Shown here piece after piece: positions 1 to 41,830 of a stretch of 41,830 nucleotides of DNA (positions are counted from its first letter, which is position 1; each line of letters begins with the position of its first letter). The notes beneath the pieces are model-generated. The model was not told where the DNA came from, made no database searches, and worked only from the letters and a program-made list of their open reading frames with translations. Made by a program: the position numbers and the translations under genes. This DNA comes from an uncultured Flavobacteriales bacterium (GTDB taxonomy: Bacteria > Bacteroidota > Bacteroidia > Flavobacteriales_D > Sanyastnellaceae), in assembly GCA_905479115.1 (NCBI GenBank), contig CAJQLF010000044.1:1-41830 (forward strand), given 5' to 3'.

Positions 1-2
1 TC

Positions 3-233
3 CGCAAGAAATGGAGGAAAATTTGGCGGCAACAGCACAGCGATCAATGCGCTCTGGTGGAAGAAGTTTTTGATACGTGGTTGACTATAAAAGGCAAACC
101 TCAAGAGCGCGGATTGAGCGCTTTGGTTGCAGTGGAGGCCATGGGAGGATGGGAACTTTTTAAAGCGCAATGGTTTGAATTGCTCGAGAATACGGATGAA
201 CCCCAATTTTTGGTCTTTAGTTCGCATCATTGA
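3..233 (+). CDS. Hypothetical protein, C-terminal fragment (5' end outside window)
   Basis: An open frame enters from the left edge and ends with TGA at 231-233, giving about 76 residues of a C-terminus. The fragment begins with a basic, tryptophan-containing stretch and continues with an amphipathic helical region ending in FSSHH. I do not recognise the family and assign no function. The frame has no internal stop, and the next gene follows on the same strand about 120 bases later, so the two could be co-transcribed. The true start lies upstream of the window. Coding status is likely but rests only on the open frame and its protein-like composition. Confidence 0.55.
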   Translation, partial: RKKWRKIWRQQHSDQCALVEEVFDTWLTIKGKPQERGLSALVAVEAMGGWELFKAQWFELLENTDEPQFLVFSSHH

Positions 234-350
234 AGATTGCTCGGCTCAGGCGTGATGCCTAAATTTGGCACAATGACTGAAGCATCGCAAACCGGGGGAC
301 GTCCGGGAGACCAAAAAGTCCAACTCGAAGCAGTAAATGACGCGAAAGGA

Positions 351-737
351 ATGCCGGCATCTCCGCAGTTGCCAACAGGTGTCAAGAACTATCTGATCGA
401 TATCGATGGAACCGTTACTGAAGATGTTCCGAATGAGGAGCCGGAGCGCATGGCGACATGTGAACCGTTTGCCGATGCCTTGGAGACGTTGAATAAGTGG
501 TACGAAGAAGGACATTTTATCACGTTTTTCACTTCCCGCACGGAGGATCATCGAGCGGTTACCGAAGCCTGGTTGGATAAGCATGGATTCCTTTACCATG
601 GTTTGCTCATGGGCAAGCCTCGGGGGGGCAATTATCACTGGATTGACAACCACATCGTTCGCGCGACTCGCTATGAGGGGACGTTCAGTGATTTGATTCG
701 GCAGCATGCCGAAATTGAAGTTTTTAAGAAGGGGTGA
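351..737 (+). CDS. HAD-superfamily phosphatase-like protein (often annotated phosphoheptose isomerase in Bacteroidota)
   Basis: This is a small HAD-fold protein of about 128 residues. From the chosen start, motif I is DIDGT at residues 17-21, motif II is TSR at about 61-63, a lysine sits in GKPRGG at about 88-93, and a motif IV aspartate sits in WIDNH at about 97-101. These are the aspartate nucleophile, Ser/Thr, Lys and Mg-binding Asp of HAD phosphatases. The stretch PNEEPERMATCEPF is typical of a conserved Bacteroidota subgroup that databases often label phosphoheptose isomerase, although the fold is not that of GmhA. I chose ATG 351 because family members, as I recall them, have a short N-terminus. 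ATG 273 and 255 and TTG 237 are in frame upstream. The natural substrate is unknown. Confidence 0.8.
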   Translation: MPASPQLPTGVKNYLIDIDGTVTEDVPNEEPERMATCEPFADALETLNKWYEEGHFITFFTSRTEDHRAVTEAWLDKHGFLYHGLLMGKPRGGNYHWIDNHIVRATRYEGTFSDLIRQHAEIEVFKKG

Positions 738-749
738 GAAACATCAAGC

Positions 750-1184
750 CTATCCAGTGACATTTCGGTTGTCCAAAAAGCGCTGTAAAATTATGGCGGC
801 TGCAACGTTGTCGAGGGCACCTTTCTTAGATCGCTTTGACTTTTTCATTCCACCTGCGATGGAGGCCTGAAGCGCTTCCTCGCTGGTATTGGTCTCATCC
901 GTGAGTTCAATTGGCAAGTCCGGCCAGCGCTTTTGGAGTTTCACTCGAAAGGCCAGAATGGGTTCGGTGCTGTGCGTGTGTGCCTTGCCCAAAGCAACAC
1001 CCCACGCATTGGGAATGCCCAAGACCAAACCTCGGCATGGTGATTCGTTGATTAAGCGTTCCAATACAGTCATCAATTCAGCAGTCGGCACTGTGGCGAA
1101 GGGAAAAGCCATTCGCTCCGATTCGTCGGTATAGGCAATTCCTGTCCGAACGTTTCCAAAATCAATTCCTATCCATCGTGCCAT
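750..1184 (-). CDS. ruvX: RuvX/YqgF-family putative Holliday junction resolvase / pre-16S rRNA nuclease
   Basis: The 144-residue length fits the YqgF family (about 130-150). The RNase H-like N-terminus IGIDFGNVRTGIAYTD carries the first catalytic aspartate and the DxGxxRxGxA pattern. A central LVLGIPNAWG replaces the usual GxPxxxDG loop, and TDETNTSEEAL occupies the place of the usual DERxTTxxA motif, so acidic residues remain but the surrounding consensus has drifted. YqgF proteins mature the 5' end of 16S rRNA and may also act on recombination junctions. The ATG at 1184 diverges from the GT9 gene, whose likely ATG is 1229, leaving about 44 bases for both promoters. It converges on the HAD gene with a 12-base gap. 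Confidence 0.85.
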   Translation of the reverse strand: MARWIGIDFGNVRTGIAYTDESERMAFPFATVPTAELMTVLERLINESPCRGLVLGIPNAWGVALGKAHTHSTEPILAFRVKLQKRWPDLPIELTDETNTSEEALQASIAGGMKKSKRSKKGALDNVAAAIILQRFLDNRNVTG

Positions 1185-1228
1185 GGTGCAAGTTACATCG
1201 CGACGTCCGGACCCCCTATCTTCGCATC

Positions 1229-2236
1229 ATGCCTGGTCCCCGCAAAATCTTGTTCATTCAAACGGCTTTTATCGGAGATGCTATCCTTGCATCAGCGATG
1301 TGGGAAGCATGGCATGCTGCATTTCCGGAGGATGAAATTCATGTGTGTGTTCGATCGGGAAACGAGGCCTTGTTCGAGGATCACCCTTTTATTCAAGGTT
1401 TGCACGCATGGGAGAAGCGGGGGCGTTTCGCATCTCGCTATGTGCGGTTGATAAGACTGGGGCGGAGGCTTCGTCAGGAGCGTTTTGATGCGGTGTTCAC
1501 TCCGCACCGGCATGTTTCTTCAGGGGTCTTAGCTCGCTTGACGAATGCGCCTATCCGGTCATGTTTTGATCAGCATCCTCTGAGGCATTGGTTTACACGT
1601 ACAGCGCCCCATGGCTTTAAAAAAGGAGTTCACGAAGTGCAGCGCAATCACCGCTTGATTGAGCCATGGTTGGATTCAGCAACAGCCACCATGCCCCGAC
1701 TTTACCCTCATTCCCGTGGCTCGATCGCCTCGATGCCCGAGAAATTCGGCGTGATGGCTCCCGCCAGCCAGTGGGCAACCAAGCAATGGCCAGAGCCTAA
1801 ATGGGTGGCCATGTGTGATGCGCTTGAGGATAAAATCCGGTGCATCTACCTCGTCGGAGGACCAGGGGACGCGCCATTGCTGAGCCGAATCCAACAAGCA
1901 ACACGTCATAAAGGAGTGGAAGTCAGGTCCAAACAGGGTCTGTTGGATTCTGCGGGAATGATGCAGCAAGCACAATGGGTGTTGACCAATGACAGTGGAC
2001 CCATGCACCTTGCCAGTTCGGTCAATGCACCCACTGTTGCCGTGTTTTGTTCGACAACTCCAGATTACGGATTTGGCCCCCTGTCTTCCAAACGCGTTGT
2101 GGTCGAAACTGATCTCGCGCTCGATTGTAAGCCCTGCGGATTGCACGGTCACATCGAATGCCCCAAGTCCCATTTCGACTGCGGGAATCGCCTTGAAATC
2201 GAGCGAGTTTTATCGGCCTTAGACGAGGTGTCTTAG
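1229..2236 (+). CDS. Glycosyltransferase family 9 (ADP-heptose:LPS heptosyltransferase-like)
   Basis: This protein of about 335 residues has the two-Rossmann GT-B layout of heptosyltransferases. The N-terminus KILFIQTAFIGDAILA is the characteristic start of WaaF/RfaF-like enzymes. The C-terminal half contains LTNDSGPMHLA and APTVAVFCSTTP, which form the nucleotide-sugar pocket of GT9. It would add a heptose or similar sugar to lipid A-core at the cytoplasmic face of the inner membrane. An in-frame GTG at 1178 would add 17 residues (MPWCKLHRDV...) that do not resemble the family, so I chose the ATG at 1229. A strong hairpin terminator follows the stop codon. The exact sugar donor cannot be read from sequence. 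Confidence 0.88.
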   Translation: MPGPRKILFIQTAFIGDAILASAMWEAWHAAFPEDEIHVCVRSGNEALFEDHPFIQGLHAWEKRGRFASRYVRLIRLGRRLRQERFDAVFTPHRHVSSGVLARLTNAPIRSCFDQHPLRHWFTRTAPHGFKKGVHEVQRNHRLIEPWLDSATATMPRLYPHSRGSIASMPEKFGVMAPASQWATKQWPEPKWVAMCDALEDKIRCIYLVGGPGDAPLLSRIQQATRHKGVEVRSKQGLLDSAGMMQQAQWVLTNDSGPMHLASSVNAPTVAVFCSTTPDYGFGPLSSKRVVVETDLALDCKPCGLHGHIECPKSHFDCGNRLEIERVLSALDEVS

Positions 2237-2280
2237 GTTGGATTCATGGAGGGTGGACCGTGCTTGAGCAGCCCGAAATC

Positions 2281-2313
2281 AAAAAAGCACGGCCGGGACC
2301 ATGCTTTTTTTTA
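2281..2313. terminator. Rho-independent terminator, bidirectional
   Basis: AAAAAAGCA (2281-2289) pairs with TGCTTTTTT (2302-2310) around a GC-rich loop, and a T-run continues to 2312. The A-run on one side and T-run on the other make it usable from both strands. It lies between the GT9 gene (plus) and the small secreted protein (minus), which are convergent. Confidence 0.8.
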
Positions 2314-2353
2314 AATTCTTGATTCGTGGAAGTGGAGGCCGTGTAATATCCCC

Positions 2354-2716
2354 TCAATCTTCACAATTGTCACCTGCGCAAAAGATGCGTTCGGCACCGC
2401 TGCCTTCCAGGCGAAGCCAGATGTCCGCATCCGCATCGAGGGATTCGCTAATGTGACGACGCATGCTCCCATCGGGAAGGATGATGGCAAGGCGAATGGA
2501 TTGCAGCGTTTCGTCGGTCCAATCGATCAGGTCATAGCGAAAGCCGATGCCGACCTCGCTGAAGTCCTTCTGCAACTGAGCCAACTCCATGCGGGTTGTG
2601 CTTGAGGTGATGTGCACATCAAAGGAATCCGATTGGATCTCGGATTGAGCGAGGGTCGTGATGCTCATTGCGAGGGTAAAAAGAGCCAGGCTGAATGAAG
2701 CGAGTACATTTTTCAT
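2354..2716 (-). CDS. Small secreted protein of unknown function
   Basis: A 120-residue protein begins with a clear Sec signal peptide: basic MKN, a hydrophobic core of about 15 residues, and a likely cut after TTLAQ. The mature part of about 95 residues has the pattern MELAQLQKDFSEVGIGFRYD followed by SIRLAIILPDG. This resembles the periplasmic tail of some Bacteroidota M56/BlaR1-type and stand-alone secreted proteins (ELxxxKxxFxxxGIxFxY). The C-terminus has two cysteines (FCAGDNC) that could form a disulphide. No catalytic motif is visible. It diverges from dnaN with a 139-base intergenic region and ends at the bidirectional terminator. Function is unknown. Confidence 0.75.
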   Translation of the reverse strand: MKNVLASFSLALFTLAMSITTLAQSEIQSDSFDVHITSSTTRMELAQLQKDFSEVGIGFRYDLIDWTDETLQSIRLAIILPDGSMRRHISESLDADADIWLRLEGSGAERIFCAGDNCED

Positions 2717-2855
2717 GAACCGAATGTAAATCTTTTTTCGTGAAAAACTTCATGGCTTTGGTTCATTTGATGTGGAAAAGTAGTCTGTGAAAACCCTGAA
2801 TAAAAACACAATGGAGGAGGATGTTGGGGCATATTTGAAGAACTAAACCGAGATT

Positions 2856-3974
2856 ATGCACTTTATTGTTTCAAGTAGTCAATTGCTCCGTCATTTGTCC
2901 TCGCTCAGTGGGGTATTGAATAGCAGCAACACCTTGCCCATTTTGGATAATTTTTTATTCGAGTTGAGCCCGGGAGAGGCTGTGATCTCTGCGAGTGACT
3001 TAGAGACCACCATGACGACAAAGCTGGAAGTCAAAACGGGAGACGTTGGTTCTATCGCTGTTCCTGCAAAGATGCTCTTGGACATTCTCAAGGCATTTCC
3101 AGATATTCCACTAACGTTCAAAATTGACCCTGCCACCTTCGCCATCGAACTGATCAGCGATGCCGGAAAATATAAATTAACCGGGGCGAACGGAGATGAG
3201 TTTCCAAAGTCGCCAGAATTGGAAGATGCAGCGACCATGGGCATTGAAGCCAATGCACTGATTAGAGCAATCAATCGGACGTTGTTTGCTGCGGGAAACG
3301 ATGACCTGCGACCGGTGATGTCAGGAATTTATTTTGAATTCTATTCAGAAAGCGTTCGGTTTGTTGCAACCGATGCGCACCGATTGGTCCGATACGCTCG
3401 TACGGATGTGAAAGCATCTTCAAATGCACAATTTATCGTGCCAAAGAAGCCGCTTAACTTGCTCAAGAATGCCGCGTCACACGCTGAAAAGGTTACGATG
3501 ACGTATACGGATTCGAATGCGCGATTTGAATTCGACGAAGTCACGATTATTTGCCGTTTAATTGAGGGCAAGTATCCCAACTACGAAGCGGTGATTCCTA
3601 AGGAAAACCCAAACCGCATGGTAATCAATCGCCAGGACTTTTTGCAGGCGATCCGGCGTGTTTCCATTTTTGCGAACAAGACCACGCATCAAGTGCGGCT
3701 TAAGCTGGCAGGTAGTGAGTTGGTTGTTAGCGCGGAAGATTTGGATTTTGCAAACGAAGCCAACGAACGCTTGAATTGCAGTTACACGGGGGAGGACATG
3801 GAAATTGGCTTCAACAGCCGCTTTCTAATGGACATGTTGAACAACCTTTCAAGTGCCGAAGTGTCATTGGAGATGTCTGCTCCCAACCGAGCCGGCATCA
3901 TTAAGCCTACAGAAGCAGAAGACGAAGGGGAGGATGTGCTCATGCTCGTTATGCCGGTGATGCTCAACGCCTGA
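2856..3974 (+). CDS. dnaN: DNA polymerase III subunit beta (sliding clamp)
   Basis: The 372-residue length is typical of the bacterial beta clamp. The N-terminus MHFIVSSSQLLRHLSSLSGV is characteristic. The middle contains FVATDAHRLVRYA, the conserved clamp signature, and IEGKYPNYEAVIP in the second to third domain linker. The protein ends in MLVMPVMLNA, matching the usual MPMR-type C-terminal tail that lines the partner-binding groove. The ring encircles DNA and tethers DNA polymerase III and repair proteins. The gene is not next to dnaA or gyrB here, as is common in Bacteroidota. ATG 2856 is fixed by family alignment; I see no Shine-Dalgarno sequence. It converges on the rhomboid gene with a 30-base gap. 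Confidence 0.97.
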   Translation: MHFIVSSSQLLRHLSSLSGVLNSSNTLPILDNFLFELSPGEAVISASDLETTMTTKLEVKTGDVGSIAVPAKMLLDILKAFPDIPLTFKIDPATFAIELISDAGKYKLTGANGDEFPKSPELEDAATMGIEANALIRAINRTLFAAGNDDLRPVMSGIYFEFYSESVRFVATDAHRLVRYARTDVKASSNAQFIVPKKPLNLLKNAASHAEKVTMTYTDSNARFEFDEVTIICRLIEGKYPNYEAVIPKENPNRMVINRQDFLQAIRRVSIFANKTTHQVRLKLAGSELVVSAEDLDFANEANERLNCSYTGEDMEIGFNSRFLMDMLNNLSSAEVSLEMSAPNRAGIIKPTEAEDEGEDVLMLVMPVMLNA

Positions 3975-4002
3975 TCTAAAGGACGTCTGATCTAAAGGGA
4001 CG
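3971..4002. repeat. Short tandem duplication at the dnaN stop codon
   Basis: CTGATCTAAAGGACG (3971-3985) is followed at 3987 by CTGATCTAAAGGGACG, a near-perfect direct copy with one inserted G. The first copy supplies the dnaN TGA stop, and the second carries another TGA/TAA set. It looks like a local slippage or tandem duplication just beyond the gene end. A weak stem GACG/CGTC followed by a T-run (about 3999-4021) could serve as the dnaN terminator. Confidence 0.6.
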
Positions 4003-4004
4003 CT

Positions 4005-4826
4005 TCAATCGTCTGTTTTTTTGGCTTTAGGAAGCAACGTATACGCGACAGAGGTCGGCCCTTCCTCCGTAGCGTGCGTGGAATTCTCATTCGCCCTTTG
4101 CTCAATGACATCAGGGTGATTGGGGTGTGCTGCGGCCCACCATTCAGGCAAACGTTCGTTGGGCTCAAGTTCGGGAAGGTTCAAATCAGACAAAGGGCCT
4201 TTGTTGCGAGCCCACCAAGCTAGGAGGACCCCCGTCGCAGCTCCGGCAATATGGCCTTCCCACGAAATGTGTTCATCGATTGGCAGCATCCACCACACCA
4301 TTCCTCCGTACAAAAAGGCTACCACCAAGGCGACGCGAAGTAACAACTGTGATTTCCGAAAGATACCGGAAGCAAAAAGGAAGGCCGCGAGACCGTAGTT
4401 GATGCCACTGGCTCCTATGTGATTTCCTCCTTTTGCGAAAATCCAAAGCCCAAAACCCGAAATCAAGAACAACGCTGCCCATGTGCGCAAGGCAATGGAT
4501 CGGTAGAAGTAAAAGAGGAGGGAATTCAGTGTGAAAAATGTAATGGTATTGTTCCAAATATGGTCTAAGTCTCCATGTAAAAATGGATAAGTAAAGACCC
4601 CCCCCACATGATTCCATTCCCTGGGATGGTTTCCCAACCTTCGCCAATTCATGCCGTAAACCTCATTGATCCCATAAACTCCCCAAATGAGAAGCAAAAA
4701 AAGCCCCGTCGTCCAAAGCGCATAAAAGAGCCGGTTTTTATCCAAAACAGCTGGATTCCAGCGAGGCTGGAGCATGGAATTGCTAAGACGCATGTACGAA
4801 AGATACGGGGAATGACATCGATGCAT
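4005..4826 (-). CDS. Rhomboid-family intramembrane serine protease
   Basis: This protein of up to 273 residues has about six hydrophobic segments between residues 33 and 205. The rhomboid hallmarks are present: HGDLDHIWNN (84-93) corresponds to the HxxxHxxxN loop, the catalytic serine is in GASGIN (Ser140), and the catalytic histidine is in WEGHIAGAATG (His192). Rhomboids cleave transmembrane substrates inside the inner membrane. A soluble C-terminal tail of about 65 residues follows, and its role is unclear. The start is uncertain: ATG 4826, 4793 (MRLSNS) and 4775 (MLQPRW) are all in frame, and none has a clear ribosome binding site. Substrates are unknown. Confidence 0.88.
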   Translation of the reverse strand: MHRCHSPYLSYMRLSNSMLQPRWNPAVLDKNRLFYALWTTGLFLLLIWGVYGINEVYGMNWRRLGNHPREWNHVGGVFTYPFLHGDLDHIWNNTITFFTLNSLLFYFYRSIALRTWAALFLISGFGLWIFAKGGNHIGASGINYGLAAFLFASGIFRKSQLLLRVALVVAFLYGGMVWWMLPIDEHISWEGHIAGAATGVLLAWWARNKGPLSDLNLPELEPNERLPEWWAAAHPNHPDVIEQRANENSTHATEEGPTSVAYTLLPKAKKTDD

Positions 4827-4885
4827 TCAACAGGCCAAGTTGGAAAAGTGATTTTTAAGATGATTTATCAGCGGACTTGGATTTT

Positions 4886-4893
4886 TAGATTTG
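4886..4893 (+). promoter_or_regulatory. Candidate Bacteroidota -7 promoter element
   Basis: TAGATTTG is an exact match to the Bacteroidota -7 consensus TAnnTTTG and lies 40 bases upstream of the ATG of the SirB1-family gene. The matching -33 TTG is not at the expected distance (TTT at 4864-4866 is closest, spacer 19), so only the -7 box supports it. Confidence 0.4.
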
Positions 4894-4933
4894 GAGACCA
4901 AGCAGCTTCCTGCCTGGTATTAGATAATTCGAG

Positions 4934-5857
4934 ATGAGTATTTCCGAAATTCATGCGTTGTTGGCTTTAATGGATGATCCCGATGAGGGCATATATCACC
5001 ATGTGAGGGACCGGCTTCTTTCAAAAGGGAAAGATGTCCTTCCTTATGTTGCTGATGCGGCAAATGAAGGACCCGAATGTGAGCTTTTTCAAGGACGTCT
5101 GTCAAGCCTCCGACAAGGTTTACAGCAATCAGATATCCGTGAGGAGCTGGCTTTGTGGATGGAATCAGGGGGTGAGAATTTGTGGGAGGGTGTCCAATTG
5201 GTACACCGGTCCATTGACCCTGCTTGGGGCCTAGCCGATTCAAATTATGCCTTCGAAGCACTGAAGAAGGAAGTCTGGTTGGAGTTGAACGAAGAATTGA
5301 CAGCATTGGAACAGGTTCGCATTATGAACCACATCTTCTTTAGCGTGCATCAATTGGAAGGCGTTAGAAGATTGCCCCATCTTCCATGTGAAGCCCTTCC
5401 TTCTGGCGTATTGAAGGAAAAGAAAGGCAATCCCATCGGAATGGGAATGCTCTATTTAGCCGTTGCTCAGGCGCTGGGTCTACCTATTCGAGGAATTAAT
5501 CTGCCGAGTCATTTCATCTTGGCCTATTGCGATAAAGCGTTTGTAGGAAATGAAGGGCCGACGAAGGGGCAGGCAGGAATCCTTTTTTATATCAACCCTT
5601 TTAGTCAAGGATCGGTGATTGGACCGGATGATGTTTCGGAATTTTTAAGCCACATAGATACGTCGGATTCAGGACGTTCATGGCGCCCAGCACATACCAT
5701 GGAAGTGGTTCAACGGTTGGTTAGGAATGTAGGGTTTGCCTTGCGTGAATCAGGTGAAGAGCAGCAAGCGGATCAAGTATTGGAAGTGTTTGCTCCTCTG
5801 CTGTCAACCTTTGAAAATGCGGCGGAGCGTTCGGACGATCACCCTAATGTCGGTTAA
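4934..5857 (+). CDS. SirB1-family transglutaminase-like protein
   Basis: The 307-residue protein belongs to the SirB1/UPF0162 group. Diagnostic parts are WEGVQLVHRSIDP (84-96), MNHIFFSVHQLEG (131-143) and the core GNPIGMGMLYLAVAQALGL (165-183), followed by INLPSHFILAY. In the transglutaminase fold the core position normally holding cysteine is not cysteine here (PIGMG), while the His in SHF is kept, so classical thiol catalysis is not expected. The biochemical role of the family is unsettled. The start ATG 4934 is preceded by a good -7 promoter box. Its last 54 bases overlap the end of the opposite-strand sugar transferase gene. Confidence 0.82.
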   Translation: MSISEIHALLALMDDPDEGIYHHVRDRLLSKGKDVLPYVADAANEGPECELFQGRLSSLRQGLQQSDIREELALWMESGGENLWEGVQLVHRSIDPAWGLADSNYAFEALKKEVWLELNEELTALEQVRIMNHIFFSVHQLEGVRRLPHLPCEALPSGVLKEKKGNPIGMGMLYLAVAQALGLPIRGINLPSHFILAYCDKAFVGNEGPTKGQAGILFYINPFSQGSVIGPDDVSEFLSHIDTSDSGRSWRPAHTMEVVQRLVRNVGFALRESGEEQQADQVLEVFAPLLSTFENAAERSDDHPNVG

Positions 5858-6391
5858 GAAAGTCGCGTTTTGCAGGTAAGCTTGTTGCAAGGCAACTTTG
5901 GCAGGTAAGATCACGAGCCTATAATGTGCTTCAGGATCAGCAGCCTCAGCAAGTTCCTTTCCCTCGTCGAAACCAGCGATGCTTCCAGGATCAGTTAGGC
6001 CTGGTCGCACCTCCAATACCTGACGCATGTCATCCGTGTAGAGCGCAACATACCCCGGCACCTCTGGTCGGGGCCCTACGATGCTCATGTCGCCAATGAT
6101 CACGTTCCAAAGCTGCGGTAATTCATCCAGTTTATACCGACGGAGCACCGCGCCAGCCTTGGTGATTCGGCTATCGTTGTTTCCAAGTGTGACCTCCGTT
6201 CCCCCGCTTCCGGAGATCATGGATCGAAATTTAAAAAGCCTAAATGGCCGTCCATTCTTTCCAATTCGATCCTGTCCATAAAACGCACCACCCCGGCTGT
6301 CCATCGCGACCCAAAGAGCGATAGCGCCGAGCATTGGGCTCAATACGAGCAGCGCCAATGCGCTGATGAGCAGGTCAAATGCGCGTTTCAT
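5804..6391 (-). CDS. Monotopic phosphoglycosyl transferase (PglC/WcaJ-type sugar transferase)
   Basis: At 195 residues this is the minimal PglC-size form of the bacterial sugar transferase family. A single N-terminal hydrophobic re-entrant helix (about 5-30) is followed by QDRIGKNGRPFRLFKFRSM, the catalytic DE dyad in KLDELPQLWNV (Asp89-Glu90) and SIVGPRPEVPGY. Such enzymes move a sugar-1-phosphate from UDP-sugar to undecaprenyl phosphate at the cytoplasmic membrane, the first membrane step of glycan assembly. It lies 3 bases downstream of the aminotransferase gene on the same strand, suggesting that the pair makes and uses an amino sugar. Its 3' end overlaps the convergent SirB1 gene by 54 bases. 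Confidence 0.9.
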   Translation of the reverse strand: MKRAFDLLISALALLVLSPMLGAIALWVAMDSRGGAFYGQDRIGKNGRPFRLFKFRSMISGSGGTEVTLGNNDSRITKAGAVLRRYKLDELPQLWNVIIGDMSIVGPRPEVPGYVALYTDDMRQVLEVRPGLTDPGSIAGFDEGKELAEAADPEAHYRLVILPAKVALQQAYLQNATFLTDIRVIVRTLRRIFKG

Positions 6392-6394
6392 TGA

Positions 6395-7621
6395 TTACAA
6401 ATGGGATTCGATGGCAAGGATGACCTCTGCGATAATCCAATCGACATCTTCGTCACTTAATTGCAAGTGAATCGGCAGGCTCAACGTTTCATTGAATAGT
6501 CTTTCTGTTGTGGGATACCGATCTAAGCGTTCTCCCCGATCCTTGTGCAGACTCAATAAGGGCAGGGGGATAAAATGGACATTGGTCGCTATTCCCCTTT
6601 CTTTGAGTGCATGCATTACGGCGTCTCGCTGTTCAGACTTGAAACCAATGATTCGCATTTGAAAAAGGTGAAATGAGCTCGTGCGTTCGGAATTATGCAG
6701 GGGGGGCGAGGCATACCAATCCTGCCCCTGAAATCCTGCATCGTAACGCTCTGCCACAGCGCGTCGACGCTTTAGTTGCGCTGGGTACTTCGCCAATTGA
6801 ACGCGTCCAATCGCCGCTTGAATGTCCGTCATGTTGCATTTGAACCCCGCTTCTTCAACGTCATATTGCCAGCGGCCTGACACGGTTTTTTCATGCGCAT
6901 TGCGTGTCTGTCCATGAAGTGACATTGCCTTGAACCATTGCTGTAAATCCGCTAGTTTGAACTGCGAGGGTAGGTTAAACGCCAATGCACCGCCTTCTGC
7001 CGTGGTTAAGTTTTTGACCGCATGGAAACTAAATCCAGTGACATCGGCATGGTTGCCCACGGCTTCCCCGCGGTAGATCGCTCCAAACGAATGCGCGGCA
7101 TCCGATAAGAAAAGAGGCCGACCGAGCTCGCGCTGATTCTGCGAAGTGGGCTGAAAAACGCTTCGAACTTCCGAACTTGATAGCCAATCTGCGATGCCTT
7201 GATAGTCTACTGGCCATCCACCTAAATCAACAGGCATAACCACTTTGGTGCGCGAACTAAAAGCCGATTGCAACGCTTCTAGTGAAGCCACTCGGTCATC
7301 TAATGCAACGTCCACCATGACTGGTTTCGCCCCGCAATGCAGAACGATGTTGGCTGTAGCCGCATAAGTCATAGCGGGAATAAGAACTTCATCGCCGGGC
7401 CCAATTCCGAACCAGCGAAGGGTTAATTCGCATGCGCTTGTCCAGCTGGATAGACAGCAGGTCCACTTGACACCTAAGAAATCGGAAACTTCGGATTCAA
7501 AGGCCACTAATTCTGGTCCGGACGTTATCCAGCCAGACCGCAATACGCGTTCAACTGCCATGATGGTATCTTCATCGATGGGAGGTGGTGCAAATCCAAT
7601 CGGTTCACGGGAATGAGACAT
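6395..7621 (-). CDS. DegT/DnrJ/EryC1/StrS-family PLP aminotransferase
   Basis: The 408-residue fold type I aminotransferase has the family features in order: GWITSGPELVAFE (30-42), PAMTYAATANIVLHCGAKPV (82-101), the cofactor-contacting SDAAHSFGA (173-181), and the PLP lysine in FSFHAVKNLTTAEGG (Lys203). A C-terminal HFIPL/LSLPIH region is also typical. These enzymes aminate UDP-4-keto or NDP-3-keto sugars. Next to a PglC-like transferase the likeliest role is making an amino-sugar nucleotide, as PglE does. No dehydratase or acetyltransferase partner is present in the window. The substrate is therefore inferred from context only. ATG 7621 is the natural start. Confidence 0.88.
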   Translation of the reverse strand: MSHSREPIGFAPPPIDEDTIMAVERVLRSGWITSGPELVAFESEVSDFLGVKWTCCLSSWTSACELTLRWFGIGPGDEVLIPAMTYAATANIVLHCGAKPVMVDVALDDRVASLEALQSAFSSRTKVVMPVDLGGWPVDYQGIADWLSSSEVRSVFQPTSQNQRELGRPLFLSDAAHSFGAIYRGEAVGNHADVTGFSFHAVKNLTTAEGGALAFNLPSQFKLADLQQWFKAMSLHGQTRNAHEKTVSGRWQYDVEEAGFKCNMTDIQAAIGRVQLAKYPAQLKRRRAVAERYDAGFQGQDWYASPPLHNSERTSSFHLFQMRIIGFKSEQRDAVMHALKERGIATNVHFIPLPLLSLHKDRGERLDRYPTTERLFNETLSLPIHLQLSDEDVDWIIAEVILAIESHL

Positions 7622-7705
7622 GACCGCAAATTACGCCGACATTCCATGCGCTGTCAATACCCCAAAAAATGGGTTGGGATGGGTGAATTTGAAATAGTAA
7701 GGCTA

Positions 7706-7733
7706 TTGAAAACCAATATATACTTCACATTTG
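7706..7733 (+). promoter_or_regulatory. Candidate sigma-70-type Bacteroidota promoter for the Crp/Fnr gene
   Basis: A -33 TTG (7706-7708) is separated by 17 bases from CACATTTG (7726-7733), which differs by one base from the -7 consensus TAnnTTTG. The ATG at 7753 lies about 20 bases downstream, a reasonable leader length. Confidence 0.5.
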
Positions 7734-7752
7734 CATACATTTGAGCAGTTCA

Positions 7753-8409
7753 ATGAAAACTAATATGGAAACGCGCAAACCACGGGTCCTTAATTTTTTA
7801 TCTCCTGAAATGGAGCAGCAGGTTGTGTCCTTCTCAGAACACATGTCTGTTGACAAAGGTGTTGTTCTCCTAGAACCTGGTGATCGGATGGATCAGGTCT
7901 TGTTTCTAGTGAAAGGAAAGGTTGCATTGTATCGTACGTCGGCCACAGGAAGACGTCACCTCATGTACACACTGAATGGCGCCTGCGGTTGCGGCCTCAG
8001 CATGATTTCTGCGATGTTGAACCGAGAGTCTGTCATCACTGCGGTTGTTGAAGAACCGGCTGAACTATTCTCTCTGCCCGTTTCCCAATTCAGTAAATTC
8101 ATGCAGTCCAATCCAGATTGGACCACGTTTGTTTTGAATATAGTGGAAAAGCAGTGGATCGAGTCCTTAGAGATGTTTGATCAAGTGGCTTTTAATTCCC
8201 TTGAAGTCCGATTGACGAGTTATTTTCAAAATTACATTGCCCATAATGTAGGGCTAGAAAACGCCTCTACCGTTAATAAGCCACACAGTCAAATTGCGAA
8301 CGACTTGAATGCAAGCAGAGAGGCTGTCAGTCGCGTTCTTAAGAAAATGGAGCAGAAAGGACAGCTGCAATTAAGGCACGGAGCGGTCGAACTTTTAATG
8401 TTTCACTAA
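7753..8409 (+). CDS. Crp/Fnr-family transcriptional regulator
   Basis: The protein has about 218 residues. An N-terminal cyclic-nucleotide-binding-like beta roll (about 25-115) contains GVVLLEPGDRMDQVLFLVKG. It is followed by a dimerisation helix (about 120-150) and a C-terminal winged helix with HSQIANDLNASREAVSRVL (about 178-196). Two cysteines lie in GACGCGLSM (Cys78 and Cys80), where cAMP-type family members have the GExFGE phosphate-binding cassette, so cAMP binding is unlikely. I chose ATG 7753; the TTG at 7741 would add four residues. The rhodanese gene follows 8 bases downstream, so the pair is an operon. I infer control by redox state or sulfane sulfur, possibly through these cysteines. 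Confidence 0.87.
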   Translation: MKTNMETRKPRVLNFLSPEMEQQVVSFSEHMSVDKGVVLLEPGDRMDQVLFLVKGKVALYRTSATGRRHLMYTLNGACGCGLSMISAMLNRESVITAVVEEPAELFSLPVSQFSKFMQSNPDWTTFVLNIVEKQWIESLEMFDQVAFNSLEVRLTSYFQNYIAHNVGLENASTVNKPHSQIANDLNASREAVSRVLKKMEQKGQLQLRHGAVELLMFH

Positions 8410-8417
8410 AGAAGAAT

Positions 8418-8726
8418 ATGTTTTTTGGATCCAAAGTAGATTTGACTCCCGCAGAATTTCGAGAGTCGTTGGATAAGGAGGGAGGGATGGTTTTGGACTG
8501 TCGTACTGCACAGGAGTGCGCAACGGGGATGTATCCCAATGCCGTGCATGCTGATTGGATGAAAGGCGAGTTGCATTCAAAAAGCCAGGCATGGGATAAA
8601 GAATCTCCGATTTATTGCTACTGCCGATCGGGTGCAAGAAGCGGAGCTGCTGCGGAATTCTTGAAGCAGGCCGGTTTCAAAAAAGTATACAACGTCGGTG
8701 GCTATGGTCAACTGAGTCGGACATAG
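8418..8726 (+). CDS. Rhodanese-like sulfurtransferase
   Basis: This 102-residue single-domain rhodanese has the active-site loop CYCRSGARSG, with the catalytic cysteine at about residue 69. The loop is the six-residue type of sulfurtransferases such as GlpE and PspE. MVLDCRTAQECATGMYPNA matches the usual VDVRxxxExxxGHIPGA region, with Cys for Val and GMYPNA for GHIPGA. It would carry sulfur as a cysteine persulfide in the cytoplasm. There is no signal peptide. It is co-directional with and 8 bases from the Crp/Fnr regulator, which suggests that the regulator controls or senses sulfur handling. Extra cysteines at 28, 34 and 67 are unusual for such a small domain. Confidence 0.88.
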   Translation: MFFGSKVDLTPAEFRESLDKEGGMVLDCRTAQECATGMYPNAVHADWMKGELHSKSQAWDKESPIYCYCRSGARSGAAAEFLKQAGFKKVYNVGGYGQLSRT

Positions 8727-8738
8727 CGTGCAGGGGGG

Positions 8739-9620
8739 TTATTCACGCATAAATGTATTACGCTGTCTTTCTGTGGAATCGCGAAAGCTTTTCATGGCTC
8801 CTGTTTCAAGCATTTGATTGCGCGTCAAATAAATTTTTGCCGAACCAATGACAAGCTCAGTCTCGATGTACAGTGGAATCCGCCGTTCATCGGCTGAGAC
8901 GAGCACCCGCATATGATCTCCCTCTTTGAAGACCGTTCCATCGATGAGCGTTGGTTGGAAGGCCCAACACCGATGCACTTGGAGGGTCTCTGGATCTGTC
9001 CAGTTGGTCAGCCCCTCAAATTTGACTGAAGTCGGGTGTATGTCACCGTCAAGAATGAGTCTCATTGATACGGTTTTCCCAGGAGTCAATGAGTCCCACG
9101 GCAAATGCCGACACCAATGTACCGCGGTCATTAAATCGAAAACATTCGATCCGCTCGGCAATGGCGCGCTGCCACTTGGCAATTCCGCATCTTGGCTAGT
9201 CCAAGAAATTTGGGAAGAAGAACCGAAGTCATACCATCGGTCATACCGATGACTTCCCTCTCTGCCTTTGCGTTGGAAGTGGAGGGGAATGAAATCATCA
9301 TTCGCAAGGCTGGCGTAAATGCTCTGCACTGGATAAAACCAATTCCAGTGTTTTTTTGAGGCACCCCATCCTTCGAAGCTCCACAGCCGGACATCTCCAT
9401 AATGCAGTTGGACCGTAGTGAACGAAGCGTCTCCAACGGCCAAGTAGAAGGGCCCCCATTCATACGTAACCAGGAAGTCCAGGCGTTCGCCGTCGCGAGG
9501 TGCACTAGAAGGCTCTAAAGGAGATTGTGCATTCACGCTGAATCCCAACACCCACCACAAAAAAACCCCGCCGTTAAGCAGGGATTTTTTTGAGAACAAT
9601 TGTTCGATTTTCATCATCAA
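8739..9620 (-). CDS. DUF3108-type periplasmic/outer-membrane protein
   Basis: The 293-residue protein has a signal peptide (MKIEQLFSKKSLLNGGVFLW..., probable cut after SVNAQ). The mature part fits DUF3108: GERLDFLVTYEWGPFYLAVGDASF, a central FDLMTAVHWCRHLPW where most members have FDPLSALYYLR, and a C-terminal GDHMRVLVSADERRIPLYIETE. The fold is predicted to be a lipid-carrier-like beta structure in the periplasm, but no biochemical role is established. Three consecutive ATGs (9620, 9617, 9614) precede KIEQLF. The first overlaps the stop of the upstream DUF1573 gene, giving translational coupling. A terminator-like hairpin (9559-9591) lies inside the signal-peptide codons. Confidence 0.8.
   Translation of the reverse strand: MMMKIEQLFSKKSLLNGGVFLWWVLGFSVNAQSPLEPSSAPRDGERLDFLVTYEWGPFYLAVGDASFTTVQLHYGDVRLWSFEGWGASKKHWNWFYPVQSIYASLANDDFIPLHFQRKGREGSHRYDRWYDFGSSSQISWTSQDAELPSGSAPLPSGSNVFDLMTAVHWCRHLPWDSLTPGKTVSMRLILDGDIHPTSVKFEGLTNWTDPETLQVHRCWAFQPTLIDGTVFKEGDHMRVLVSADERRIPLYIETELVIGSAKIYLTRNQMLETGAMKSFRDSTERQRNTFMRE
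9559..9591 (-). terminator. Terminator-like hairpin inside the DUF3108 signal-peptide codons
   Basis: On the minus strand, AAAAAAATCCC pairs with GGGGTTTTTTT (7 A-T pairs, one T-G wobble, 3 C-G pairs) around an 11-base loop, ending in seven Ts. The shape is that of an intrinsic terminator, but it lies about 30 bases into the reading frame, so it could act as an attenuator after the DUF1573 gene. Confidence 0.5.
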
Positions 9621-10138
9621 GCACCAGGCTCAACTTCGACAAAAGCTTTGATGGTCAAAAAAGTTTGTGCAGGATCGGTGTTGCCGTTAATCGTGACCTT
9701 CTTTGTTTGCTGATTCTTCTTTCCTTTCGAATTGAATTTGACTTCGATTAGTCCTTTTTCTCCCGGTTGAATAGGCTCTTTGGGGCATTTGGGAACCGTG
9801 CATCCGCAGGACCCCTTGCAGTTGTCAATGATCAATGGCTCGTTGCCTGAGTTGGTGAATTCGAACATGTGAGTCACCGATTCACCTTGCGCCAAGGTGC
9901 CGAAATCGTGCTCGTAGTTGGCGAATGAAATGGTCGTTGTAGGGCCAGCGGGTGCCGCCGCGTTGGCTCGGGCAGGATCAAAGTCATCCTTTTGACCAGG
10001 GCTCGTATTGACGGGTAATTCGCGTGAGTCCTGCGCGTCATTGGCAGGACGCGATACGGCCGTGTCATTGCTTACTTCTGAGGCACATCCCATAAAGAGG
10101 AGTGCGAGGATAGGAATGATTGAAAATTTCAGATTCAT
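9617..10138 (-). CDS. DUF1573 lipoprotein
   Basis: This protein of about 173 residues starts MNLKFSIIPILALLFMGCAS, a lipoprotein signal with the lipobox LFMGC. After a low-complexity linker (about 20-70), the DUF1573 domain reads FANYEHDFGTLAQGESVTHM, FEFTNSGNEPLIIDNCKGSCGCTVPKCP and IEVKFNSKGKKN, an Ig/ASH-like beta sandwich with a conserved CxCxxP-type cysteine cluster. The C-terminus continues KVTINGNTDPAQTFLTIKA, as in the family. DUF1573 proteins are widespread surface or periplasmic lipoproteins in Bacteroidota with unknown function. I chose ATG 10138 because it starts the signal peptide; the longer frame begins with TTG 10189. The stop overlaps the DUF3108 start. Confidence 0.88.
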   Translation of the reverse strand: MNLKFSIIPILALLFMGCASEVSNDTAVSRPANDAQDSRELPVNTSPGQKDDFDPARANAAAPAGPTTTISFANYEHDFGTLAQGESVTHMFEFTNSGNEPLIIDNCKGSCGCTVPKCPKEPIQPGEKGLIEVKFNSKGKKNQQTKKVTINGNTDPAQTFLTIKAFVEVEPGA

Positions 10139-10185
10139 AGGGAGAGGAGTTATTTGGGTAAAATTACGATGCAAAAGCTGACGTG

Positions 10186-11811
10186 TCAAAACGTATCGTG
10201 GGCCAAGTTGGAGCGTTCGAAAGTACCGTCTTGTAAAACTTCAACAGCGCGCTGTAGCGATTCGTTCAGTCCGGAGATGATTCGGTAAAAGGTGCTGGGA
10301 TCGACGAGGTTGCGGCCAATCATGGCCTTCAAACGCAAGGCGATGGCCTCTTCTGAGGTGGCCCAATCGGTCGCGTCAAATTCTACTCCCTCTGCGGCGA
10401 CAAATGCTTGGAATTGTTCCAACAGTCCTTCGTCCAATTCAAACTCAGCAATAAAGGTGTCTTGGTCAGGGTAGGAAGTTTCCAGGGAACTGCGCAAGCT
10501 GTCAACGTAGGTCAATGCGAAGCGGCTGTCCAACCCTTTGCGCAAAATTTTACTGAAATAAACGGAGTTGTCTGTTGTATCGAGCGGAACAAAAACGTCG
10601 GGCAAAATGCCACCACCTCCATAGACCATTCTGGATTGGAGACGGGTTTCAAATTTGAGGCTATCGGGCAACTCAAGGCTGTCCAGGCTCAATAGTTCAC
10701 CGGACTCATACCGTTCGAATTTTTCTTTGCGATACGCGTCTACTCCGTCTTCGTACGACTTTTGAATGCACCGCCCGGACGGCGTGTAATACTTCTGAAC
10801 GGTCAAGCGGACTGCACTGCCGTCTGGTAAGTTGACCGGTCGTTGGACCAATCCTTTGCCGAAACTGCGCCTTCCGACGATCAGGCCTCGGTCCCAGTCT
10901 TGCACGGCACCGGAGACGATCTCCGATGCTGATGCGCTTCCTTGATCGATCAAAATGACGAGTCGTCCTTTTTCAAATCGACCTGGAATGCGCGCGTAGG
11001 TGTCTTCTCGAGAGAATTGACGGCCTTCTGTGTAGACGATAAGTTTATCCCCAGATAGGAATTCATCTGCCATCTGAATGGCCGTTCGGAGCATGCCGCC
11101 ACCATTGCCTTGCAAGTCGAGTACGAGGTCTTTCATGCCTTCCCTCTGGAGTTGGGCAAAGGCACCATACATCTCGCTCATCGTTGAGCGAGCGAAGCGA
11201 TTGACTTTGATGTAGCCAATGCCGGGCGCTGCCATGAATGAAGCATCAACAGAAAAGATGGGGATTTTGTCTCGGATGATTTCGAATTCTAATAACTCCG
11301 GATCGTTCCCTCGTTTAATGCCTACCGTTACTCTGGTTCCTTTGGGGCCCTTCAGAAGCCGTTGGACATCTTTGTTGGTGACACCTGTGCCAGCTACGAC
11401 TTCCCCATCAACGGTGACGATGCGGTCACCGGACATGATGCCCAATTTCTCCGACGGTCCGCCGGAAATAGGAGAGACAACCATGATGGTATCGCGAAAA
11501 ATATTGAATTGGATGCCCACTCCTTCGAAATTGCCATTGAGCGGTTCATCGGCTTCCTGTAAATCTTCCGCGGGGATGTATACCGAATGAGGGTCCATCG
11601 CTTCCAACATATTGACAATAGCCGTTTCCACGAGGGACTCCATGTCCGTGTCTTCGACGTACAATTGATCCATGTAATAAAGGAGCGTATTGAATTTTTG
11701 TCCTTGGGCCTCAAACTCGGTGTCCTCTATCTCACTGTCTTGACTCCAGGCAGGAACCGTCATGAAGGCGAATAGCATCCAAGTGGTCCCAATGATTAAT
11801 GTTTTCGTCAT
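10186..11811 (-). CDS. S41-family C-terminal processing peptidase (CtpA/Prc-like)
   Basis: The 541-residue protein has a signal peptide (cut after PAWSQ) and an N-terminal helical region with AMDPHSVYIP (71-80), typical of the family. A PDZ domain follows (about 95-180, including FEGVGIQFN and GDRIVTVDGE), then the S41 core. The core has IGYIKVNRF, LVLDLQGNGGGMLRTA, the catalytic serine in GSASASEIVSGA (Ser294) and the catalytic lysine in RRSFGKGLVQ (Lys319), the 25-residue spacing known for Prc. It degrades or trims exported proteins from their C-termini in the periplasm. It heads a minus-strand cluster with the DUF1573 and DUF3108 genes. The C-terminal extension of about 150 residues is usual for Bacteroidota members. 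Confidence 0.93.
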   Translation of the reverse strand: MTKTLIIGTTWMLFAFMTVPAWSQDSEIEDTEFEAQGQKFNTLLYYMDQLYVEDTDMESLVETAIVNMLEAMDPHSVYIPAEDLQEADEPLNGNFEGVGIQFNIFRDTIMVVSPISGGPSEKLGIMSGDRIVTVDGEVVAGTGVTNKDVQRLLKGPKGTRVTVGIKRGNDPELLEFEIIRDKIPIFSVDASFMAAPGIGYIKVNRFARSTMSEMYGAFAQLQREGMKDLVLDLQGNGGGMLRTAIQMADEFLSGDKLIVYTEGRQFSREDTYARIPGRFEKGRLVILIDQGSASASEIVSGAVQDWDRGLIVGRRSFGKGLVQRPVNLPDGSAVRLTVQKYYTPSGRCIQKSYEDGVDAYRKEKFERYESGELLSLDSLELPDSLKFETRLQSRMVYGGGGILPDVFVPLDTTDNSVYFSKILRKGLDSRFALTYVDSLRSSLETSYPDQDTFIAEFELDEGLLEQFQAFVAAEGVEFDATDWATSEEAIALRLKAMIGRNLVDPSTFYRIISGLNESLQRAVEVLQDGTFERSNLAHDTF

Positions 11812-11941
11812 TTCATTTCAAATGAGCCCTGAAGGTACCGAATGGATTGGAACACCAGAGAATGATGTTCCCCAATTTTCACCAAACCAATTGGGAGAAA
11901 CGGCTTAAATTGGAGCCTGAACCGCAAGAAATAAGTGTGAA

Positions 11942-13630
11942 ATGAATGGGAAAAAACGATTTGGGCTCTTGATGTCCTTGATAATCATTTGTTTGGGAGT
12001 CAAGGGGCAAAATGAACGTGAGCTAGAGACACCCGTCGTAACATTGGAATCTCCTGCGGTAGATCAATTGTGGGCCCGGGCCTTCTGGCATGAGGAAAAC
12101 ACGGGGAAAACGATGCAGGGCGAAATCCTTGCCGCGGATTGGGATTTTTTCGATTGGGCTTCTGTGTCGCAAAAGCCCCAAGGTGAGCAATGGACGCTGC
12201 GAGTTCGTGTAGAAGATGCTCCAGCATTGTGCATCTATTTCGATCAATTCCATTTACCGGTCGGAAGTTCGTTGACGTTTGCTTCGGAGGCGGGGCGATT
12301 TTCAGTGCCTTATGCAGAAGGCCCCGTAGATTTTTCAGAAAACAACGATCACGGGTTGTGGGTGAGTGGCGAAATTCCAGGTGAAGAAGTGATTATTCGG
12401 TACACGCAACCTCTGAATGTGACAGGAACTCCTGCCTTGCGCATCAACGGGGTGGGTTATTTCTTTCGCTATCTCTGGTTGGACGGGGAATACGATTTGT
12501 TGTCCGAAAATAACCGGGGATCCGATCCGTGTGAGGTGGATGTGATGTGCCCGGAAGGAGATGATTGGCAGTGCCAGCGCGATGCAACTGTGCGGCTAAG
12601 AATTTCAATGGGTGGTGGGATTTACTTATGCTCTGGAACCATGGTCAATAACACAGCATTGGATTGCCGGCAATTGCTGCTGAGTTCGTTTCACTGCGCA
12701 GATGACATGTCGGAATCGGATTGGGCCCTGCTCAAGGTGCGGTTCAATTATGAGTACTTTGAGTGCGACGGTACGTCCAGTTTCAACTCTCATGTGCGGA
12801 CAGGCGTGTACTTTTTGACCAGTTCGGACGATGCGGTCGGCAACAACATCAACGGCTCAGATTTTTTGTTGGTGGAGATAGAAGACCCGGTATTTGCATC
12901 TTGGATACCGTTTTACGCTGGATGGGATGTTTCGGGTTTGAGTCCAACAGAGGGTGTTGGGATTCATCATCCCGCTGGAGATCGAAAAAAAATCTCAACC
13001 TTCACCACGACAGCTACCAACAGCAGCGCGTACCATCCCGGAGCCCATTGGCGAGTGTATTGGCAAGAAACAGAGACCAACCACGGTGTCACCGAAGGAG
13101 GTTCCTCCGGGTCGGCCTTGTTTGATCAAAATAAACGGATTGTTGGAACCCTTACAGGAGGAGCTTCTTATTGCGAATCCCCCAATGCGCCAGATTATTA
13201 CGGGAAGATGAGCTACCACTGGGATGGAAACAATCCCATTTCGGAGGCGGAAAAGCTGTACAACTTTTTGGATCCAATTTCGACAGGTCAGGAGGTATTG
13301 GGAGGCAGTTATGTGACCGAATTCGAGGTCCCATGCGCCGAGCAAAGCGTGTGTGGCGTTGTGGAAGTAGAAGAAGAGTGGTTGCTTTCGAACCCCTGGA
13401 CGGTGCGCCCCAATCCCGCGAGCCATACGATCTACATCGATTGGTCAGGCGAGATTCGAGCAGCATACATGCGCATCTACGATCAAATCGGCCGACCGGT
13501 ACTTGCCATTGATGTTCAGCAGATGGAAGTGCCTACGGCCGATGTGAGCAGTTTGGCCCCAGGAGCGTATTTCATAACCATTGAAACAGAGGGTGGAGCG
13601 ATGGCTACGCGGAAGTTGGTCATCGAATAA
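11942..13630 (+). CDS. Secreted trypsin-like (S1, lysyl-endopeptidase-like) protease with type A T9SS sorting domain
   Basis: The 562-residue protein has a signal peptide (cut near VKGQ). A beta-rich propeptide-like region (about 30-180) is followed by a cysteine-rich chymotrypsin-fold domain (about 197-450). The inferred triad is His251 in LLLSSFHCADD, Asp307 in INGSDFLLVEIE and Ser389 in TEGGSSGSALFD. The His motif reads SSFHC instead of the usual TAAHC. The C-terminus (about 480-562) is a type A T9SS sorting domain: WTVRPNPASHTIYIDW, MRIYDQIGRPV, and LAPGAYFITIETEGG followed by RKLVIE. The protein should cross the outer membrane through T9SS and be anchored or released. It diverges from ctpA across 130 bases. 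Confidence 0.9.
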   Translation: MNGKKRFGLLMSLIIICLGVKGQNERELETPVVTLESPAVDQLWARAFWHEENTGKTMQGEILAADWDFFDWASVSQKPQGEQWTLRVRVEDAPALCIYFDQFHLPVGSSLTFASEAGRFSVPYAEGPVDFSENNDHGLWVSGEIPGEEVIIRYTQPLNVTGTPALRINGVGYFFRYLWLDGEYDLLSENNRGSDPCEVDVMCPEGDDWQCQRDATVRLRISMGGGIYLCSGTMVNNTALDCRQLLLSSFHCADDMSESDWALLKVRFNYEYFECDGTSSFNSHVRTGVYFLTSSDDAVGNNINGSDFLLVEIEDPVFASWIPFYAGWDVSGLSPTEGVGIHHPAGDRKKISTFTTTATNSSAYHPGAHWRVYWQETETNHGVTEGGSSGSALFDQNKRIVGTLTGGASYCESPNAPDYYGKMSYHWDGNNPISEAEKLYNFLDPISTGQEVLGGSYVTEFEVPCAEQSVCGVVEVEEEWLLSNPWTVRPNPASHTIYIDWSGEIRAAYMRIYDQIGRPVLAIDVQQMEVPTADVSSLAPGAYFITIETEGGAMATRKLVIE

Positions 13631-13642
13631 ACTTGCCGGACG

Positions 13643-15745
13643 TTAGTTCGCCACCCACGACAGCTTTTCCAATTCAATTTTGGTTTTGAATGCTCCGAAA
13701 AGAACGGATGCACTGTTGCCGTGCATTTGAAGCACCTCGCCTCGTTCTTTCCCGCCATTTCTTAACCGAACGGTCGAGCCGACCTTGATGCGTTCAATGA
13801 AATGTTTGGGCCGACGCTTCGAAGCCCGGGCCTCTTGGGCCTTTTGTTTTGCTTTTTTGGCTGCACCAGCTTCCAATCGCTTTGTTTTTTCGACTGCCAG
13901 GTACTTCTGGACATCTTGAAGCAGCGGCTTGTTCTTGCTACCAGGGTCAAAACGATCGATAAATTGCTGCAGTTTGCGTCCCCGGTGCAAAGCGTCATTG
14001 TTCTCTTCGGCGAGGGAATGTTGATTCTCTGCGCGTTCATTGATGTGCTGCTCCTGCTGTGCCAACTCTGCTTTGGATCGCTCGAGTTCAAGCTCTTTTT
14101 TCAGATGCCGGTCTGTTACTCGAGCCAGCGTGTTTTTTTCCTTCTGTAATTCCGAAATCAACGCATCTAACTTGACCTTATTGCCGTCCAATTTGCCTTT
14201 GGCCCGTTCGATTAATTCGGGAGCGATTCCATTGATGTGGGCCACCTCAAAGGTGAAAGAACTGCCGGGCGGGCCCACATCCAACTTGAAGAGCGGTTGG
14301 AGGGACTCTTGGTCGAATCGCATGCTTCCATTGATTGCCTGGGCTAATTGTGCGGCCCGGGTTTTGATATTCGCATAATGTGTGGTGATCACCCCAAAGA
14401 CATTCCGATCGTACAGTTCTTCGAAAAACACCTCCGCCAAAGCACCACCCAATTCGGGGTCAGAGCCGGTACCGAATTCATCCAATAGCAGCAAGGACTT
14501 GTTGTTTGCGATGTCCAGAAACCGCTTCATCCTATTTAATCGGTAACTGTACGTACTCAGCTGGTTTTCAATGCTCTGGTTGTCACCTATGTCAGTCAGT
14601 ATCGAGGTGAAACTTCCCATTTCACTGTTGGGATGGGCGGGGACCAATAGTCCACTCTGAAGCATGACCTGCAGGAGACCAACGGTTTTGAGCGTAATCG
14701 ATTTACCTCCCGCGTTGGGTCCCGAAATGACCAAGATCCGTGCTTTGGAATTGAGTGATACCGTTTGTGGCTCAGTAGTCAGACCTTTGGCCGAATTCTG
14801 CATCGCCAGCAATGGATGATAGGCTTGGATGAGGTGGAAGTTGGGGGCATTCCGTATTCCGGGTAAATCCGCATTCATTTCACCGGCCAGTTGACTTTTA
14901 GCGCGCAGCCAGTCGAGCTCAACGAGGATTTGGTGGGTGGTCTTGAGTTGCGGTAAAAAATGCCGAATTTGTTTCGTTAAAGCCCGCAGGATTCGATGGA
15001 TTTCTTTTCGCTCATCATCCTGAAGCATCTCCATCTCAAAATTCAATGAAACGGTTGAAGCCGGTTCAATAAACGTAATGGAGGCATTTTTGGATTGCCC
15101 CAAGGCGGTGCCTGATATTTTCCGCTTGTGCGTGCTGTTGACAGCGAGTACGCGGCGGTTGTTGATGAATCCTTCCTTGGTATCGGCCAACCAGCCGCGT
15201 TCTTGACTTTTTTTGAGTTCCTTAACGAACTGTCGATTGAGCGAGCGGCGCAAGCGAATGCTCTCCTCCCGAATTTGAATCAACTTAGGGGAAGCGTTGC
15301 TCCGTACTTGACCTTTGGCGTCGAAAACGCTGTCAATTGCTTGGGGCAATTCCAGATTGGGTGACGCTTCGGCAATGAGTTGACAAAGCTGAGGGAATAC
15401 TTCCTCCGCTCCCTCGAGCGATTCAATGACCTCATTGACGGTCAAGGTCGCCGTGCGAATTCGAGCAAACCCTCGTTCATCGAGAACGGCATCGCGGATG
15501 GCGAGGCGGTCATTGTCGGGGGCAATTTCCTCACAACCTACAGCGGGAAAAGACCTTCCCTCACTCCGGATGTCCAAAAACTCCTTGGTGCGCTCGAGTG
15601 CTTTGCGCCATTGGTTGGGTTGAATGCTAGGATGCAAGGTTTTGGCTCGCTGGATGGTCGTTGGGTTGTGGCAGTGGTTCAAAAGCAATGCCTTCACTAC
15701 ATCGAATTCCAAATCTTGCGCAGTTTGGTCGTCGAAATGAGGCAT
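13643..15745 (-). CDS. mutS2: MutS2-family ATPase lacking the Smr domain
   Basis: From ATG 15745 the protein has about 700 residues and begins MPHFDDQTAQDLEFDVVKAL, the normal MutS2 N-terminus. A longer frame to 15919 adds non-conserved residues that overlap miaA. The ABC-type ATPase has Walker A GPNAGGKS (about 341-349) and Walker B LLLLDEFGTGSDPELGGA (about 415-430). A coiled-coil region follows, then a small beta domain (KVGSTVRLRNGGKERGEVLQ) near the end. The C-terminal Smr nuclease domain of classical MutS2 (about 780 residues) is absent, and the frame ends in LSWVAN. MutS2 acts on branched DNA and on stalled ribosomes; without Smr the nuclease step must be missing or supplied elsewhere. 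Confidence 0.9.
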   Translation of the reverse strand: MPHFDDQTAQDLEFDVVKALLLNHCHNPTTIQRAKTLHPSIQPNQWRKALERTKEFLDIRSEGRSFPAVGCEEIAPDNDRLAIRDAVLDERGFARIRTATLTVNEVIESLEGAEEVFPQLCQLIAEASPNLELPQAIDSVFDAKGQVRSNASPKLIQIREESIRLRRSLNRQFVKELKKSQERGWLADTKEGFINNRRVLAVNSTHKRKISGTALGQSKNASITFIEPASTVSLNFEMEMLQDDERKEIHRILRALTKQIRHFLPQLKTTHQILVELDWLRAKSQLAGEMNADLPGIRNAPNFHLIQAYHPLLAMQNSAKGLTTEPQTVSLNSKARILVISGPNAGGKSITLKTVGLLQVMLQSGLLVPAHPNSEMGSFTSILTDIGDNQSIENQLSTYSYRLNRMKRFLDIANNKSLLLLDEFGTGSDPELGGALAEVFFEELYDRNVFGVITTHYANIKTRAAQLAQAINGSMRFDQESLQPLFKLDVGPPGSSFTFEVAHINGIAPELIERAKGKLDGNKVKLDALISELQKEKNTLARVTDRHLKKELELERSKAELAQQEQHINERAENQHSLAEENNDALHRGRKLQQFIDRFDPGSKNKPLLQDVQKYLAVEKTKRLEAGAAKKAKQKAQEARASKRRPKHFIERIKVGSTVRLRNGGKERGEVLQMHGNSASVLFGAFKTKIELEKLSWVAN

Positions 15746-15806
15746 GGAATCTCTGCGAAGCGTGTGCTTAGAAGCTTCCCGATGGAGGTGGGTTTGTTTC
15801 GAGGGA

Positions 15807-16823
15807 TCACTCATCTCGGTGCGGTTCCGAATGGGGTATTGGATGTGCAAAATGCCATGATCGTTTCTCACATTCAACGCGCAATCCCTCGGCAATGTTC
15901 TCCCTGTCCGAAGCATCAAACCACTGAACGCCCTCCATTTTTTGAAACCACGTCATTTGGCGCTTGGCGAATTGCCGGGTTCGCAGTTGGATTTGGGCCT
16001 GAACGTCGGTCATAGAACATTCGTTTTCGAAGAAAGGCCACCATTCCCGGTACCCGACGGTACGCAGTGCATTGGCATCTTTGAGATACTCAAGTTCTCG
16101 GACTTCAGCCTCGAGTCCCGCTTCAATCATATGTTCCACCCGCATGTTGATGCGAGAATTCAGGGAATCCCGGTCCATTTGAAGCCCAACAACCCAGGTG
16201 TCGTATGGTCTCGCTCGAGGCGCCAGTTTGTGGAAGCTCGAGAAGGGTCTTCCTGAAATAAGACAGACCTCAAGTGCTCGGATGACCCGCTGAGGATTCT
16301 GGGCATCCATTTTACTTAAATGAGCTGGATCGAGTTGGGCGAGCTCTTCGATGAGCGGAGCAAGTCCGTGCAATTCCAATCGCTGATTCAACTGGGCTCG
16401 AATGGACGGGTCAGAGGGAATATCATCGAGGCCCTCGATCAACGCCTTGACGTACAATCCGCTCCCTCCAGCGAGAACGGCGGTGCGGCGATGTTTGAAC
16501 CAATGGTCCAACCAAACCGAAGCGTCTTGCTCAAATTGACCAGCGCTGTACCTTCGATCTGGCTCGATGAAATCTACAAAATGATGCTGAATTTCCGCTC
16601 GTTCGTTGGCGCTCGGAGCGGCAGTTCCAATGGCCATTCGCTTAAAAACTTGGCGCGAGTCGGCATTGATGATTTCGGTTTCCAGTGCGCGTGCCATGTC
16701 GATTGCCCAGCGTGTTTTTCCAACAGCCGTTGGTCCCACCACGACAACGAGAAGTGGCCGTTCATTCGGTTGGATTGAATCCGCGACGGAGGATAGGCGT
16801 TCAAGGGGCGAATCAGCCATCAA
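15807..16823 (-). CDS. miaA: tRNA dimethylallyltransferase
   Basis: At 338 residues it is slightly longer than usual (about 300-315) because of about 20 extra N-terminal residues and a C-terminal tail. The P-loop GPTAVGKT (30-37) is followed by IINADSRQVFKRMAIGTA, HHFVDFIEP, AVLAGGSGLYVKALIEG, RVIRALEV, VGYREWWPF and RTRQFAKRQMTWF, all standard MiaA motifs. It transfers the dimethylallyl group to A37 of tRNAs reading UNN codons. Its ATGA start overlaps the stop of the upstream pRiA4b-like gene (16820-16823), indicating translational coupling. Two ATGs stand at the start (16823 and 16820). Confidence 0.95.
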   Translation of the reverse strand: MMADSPLERLSSVADSIQPNERPLLVVVVGPTAVGKTRWAIDMARALETEIINADSRQVFKRMAIGTAAPSANERAEIQHHFVDFIEPDRRYSAGQFEQDASVWLDHWFKHRRTAVLAGGSGLYVKALIEGLDDIPSDPSIRAQLNQRLELHGLAPLIEELAQLDPAHLSKMDAQNPQRVIRALEVCLISGRPFSSFHKLAPRARPYDTWVVGLQMDRDSLNSRINMRVEHMIEAGLEAEVRELEYLKDANALRTVGYREWWPFFENECSMTDVQAQIQLRTRQFAKRQMTWFQKMEGVQWFDASDRENIAEGLRVECEKRSWHFAHPIPHSEPHRDE

Positions 16824-17407
16824 AAAATATCGTCGTAGTCGTCGATGTTTTCCAGGCCACCCGAAGCGTCTTCTTCGGCATCATCGGCCAGGTAGGCATC
16901 AAGTTCAGGATCTCCGGTGGAGGTCGCTTTGTCAGGTGCTTTGGTTTCATCTCCGAAAACATCAGCAAACAAGTCCGCATCATTCAATCCTTCTGGCTCA
17001 CGGCTTAGGGGGTTTGGGGTTTCTCCAAACTCCAACATCAAACGGGGGTATTCAGTTTTTTCTTCCGCCGGTCCCATCGCAATGGGCTCAAGATAAAAAC
17101 ACCACATGCGCAGGTAATCGTACACGTAGAGACCTCGTGATTGTTGAGTGGGAAGAACGTCTCGAACTTTTGCAGATTCCATTGAAGGCAAATCTGGGGA
17201 CATGGCCATGAGCGGAAATTCATCCCCTTTGTCCCACGCATCGTTGCTCTTGTAAAAGGAAGCCATTTCATGCGCATCGTTCCAATTGAATGCATCCAAG
17301 GTTGCCAAATGCAAATGCATCAGCGGTGCGTCCATTTCGATTTCAAGGTCCCGAAATACGTCTTCCTCGACGTCCAAAATCACCCGTAGTTTGACAATTT
17401 CCACCAT
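16820..17407 (-). CDS. Plasmid pRiA4b ORF-3-like / IS1096 TnpR-like domain protein
   Basis: The 195-residue acidic protein starts VEIVKLRVILDVEEDVFRDL. The N-terminal part shows the pRiA4b ORF-3 pattern: a short beta strand, then MHLHLATLDAFNWNDAHEMA with the aromatic-rich FxW and the following His, and YVYDYLRMWCFYLEP further on. The last 60 or so residues are very acidic and repetitive (DDAEEDASGG and DDYDDIF), suggesting a disordered tail. The domain is widespread and sometimes carried near insertion sequences, but no transposase is visible here. Its coupling to miaA is common in my memory of Bacteroidota genomes. Function is unknown. Confidence 0.75.
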   Translation of the reverse strand: MVEIVKLRVILDVEEDVFRDLEIEMDAPLMHLHLATLDAFNWNDAHEMASFYKSNDAWDKGDEFPLMAMSPDLPSMESAKVRDVLPTQQSRGLYVYDYLRMWCFYLEPIAMGPAEEKTEYPRLMLEFGETPNPLSREPEGLNDADLFADVFGDETKAPDKATSTGDPELDAYLADDAEEDASGGLENIDDYDDIF

Positions 17408-17410
17408 GGC

Positions 17411-17740
17411 TTAAAGATACGCTTTCAATTCTTCTGGGTCGATGGCCGAATGATTGGCATGGTAAAGTGCTTTGCCGCCGGATACTAAAATCAATTGTGG
17501 TGACTGATGTTCGACACGCAAATCGGTTGCAATCGCCTGGCTGACCTCCCGGAAATTGAGCAGGTCCAGAAGGAATGGTTGAACATCCGAAGGAAGATCC
17601 CAACGTTGCTCCGTGAGTTTTAGGGCCATCCGGCTGACACTGCAGCGCGTGCTGTGTTTGAAAACAACAAGGGGCATTTTACCTGATCGATCCAATGCCT
17701 CGTTCCAACCTTCTATTGATTCCAATGTTATCCAATCCAT
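17411..17740 (-). CDS. ytxJ: YtxJ-type bacillithiol-system redox protein
   Basis: From ATG 17740 (MDWITLESIEGWNEAL) the protein has 109 residues, the normal size of the YtxJ (DUF2847) family. The thioredoxin-like fold shows PLVVFKHSTRCSVSRMAL, where the cysteine in the TRCSVS motif is the presumed redox residue (monothiol CxxS), and HQSPQLILVSGGKALYHANH with the cis-Pro region and the HxxI end. YtxJ proteins are thought to reverse S-bacillithiolation as monothiol bacilliredoxins, so the organism probably uses bacillithiol. The longer frame to 17773 would add eleven residues overlapping the promoter of the divergent TPR-like gene. Confidence 0.85.
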   Translation of the reverse strand: MDWITLESIEGWNEALDRSGKMPLVVFKHSTRCSVSRMALKLTEQRWDLPSDVQPFLLDLLNFREVSQAIATDLRVEHQSPQLILVSGGKALYHANHSAIDPEELKAYL

Positions 17741-17778
17741 TTGATGCGGTAAATTTGCCCACAAAAATACCACGTCCC

Positions 17779-18312
17779 ATGGACACTCGATTCATAAAAA
17801 TTCCTCTGGCCGCTGCAAGTTTGGCGTATGCCATTCACCTTTTCATGAAAGGTCACGTCGGAAGCGGTGTAGGAATGGTCCTGGTGACTGTTGTTTTGGT
17901 GCTGGTGACGCTGCAGAGCATGAGATTGCTCATGGCGTTCGTGAGCCTTCGGCAACAAAAAATGGATGATGCCCGCAAATGGATTGGGCGGGTCAATCCA
18001 AAGCATCTTTGGCCGCGTCGCAGAGGGTACTGGTATTTTTTGTCCGGCAGTCTGATGATGGAGCACAATATGAACGACGCGGAAAAGTTGCTCAAAGAGT
18101 CGCTTGAAGTAGGCCTAAAGCAGGACCATGACAAGGCTGCGGTTAAGCTGAACTTAGCCGTTGTCGCATCAGCAAAGCGGAAGCCGAAGCTCGCGAAGGC
18201 GCTGCTTGTGGAATGCAAACGTCTGGATACCAAGGGCATGCTCAAAAAGGACATCAAGCAAGTGGAGGCGGCCATTCGGAACCCGGCGCAGATGCGCATG
18301 CGCGGGCGATAA
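17779..18312 (+). CDS. Small membrane protein with TPR-like C-terminus
   Basis: Starting at ATG 17779 (MDTRFIKIPLAAA) the product has about 177 residues. Two predicted membrane helices (about 8-23 and 29-55) are followed by a basic segment PKHLWPRRRGYWYF and then helices typical of tetratricopeptide units: LMMEHNMNDAEKLLKESLEVG and KAAVKLNLAVVASAKRKPKLA, ending in a basic tail. It likely sits in the inner membrane with the TPR-like part in the cytoplasm, binding a partner. No enzymatic motif is visible. The gene diverges from ytxJ with only 38 bases between ATGs, so their promoters must overlap the coding regions or each other. Confidence 0.78.
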   Translation: MDTRFIKIPLAAASLAYAIHLFMKGHVGSGVGMVLVTVVLVLVTLQSMRLLMAFVSLRQQKMDDARKWIGRVNPKHLWPRRRGYWYFLSGSLMMEHNMNDAEKLLKESLEVGLKQDHDKAAVKLNLAVVASAKRKPKLAKALLVECKRLDTKGMLKKDIKQVEAAIRNPAQMRMRGR

Positions 18313-18333
18313 TTGCCTCGTGCGATTGATCCG

Positions 18334-18609
18334 TTAAGATTCCCTGAATTCGGAAGGTTGGTTTTTGGCAGAAGAGGTCCGCACCGCTTGGAGGCGCTCC
18401 ATTAACTTCATGCTCGACTTCTCAGACGCTTTACACAGCGTTTGAAGCTGTTTCTCGGCTTCTGGGCCGTCCCAAGTCGAAGACTTGAGTTGAGCAATGA
18501 AATGGCTCAATTCCTTATTGCTTTTTCGCACAATTCGCTGTGCTTCATCTCTTAATTCGGGATGGCGAAACAGCACCTGGAGGGCCTGCTCGTTCACTTC
18601 CGTAAACAT
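18334..18609 (-). CDS. Hypothetical helical protein
   Basis: This is a 91-residue product from ATG 18609 (MFTEVNEQALQVLFRHPEL). It is predicted to be almost wholly helical, charged, and without a signal peptide or membrane segment. A C-terminal KNQPSEFRES tail looks disordered. I do not recognise the family. The longer frame starts at TTG 18648 and adds 13 residues. It converges on the TPR-like gene with a 21-base gap. It lies downstream of the E1 gene on the same strand with a 125-base gap that shows no other feature. Confidence 0.6.
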   Translation of the reverse strand: MFTEVNEQALQVLFRHPELRDEAQRIVRKSNKELSHFIAQLKSSTWDGPEAEKQLQTLCKASEKSSMKLMERLQAVRTSSAKNQPSEFRES

Positions 18610-18734
18610 GGCGTGAATCGCTCGTTCTATGTGATGCAGAGGTAACAAAAAAGATGGTTAAGCCGGGTAGAAATGGTGTGAACCGCCTTCCAATGTAATT
18701 GCTTTAATGATTGATTCCAAACAAATTACGTAAG

Positions 18735-20750
18735 CTATGCGCTCAGCACCGACTCAATGGCCTCATCGACTCGAGCGTTCGCTAGGAATTGTTCCTCCAA
18801 ATTTTCGGCAAATGGAAACGCCGTATCCAATCCGGCCACCCGATGAATTGGGGCATCTAAATCCTTCCAGCACATCTCTTGAATTCGAGCGCTGATTTCG
18901 GCTCCAATACCGCCAGTCATGGTGTCTTCGTGCAGCACAATGACGCGGTTCGTTTTGCGCACACTTGTGGCGACAGCATGCTCATCCCATGGGAGAAGCG
19001 TTCGCAAATCAATGACTTCAATGGAGGCCGATGATTTGCTCGCAGCTGCTTGGGCCCATTGCACTCCCAATCCGTAGGTCACAATGGTCAAGTCGGATCC
19101 GGTTTGCACGATTCGAGCGGCGCCAATCTCGACGGTAAACGGGTTCTCATCTACGGTCCCTGTCAGAGAACGATACAGGTATTTGTGCTCAAAAAATAAG
19201 ATTGGATTGGGGTCCTCGAACGCGCGCAATAAAAGCCCTTTGGCATCTTCTGGCGTGGAAGGGTAGACAATTTTGAGACCTGGCACGTGAAAGAACCACG
19301 CTTCTGTAGACTGGCTGTGGAACGGTCCCGCACCGACATTTCCACCTGTTGGCATCCGGACGACGACATCCGCATTTTGTCCCCAGCGCCAATGAATTTT
19401 TGCGAGGTTATTGACGATTTGATTGAATCCAACGGTAACAAAATCGCTGAATTGCATTTCCATCATGGATTTTTTACCAGCAATGCTCAATCCCAGCGCT
19501 GCTCCAACTATGGCGGATTCGCAAAGTGGCGTGTTTCGGACCCGTTCTTTGCCGAATCGTTTGACAAACCCATCCGTCACCTTGAAAACACCGCCGTACT
19601 CTGCAATGTCTTGCCCCATCAAAACCAAGTCTGGATAAGCCTCCATGGCTTGACCCAACCCTTCGCTGATGGCATCAATCATGCGCAGCTCCCGATCGGT
19701 TGACTTGGCGCCTCCCCATTGACTTTCGGACACTTGAGCGAAACGGTCATCCAGTTCGAGCTCTACCGAATTCTCGATGGCAGGCTCGATGGCCGCTGCT
19801 TTTAAACCTTCTTTGATGGCCATTGAATGACGAGCTTTCACTTCTTCGATGTATCCGCTTTCGATTGCTCCTTGGGCAGTGGCCCACGCCTCGAACTTTT
19901 CCACGGGATCGATTTGGCCCCAGTGCTCAATCAGTCCTTCTGGATAGTATTTGGTTCCGGAAGCTTCCTCATGTCCCCGCATTCGGAATGTTTTGAATTC
20001 CAAAAGGATGGGACGTGGATTCTGGCGAATGGATGCTGCAGCATCTTTCACCGCATGGTATACGGCGAGCACGTCATTGCCGTCCACCCGGATAGCGTCT
20101 TCTGCTGGGATGCCATAGCCGATGGCCTTATCCGTAAAATGTTCGAAGCGAAACTGCTCGTTGGAAGGGGTTGACAGCCCCCATGAGTTGTTTTCAATTC
20201 CGATGATGACAGGCAATTGCCATACTGCAGCGACATTGATTGCTTCGTGAAAGTCCCCTTCAGATGCACCGCCGTCGCCGGTAAAAACCAAAGTCGCCTT
20301 GCCGCTCTCATCCAGCTTGTGCGCGAGAGCGATACCGTCGGCGATGCCCAATTGAGGACCAAGGTGGGAGATCATGCCCACGATGTGATGTTCTATGGAG
20401 CCAAAATGAAAAGAACGGTCTCTTCCTTTGGTGAATCCGTTCGCTTTGCCTTGAAATTGCGAAAACAACCGGTCCAAGGTGATGCCCCGGGTCGTGAAAA
20501 CGCCCAAGTTCCGGTGCATGGGTAGGATGAATTCATCCACCTCCAATGCAGCCGTTGCTCCAACCGAAATGGCCTCTTGCCCCATTCCGCTGAACCACTT
20601 GGAGATTTTTCCTTGCCGCAATTGACTCAGCATCTTTTCTTCCACCATCCGCGGAAGCATCAGCTGATCGTAAAGCAATTGGATGGCCTCATCACTCAAG
20701 TCACGTCGGTCAAAAGCCAGTGGGTTGTGGGGGAAGTCTGTTTGGGACAT
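18735..20750 (-). CDS. Fused 2-oxoacid dehydrogenase E1 component (alpha and beta in one chain)
   Basis: The 671-residue protein joins an E1 alpha domain (about 1-335) and an E1 beta domain (about 350-671). The alpha part has GQEAISVGATAAL, HRNLGVF and the thiamine diphosphate motif GDGGASEGDFHEA...NNSW (158-190), plus RMRGHEEASG. The beta part has LVLMGQDIAEYGGVFKVT, NTPLCESAIVGAALG, RMPTGGNVGAGPFHSQS and PNPILFFEHKYLYRS. It decarboxylates a branched-chain 2-oxoacid (or pyruvate) and passes the acyl group to E2 lipoate. Such fusions are common in Bacteroidota, and databases usually call them 2-oxoisovalerate dehydrogenase. E2 and E3 are not in the window, so the exact substrate is uncertain. 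Confidence 0.93.
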   Translation of the reverse strand: MSQTDFPHNPLAFDRRDLSDEAIQLLYDQLMLPRMVEEKMLSQLRQGKISKWFSGMGQEAISVGATAALEVDEFILPMHRNLGVFTTRGITLDRLFSQFQGKANGFTKGRDRSFHFGSIEHHIVGMISHLGPQLGIADGIALAHKLDESGKATLVFTGDGGASEGDFHEAINVAAVWQLPVIIGIENNSWGLSTPSNEQFRFEHFTDKAIGYGIPAEDAIRVDGNDVLAVYHAVKDAAASIRQNPRPILLEFKTFRMRGHEEASGTKYYPEGLIEHWGQIDPVEKFEAWATAQGAIESGYIEEVKARHSMAIKEGLKAAAIEPAIENSVELELDDRFAQVSESQWGGAKSTDRELRMIDAISEGLGQAMEAYPDLVLMGQDIAEYGGVFKVTDGFVKRFGKERVRNTPLCESAIVGAALGLSIAGKKSMMEMQFSDFVTVGFNQIVNNLAKIHWRWGQNADVVVRMPTGGNVGAGPFHSQSTEAWFFHVPGLKIVYPSTPEDAKGLLLRAFEDPNPILFFEHKYLYRSLTGTVDENPFTVEIGAARIVQTGSDLTIVTYGLGVQWAQAAASKSSASIEVIDLRTLLPWDEHAVATSVRKTNRVIVLHEDTMTGGIGAEISARIQEMCWKDLDAPIHRVAGLDTAFPFAENLEEQFLANARVDEAIESVLSA

Positions 20751-20824
20751 GGGTCAAATTCATGACGAAGTTAAGTCTTAGGCGTTCAAGCTGATTCGCA
20801 AGAACTCGGGTTTATCTTCGTCGA

Positions 20825-22420
20825 ATGGCATCCGGAAGTGAAACCCAATTTATCGATGTGCGTTTTCCCGTGGAGTGGTCGGGAGATGAATCTAAAATCC
20901 GGGAAGTTGTCGCTGAAGCTATGGGCTGTTCCGAGGAGCGCCTTGGAAAGTACAGGGTGGTGCGAAAGAACTTGGATGCCCGCAAACGTCAAGTGATGGC
21001 GGTGTGGCGAATAGAAGTAGCCAATGGCAAGGACGACCTGCCAGAAAACCCGCTTCCTTCGGGTGATTTTGAGCCCGTTCAGAACGATGCGGAGTCCGTC
21101 TTCATCATTGGTGCAGGGCCTGCAGGCTTGTTTGCTGCACTATCGTTGATTCAGCAAGGCATCCGTCCCATCCTCTTAGAACGTGGTCAACCGGTGAAGC
21201 AGCGCCGACGAGATTTGGTGAGCATAACGCGTGAACACCTTGTAGATCCGGATTCGAATTATTGTTTTGGAGAGGGAGGAGCAGGCACGTACAGCGATGG
21301 GAAATTATACACCCGGAGTCATAAAAGGGGGAACATTCAAGGCGTGCTTAACTGCCTTGTTCAGTTCGGCGCCGACCCCTCAATTTTGATTGATGCTCAC
21401 CCGCACATCGGCACCAATAAATTACCTCAAATCATTGAGCGCATGCGCGCAGCGATTGAGGATGCGGGAGGTCAGGTGCATTTCGGATGCCGGATGGTGG
21501 ACATTGCAGCGGACGGCGGGCAGGTTAGCGGTGTTCACTGGGTAAACGTCGAAACGGACGAAGTACATTCAGCAGAAACGGAACGAATTATTATGGCAAC
21601 GGGCCATAGTGCACGGGATGTTTTCGAATTAATGGAATCGAAAGGGTGGGCACTCGAAGCCAAGCCTTTCGCCATGGGGGTGCGGATTGAGCATCCACAG
21701 GAGTTGGTGGATAGAATCCAATACAGCGGCCAATCGAGAGGAGAGTGGCTGCCACCCGCGTCGTACCGATTGGTTTGTCAGGTGAATGGACGAGGTGTGC
21801 ATTCATTTTGTATGTGCCCCGGTGGCATCATCGCTCCATGCGCAACAGACCCGAATTCCGTCGTGACGAACGGTTGGTCGCCCTCCAAACGCAACAATCC
21901 ATTCGCTAACTCTGGCATGGTTGTGCAGCTGGGACCTGAAGATTGGAAGGCGGAAGGATTCAATGGAGTGCTTGGTGCCTTAGAATTTCAGCGAGAGCTT
22001 GAGCGAACGTGCTGGGAGGCTGGTGGTCGAACGCAACGTGCACCGGCCCAGCGGCTAATCGATTTTTTACATGGCTCGCAAGGCCGGATTTCCCGTGACT
22101 TACCCGCTTGCTCCTACTTGCCGGGTGTTGTTTCGGTCAACTTACGCACGTTGTTGCCGCCCGTCATCTCGGATTCGTTGGCTGAGGGATTGCGAGAGTT
22201 TGGAAAGCGCATGCCAACGTATATGGATACCAACGCCATCTTAGTCGCACCCGAATCGCGCACATCAAGTCCAGTCCGCATTCCCCGTGATCGTGATTCT
22301 TTGTCACATCCAGAGATTGCCGGACTCTATCCCTGTGGAGAGGGTGGAGGATATGCTGGAGGGATTCTGTCTGCTGCGCTCGATGGCATTCGAGTGGCAG
22401 AGGCGGCAGGGCAATCCTGA
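20825..22420 (+). CDS. FAD-dependent dehydrogenase, COG2509 family
   Basis: The 531-residue protein has an N-terminal region of about 85 residues (RVVRKNLDARKRQVMAVWRIEV is typical of the family). The FAD-binding GxGxxG in IIGAGPAGLFAALSL (95-109) is followed by CFGEGGAGTYSDGKLYTRS, GTNKLPQIIERMR and MATGHSARDVFELM. The C-terminal part has CMCPGGIIAPCATDPNSVVTNG and LYPCGEGGGYAGGILSAALDG, the second FAD contact. The family is widespread but lacks an established substrate. ATG 20825 lies 75 bases from the divergent E1 gene. An intrinsic terminator follows. Confidence 0.9.
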   Translation: MASGSETQFIDVRFPVEWSGDESKIREVVAEAMGCSEERLGKYRVVRKNLDARKRQVMAVWRIEVANGKDDLPENPLPSGDFEPVQNDAESVFIIGAGPAGLFAALSLIQQGIRPILLERGQPVKQRRRDLVSITREHLVDPDSNYCFGEGGAGTYSDGKLYTRSHKRGNIQGVLNCLVQFGADPSILIDAHPHIGTNKLPQIIERMRAAIEDAGGQVHFGCRMVDIAADGGQVSGVHWVNVETDEVHSAETERIIMATGHSARDVFELMESKGWALEAKPFAMGVRIEHPQELVDRIQYSGQSRGEWLPPASYRLVCQVNGRGVHSFCMCPGGIIAPCATDPNSVVTNGWSPSKRNNPFANSGMVVQLGPEDWKAEGFNGVLGALEFQRELERTCWEAGGRTQRAPAQRLIDFLHGSQGRISRDLPACSYLPGVVSVNLRTLLPPVISDSLAEGLREFGKRMPTYMDTNAILVAPESRTSSPVRIPRDRDSLSHPEIAGLYPCGEGGGYAGGILSAALDGIRVAEAAGQS

Positions 22421-22444
22421 CCTTAACTTATTTTCAATGAGAGC

Positions 22445-22480
22445 AAAAAAAGACCGCCTGTATGGGCAGTCTTTTTTTTT
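22445..22480. terminator. Rho-independent terminator, bidirectional
   Basis: AAAAAAAGAC-C-GCC (from 22445) pairs with GGC-A-GTCTTTTTTT around a short TGTATG loop, with one internal C-A mismatch. The T-run ends at 22480. It lies between the convergent FAD dehydrogenase and TSP3/SPOR-like outer-membrane protein genes and can serve both. Confidence 0.85.
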
Positions 22481-22496
22481 GAGAGCGGGATGCGTT

Positions 22497-24026
22497 TTAT
22501 TTCGAAGCTGTACCCTTGGTGTGCAGTTCGCGGTCTAATTGTTCTGCCGTTGCTACATCAATGATGCGTCCATTGAATTCGCCCACAATAAAGGCTTGAA
22601 CGAATCCGGCATTTTTCATTTTGGTCAAATCAGCTTGTGCCGCTGCCGCGTCATAAACGGCTTGTGTCACGAAAGTCATCGTACTGGATTGATCGAATTT
22701 CTGTGTGACCTCACCGCTTAAGATAAAAGGCGTGATCAGCTCCATATCTAGCATGCGAACGTCGGGTGTTAACTGGACGCGGTAAGCAGGTCGAATGGCC
22801 GGCATGACAGCACGGTAACTCTTGAGCTCATCAATGGAAAGGAGTTCATTGTTGCCGGACTTGATCGCGTTTGTTTCTCCCACGGGTTGTTCGCTTTTAG
22901 CCTTGACCTGGATGGTCGATTTAATTGAACCAAACGTCTGCAATAACCGCGATTCAGCGGGTGTGTGTCCCCGTGTGTCAACGGATGTCACCTGAGGTGC
23001 CTGCGTTTTTGTTTCGATGCGTTGGAATTCCTCGTGGGCACGAGGCTGAAATGCAGCCGCTTCTGCTTCAAGAGCTTGCCATTGCGCATTGCTCAGGGAA
23101 ACGCCTTGTAAGTTGACCCGGGCGTGCGGTGAAAACGGCTCGTCATCCTGGTAGTCGGCCACGCCGTCTTTGTCGCTGTCCACAGGACAACCTCGTCGAT
23201 CAATGGCTATACCTTCCGGTGTTCCAGGACATCGGTCGCGGTTGTCCTTGATGCCATCTTGGTCAAAATCATCACCCAATTCAGCCCATGCTTCAGGGTA
23301 GTCGATGCGCGGTTCGGCGAAATCTCTTCCGATGCGAATGCCAAGACCGGCTTGGGCAGTCGTTAGATAATCGGTGTATCCCGGTCGAGGGTCAAGGCTC
23401 GCCTCTGCTCCTACGAGCATTGAAAAGGCTGCACTAGCGTAGAAACGCGGAGTGAGATTGAGGTTGACTCCCAAGCGAACAGGAACAGCCAAACTATTTT
23501 GCGTCCGCGTTTGAGATTCGAAGGCATAATCAGGCGCCACCTCTTGAGCCAAAACCGCAGCATTGACGTCGTTTTCTGGCATGTCATAGACCCGTCCGTC
23601 GCTCCAGTAATGATAGGATTGTCCAGACGCATCAGCAAGGTCCGCATAGTTAGCTTGTTGCATAAAGCTGATCCCGACACCGAGCCAAGGTTGGATGATG
23701 CGTTGATTTTCATACGGCTGATGCAATCGTAAACCAGCACCGAATCCATACCATTCTGAAATTTCATGGCGCCGCTCGGAAGCAGTTAATCCGAGACTTC
23801 CCCAATTCATTTCAGCATCTGCTGAACAGAATGGGAGGATGTCTGTGTACATCGCTAGTTGGGTTGAGTAGGAACCCGTTGAAGAGATTTGAATTCCGTC
23901 TTCCAGATTGGAGGCTCCCGTGAAACTCGTGGGGCCGGTGACAACTTGGAATCCCGTTTGGGCGTCCATTTCGTTTGCACAGAGAAGTAATGTGGAGAAG
24001 GATAGAAGTTGAATAGCAGTCCGCAT
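22497..24026 (-). CDS. Outer-membrane beta-barrel protein with thrombospondin type 3 repeats and SPOR-like C-terminus
   Basis: From ATG 24026 the protein has about 509 residues with a signal peptide (MRTAIQLLSFSTLLLCANEM, cut near MDAQ). Residues about 25-240 form alternating amphipathic strands ending in AGLGIRIG, as in an 8-strand OmpA/OprF-like barrel. Residues about 252-298 are calcium-binding TSP3 repeats (DDFDQDGIKDNRDRCPG and DSDKDGVADYQDD). Instead of the usual OmpA domain, a linker leads to a SPOR-like region (about 414-500): YRVQLTPDVR and MKNAGFVQAFIVGEFNGR. I infer an outer-membrane porin-like protein touching peptidoglycan through SPOR. A longer start at 24056 is possible but spoils the signal peptide. 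Confidence 0.82.
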   Translation of the reverse strand: MRTAIQLLSFSTLLLCANEMDAQTGFQVVTGPTSFTGASNLEDGIQISSTGSYSTQLAMYTDILPFCSADAEMNWGSLGLTASERRHEISEWYGFGAGLRLHQPYENQRIIQPWLGVGISFMQQANYADLADASGQSYHYWSDGRVYDMPENDVNAAVLAQEVAPDYAFESQTRTQNSLAVPVRLGVNLNLTPRFYASAAFSMLVGAEASLDPRPGYTDYLTTAQAGLGIRIGRDFAEPRIDYPEAWAELGDDFDQDGIKDNRDRCPGTPEGIAIDRRGCPVDSDKDGVADYQDDEPFSPHARVNLQGVSLSNAQWQALEAEAAAFQPRAHEEFQRIETKTQAPQVTSVDTRGHTPAESRLLQTFGSIKSTIQVKAKSEQPVGETNAIKSGNNELLSIDELKSYRAVMPAIRPAYRVQLTPDVRMLDMELITPFILSGEVTQKFDQSSTMTFVTQAVYDAAAAQADLTKMKNAGFVQAFIVGEFNGRIIDVATAEQLDRELHTKGTASK

Positions 24027-24090
24027 GGGTCTTAAGGTCTTAATGTGACATTTCATCCCCAGTCTTTACGGATTTCATCGAAAAAAGGTT

Positions 24091-25209
24091 TCACTCCATG
24101 CTCAACAAATTTGCAGCCTGCCTTCCGATGCTCATTCCAATGGCCACTCCCATGCCTCCAAGACGAACGGCGACAACACCGTGTTTGTCGATCTGACGCA
24201 CGATTGGCTCTCGCGTATCGCCTATCCCGAGTGTGCCCGTCCAGCGATGTGTAATGGCAACATCCTGGGTGCGAGGCCACAGCGAGTGCATCCATTCGAT
24301 GAGCCTTCTTTCGGTTTCTTCGGCATCCACGTTCCAATGCCGTCCTCCTCCAATGAGCATGCGGTTTTCGACGTTGCGGGCATAGACATATCCCGCATCC
24401 AGATGCACCGAATGGCGAAAGTCCCAGTCTGGTATGGGGGCTGTAACGAGCACTTGGTTTTTGACGGGTTGAACGTTTAAGTGAGGGATGAGTTGCGTCG
24501 CAAACGCATTAGTCGCGACGATCATGTTGGGCACGCGGATGGGGGTAAGTTCATCCCCGCGTTGCACGTGTAGGTGCCAACCAGAATCTTGCGGCTCGAT
24601 CTTGTGTACGCGGAGACCGGTGATTAAATCAATGCCTGCTGCAGCCACCTTTTTGCGCAAGGACCGGTTCATTTTCCCGGTATCTATTACGCCTTCTAAT
24701 CGGGAGAAGATAGCGCACTCGTGTTCAGGGGCTTGACGTTCCGCGAGGTGCGATGCATGAATGACTTCGAATGTGTCAGGAACGCCTGTGACTTCCGATA
24801 GCCAACCGTTTAAATCGAAGATTTCCGAATTAGAAGGCAAGCGAGTCATGCCACCCTGCCTAAAGAACTCCATGCTTCCCGATGGTTCAAAACCAATCTG
24901 CGCATCGCCCAATGTTTCCCGAAGTAACCGCAATCCATCCAATCGCGTTTGGACCAAATCTCGCGCTGCTTTATCACCCAATGTGATTCGATCGGCCATT
25001 AATTCTGTCGCACTTCCGAAGCATGCAAACCCTGCATTTTTGGAGGTTCCACCGCCTCCAAACGGATCAGAATCCAAGACGGCAATTCTCCAATTAGGAT
25101 GCTGTTTTTGTGCGAACAAGGCCGCTGAGAGGCCCACAATCCCGCCGCCTACAATCCCTAAATCCAATCCTTCCAGCCATTCTTTTGATTCCCAATAACT
25201 AAATGCCAT
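24091..25209 (-). CDS. FAD-dependent oxidoreductase, DAO family (DadA/ThiO-like)
   Basis: The 372-residue enzyme has an N-terminal Rossmann motif IVGGGIVGLSAALFAQ (about 19-34) and GGGGTSKNAGFACFGS, where a His-flavin link is absent. Middle motifs include VIDTGKMNRSLRKKVAAAGI, and the C-terminal segments are RMLIGGGRHWNVD, HRWTGTLGIGDTREPIV and VRLGGMGVAIGMSIGRQAA. These fit the glycine/D-amino-acid oxidase (DAO) superfamily. The substrate is probably an amino acid or amine but cannot be told from sequence. It diverges from the large TPR gene, with ATGs about 36 bases apart, and lies 64 bases downstream of no other co-directional gene. Confidence 0.87.
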   Translation of the reverse strand: MAFSYWESKEWLEGLDLGIVGGGIVGLSAALFAQKQHPNWRIAVLDSDPFGGGGTSKNAGFACFGSATELMADRITLGDKAARDLVQTRLDGLRLLRETLGDAQIGFEPSGSMEFFRQGGMTRLPSNSEIFDLNGWLSEVTGVPDTFEVIHASHLAERQAPEHECAIFSRLEGVIDTGKMNRSLRKKVAAAGIDLITGLRVHKIEPQDSGWHLHVQRGDELTPIRVPNMIVATNAFATQLIPHLNVQPVKNQVLVTAPIPDWDFRHSVHLDAGYVYARNVENRMLIGGGRHWNVDAEETERRLIEWMHSLWPRTQDVAITHRWTGTLGIGDTREPIVRQIDKHGVVAVRLGGMGVAIGMSIGRQAANLLSME

Positions 25210-25245
25210 ATTTTTACGTTTTAGGAAGTGGAAGCTTTTCCTGTA

Positions 25246-28200
25246 ATGACCTGCAATTCAAACAAAAAGCCAAGCGAGTCTAGCTCGCACTTGCTGTATC
25301 CGTGCAAATTACCTCATTTTCGCAGGAAGTGTGCGGGTGCTGTGCTGTTGCTTTTGCTCTTCTTCCTTCCGGCGCAAGAAGGCAGGACTCAAGAGGATAA
25401 GCTCGTGGTGTTTGGAACGGTGAAATTGGATGAGAGCAGCAAAAAACTAGAAGGCGTTCGGGTGGTGGTGTACCAAGATGACGTTGAATTCGATGCCATC
25501 ATGACAGATTTGAAGGGAGGATATGAATTTGACTTGCCCTTGCGCCATAACTATACGTTCAGTTTTGAATTTGAGGGTCACGGGAATAAACGGATCGCGG
25601 TAGATGCCTCGGGCATACCATTGGATGTTACGGGAGCGCGCAACATGGATTTGGACATGAGCATGATGCCTTTGCCGGCTGGATTTGATGCGTCGATTTT
25701 TGAAGATTTTTATGGCAAAGGCGAGTACGATGCGAATAAAAACACAGTGAGTTTCGATAGCAACTACACGGTGAGGATGCGCAATAAAGTGAATGCTGAA
25801 CTGGCTCGGCTGGAACGCATGGCAGGACAGGAAGAGGAAATGCGTGAGAAGTTTGAAGACTTTGTCCAGAAAGGAGATCGATCCAAGTCAGCGAAGGAGT
25901 GGCAAAAGGCTGTCGACTTCTACGATTCAGCTTTGGCGCTGTTTGCAGATGAAGCTGATGTAATCGCGAAACGAGAAGCAGCTCAACGTGGATTGGATCA
26001 AGCGAATGCGGCGAATGCGGACGAGGCAGCCTTCGAATCCCTTCTCGAGGAAGCAGAGGATGCGCTGAAGCGAGACCGGCTTCAGGAGGCAAGAAGCGGG
26101 TTTGAATCAGCCGCCACCATGCGGCCGGACTCGCCTGAGCCATTGGATGGTTTGCAGCGAGTGAATGACCGTGAGGCGGCGTTAGAGAACTCGTCAGAAG
26201 CAGATGAGGAGTACAATGAATTGGTGGAGGATGGGGATATTTATTTCGAGCGGGAGCAATGGGACAGAGCAATCGGTAAATTCACTGAAGCCAGCGCCTT
26301 GATGCCCAACGAAAGCTATCCATTAAACCGGATTGAAGAAGCGCAAACTCGGCAAGCAGATCTCGCCGCTCAAGCGGCAGATATTATTGCGCGGACCATA
26401 GAGTATGAGGCGCTGGTCGATCAGGCGAATTTGCTTTACAAAGAGGACAACTATGCCGCCGCTTTGATCCAATACGAGGCAGCTGGAAGCGTGTTGCCCG
26501 CAGAGCGATTTTGGCAGCAGCGAGCAGAGGCTTGCCGAGAACGAATTGCTGAAGCGGACGCCAGTGGTTCAGGGCGCAAAGACCGGGAGGCCGCGGAGGC
26601 CGAGCGAGAGGCGGCCCTGGCCCAAGAGCGTGAACAACGTCAGCAGTACGAAGCGTTGAATGATGAAGCAGACGAGTTGTTTCGTGCAAATGAATATGGC
26701 GCAGCAATCGAAAAATATGGAGAGGCATCTCGCTTATTTCCAGATGAGCGGTATCCGAAGCAAAGGATAAACGAGGCGGAGAAAAGGAGGGCCCGCGCAG
26801 CTGATGCGGCAGCGTCGGATGCGGAGGATAATGCGCAGGAATACCTGCCCGAAGAACCAGACGCCCCGAACAGCGAATCTGCTCAAGCCTATGCAGAGGA
26901 AGAAGAAGGGGATGCAGCTGCAGCTGCTCAGCGCAAGGCCCGTGAAGCGGCTGAACTTGCGGCCCGCACCGAAGCGGATCAAGTCGAGGCTGCTTACGAT
27001 GGGGCTATCGCAGAAGCAGATGCCGCGTTCGATCGTTCCGATTGGGACTTGGCCAGACGGAATTATGAAGAGGCTTTGGCCTTAAAACCCAGTGACCGTT
27101 ACGCGAAATCCCGCATCGACCGAATTGAACGTGAAATGACGAGGTCCACTGAGGAGGTGTTAACGCGACAAACAGGTGCTTCCCAAGCGGACTTGGACTT
27201 GGAGCGCGAGGCCATGGAACGTGAGAGCACAAATGAAGCGGCAGAATTGGCGCGAGCAGCGGCTTCAATGGTAGCACAGCAGCTCGCCGATGAGGAGGTG
27301 CTTAAAGCTCAGGAGGACGCTGAAAAATTAGAACGGGCGAAAAAAGAACGTCGACGTGCGGAGCAATTGGCTGCTCAATTAAACGTGACGGAAGAGGATG
27401 AGGTTGAGGCGTATTACAGAGAGGCCCTGGAGAGTGAAGCCCTTGCGCGCGAGCTCGAGATAGAGCGCAAAAAATCGGCACAGAGTGAGCTCATAGGCGA
27501 TGCGGCGAACAAGGCTCAGGAACGCGTGGATCGCGAATTAGATAATCAAAACGATATGTTGCGTCAAGATGCAGCTATGCGCGAGTCGGGATTGAATCAG
27601 CAAGAAATCAGAAGGGCGAATCAGGCTCGACAGGTAGAAGAATTTGAATCGAACGCTGCCGCGTCTAGAACTGCTGGAAATGAACAGATTGAGCAGGGTG
27701 CAGATCAAGTTCAGCAACAAAAAAGGCGGCGAGACCGATTGCGGACCTCGAGATCCCAAGATTACACGTTGAATGTTCCAGAAGTTGAGGCGAAAAAGCG
27801 ATCCTTGAGGAACTTTTTTAACGGCTTGTCCAAGGCTTCTGATGATCGACGCGTCGAAGCAAGAGCTCAGGCCGAGAGTTCTGCTCGGAAGTACAGACGA
27901 CTTGGGGATGGGTCGAATGAGCGAGCACAGGAAAGATGGCTTGCTGCCCGAAGAAAAGCCAAACAGGTGGAACGACAAATGCAAGCGAGAGAGCAAGAGG
28001 CTCGACAGCGAGCTTACAATGAGAAGAAAGCTGCGGAGAGCAATTTGCGAGAAGTGGGGCCGCGGGACCCGGCTGACTTTAAGTTAGCGGAGGGGGATGA
28101 AAACGTGGCGCAAGGTGTTCACGAGGAGTCATATGACATTCCCAATGGTCTGGTGATTGAACGCACAGTGCGCAGCGGTAACTTGGTTGTTCGGTACCGT

Positions 28201-28296
28201 AAGGTGGTGACCAAGACCGGTATTTATTATTTTAGAGGGGACCGCAGTATTACTGCGGAAATATGGCGCCGGGAAACAACGGTGATCCTCGATTGA
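25246..28296 (+). CDS. Large secreted protein with carboxypeptidase-like domain, six TPR-like repeats and long coiled coil
   Basis: The product has about 1016 residues. A hydrophobic signal (about 29-49, cut near GRTQ) follows a long polar n-region. Next comes a carboxypeptidase-regulatory/CNA-like beta domain (about 52-125: VFGTVKLDESSKKLEGVRVV). Six TPR-like repeats with the pattern A..LF+...W..A...Y..A..L.P...Y...RI span about 210-628, separated by Ala/Glu/Arg-rich linkers. A long charged coiled coil (about 630-955) leads to a C-terminal beta domain (963-1016: GLVIERTVRSGNLVVRYRKV). I chose ATG 25246; GTG 25228 and a TTG nearer the signal are alternatives. Its stop overlaps the TonB-like start as TGATG. 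I infer a periplasmic scaffold; function is unknown. Confidence 0.8.
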   Translation: MTCNSNKKPSESSSHLLYPCKLPHFRRKCAGAVLLLLLFFLPAQEGRTQEDKLVVFGTVKLDESSKKLEGVRVVVYQDDVEFDAIMTDLKGGYEFDLPLRHNYTFSFEFEGHGNKRIAVDASGIPLDVTGARNMDLDMSMMPLPAGFDASIFEDFYGKGEYDANKNTVSFDSNYTVRMRNKVNAELARLERMAGQEEEMREKFEDFVQKGDRSKSAKEWQKAVDFYDSALALFADEADVIAKREAAQRGLDQANAANADEAAFESLLEEAEDALKRDRLQEARSGFESAATMRPDSPEPLDGLQRVNDREAALENSSEADEEYNELVEDGDIYFEREQWDRAIGKFTEASALMPNESYPLNRIEEAQTRQADLAAQAADIIARTIEYEALVDQANLLYKEDNYAAALIQYEAAGSVLPAERFWQQRAEACRERIAEADASGSGRKDREAAEAEREAALAQEREQRQQYEALNDEADELFRANEYGAAIEKYGEASRLFPDERYPKQRINEAEKRRARAADAAASDAEDNAQEYLPEEPDAPNSESAQAYAEEEEGDAAAAAQRKAREAAELAARTEADQVEAAYDGAIAEADAAFDRSDWDLARRNYEEALALKPSDRYAKSRIDRIEREMTRSTEEVLTRQTGASQADLDLEREAMERESTNEAAELARAAASMVAQQLADEEVLKAQEDAEKLERAKKERRRAEQLAAQLNVTEEDEVEAYYREALESEALARELEIERKKSAQSELIGDAANKAQERVDRELDNQNDMLRQDAAMRESGLNQQEIRRANQARQVEEFESNAAASRTAGNEQIEQGADQVQQQKRRRDRLRTSRSQDYTLNVPEVEAKKRSLRNFFNGLSKASDDRRVEARAQAESSARKYRRLGDGSNERAQERWLAARRKAKQVERQMQAREQEARQRAYNEKKAAESNLREVGPRDPADFKLAEGDENVAQGVHEESYDIPNGLVIERTVRSGNLVVRYRKVVTKTGIYYFRGDRSITAEIWRRETTVILD

Positions 28297-29030
28297 TGCA
28301 GTTGGGTCGGGGAACGTCCAATCGTTTTTGGGTCGCTCTTTGTTTGACCTTGCTGGTTCACGCCATCGTCCTAAGCGCATTTTGGATGCAGCCTGCTGGA
28401 ACATCACGGATAGAAACTTCGGATTTCGTCGATGTAGAATTTGCAGAAATGAACTTCGCTCAAGCAGAATTGCCGTCTCTGGAAGAGCAATTGCAAAGTC
28501 GACTAGACGAACGGATTGCCAACCTGGTGTCGGATGCAAACGCCAGCACCGCCAGTGACCGGAAGTCAACTTCCGCCGGCGCAGAGGAGCGGGAGATGGC
28601 CGATGAAGTCGAAGCAGAACTTCGGGCAATGGAGCAAGCGGAATTTGATCGCTTGGCAGCTCAAAAAAAGGAATTCGGTCTGGAGGGTGTTCCGGATGAC
28701 GGTGAGCACACCGAGGTCAACACCCTGTCCGAATGGGACAAGCGTTATGACGGCAAGGTTATCGTGTCGTACGATGCAATAAACCGGAACCATGTGCATT
28801 TGCCGGTGCCGGGTTATTTGTGTCTGCGCTCTGGTACGGTCGTGGTGGAGGTTCTCATTGGATTGGATGGCACCGTCGAAAAGCCCCGGGTGGTCCAATC
28901 TTCGGAAGGGGAAGGAGCAGAATGCATGGAAGAGGTCGCGATGAAGGCGGCGCGCCGCACGGTCTTCAATGCGCGCACCGATGTTGACCAAACGGGGACG
29001 ATTACGTACCGGTTTGTTGCCCAACGGTAG
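28296..29030 (+). CDS. TonB-like energy transducer with C-terminal TonB domain
   Basis: This protein of about 244 residues has one N-terminal membrane helix (about 11-31: FWVALCLTLLVHAIVLSAFWM). A periplasmic helical, Glu/Ala-rich stretch (about 45-130) stands where TonB proteins often have a proline-rich spacer. A C-terminal TonB domain (about 165-244) reads SGTVVVEVLIGLDGTVEKPRV, CMEEVAMKAARRTVFNAR and GTITYRFVAQR. It could couple inner-membrane energy to an outer-membrane receptor. The ATG at 28296 overlaps the upstream TGA (TGATG); an ATG at 28263 would add eleven residues. The coupling indicates that it works with the large TPR protein. No ExbB/ExbD or receptor gene is nearby. Confidence 0.82.
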   Translation: MQLGRGTSNRFWVALCLTLLVHAIVLSAFWMQPAGTSRIETSDFVDVEFAEMNFAQAELPSLEEQLQSRLDERIANLVSDANASTASDRKSTSAGAEEREMADEVEAELRAMEQAEFDRLAAQKKEFGLEGVPDDGEHTEVNTLSEWDKRYDGKVIVSYDAINRNHVHLPVPGYLCLRSGTVVVEVLIGLDGTVEKPRVVQSSEGEGAECMEEVAMKAARRTVFNARTDVDQTGTITYRFVAQR

Positions 29031-29090
29031 CGGTTGAAAACTAACTTTTTCCGGCTAGGTCATCCGTGGTCGTATCGTACCTTGCTGGCC

Positions 29091-30332
29091 GTGCATTATA
29101 CTCCTGAACATCCCCTTAGAATCGGTGTCCTTCGCGAAGGAAAGACGCCGCCTGACCAGCGCGTTCCATTGACACCCGATCAATGTGTTTTGTTGTTAGA
29201 GGGGTACCCACAATTGAAAATTGTTATTCAAAGCAGCCATGTCAGGCGCATCCGAGATGCCGAGTACAGCGCCGCTGGATTGGAGGTTCGCGACGATGTG
29301 AGTGATTGCGATGTGTTGATTGGGGTGAAGGAAGTGAATATCGAGGATTTGATACCCGATAAAACCTACTTGTTTTTCAGCCACACGCACAAACTTCAGC
29401 CGTACAACGCCGGATTGCTTGCAGCGGTATTGGATAAGCGAATCCGTTTAATTGATTACGAATTGCTCAAAAGACCAAGCGGCCGACGGATCATCGGGTT
29501 TGGCCGATGGGCTGGACTCGTTGGCGCCTTCAGCGGAATCAGAGCTTGTGGCTTGAGGAGCGGTACATTTGACTTGCCCAAAGCGATTGACTGCCGCGAT
29601 TTGCAGGAAATGCTGACGCATGCAAAGGGTGTGAAACTCCCGGCAAACTTTAAGATTGTGTTGACGGGTCACGGGCGGGTCGGAAGAGGTGCGCGCGAAG
29701 TACTTGATCACATGAAGATTCGCTCGGTGCACCCGGATGATTTCCTGCGCATGGAATTCCCAGAACCCGTCTTCACCCACCTTGATGTTGCCGACTACAA
29801 TGAACGAATCGATGGTGGAGACTTTGATATGCAAGCATTTATCGATGATCCTTTGGAATTCCGGAGCACGTTCAGTCGATACACTGCAGCGGCAGATCTC
29901 TTCATTGCGGGCCACTTCTGGGCCGAGGGTTCACCTTTTCTATTTACACGAGAGGATATGCGTTCTCCGGATTGGAAAGTCAAAGTAGTTGCAGACATTT
30001 CATGTGACATAGACGGTCCTGTTGCCTGCACGTTGCGTCCTTCGACGATTGAAAGTCCATTGTACGGATATCATCCAGGAACGGAGCAGGAATGCATGTT
30101 CTCGCACCCGGAGGGAATCGCAGTCATGGCCGTGGATAACCTGCCGTGTGAATTGCCTCGTGATGCCTCCGATGGGTTTGGAAGGGAATTGATGGATCAC
30201 GTGATACCACTTTTAGTGGAAGGCGATGCAGAGGGAATTTTAGATGCGGCAACGGAGACAACCTTCGAAGGTAAATTGAACGAGCCTTACGCTTACTTGT
30301 CGGATTACGTGGCTGCTGCAAGAAGGGCTTAA
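29091..30332 (+). CDS. Saccharopine dehydrogenase / alanine dehydrogenase-like NAD(P) oxidoreductase
   Basis: The enzyme has about 413 residues. The N-terminal domain reads LRIGVLREGKTPPDQRVPLTP, the signature of alanine dehydrogenase/transhydrogenase and lysine-forming saccharopine dehydrogenases, then DVLIGVKEVNIEDL and TYLFFSHTHKLQPYN (the SHTxK motif seen in LYS1-type enzymes). The NAD-binding domain has FKIVLTGHGRVGRGAREVL, with the aspartate- and serine-containing VVADISCDIDGP and VMAVDNLPCELPRDAS downstream. It may act in lysine or related amino-acid metabolism; the substrate is inferred. No ATG precedes the conserved N-terminus. I chose GTG 29091; TTG 29034 is the only longer choice in frame. 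It lies 60 bases after the TonB-like gene. Confidence 0.83.
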   Translation: MHYTPEHPLRIGVLREGKTPPDQRVPLTPDQCVLLLEGYPQLKIVIQSSHVRRIRDAEYSAAGLEVRDDVSDCDVLIGVKEVNIEDLIPDKTYLFFSHTHKLQPYNAGLLAAVLDKRIRLIDYELLKRPSGRRIIGFGRWAGLVGAFSGIRACGLRSGTFDLPKAIDCRDLQEMLTHAKGVKLPANFKIVLTGHGRVGRGAREVLDHMKIRSVHPDDFLRMEFPEPVFTHLDVADYNERIDGGDFDMQAFIDDPLEFRSTFSRYTAAADLFIAGHFWAEGSPFLFTREDMRSPDWKVKVVADISCDIDGPVACTLRPSTIESPLYGYHPGTEQECMFSHPEGIAVMAVDNLPCELPRDASDGFGRELMDHVIPLLVEGDAEGILDAATETTFEGKLNEPYAYLSDYVAAARRA

Positions 30333-30434
30333 ACCTTTGCAAACGGGAGAAGTGTTCGCCACGTTCCTTGGAGGATGGCTGAGTGCGTCCGTGTAAGGAA
30401 GCCAGATTGCACCAAGGATGTGCCTCGAAAATGC

Positions 30435-31607
30435 TCAGTAACCGATTTGCCTTGAGCGCTTTACCCTTTGGCCATTCCACCATTTGGAGCGATCGCCAAA
30501 ACGTCCCATGCGCTGTTCCCCTCCGCCTTGCCAAGGATCCGTATTGAGGATATGCCAATCGCAATCCGGACAAAAGAATCGTTTTCGAATGGCCGTGGGG
30601 AAGTACATCGTGAAATTAAGTTCGTGCGCACCTCCTGTCCCAGGTGTCAATTGCGAGAAGGTCAAATCATAGCTGTAGCCAAATTTCCAATTCACCGTCT
30701 CCGTCCCGATGTATGCCATCGTCGCATCTCGGTAACTTGTCCCGATCAATCCACGGTACCAGAGCCCCAATGAAAATGTCATTCTCGAGTCCCGGATGAA
30801 TCCCCGCGGTTCAATCTCAAAATTTGCTCCGCTCATGACCAATGTTTGGTCCCCTTGTTGGTGAAAAATCACCTGCGGTTGAAGCGTTGATTCCAAGTTA
30901 GGTCTGCTGTTAACAGGAATAGAACCGCTAACATGAGATGTGAGCTTGATGGGAATAATGCTGACGCTGGTGCCCCCTGCAACACTTTCATTCGGCTCAT
31001 TCAAATGTGCGGCTGCGAACCCGAAAGACCATTTTTTTGAATGAAAAAGAGCTCCAGCACGGAAATCACTTCCTTTGACAAATCCTTCTCTGTAAATGTC
31101 TTGCGTGGTGAAGATGAACCCTTGACTGGGGTCAATCATATCGCGAAAGCTCAACTTATTCCAATCCAAGTTCCGTTGAAAGTAAGCTGCTTCCAGCGCC
31201 AAGTTCAAGTACCAGCCTTCGGTAATTTTTGTGCGAAAATTGTAAGCTGCAGCCACCGAAGTGGAACTCAGTGTTCCTTTGCCCGCATCATCCTTGAGCA
31301 CGCGAACAGCTAGGCCGCCATGGAGCGAACGAACATAGGAGTCCAAAGCAATGCCGGATGTGACATACGCACCGCTCATTGCGGGCCACTGATTCCTGTG
31401 GGAGAGAACCAAGCGAGGTGAGGGTACGATATTTCCTTGAACACCATAGGATCCTGCATAGGCAGGGTTAAGGTGGACAGGGTTATTAAAAAACTGAGTA
31501 AACTCGGGGTCTTGGGCGAATGTCAGGAGCCAAGAACATGCCATCAGGAAAGCGAGGCTTTGCCTAAGAGCTGGTTTATATATGAATTGACCTCGCAATA
31601 AAAACAT
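30435..31607 (-). CDS. PorP/SprF-family T9SS outer-membrane protein (copy 1)
   Basis: The 390-residue protein has a signal peptide (LAFLMACSWLLTFAQ) followed by DPEFTQFFNNPVHLNPAYAGS, the hallmark PorP/SprF N-terminus. The rest consists of alternating beta strands of a 14-strand-type barrel (VVPSPRLVLSHRNQWPA-like strands, SFGFAAAHLNEPNES, AHELNFTMYFP). A C-terminal tail of about 45 residues (CPDCDWH..., tryptophan-rich and basic) extends beyond the barrel. PorP/SprF proteins help anchor or export specific T9SS type B substrates. It diverges from the type B substrate gene across 84 bases that carry an 11-bp inverted repeat. ATG 31607 keeps a long n-region; ATG 31544 is a shorter alternative. 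Confidence 0.9.
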   Translation of the reverse strand: MFLLRGQFIYKPALRQSLAFLMACSWLLTFAQDPEFTQFFNNPVHLNPAYAGSYGVQGNIVPSPRLVLSHRNQWPAMSGAYVTSGIALDSYVRSLHGGLAVRVLKDDAGKGTLSSTSVAAAYNFRTKITEGWYLNLALEAAYFQRNLDWNKLSFRDMIDPSQGFIFTTQDIYREGFVKGSDFRAGALFHSKKWSFGFAAAHLNEPNESVAGGTSVSIIPIKLTSHVSGSIPVNSRPNLESTLQPQVIFHQQGDQTLVMSGANFEIEPRGFIRDSRMTFSLGLWYRGLIGTSYRDATMAYIGTETVNWKFGYSYDLTFSQLTPGTGGAHELNFTMYFPTAIRKRFFCPDCDWHILNTDPWQGGGEQRMGRFGDRSKWWNGQRVKRSRQIGY

Positions 31608-31611
31608 CGAG

Positions 31612-31687
31612 GAAATATAGAACTAAAAAATTTCCTGACATAATACTCATCTTACTGATTGAATTTGTTTTATACTTTCTATATTTC
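31612..31687. repeat. 11-bp inverted repeat flanking the divergent PorP/T9SS-B start region
   Basis: GAAATATAGAA (31612-31622) and TTCTATATTTC (31677-31687) are exact reverse complements. Each lies 4-5 bases before the ATG of its gene (31607 on minus, 31692 on plus). The placement makes them identical 5' leader segments for the two divergent genes and possible sites for a shared regulator. Confidence 0.55.
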
Positions 31688-31691
31688 GAGG

Positions 31692-34600
31692 ATGAAGTAT
31701 TCGATTTTGAAAAAAATGCTCCTGATCAGCCTCGGGACCATATTTTCTTTAGGGTCGAATGCTCAATCGCTCAATGCCGGCTTTATGACCATCCCTTCAT
31801 TTGCGAACGGTCAGTTGATTATTTGTGTTGGTGAACCTGTCGCTTTTATCAACACAACTATTGGGGAGGGGCCTCTTGCTACCTATGCTTGGGACTTTGG
31901 TTTTGGGGCGAGTCCCCCGACCTCTTCATTGGAAGGTCCTGTATTGGTGACGTACAATTCAGTCACTCCAGGGACCACAGCAACGTTGTTGGTGAACAAC
32001 AACGACGGTTCGGGCACCTCTTCGTTCTCCATTTCGATCGAGGCAATTGAATCGCCTTTATCTGAATTGAGCCTGAGCCCTATTTCGACCGACTACACGG
32101 CATCGGAAGAGAACGGCATGCTCACTTTTGTTCGCTGCAATTCCAATTCACCGCAGCCTTTTTCGCTCGTTTCCTCGTACGATAATTCCATCAGCCAATC
32201 ATTTGATTGGGGCGATGGGTCGCCCGATTCGGATGAATCTGCTTTGGTGGCTGGCATCATTGAGCACACTTATCCCGTTGGTGATTTTGTTTTGGAGCAT
32301 ACTGTTGCGTTTGCAAATGGATGCACCGATGTTAGGCTCTACCGAATATTCAATGGGAGTGCTCCCATTGTGACTGTGTCCGGGTCTGGACAAAACACCT
32401 GCACACCGTCTACCTTTGAAGTGGATATTATTTCCAATAATGTGCCAATTGACTACACGGTTAGTTACTCCGATGTCACGGATATCCTTGATTTCAGCAC
32501 AGCAAGTGATACGACGCTGCAGCATATCTTTTTTGATAACTCTTGCGGGGAACAATACGTGATTTCCCCGCTTTTACCGCCCATAGAAAATGCCTTCTCT
32601 GCGACGTTAATTGCGGCGAATCTGTGCTCTGTGAACGGAATTCCAACTGTGGTGACCATTGGTCCGATTACTGTTTCCTCCGCTCCTGAAGCGATGATTT
32701 TACCGGTTCCGGCGGGGCCAATTTGTCAAGAAGAGTCGGTCTTAATGTCAAGTGTCGGACCGAATGGACAGACCGTGACCATTGATGGGTGCAATGACAC
32801 AACCATGACGCACTGGACGGTTGAAGAACCCACTGGGTATGAGGTTGAGCTGGGGGAACTGGGCTCCTCCAATGGCGCAACGGGAGAAGACTATAGCTTC
32901 GGGATGTGGACCCAGGGTTCGGAAGTGATCTCATTGAATTTTGGGGACCCTGGTACCTACAACGTGTGGCTTCATGTTGGAAGCGGCTGTGGGGAAGATT
33001 CAATTTTATATCCGGTTGTTGTGAATCCGTTTGGCAGCGTTTCTCCAAATACCATGTCCAGCACGATTTGCAGCGGAGACACGGTAAACCCAATCACATG
33101 GACTTCTTCTCAACCAAGCTATTTGATTACGTGGAATGCCGATGTGGACAACGGACTGAACGGGGTTGAACCTCCCATGGGCATTGGACTCGGTCCTCTG
33201 CAATCTCCCGATAGCTGGGCCGTAGAGAATACAACCGACGAGGTCCAGTACATCGAAGTCACGGCGAATGTTGGGTGCACATCCAATGGCGATGCGGTTT
33301 GGACCATCGCTGTCTACCCTCAAATCAATTTGGAGAAGGAATCCTTGGACGGTCCCGTCTGTTCAGGAGAGGATTGGCAAGTTGAGGTAGGTACCAACGT
33401 GTCCGGGGTGGAATTGGCTTGGACGGCCGATGTGCCGGATGGCGTCTTGGGATGTTACCCAGGAACCGGGGATGTGATTGATGAGCAATTGATTAATTCC
33501 ACCAATGAACCGCAAACAGTGACATACACTCTTGTCACTCCAAATGAAGTGTGTCCAATGGATCCGTCTGAGTATGAAGTTATTGTGCTTCCTCAGGTCA
33601 TTGTTCCGGCCATTGATGACTTGACTTTTTGCCCCGATGAGGAAGTCGAAATTCCGAACTATGATTTGCCGATTGACGGATTGATATGGAGTTGGGAAAA
33701 TAACAATACCGACGTTGGATTAGGGGCCTCAGGGAATGGTATCCTTGACAGCTTCGGTGCGGAGGCCAATGATACCGGTGGAGCCATTACAGGCACGGTA
33801 ACGGTCGCTGTTGAGCAAGCAGACTGCCCAGTGGAAACGACGACTTTTGACCTGACCCTTTTCCCTTCGCCAGAAGCTTCTTTTGAGGTGGGGCCGAATG
33901 GCGGTGTCAGTTGCGTGGACGGGCTTGCGACCATTTCGGCGACGACTACCGCGGCGAATCCACAATTTGTTTGGGATGGATCGAATGTGGTTTCTTCGAA
34001 TGGAGGTGTCGCAGAGGTTGAAGGCGAAGGCATCTATGAAGTGACGGTGCTCGACGGTGTGACCGGATGCGCCTCCTTGTTCGAGGTTGAGGTATTGCCA
34101 CCTGACCCCATGGACATTGCGGCAATTGATTTCGTGCCTCCGAATTGCTTTGGAGGAAGCGACGGTTGGATCGACGTGCTCACGAACGAATCCACAGCGT
34201 TGAGTTACGCATGGACGCCGAGTGGAATTGACGCGGATGGAGGATATGCGGAGTCACTTTCAAGCGGAATTTACACCGTCGTGGTCTCCAATGGGTCTGA
34301 CTGCCAAGATTCAGCGACCATCGAGCTGGTCGATTTCGATCCTTTGATGCTGATGCTGGTTGAAACGGTGGATTCTGAATGCGGGGAAGCCAATGGCTCA
34401 ATTGAGGTGGTTGCTTCCGGCGGACAAGGAGGGTACGCTTACCAATGGGGGCTATTTCAAAACAATGCATTGCTCGACGGGGTTGATGCGGGATTGTACG
34501 ATGTTGAAGGAACCGATGCAGGAGGGTGCGAAGTCGAGGGAACGTTTGAAGTAGCTTGTTACCCATTGACCCCGGTCATTCCAAGTCAACTGCTCACTCC

Positions 34601-34862
34601 GAATGGCGACGGGTTCAACGATGCATGGGTGGTAGAGTACCTGTGGATGTATCCGGACAACAACGTTAAAGTGTTCAATCGGTGGGGTACCCAGGTGTTC
34701 GAAGCGGAACCGTATGACAACAATTGGGCGGGAACATGGGATCCGGCATTGGGGAGTGCAAAACTGCTTCCGGCGGGCACGTATTATTACCTCATTGATA
34801 CGCGAAAAAAGTCGCAAAAGCCTTTCCGGGGATTTCTTGAACTTCAACACGAGCAGCGATGA
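31692..34862 (+). CDS. PKD-domain surface protein with gliding-motility-type (type B) T9SS C-terminal domain
   Basis: The 1056-residue protein has a signal peptide (MKYSILKKMLLISLGTIFSL, cut near SNAQ). PKD-like Ig domains appear at about 64-75 (YAWDFGFGASPP) and 171-180 (FDWGDGSPDS). Several cysteine-containing CHU-type Ig modules follow, and SprB-like segments near 816-920 (NCFGGSDGWIDV and ASGGQGGYAYQW). The final 90 residues are the type B CTD: LLTPNGDGFNDAW, VKVFNRWGTQVFEA, and AGTYYYLIDT. The domain directs outer-membrane export by T9SS, and type B substrates commonly need a PorP/SprF partner. The next gene is such a partner, overlapping by four bases (ATGA). I chose ATG 31692; the longer frame begins at TTG 31659. 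Confidence 0.9.
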   Translation: MKYSILKKMLLISLGTIFSLGSNAQSLNAGFMTIPSFANGQLIICVGEPVAFINTTIGEGPLATYAWDFGFGASPPTSSLEGPVLVTYNSVTPGTTATLLVNNNDGSGTSSFSISIEAIESPLSELSLSPISTDYTASEENGMLTFVRCNSNSPQPFSLVSSYDNSISQSFDWGDGSPDSDESALVAGIIEHTYPVGDFVLEHTVAFANGCTDVRLYRIFNGSAPIVTVSGSGQNTCTPSTFEVDIISNNVPIDYTVSYSDVTDILDFSTASDTTLQHIFFDNSCGEQYVISPLLPPIENAFSATLIAANLCSVNGIPTVVTIGPITVSSAPEAMILPVPAGPICQEESVLMSSVGPNGQTVTIDGCNDTTMTHWTVEEPTGYEVELGELGSSNGATGEDYSFGMWTQGSEVISLNFGDPGTYNVWLHVGSGCGEDSILYPVVVNPFGSVSPNTMSSTICSGDTVNPITWTSSQPSYLITWNADVDNGLNGVEPPMGIGLGPLQSPDSWAVENTTDEVQYIEVTANVGCTSNGDAVWTIAVYPQINLEKESLDGPVCSGEDWQVEVGTNVSGVELAWTADVPDGVLGCYPGTGDVIDEQLINSTNEPQTVTYTLVTPNEVCPMDPSEYEVIVLPQVIVPAIDDLTFCPDEEVEIPNYDLPIDGLIWSWENNNTDVGLGASGNGILDSFGAEANDTGGAITGTVTVAVEQADCPVETTTFDLTLFPSPEASFEVGPNGGVSCVDGLATISATTTAANPQFVWDGSNVVSSNGGVAEVEGEGIYEVTVLDGVTGCASLFEVEVLPPDPMDIAAIDFVPPNCFGGSDGWIDVLTNESTALSYAWTPSGIDADGGYAESLSSGIYTVVVSNGSDCQDSATIELVDFDPLMLMLVETVDSECGEANGSIEVVASGGQGGYAYQWGLFQNNALLDGVDAGLYDVEGTDAGGCEVEGTFEVACYPLTPVIPSQLLTPNGDGFNDAWVVEYLWMYPDNNVKVFNRWGTQVFEAEPYDNNWAGTWDPALGSAKLLPAGTYYYLIDTRKKSQKPFRGFLELQHEQR

Positions 34863-35779
34863 TGAACCGAACGACCAGAATCCTTGGAGTGATTGTGGCA
34901 TTGCTCGCTGCGCCTTTTGCTTGGAGTCAGCAGGATGCTCAATTATCGATGTACCTGCGGAATCCCATTCAGTTCAATTCTGCCCATGCGGGAACAAACG
35001 GTGTGTTGCGAACCATGGTCATCAATCGCGCCCAGTGGGTCGGATGGGAAGGAGCGCCAAGGACCCAATGGGTTTCGGCACATGCACCCATCTTGAGGAA
35101 TCGGATGGGCGTGGGAATTACCGCCTTGAAAGACCAGAGCGGTGCCCGTGGTCATGCGGAGTTTATGGGCCATTTTGCCTATTACTTTCCTAAGCCGATA
35201 CACGGATTCAACTTGACGACAGGCTTGTCTCTAGGCGTCCAGAGCAACCGGTTTGATTTTAGTCAATTGCACGTGTCCGATCTCAATGACCCTCTGCAGG
35301 CCGCACCTTATAAAGAAGCAGCGTTCAACGCTGGATTTGGTGCAATGGCGTATAAGGATGATTGGTATGTGGGACTTTCCATTCCGCATCTCTTGGAGCA
35401 ATCCATGGGTTTTCAGGGGTCTGGCCCGGTTCAACGGAGGCACTTGTATCTCATGACGGGCTACATCCATCGGATTAACAGCGCAGTCGACCTTCGAGGT
35501 GTCTGCATGGTCAAGAAAGTCTCAGGTGCGCCCTTTGCAATGGACGTGGGTGTAGAAGCTTGGTTTATGGAACGGTATAGCATTGGGACCATGATGCGAT
35601 GGAAAGAAGGCTTCGGGTTTCAATTGAGTTACTATATCGATGAGTCATGGCGCGTTTACTATGCGGTGGACTTTCCTTTGAATGGTTTGGCCAATCGAAA
35701 TTTTGGGTCACACGAAATAGGCGTTTCTTGGGATTTTGGATTTAAGAGAACGGCCTATCAAAGCCCACGATATTTCTAA
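34859..35779 (+). CDS. PorP/SprF-family T9SS outer-membrane protein (copy 2)
   Basis: The 306-residue protein begins MMNRTTRILGVIVALLAAPF with a cut near AWSQ. It then has QDAQLSMYLRNPIQFNSAHAGT, matching the PorP/SprF consensus apart from NSAHAG in place of NPAYAG. Strands of a barrel follow (FMGHFAYYFPKPIHGFNLT, GFGFQLSYYIDES), ending in SHEIGVSWDFGFK. The start ATG overlaps the TGA of the type B surface protein (34859-34862), and the stop overlaps the next ATG (TAATG at 35777-35781). SprF of flavobacteria is needed for surface display of the SprB adhesin encoded beside it, so this protein probably anchors the PKD protein upstream. Confidence 0.92.
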   Translation: MMNRTTRILGVIVALLAAPFAWSQQDAQLSMYLRNPIQFNSAHAGTNGVLRTMVINRAQWVGWEGAPRTQWVSAHAPILRNRMGVGITALKDQSGARGHAEFMGHFAYYFPKPIHGFNLTTGLSLGVQSNRFDFSQLHVSDLNDPLQAAPYKEAAFNAGFGAMAYKDDWYVGLSIPHLLEQSMGFQGSGPVQRRHLYLMTGYIHRINSAVDLRGVCMVKKVSGAPFAMDVGVEAWFMERYSIGTMMRWKEGFGFQLSYYIDESWRVYYAVDFPLNGLANRNFGSHEIGVSWDFGFKRTAYQSPRYF

Positions 35780-37968
35780 TGAAGTACGCACTCTACGTTC
35801 TGCTCTCCTTTGGGATTTGGCAATGCAGCTGGGCTCAATTTTCCCGCCAAGACATGGCAAGTGAATTGATGCTGCGATGGAAATATGCAGATGCCTATCC
35901 ACTTTGGATGGACTTGGCGGTTGATCCCACGTATGCCGACTCGGTGCGAGAAGATTTTATGCGGATGGCAGCCCAATCGGCTCTAAGCGCAGATTTACTC
36001 ACGGAAGCGGTTGATTGGAATGCTGCGATCATTGCCACGGGCCATGGAGAGCCAGAGGACTGGCTCAGGCAGCTGGATTTACTTTGCCTTCAGAACCGAT
36101 ACGATGAAATTGAAGAGTCGATTGGAATGGCCCTCGACCAATTTCCAGACAATCCAGGGTTGTTGCGATGGAAAGAGGGCGTTTCCGGTCTGATCCAATT
36201 GGTGCGGGATTCGACCGCTTTCACGGTGGAACCGCTTCGTCCACAGTCGAGTGCAGAAGAGTTCTCAGCGTATCCGTTTCAAAACGGATTGGTTTTCATG
36301 AGCACGGGATTGAACGCAGGATTTATTCCCATGCAAGACGGTTGGACGGGACAGTATTACACAGAGTTAACGTGGATTGAAGATGTGAAGGAGCCTTTCC
36401 GAGAGTACACCTGGTTCGAGCAAATTCGAAATCAAGATCTGTTCGGTGCCTTTGGCCATTCTCGATTGCATGATGGGCCCGTTGCATTCGACGCAGACGA
36501 GGATTTTGCTGTGCTAACTCGAAATCATGAGGACATTGACGTCTCTGAAAACGTTTCTCGCTCGAGACTGAAGCTTGAATTTTATCGATGGATTCCAGAG
36601 CTTGAAGAATGGGAGCGGAGGCCAGATGACTTGTTTCCTTGGAATTCCCCTCTGTATTCTTGTGCGCATGCTGTTTTCGACCTGAATGACGACTTGGTTT
36701 TTTCAAGTGATCGTCCAGGTGGTTTCGGTGGAATGGACCTCTACAGTTCAAAGTGGGAAGATGGTCAATGGTCGGAGCCGCAAAATTTAGGTCCAGTTGT
36801 CAATACGGACCAAGACGAAGTTTTCCCTTTCGTATCCCAAACGGGAGCGGTTTTTTTCAGTTCGAATGGCCACCCTGGAGCAGGAGGATTGGACATTTTT
36901 ATCTATCGCGAAGGTGCAGCAAGACTAGAACGACTGGGCTATCCCATCAATTCTAATCTGGATGATTTCGCCTTTGTTTTTGACGAGACAAAGGGCAGCG
37001 GTTGGCTGTCATCGAATAGAATGGAATCCAAGGATGCCATTTTCAGCGTCAATGGGAATCCCTCTGCTGGGAAATTGACGGTGCATGTGCAAGCATGCGA
37101 CGGTTCGCCAATTGTGGGCATTGACGTAATTGCTGAAGACCAATTTGCGGGGTCGGCAACGACTGCGCAAACGGATGAGGACGGAAATGCGCAATTCATT
37201 GCCATCCGAAACCGGACGTATACCCTGACAAGTCAAGTGTTAGAAGGGATGGATTCTCCGCCAGAATTGGAGCTGGTAATGCAAGATGTCGATTCCATGG
37301 GAACGGTACTGGATTTTAATTTCAAGCGCCAACCCAATCGCTTGACGGTTGTTGACCTCGAGGGAAACCCCTTGAACAACGCAATGCTCTCGTTCGAAAA
37401 CGAACAGAAAAAGCGCCTCAACCGCGTGACCAATTCGGAAGGTGTTTTTGAGTGGGATGACGAGATCAGCATGGACTTCATGGCGGTGCATGTTTCGATG
37501 ATCAATTATTGGGACGGTTACCAGGGTTTTGAGCAACCTCCATCGGGTTGTCTATTGTCGATTCAAAAGACCGTTACGCTGCGTCCCCGAACGGAAGAGT
37601 CGGAGGTGATTAACTTAGAAAACATCTATTACGATCTGGACAAAGCGTTGCTGAGAGCCGAAGGCAAGAGTGAGCTCGATAAGCTGGTTCGGTATATGTC
37701 GGACGAGAAGTACCGCACTTTTCGCGTGGAATTGTCTTCGCATACGGATTCTAGAAATTCGGATGCTTACAACAAAGATTTGTCCCAACGTCGCGCTCAA
37801 AGTTGCGTAGACTATATCATTGCCAAGGGCATTGACCCGATCCGGATTATCGCGAGGGGATATGGCGAGAGTCAATTGGTCAACCGCTGTGCTGATGGGG
37901 TAGCATGCACTGAAGATGAGCATCAAGCAAATCGGAGAACAGAATTAAGGTTGTTGCCGGATGAGTGA
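35779..37968 (+). CDS. PorE-like OmpA-family protein with PD40 propeller
   Basis: The 729-residue protein has a signal peptide (cut near CSWAQ; its Cys16 is not in a lipobox). Order of parts: helical TPR-like N-terminus (about 20-140), a PD40/WD40-like propeller (about 150-400, with SSDRPGGFGGMDLYSSKW and FSSNGHPGAGGLDIFIY), two carboxypeptidase-regulatory/CNA-like domains (about 430-600), and a C-terminal OmpA domain (about 614-729). The OmpA part has IYYDLDKALLRAEGKSELD and SHTDSRNSDAYNKDLSQRRA, the peptidoglycan-binding signature. This layout matches PorE of the P. gingivalis T9SS, which links the outer-membrane machinery to the cell wall. It is coupled to the PorP/SprF gene and overlaps the giant gene by eight bases. 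Confidence 0.92.
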   Translation: MKYALYVLLSFGIWQCSWAQFSRQDMASELMLRWKYADAYPLWMDLAVDPTYADSVREDFMRMAAQSALSADLLTEAVDWNAAIIATGHGEPEDWLRQLDLLCLQNRYDEIEESIGMALDQFPDNPGLLRWKEGVSGLIQLVRDSTAFTVEPLRPQSSAEEFSAYPFQNGLVFMSTGLNAGFIPMQDGWTGQYYTELTWIEDVKEPFREYTWFEQIRNQDLFGAFGHSRLHDGPVAFDADEDFAVLTRNHEDIDVSENVSRSRLKLEFYRWIPELEEWERRPDDLFPWNSPLYSCAHAVFDLNDDLVFSSDRPGGFGGMDLYSSKWEDGQWSEPQNLGPVVNTDQDEVFPFVSQTGAVFFSSNGHPGAGGLDIFIYREGAARLERLGYPINSNLDDFAFVFDETKGSGWLSSNRMESKDAIFSVNGNPSAGKLTVHVQACDGSPIVGIDVIAEDQFAGSATTAQTDEDGNAQFIAIRNRTYTLTSQVLEGMDSPPELELVMQDVDSMGTVLDFNFKRQPNRLTVVDLEGNPLNNAMLSFENEQKKRLNRVTNSEGVFEWDDEISMDFMAVHVSMINYWDGYQGFEQPPSGCLLSIQKTVTLRPRTEESEVINLENIYYDLDKALLRAEGKSELDKLVRYMSDEKYRTFRVELSSHTDSRNSDAYNKDLSQRRAQSCVDYIIAKGIDPIRIIARGYGESQLVNRCADGVACTEDEHQANRRTELRLLPDE

Positions 37969-40900
37969 AACGCGAAATGCTTTTAACAAGGGGGTGCTGG
38001 CTCTCTTCATGAGCTTGGCTCTCTCTGCGGTATCCTTGGGACAAGAAACCTGTGAGGCTTTCTGTGATTCGTTAGATCTGTCCATTTCGTTTGATTCTGC
38101 TGACAACTGCAATCTGTCTTTTTCGTTCGCGGTATCTGATTCTCTTGCAGCGATGGTGGATACCACTTCCACTTGGACCTGGATCTTGGACGGTGATACA
38201 CTGGGCTTGGGAAGTGATAGTTTGCTGACAATCAATGACGAGCAAATTCAAGGTGGCGAATTTCTGTCGTTGCATTTTGAGGTAGACTTGGGTGATTCAC
38301 TGGGACTCTGCGGGTGCGCTGAGAATGTGGACTTGGTCGCCCTAACCGATGATTTCGATTGGTCTTGTGGGTGTGAGCCTGAAGGGGAGCCTCTTGCAAA
38401 TTTTGATGTTATAGGAGAAGGCCAATGTGGAGACGTGCCTGTTCTATTTGACAATGAATCAAGTGGATTCGGACTTGATTTTAATTGGGAATTTGGTTCA
38501 GGAGGAATCTACGGTACATCGGAACTCAGCAGCCCAGAAGTTCAAATTATTGTGGACGGAGGAGGGACGTCAAATGTGCCTGTAACGTTGACTGTTACGG
38601 ATGCAAATGGATGTTCCGATTTCATGACGGAGATGGTACAGGTACTCCAAGTACCTAACGCTGGTTTAGAACCAGTGACGGCCCTTTGCCTTAGTGATTT
38701 GACTTGGCCAAACTATGCAATCACGCTCTTTCCTCAGCCTTTTGGAATTAGTGGAATTGCATCATTGACGGTGGATTGGGGAAATGGAACAGACACGACA
38801 TTTACGCCGGCTCTGCCATTTATTGAAATGTTGTCTACACCTTACAACGAATTTGGAGAGTACATCATAACGGTCGAGGCAACAGGAAATAATGGCTGCC
38901 AGAGTGCAACGGCGGGGGAGTTATTCGTAGGAAATAATCCGCAAATTGGCACGGCAAACCCCGGCAACACGGATGGCCTTTGCAGTCCCTATCAATTAAC
39001 CTTTCCGATCACCAATTTCGAGTCCAACGCGTTTGGAACAGATTATACGGTCAATTTTGGTGATGGCACACCAACGGAGGTTTTTTCTCACCCTCCTCCA
39101 GAATTTGTGAACCATGACTACACCGTTGCATCGTGTGGTTCAACGACCCCCTTGAACAGCCACAATGCATTTTATTTCCAAGTAAATGCCTCGAATGCCT
39201 GCGGAACGTCCATTGCGTATATCGATCCCGTGCGGATTCATCAAGCTCCGGATCCTGTAATCAATGGCCCAACACCTGTATGTGAGGACCTGAACATTTT
39301 ATATCAGATTTCGGGAAATGGCATTCAAGTTTACGATTGTGCTCCGGGTGATCCCCTTCCAGGAAACGACCCTGCATGCGATGGTGCCGGCGGAGATTGT
39401 TGCCCCGGTGGAGATGGCTGCGTGGACAACAGCGGATACTGGTTCACCAGCCCGCTTCAAGGTCAAGGAGCTTCCATTCCTTCTTCGGCAGAGGGGTTAA
39501 ACCTGAATGTAACCTTCCCAGATGCTGGACTTTATTTGCTGAATTATATTGAAAGCCACGATTACTGTCCAACCGGATATGCGGCCAAACAGGTTTGTGT
39601 ATTTCCTGAGTTGGAACCCGAATTGGCTTATTCAACGGACGGCCAATGTTTTCCGATGACAGTCGATTTACAGGATATAACCGAGGCGCTGCCTTGCGGC
39701 AGCCCTTTCATTGAGTGGGTCATTGAAGGAGGTTCATATGTGTGGGCGGCAGGCAGCGACGAGCACTCGCAAAATCCTACGCTCGTTTTGCTAGACAAGG
39801 CGCTTTATTCAATCACCCTTGAACACTCCGTGCCTGGGTCGAAGTCCAACGTTTGTGGTGTTTACACGGAGACGACCTTCATAGAGGTCAATGGTCCTCC
39901 GATTTTGGAACTCTCTGAGGATGTTATGCAATGTGAAGAAGAGGTGGTTGAGGCACAAATTGTATCATTGGATGACTGCGGTGCTCCAATTGAATTGATT
40001 GAATGGAGCATTGCAGGAGTTGTGGAGGCGCTTGATGTCACCTCACAAGAATTCAGCTTTCCAGCGGGGGGCGTTTACAGCATCGACGTGGAGGCAATCA
40101 ATGCGTGTGGCAGTGATACTGAATCGATCATGGTCGAAATCCAGGAGAATCCGGTATTGACGCTGACAACCAATCCTGAGGGTGGTGTTTGCAGTGGTGA
40201 TCAAGTAACATTTCAAGTGTCGGGTGCTGAAGTTTACAGCTGGAATCTCAACCAACCCCCTCTTGTAGCAGCAGGCAATGAGCTAACATTGAATCCGGAC
40301 GCGGACGTTGTAGGAAATGTCACCGGCGTAACGACGTATTCGACTTTGTCGTGCAGCTCTACATTGGCCTTTGATTTTGAGGTTTTTGAGCTACCTGAAC
40401 TCACTGTTGATGCCCCTGACTTCGTGTGCATAGGTGAGGAATTTTCGGCCTCTGCGGAAGTCACAGGGGGGCAGCCAGAATATATCGTGCAATGGACTTT
40501 TGGCGCGAGTCAAGGCGAAGGTGACTTTTTCAGCATCACAACGGAGTCGGAAGGAACGTTTCCTTTCGCTTTTGAGGTCGTGGATGACCGAGGCTGCGAA
40601 GGTTTTTCGAATTATGAACTTGAAGTGCTCCCGCTGCCAGCAGTGGAAGCGGGCTCAGACCTCGTCCTTTGCAATCAGGATTACGCTGTCAACCTTGATG
40701 ACTATTCGCCGCTTGGAGGCAATTGGTTTGGAACAGGAATCATTGATGGGCAGAACGGCCTATTCAATCCGGATGGTTTGACCGCTGGAGTATACCAATT
40801 AGATTATGAGTTTGTTGACGAATTTGGTTGTTCAAACCTCGACACCCTGAACATTCAAGTCGATGATCCCATTGTAGCTGATGCGGGTGATGATGTATTC

Positions 40901-41830
40901 ATTTGTGAAGCGGATAGCATTCTCTTACTGGTTGGATACTATCCCAGTGAGTCTGTTACTTGGAGTGGTCCCGCGTTGACCGGTGACTCCAGTTCAATTG
41001 ATTTGTCCGAACTAACGCCGGATACTTATGTCTACACCATTTCGACCGGAGTGGAGTCTTGTGAAACCCAGGACGAACTAATCTTACAGGTGCTTCAACG
41101 GCCAGAAGTGAATCTCAACGGCCCCGCAGCTCTATGCCAGGGTGAACTTGGATTCATTGAGGTTGAAATCTCTGGTGGATTGGAGCCTTACTTCATTCAA
41201 TGGTTGTCAGATGTAGACCTTGAGTCCTCAGATGGCTCCGTTGTTTCATTCAGTTCGACTGAAGTAGGACTCCTCGAACTGGAAGTGCTGGTGATCGATA
41301 GCAACGGATGTGCGACTTACACTTCGCTTTCTTTGGAAATTATTGAGCTTCCAGATGTCTTTGCTGGAAATGATATGGAGGTGTGCTTGCAAGATTCTCC
41401 AGCACAAATTGAAGGCACTTCGCCGGGGCTCAATGAAAATGGTACAGGGCTATTTCTTGGCTTAGATGAAGCAGCTGGAGCTGTTACTGCAGATGGTCTT
41501 TTTGATCCATTGTGGGTAGGAATCGGTGTGTATCAGGTCGAATATGTGTATACAGATGCGACGACGGGTTGCTCAGATTCCGATACGGTCGAGGTGACGG
41601 TAATTCCAGACCTGCTTGTTACGCTTCAGCCATTGGATACGAGCTACTGTCAGTTTGCGAGTCCTGTGATTCCGTTAGAGGTTATAGCCGATGGCGGCAC
41701 GGGTACGTACAGCTACCAGTGGTTTGTTTCGACGACTGCATCGAATACGGCCGGCGTAGCGATTATTGGCGCTACGTCTTCTTCGTATGTCCCACCGGTT
41801 GACGTGGTGGGCACGCTTTACTACTACTGC
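37961..41830 (+). CDS. Giant secreted PKD/Ig-like multidomain protein, 3' end outside window
   Basis: A frame of exactly 1290 codons runs from ATG 37961 to the window edge with no stop; I read it through codon by codon. A signal peptide (about 10-31, cut near SLGQ) is followed by a cysteine-rich N-terminal domain. PKD-like units include FNWEFGSGG (about 174), VDWGNGTD (about 271) and VNFGDGTP (about 364). A Cys/Gly/Asp-rich insertion lies at 460-487. CHU-type Ig modules follow, two with a shared GTG...LFxPxxxxxGVYQ pattern. The visible end (YSYQWFVSTTASNTAG... to LYYYC) is another Ig-like repeat. It overlaps the PorE-like gene by eight bases. The full protein probably ends in a T9SS sorting domain outside the window. 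Confidence 0.88.
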   Translation, partial: MSETRNAFNKGVLALFMSLALSAVSLGQETCEAFCDSLDLSISFDSADNCNLSFSFAVSDSLAAMVDTTSTWTWILDGDTLGLGSDSLLTINDEQIQGGEFLSLHFEVDLGDSLGLCGCAENVDLVALTDDFDWSCGCEPEGEPLANFDVIGEGQCGDVPVLFDNESSGFGLDFNWEFGSGGIYGTSELSSPEVQIIVDGGGTSNVPVTLTVTDANGCSDFMTEMVQVLQVPNAGLEPVTALCLSDLTWPNYAITLFPQPFGISGIASLTVDWGNGTDTTFTPALPFIEMLSTPYNEFGEYIITVEATGNNGCQSATAGELFVGNNPQIGTANPGNTDGLCSPYQLTFPITNFESNAFGTDYTVNFGDGTPTEVFSHPPPEFVNHDYTVASCGSTTPLNSHNAFYFQVNASNACGTSIAYIDPVRIHQAPDPVINGPTPVCEDLNILYQISGNGIQVYDCAPGDPLPGNDPACDGAGGDCCPGGDGCVDNSGYWFTSPLQGQGASIPSSAEGLNLNVTFPDAGLYLLNYIESHDYCPTGYAAKQVCVFPELEPELAYSTDGQCFPMTVDLQDITEALPCGSPFIEWVIEGGSYVWAAGSDEHSQNPTLVLLDKALYSITLEHSVPGSKSNVCGVYTETTFIEVNGPPILELSEDVMQCEEEVVEAQIVSLDDCGAPIELIEWSIAGVVEALDVTSQEFSFPAGGVYSIDVEAINACGSDTESIMVEIQENPVLTLTTNPEGGVCSGDQVTFQVSGAEVYSWNLNQPPLVAAGNELTLNPDADVVGNVTGVTTYSTLSCSSTLAFDFEVFELPELTVDAPDFVCIGEEFSASAEVTGGQPEYIVQWTFGASQGEGDFFSITTESEGTFPFAFEVVDDRGCEGFSNYELEVLPLPAVEAGSDLVLCNQDYAVNLDDYSPLGGNWFGTGIIDGQNGLFNPDGLTAGVYQLDYEFVDEFGCSNLDTLNIQVDDPIVADAGDDVFICEADSILLLVGYYPSESVTWSGPALTGDSSSIDLSELTPDTYVYTISTGVESCETQDELILQVLQRPEVNLNGPAALCQGELGFIEVEISGGLEPYFIQWLSDVDLESSDGSVVSFSSTEVGLLELEVLVIDSNGCATYTSLSLEIIELPDVFAGNDMEVCLQDSPAQIEGTSPGLNENGTGLFLGLDEAAGAVTADGLFDPLWVGIGVYQVEYVYTDATTGCSDSDTVEVTVIPDLLVTLQPLDTSYCQFASPVIPLEVIADGGTGTYSYQWFVSTTASNTAGVAIIGATSSSYVPPVDVVGTLYYYC
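39338..39421 (+). other. Cys/Gly/Asp-rich insertion in the giant PKD protein
   Basis: Residues about 460-487 contain five cysteines with spacing C-x11-C-x6-CC-x5-C in a sequence rich in Gly, Asp and Pro (GDPLPGNDP, DGAGGDCCPGGDG). The flanking Ig-like strands lack this composition. It could be a disulphide-locked or calcium-binding loop. Confidence 0.5.

Follow-up and report, generated by a model that had tools for sequence, protein, structure and literature searches.

A head-to-head locus that may encode one wall-fixed and one track-linked type B T9SS surface protein in an uncultured Flavobacteriales bacterium

Proposed function of the locus

The window (the whole 41,830-nucleotide stretch of DNA that was analyzed) contains a head-to-head locus that, in the explanation we favor at about even confidence, encodes one wall-fixed and one track-linked type B T9SS surface protein with opposite anchoring. 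The surface protein A would be exported via the T9SS, after which the PorP barrel B would take over its sorting domain and hold A at the surface. The PorE-like protein C would hold on to the periplasmic tail of B, which ends in SPRYF, and bind peptidoglycan through its OmpA domain, making A a fixed, wall-anchored surface protein. A divergently encoded PorP with a Cys-Pro tail may shuttle the very large protein D; since a tail cysteine of this PorP could bond the track protein GldK, D would be track-linked and probably mobile. Coordinates are given in Table 1.

Table 1. Features of the locus (positions are those of the window).
Feature	Position	Strand	Evidence
Divergent PorP/SprF outer-membrane barrel, 390 aa, alpha clade	30435..31607	-	PF11751 155.6 bits; TIGR03519 185.6 bits
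FCPDCD tail motif (Cys346, Cys349) of divergent PorP	30558..30575	-	FCP[DGS]CD in 6/6 orthologues
Shared upstream region (84 bp), divergent PorP / gene A	31608..31691	.	Sequence; divergent arrangement also in G005, G015, G020, G029
Gene A, secreted PKD/SprB-repeat protein, 1,056 aa, type B T9SS substrate	31692..34862	+	Pfam and NCBIfam domains; ATG 31692, stop 34862
Gene A type B sorting domain (CHU_C), beta class	34584..34844	+	PF13585 90.2 bits in one search, 85.6 bits (cut-off 27) in another
Gene B, PorP/SprF-family shuttle and anchor, 306 aa, beta clade	34859..35779	+	PF11751 181.4 bits; TIGR03519 197.3 bits; ATG 34859, stop 35779
Gene B SPRYF C-terminus, proposed PorE-docking tail	35762..35776	+	PR[YFH]F end enriched in PorE-adjacent PorPs
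Gene C, PorE-like wall linker, 729 aa	35779..37968	+	Pfam; moderate-confidence model; Foldseek; ATG 35779, stop 37968
Gene C OmpA_C peptidoglycan-binding domain, with Asp657, Asn665, Arg672	37627..37899	+	Triad invariant in 13 aligned rows
Gene D 5' part, very large PKD/Ig-repeat protein, 1,290 codons	37961..41830	+	ATG 37961, open frame to contig end

Organization and conservation of the locus

Genes A, B, C and D all lie on one strand, and a direct reading of the sequence confirmed the overlaps reported by the first-pass annotation: an ATGA overlap at A/B (34859-34862), TAATG at B/C (35777-35781) and an 8-base overlap at C/D (37961-37968). All three junctions are kept in genomes G015 and G005, the A/B and B/C overlaps in G020, and the 8-base C/D junction in G013. 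The C/D overlap is 4 bases in G029, and a gap of 29 bases between C and D in G008 counts against its conservation. Because most of the same junctions recur in relatives, the overlaps are not due to chance. Conservation of gene order, on which the earlier reading of the locus depended, holds in part: A-B-C is seen repeatedly within the order, but an unrelated large protein occupies the D slot in G003, G017 and G018, which are the three sister genomes where this slot is readable. At E ≤ 1e-50, 12 of 22 genomes in the genus lack a match to gene C.

A second PorP/SprF gene, absent from the first description of the locus, lies on the minus strand, 84 bases upstream of gene A.

The A-B-C set: substrate, PorP anchor and PorE-like wall linker

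The domains bear out the assignment of A-B-C as a type B substrate, a PorP anchor and a PorE-like wall tether. Gene A encodes PKD, SprB repeat and CHU_C/TIGR04131 sorting domains; with CHU_C and TIGR04131 (51.8 bits, cut-off 35) both over cut-off and a signal peptide recognized by visual inspection, A is classified as a type B T9SS substrate. Its sorting domain scores 104.1 for the beta class and 43.6 for the alpha class. Both PorP genes of the locus exceed the TIGR03519 cut-off of 90.55 bits and are thus members of the PorP/SprF family. On the PorP tree B sits in the beta half; it has no PDB sequence match at E ≤ 1.

Gene C is arranged as TPR helices, a beta-propeller, a CRD-like fold, an extra beta region and OmpA_C, based on Pfam and a structure model (pLDDT 65.5, pTM 0.49) that was used for coarse domain layout only. 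This reproduces the PorE order (TPR, beta-propeller, CRD-like fold, OmpA_C), with three of the four parts given by Pfam (PD40, CarboxypepD_reg, OmpA) and the N-terminal helices (36-144) by the model alone (mean pLDDT 65.5). The top Foldseek match is the PorE C-terminal domain (6top, 38% identity), and the spacing of Asp657, Asn665 and Arg672 matches that of Asp576, Asn584 and Arg591, the residues with which PorE binds peptidoglycan (PMC7192894). The score against the PorE family (NF052230) is 203.8 bits, below the cut-off of 600, so C is classed as PorE-like; another gene of this genome, on contig C29, likewise stays below the cut-off (424.7 bits). A canonical lipobox, which would be expected of a lipoprotein such as PorE, was not seen by eye in C, nor was a cysteine seen ahead of the apparent signal-peptide end in its orthologues from G003, G008 and G017.

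The C-terminus of B may mark PorPs that work with PorE-like partners. An end of the form PR[YFH]F occurs in 20 of 24 PorE-adjacent PorPs and 1 of 55 others (11-genome sample, 79-row tail table); the other 4 PorE-adjacent PorPs have a tail cysteine without this exact end. At loci chosen for PorE, all 34 distinct PorPs end in PR[YFHR]F. The Fisher value for the association (7.9e-14) overstates the evidence because the association has few independent origins on the PorP tree, where the PorE-adjacent label changes 8 times and the PRxF label 5 times; with relatedness controlled there are 2 independent pairs on supported branches, which is not significant. The tail pattern reflects, in part, shared ancestry. 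The tail table leaves out L281 and L285 (PorP fused to long repeats), L304 (non-standard end) and three PorP-OmpA fusions (L268, L269, L306), and the fragment G095:C16, though listed, stands outside it. In G095, three fusion genes of the PorP-OmpA type encode barrel and wall-binding domain as a single polypeptide. Nothing listed in the literature searches indicated an earlier report of a PR[YF]F tail; one listed Flavobacterium paper (PMC5879114) contains one queried letter string.

The large protein D and the divergent PorP

The first-pass annotation described two giant PKD proteins. At 1,056 aa, A is not giant; D is very large and has PKD domains, and is cut at 1,290 codons because the contig ends at 41830. 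The positional equivalent of D in G015 is a 3,344-aa protein with a C-terminal CHU_C domain (35.7 bits, cut-off 27 exceeded; TIGR04131 24.2 bits, below the cut-off of 35). Going by this relative, the unseen C-terminus of D is probably a type B sorting domain as well. The contig end has no 25-base overlap with any locus compared; it is likely a repeat-caused assembly break, since the equivalent contig in G005 (L176) stops at the same repeat. When the C-terminal 1,044 residues of the G015 protein were used as a query against the bacterium's own genome, no piece fit as the missing end: the best match, C53:51557-53194 at 32% identity, was rejected, as it belongs to a 2,144-aa frame away from any contig end.

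The divergent PorP groups with Cys-tailed PorPs in the alpha half of the PorP tree. Its model (pLDDT 64.4, pTM 0.65; coarse domain layout only) has 14-15 strands and a 55-residue unstructured tail beyond the last strand, and a search of PDB sequences gave one chance-level match (E 0.61). In place of the Cys-X-Cys of SprF, the tail carries CPDC (C-X-X-C), within an FCP[DGS]CD motif kept in the orthologues of G000, G005, G008, G015, G020 and G029. Cys324 of GldK in this genome aligns with PorK Cys356, the residue linked to PorG. The divergent PorP gene is present in five of six genomes with a readable D (G000, G005, G008, G013, G015, G029) and in none of four with gene C but D not in view (G002, G003, G017, G018); in the exception, G013, whose assembly is fragmented and 92% complete, D is present and no divergent PorP was found. 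The divergent PorP is a candidate track-linked shuttle for D.

Sorting-domain classes and alternative explanations

According to PMC12618676, shuttle pairing sets the destination of a substrate, but five CTD motifs are insufficient for recognition. Sorting domains were assigned here with an alpha/beta classifier, which was right for 52/52 pairs with one pair left out, for 52/52 with one genus left out, and for 5/5 PorP-adjacent controls from G000 and G015. It places A in the beta class with a margin of 59-60 bits. G015 D comes out as alpha class by 16.6 bits, less than any of the five controls (33-60 bits); the class of D is taken by position from this one complete relative because the C-terminus of D in the window is unseen, and the N-terminal parts of the two proteins differ. 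The classes bear on the earlier proposal that A and D are both displayed by B as one dedicated anchor and tied to the wall by C. Overlapping genes, including a C/D overlap kept in G005, G013 and G015, suit such a single module, as do operons with two type B substrates ahead of one PorP-PorE pair (L177, L178, L179, L186) and the ability of several substrates to share a shuttle (PMC12618676). In three such operons, however, the two sorting domains are 62-69% identical, whereas those of A and G015 D are 24-34% identical and of different shuttle classes; shuttle crosstalk was seen at 68% identity, but CTDs of 43% and 26% identity showed none with each other's shuttles (PMC12618676). In sister genomes with a retained A-B-C set, an unrelated protein stands in place of D. 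The two-client proposal is not supported, and we consider the single module unlikely.

D could instead be a type B substrate with no shuttle gene of its own, transported in trans by a conserved alpha PorP of the C36 type (beside a GldJ-like gene) or the C4 type, with the divergent PorP carrying something else; we regard this as somewhat doubtful. Trans pairing must be common, because 33 of 49 other sorting domains without an adjacent PorP in G000 and G015 are alpha-like and this genome has 29 CHU_C matches and 7 PorPs. Alpha PorPs other than the divergent one are present in G015 and could carry D, which counts against our favored explanation, and the case of G013 points the same way. On the other hand, only genomes with a retained A-B-C locus have the divergent PorP, and D is present in 5/5 of those with a readable fourth slot, which counts against carriage by another PorP. 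A role of C in general envelope integrity, like that of CHU_0125, with C merely in the operon and not binding B, seems very improbable: its NCBIfam CHU_0125 score (282.1 bits) does exceed its PorE score, with both far below cut-offs, but a PorP lies directly upstream of a PorE-like gene in 34 distinct cases (loci chosen for PorE) and in 24 of the class sample, PorP-OmpA fusions exist, and a PorE-PorP complex was shown in P. gingivalis (PMC9143113).

Implications

The question at stake is what decides whether a type B surface protein ends up on a static wall anchor or on the gliding track, which moves. More tentatively, and as a possibility rather than a probability, the C-terminal tail of PorP/SprF proteins could act as an address label, with PR[YF]F directing PorE-like docking and a wall-fixed fate, and Cys-Pro directing a GldK bond and mobility; here the two addresses would lie head to head, with a different sorting-domain class belonging to each. 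Under this reading, one DNA stretch would make both a fixed and a moving surface protein because the locus encodes both addresses, possibly serving a switch between holding and gliding. A short C-terminal signature separating shuttle kinds, together with a class that predicts shuttle clade, would make the destination question directly testable and allow sequence-based guesses of destination for many unstudied surface proteins.

Comparison with known systems

In Porphyromonas gingivalis, the PG1035, PorP and PorE genes are scattered and PorE serves the core T9SS; gene C here is a separate PorE-like paralogue. The PG1035-PorP-PorE proteins, shown to form a physical complex (PMC9143113), correspond to the three parts of A-B-C.

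The A-B-C arrangement is not an undescribed one; it is already documented in PMC12618676 and PMC9143113. Flavobacterium johnsoniae has five or six operons of type B substrate, SprF-like and PorE-like genes, and in the Fjoh_3952-3951-3950 type the substrate is reported to stay static on the cell surface, with the PorE homologue as its proposed link to the wall (PMC12618676). Fjoh_3952-3951-3950 has the same gene trio in the same order as A-B-C; unlike it, the locus here adds a fourth gene, whose product would be a second, very large substrate from another sorting class, and is faced by a divergent Cys-tailed PorP.

The SprB-SprF pair likewise combines a very large repeat protein with a PorP/SprF barrel that has a Cys-bearing periplasmic tail, whose cysteines disulfide-bond SprF to the gliding-track protein GldK (PMC12635249), and the GldK cysteine is kept here. 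The SprF tail is Cys-X-Cys, whereas here it is FCPxCD, and the candidate shuttle is encoded divergently, four genes from its proposed substrate. The kinds of components are known; the pairing of both anchor systems and the tail signature that separates them look new.

Organization and conservation of the gene cluster

Direct reading of the sequence bore out the first-pass annotation of four overlapping plus-strand genes (A to D), which are joined by ATGA (A/B), TAATG (B/C) and an 8-base overlap (C/D). All three junctions were found again in genomes G015 and G005, the first two in G020 (whose contig stops within gene C) and the 8-base C/D overlap in G013; C and D overlap by 4 bases in G029 and lie 29 bases apart, with no overlap, in G008. 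Among named records the nearest are the Bacteroidetes MAG JAQBTQ010000003.1, which matches G015, and Flavobacteriales bacterium UBA979 (DBBR01000015.1), which matches G005. Because the window is an entire contig (C44) of its genome (G000; 2.27 Mb, 69 contigs), gene D is truncated where the assembly breaks off.

Gene A encodes 1,056 aa with PKD, SprB repeat and type B sorting domains, and gene B belongs to the PorP/SprF family. Gene C has PD40, CarboxypepD_reg and OmpA domains, with TPR-like helices at the N-terminus in a predicted structure of moderate confidence. The first Foldseek match of its OmpA part is 6top, the PorE C-terminal domain (38% identity), and this part retains the Asp/Asn/Arg triad that, in the account of PMC7192894, binds peptidoglycan in PorE. 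Because gene C scores 203.8 bits for the PorE family (cut-off 600) and another G000 gene scores 424.7, it is classified as PorE-like rather than PorE. Just upstream of the locus, the gene for a 1,022 aa TPR/CRD-like protein overlaps that of a TonB_C protein; a similar large frame lies near the equivalent locus in G005 and G020.

The G015 D protein (3,344 aa) ends in a CHU_C domain (35.7 bits, above the cut-off of 27); its TIGR04131 score of 24.2 bits is below the cut-off of 35. Its N-terminal part is unlike that of the window's D, so the equivalence of the two rests on position and shared repeats. The gene after C in G003, G017 and G018 encodes a large protein unrelated to D: choice-of-anchor L in G017 (NCBIfam), with those of G003 and G018 similar as judged by eye. 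The two complete proteins of this kind (~1,330 aa) end in an acidic EF-hand or dockerin-like motif, with no sorting domain.

Coordinates of features in the window and in loci of other genomes
Feature	Location	Coordinates	Strand
TPR/CRD-like protein	window	25228-28296	
TonB_C protein	window	28263-29030	
Divergent PorP/SprF gene	window	30435-31607	minus
84 bp between divergent genes	window	31608-31691	
Genes A-D	window	31692-41830	plus
Choice-of-anchor-L protein after C	L052, sister genome	4687-6810	
Choice-of-anchor-L protein after C	L053, sister genome	8398-12411	
Choice-of-anchor-L protein after C	L054, sister genome	7431-11417	
Frame starting with PorP/SprF barrel	L281, genome G083	1346-5929	
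Frame starting with PorP/SprF barrel	L285, genome G079	4938-7850	

C-terminal tails of PorP/SprF proteins

Gene B ends in SPRYF. Across a class-wide sample (six rows set aside), a PR[YFH]F end occurs in 20 of 24 PorPs adjacent to a PorE-like gene vs 1 of 55 others, and a Cys within the last 40 residues in 4/24 vs 38/55; at loci chosen for PorE, every one of the 34 distinct PorPs has a PR[YFHR]F end and no Cys in that region (0/34), but these counts are not to be taken at face value, because PorE-adjacent PorPs cluster on the PorP tree and give two independent contrasts only on supported branches. The four exceptions end in GPRFFN, SLRHF, PCGRF and CPRL, and many of the Cys tails are CP[RKS]F. 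On the tree, loci L259 and L260 are placed close to PorE-adjacent rows; neither has a PorE next to it, and both have a CxC tail instead. Three G095 genes (L268, L269, L306) encode fusions of a PorP/SprF barrel with a peptidoglycan-binding OmpA domain, and a type B substrate gene immediately precedes each of them. The natural reading of these sequences is that PR[YF]F would be a PorE-docking tail. The barrel-initiated frames of L281 and L285 (1,527 and 970 aa) continue into repetitive or unrelated sequence in the parts seen.

A divergent PorP/SprF gene and the candidate shuttle for D

The first-pass annotation overlooked a second PorP/SprF gene 84 bases upstream of A. Its orthologues (54-84% identity) in G005, G008, G015 and G020 bring it to 5 of the 22 genomes of the genus, the window's own included, and G029, of a different genus, shows the same divergent layout. 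FCP[DGS]CD occurs in the tail of all six divergent PorPs. On the PorP tree the window's divergent PorP groups with PorPs that have Cys tails, including the C36 type, whose neighbouring gene reaches 442.9 bits for GldJ (cut-off 458.2). PMC12635249 describes a Cys-X-Cys tail of SprF that bonds an invariant GldK cysteine by disulfide, the adhesin thereby being carried along the track; GldK of G000 has this cysteine (Cys324, aligned to PorK Cys356). Between the divergent genes, CTATATTTC lies a few bases upstream of both start codons; it also precedes gene A in G005, and is not clearly present in G015.

A and D had been proposed to share one dedicated anchor, which the sorting domains do not bear out. 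All PorPs that follow a type B substrate gene were collected from a sample of 11 genomes with the family (of 46 searched across the phylum), and each substrate was labelled alpha or beta after the half of the PorP tree in which its PorP lies. Two profiles were then derived from 52 pairs (15 alpha, 37 beta), with the four pairs of the window's own genome excluded. Class assignment was right in 52/52 cases leaving out either one pair or one genus, and five controls taken next to PorPs in G000 and G015 were all classed correctly. Gene A is beta, like B, by 59-60 bits (G015 and G000), whereas G015 D is alpha by 16.6 bits. The sorting domains of G015 A and D are 24-34% identical (two alignments), vs 62-69% for paired substrates in operons with two substrates and one PorP-PorE pair (L177, L178 and L186; L179 has the same layout), all of them beta in L177 and L186, the two loci scored. 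D is therefore unlikely, judging from sequence, to be a client of B.

D would instead call for an alpha shuttle; the divergent PorP, which faces the operon, is of the alpha clade and is the candidate match to D. Where D is readable, the divergent PorP is present in five of six genomes (the exception being G013). It was found in none of G002, G003, G017 and G018, in which gene C is present and D is not seen, absence being uncertain in these partial MAGs (90%, 86%, 79% and 99% complete, respectively). Genome-wide, G000 has 29 CHU_C matches (27 over the family cut-off) vs only 7 PorP/SprF genes in 2.27 Mb; many type B substrates must therefore share shuttles.

Comparison with known display operons

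Five operons of the A-B-C type are described in F. johnsoniae (PMC12618676), with an alternative count of six porP-like genes adjoining porE-like genes (PMC9143113). For P. gingivalis, a PorE-PorP-PG1035 complex has been demonstrated and PorE-linked cargo proposed to be static. A type B substrate lies directly upstream of 32 of the 34 distinct PorE-adjacent PorPs at loci fetched around PorE-like genes. At one Flavobacteriaceae locus (L188), a single contig carries two full triples of substrate, PorP and PorE genes, arranged in tandem. Given the published triples and these 32 of 34 loci, the core of the module proposed in the first-pass annotation is of a known kind, and A-B-C alone is very likely a wall-anchored display operon of known type. 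There is perhaps an even chance that the locus as a whole has two anchors, this known operon lying opposite a probable shuttle of the track type that fits the second cargo, D.
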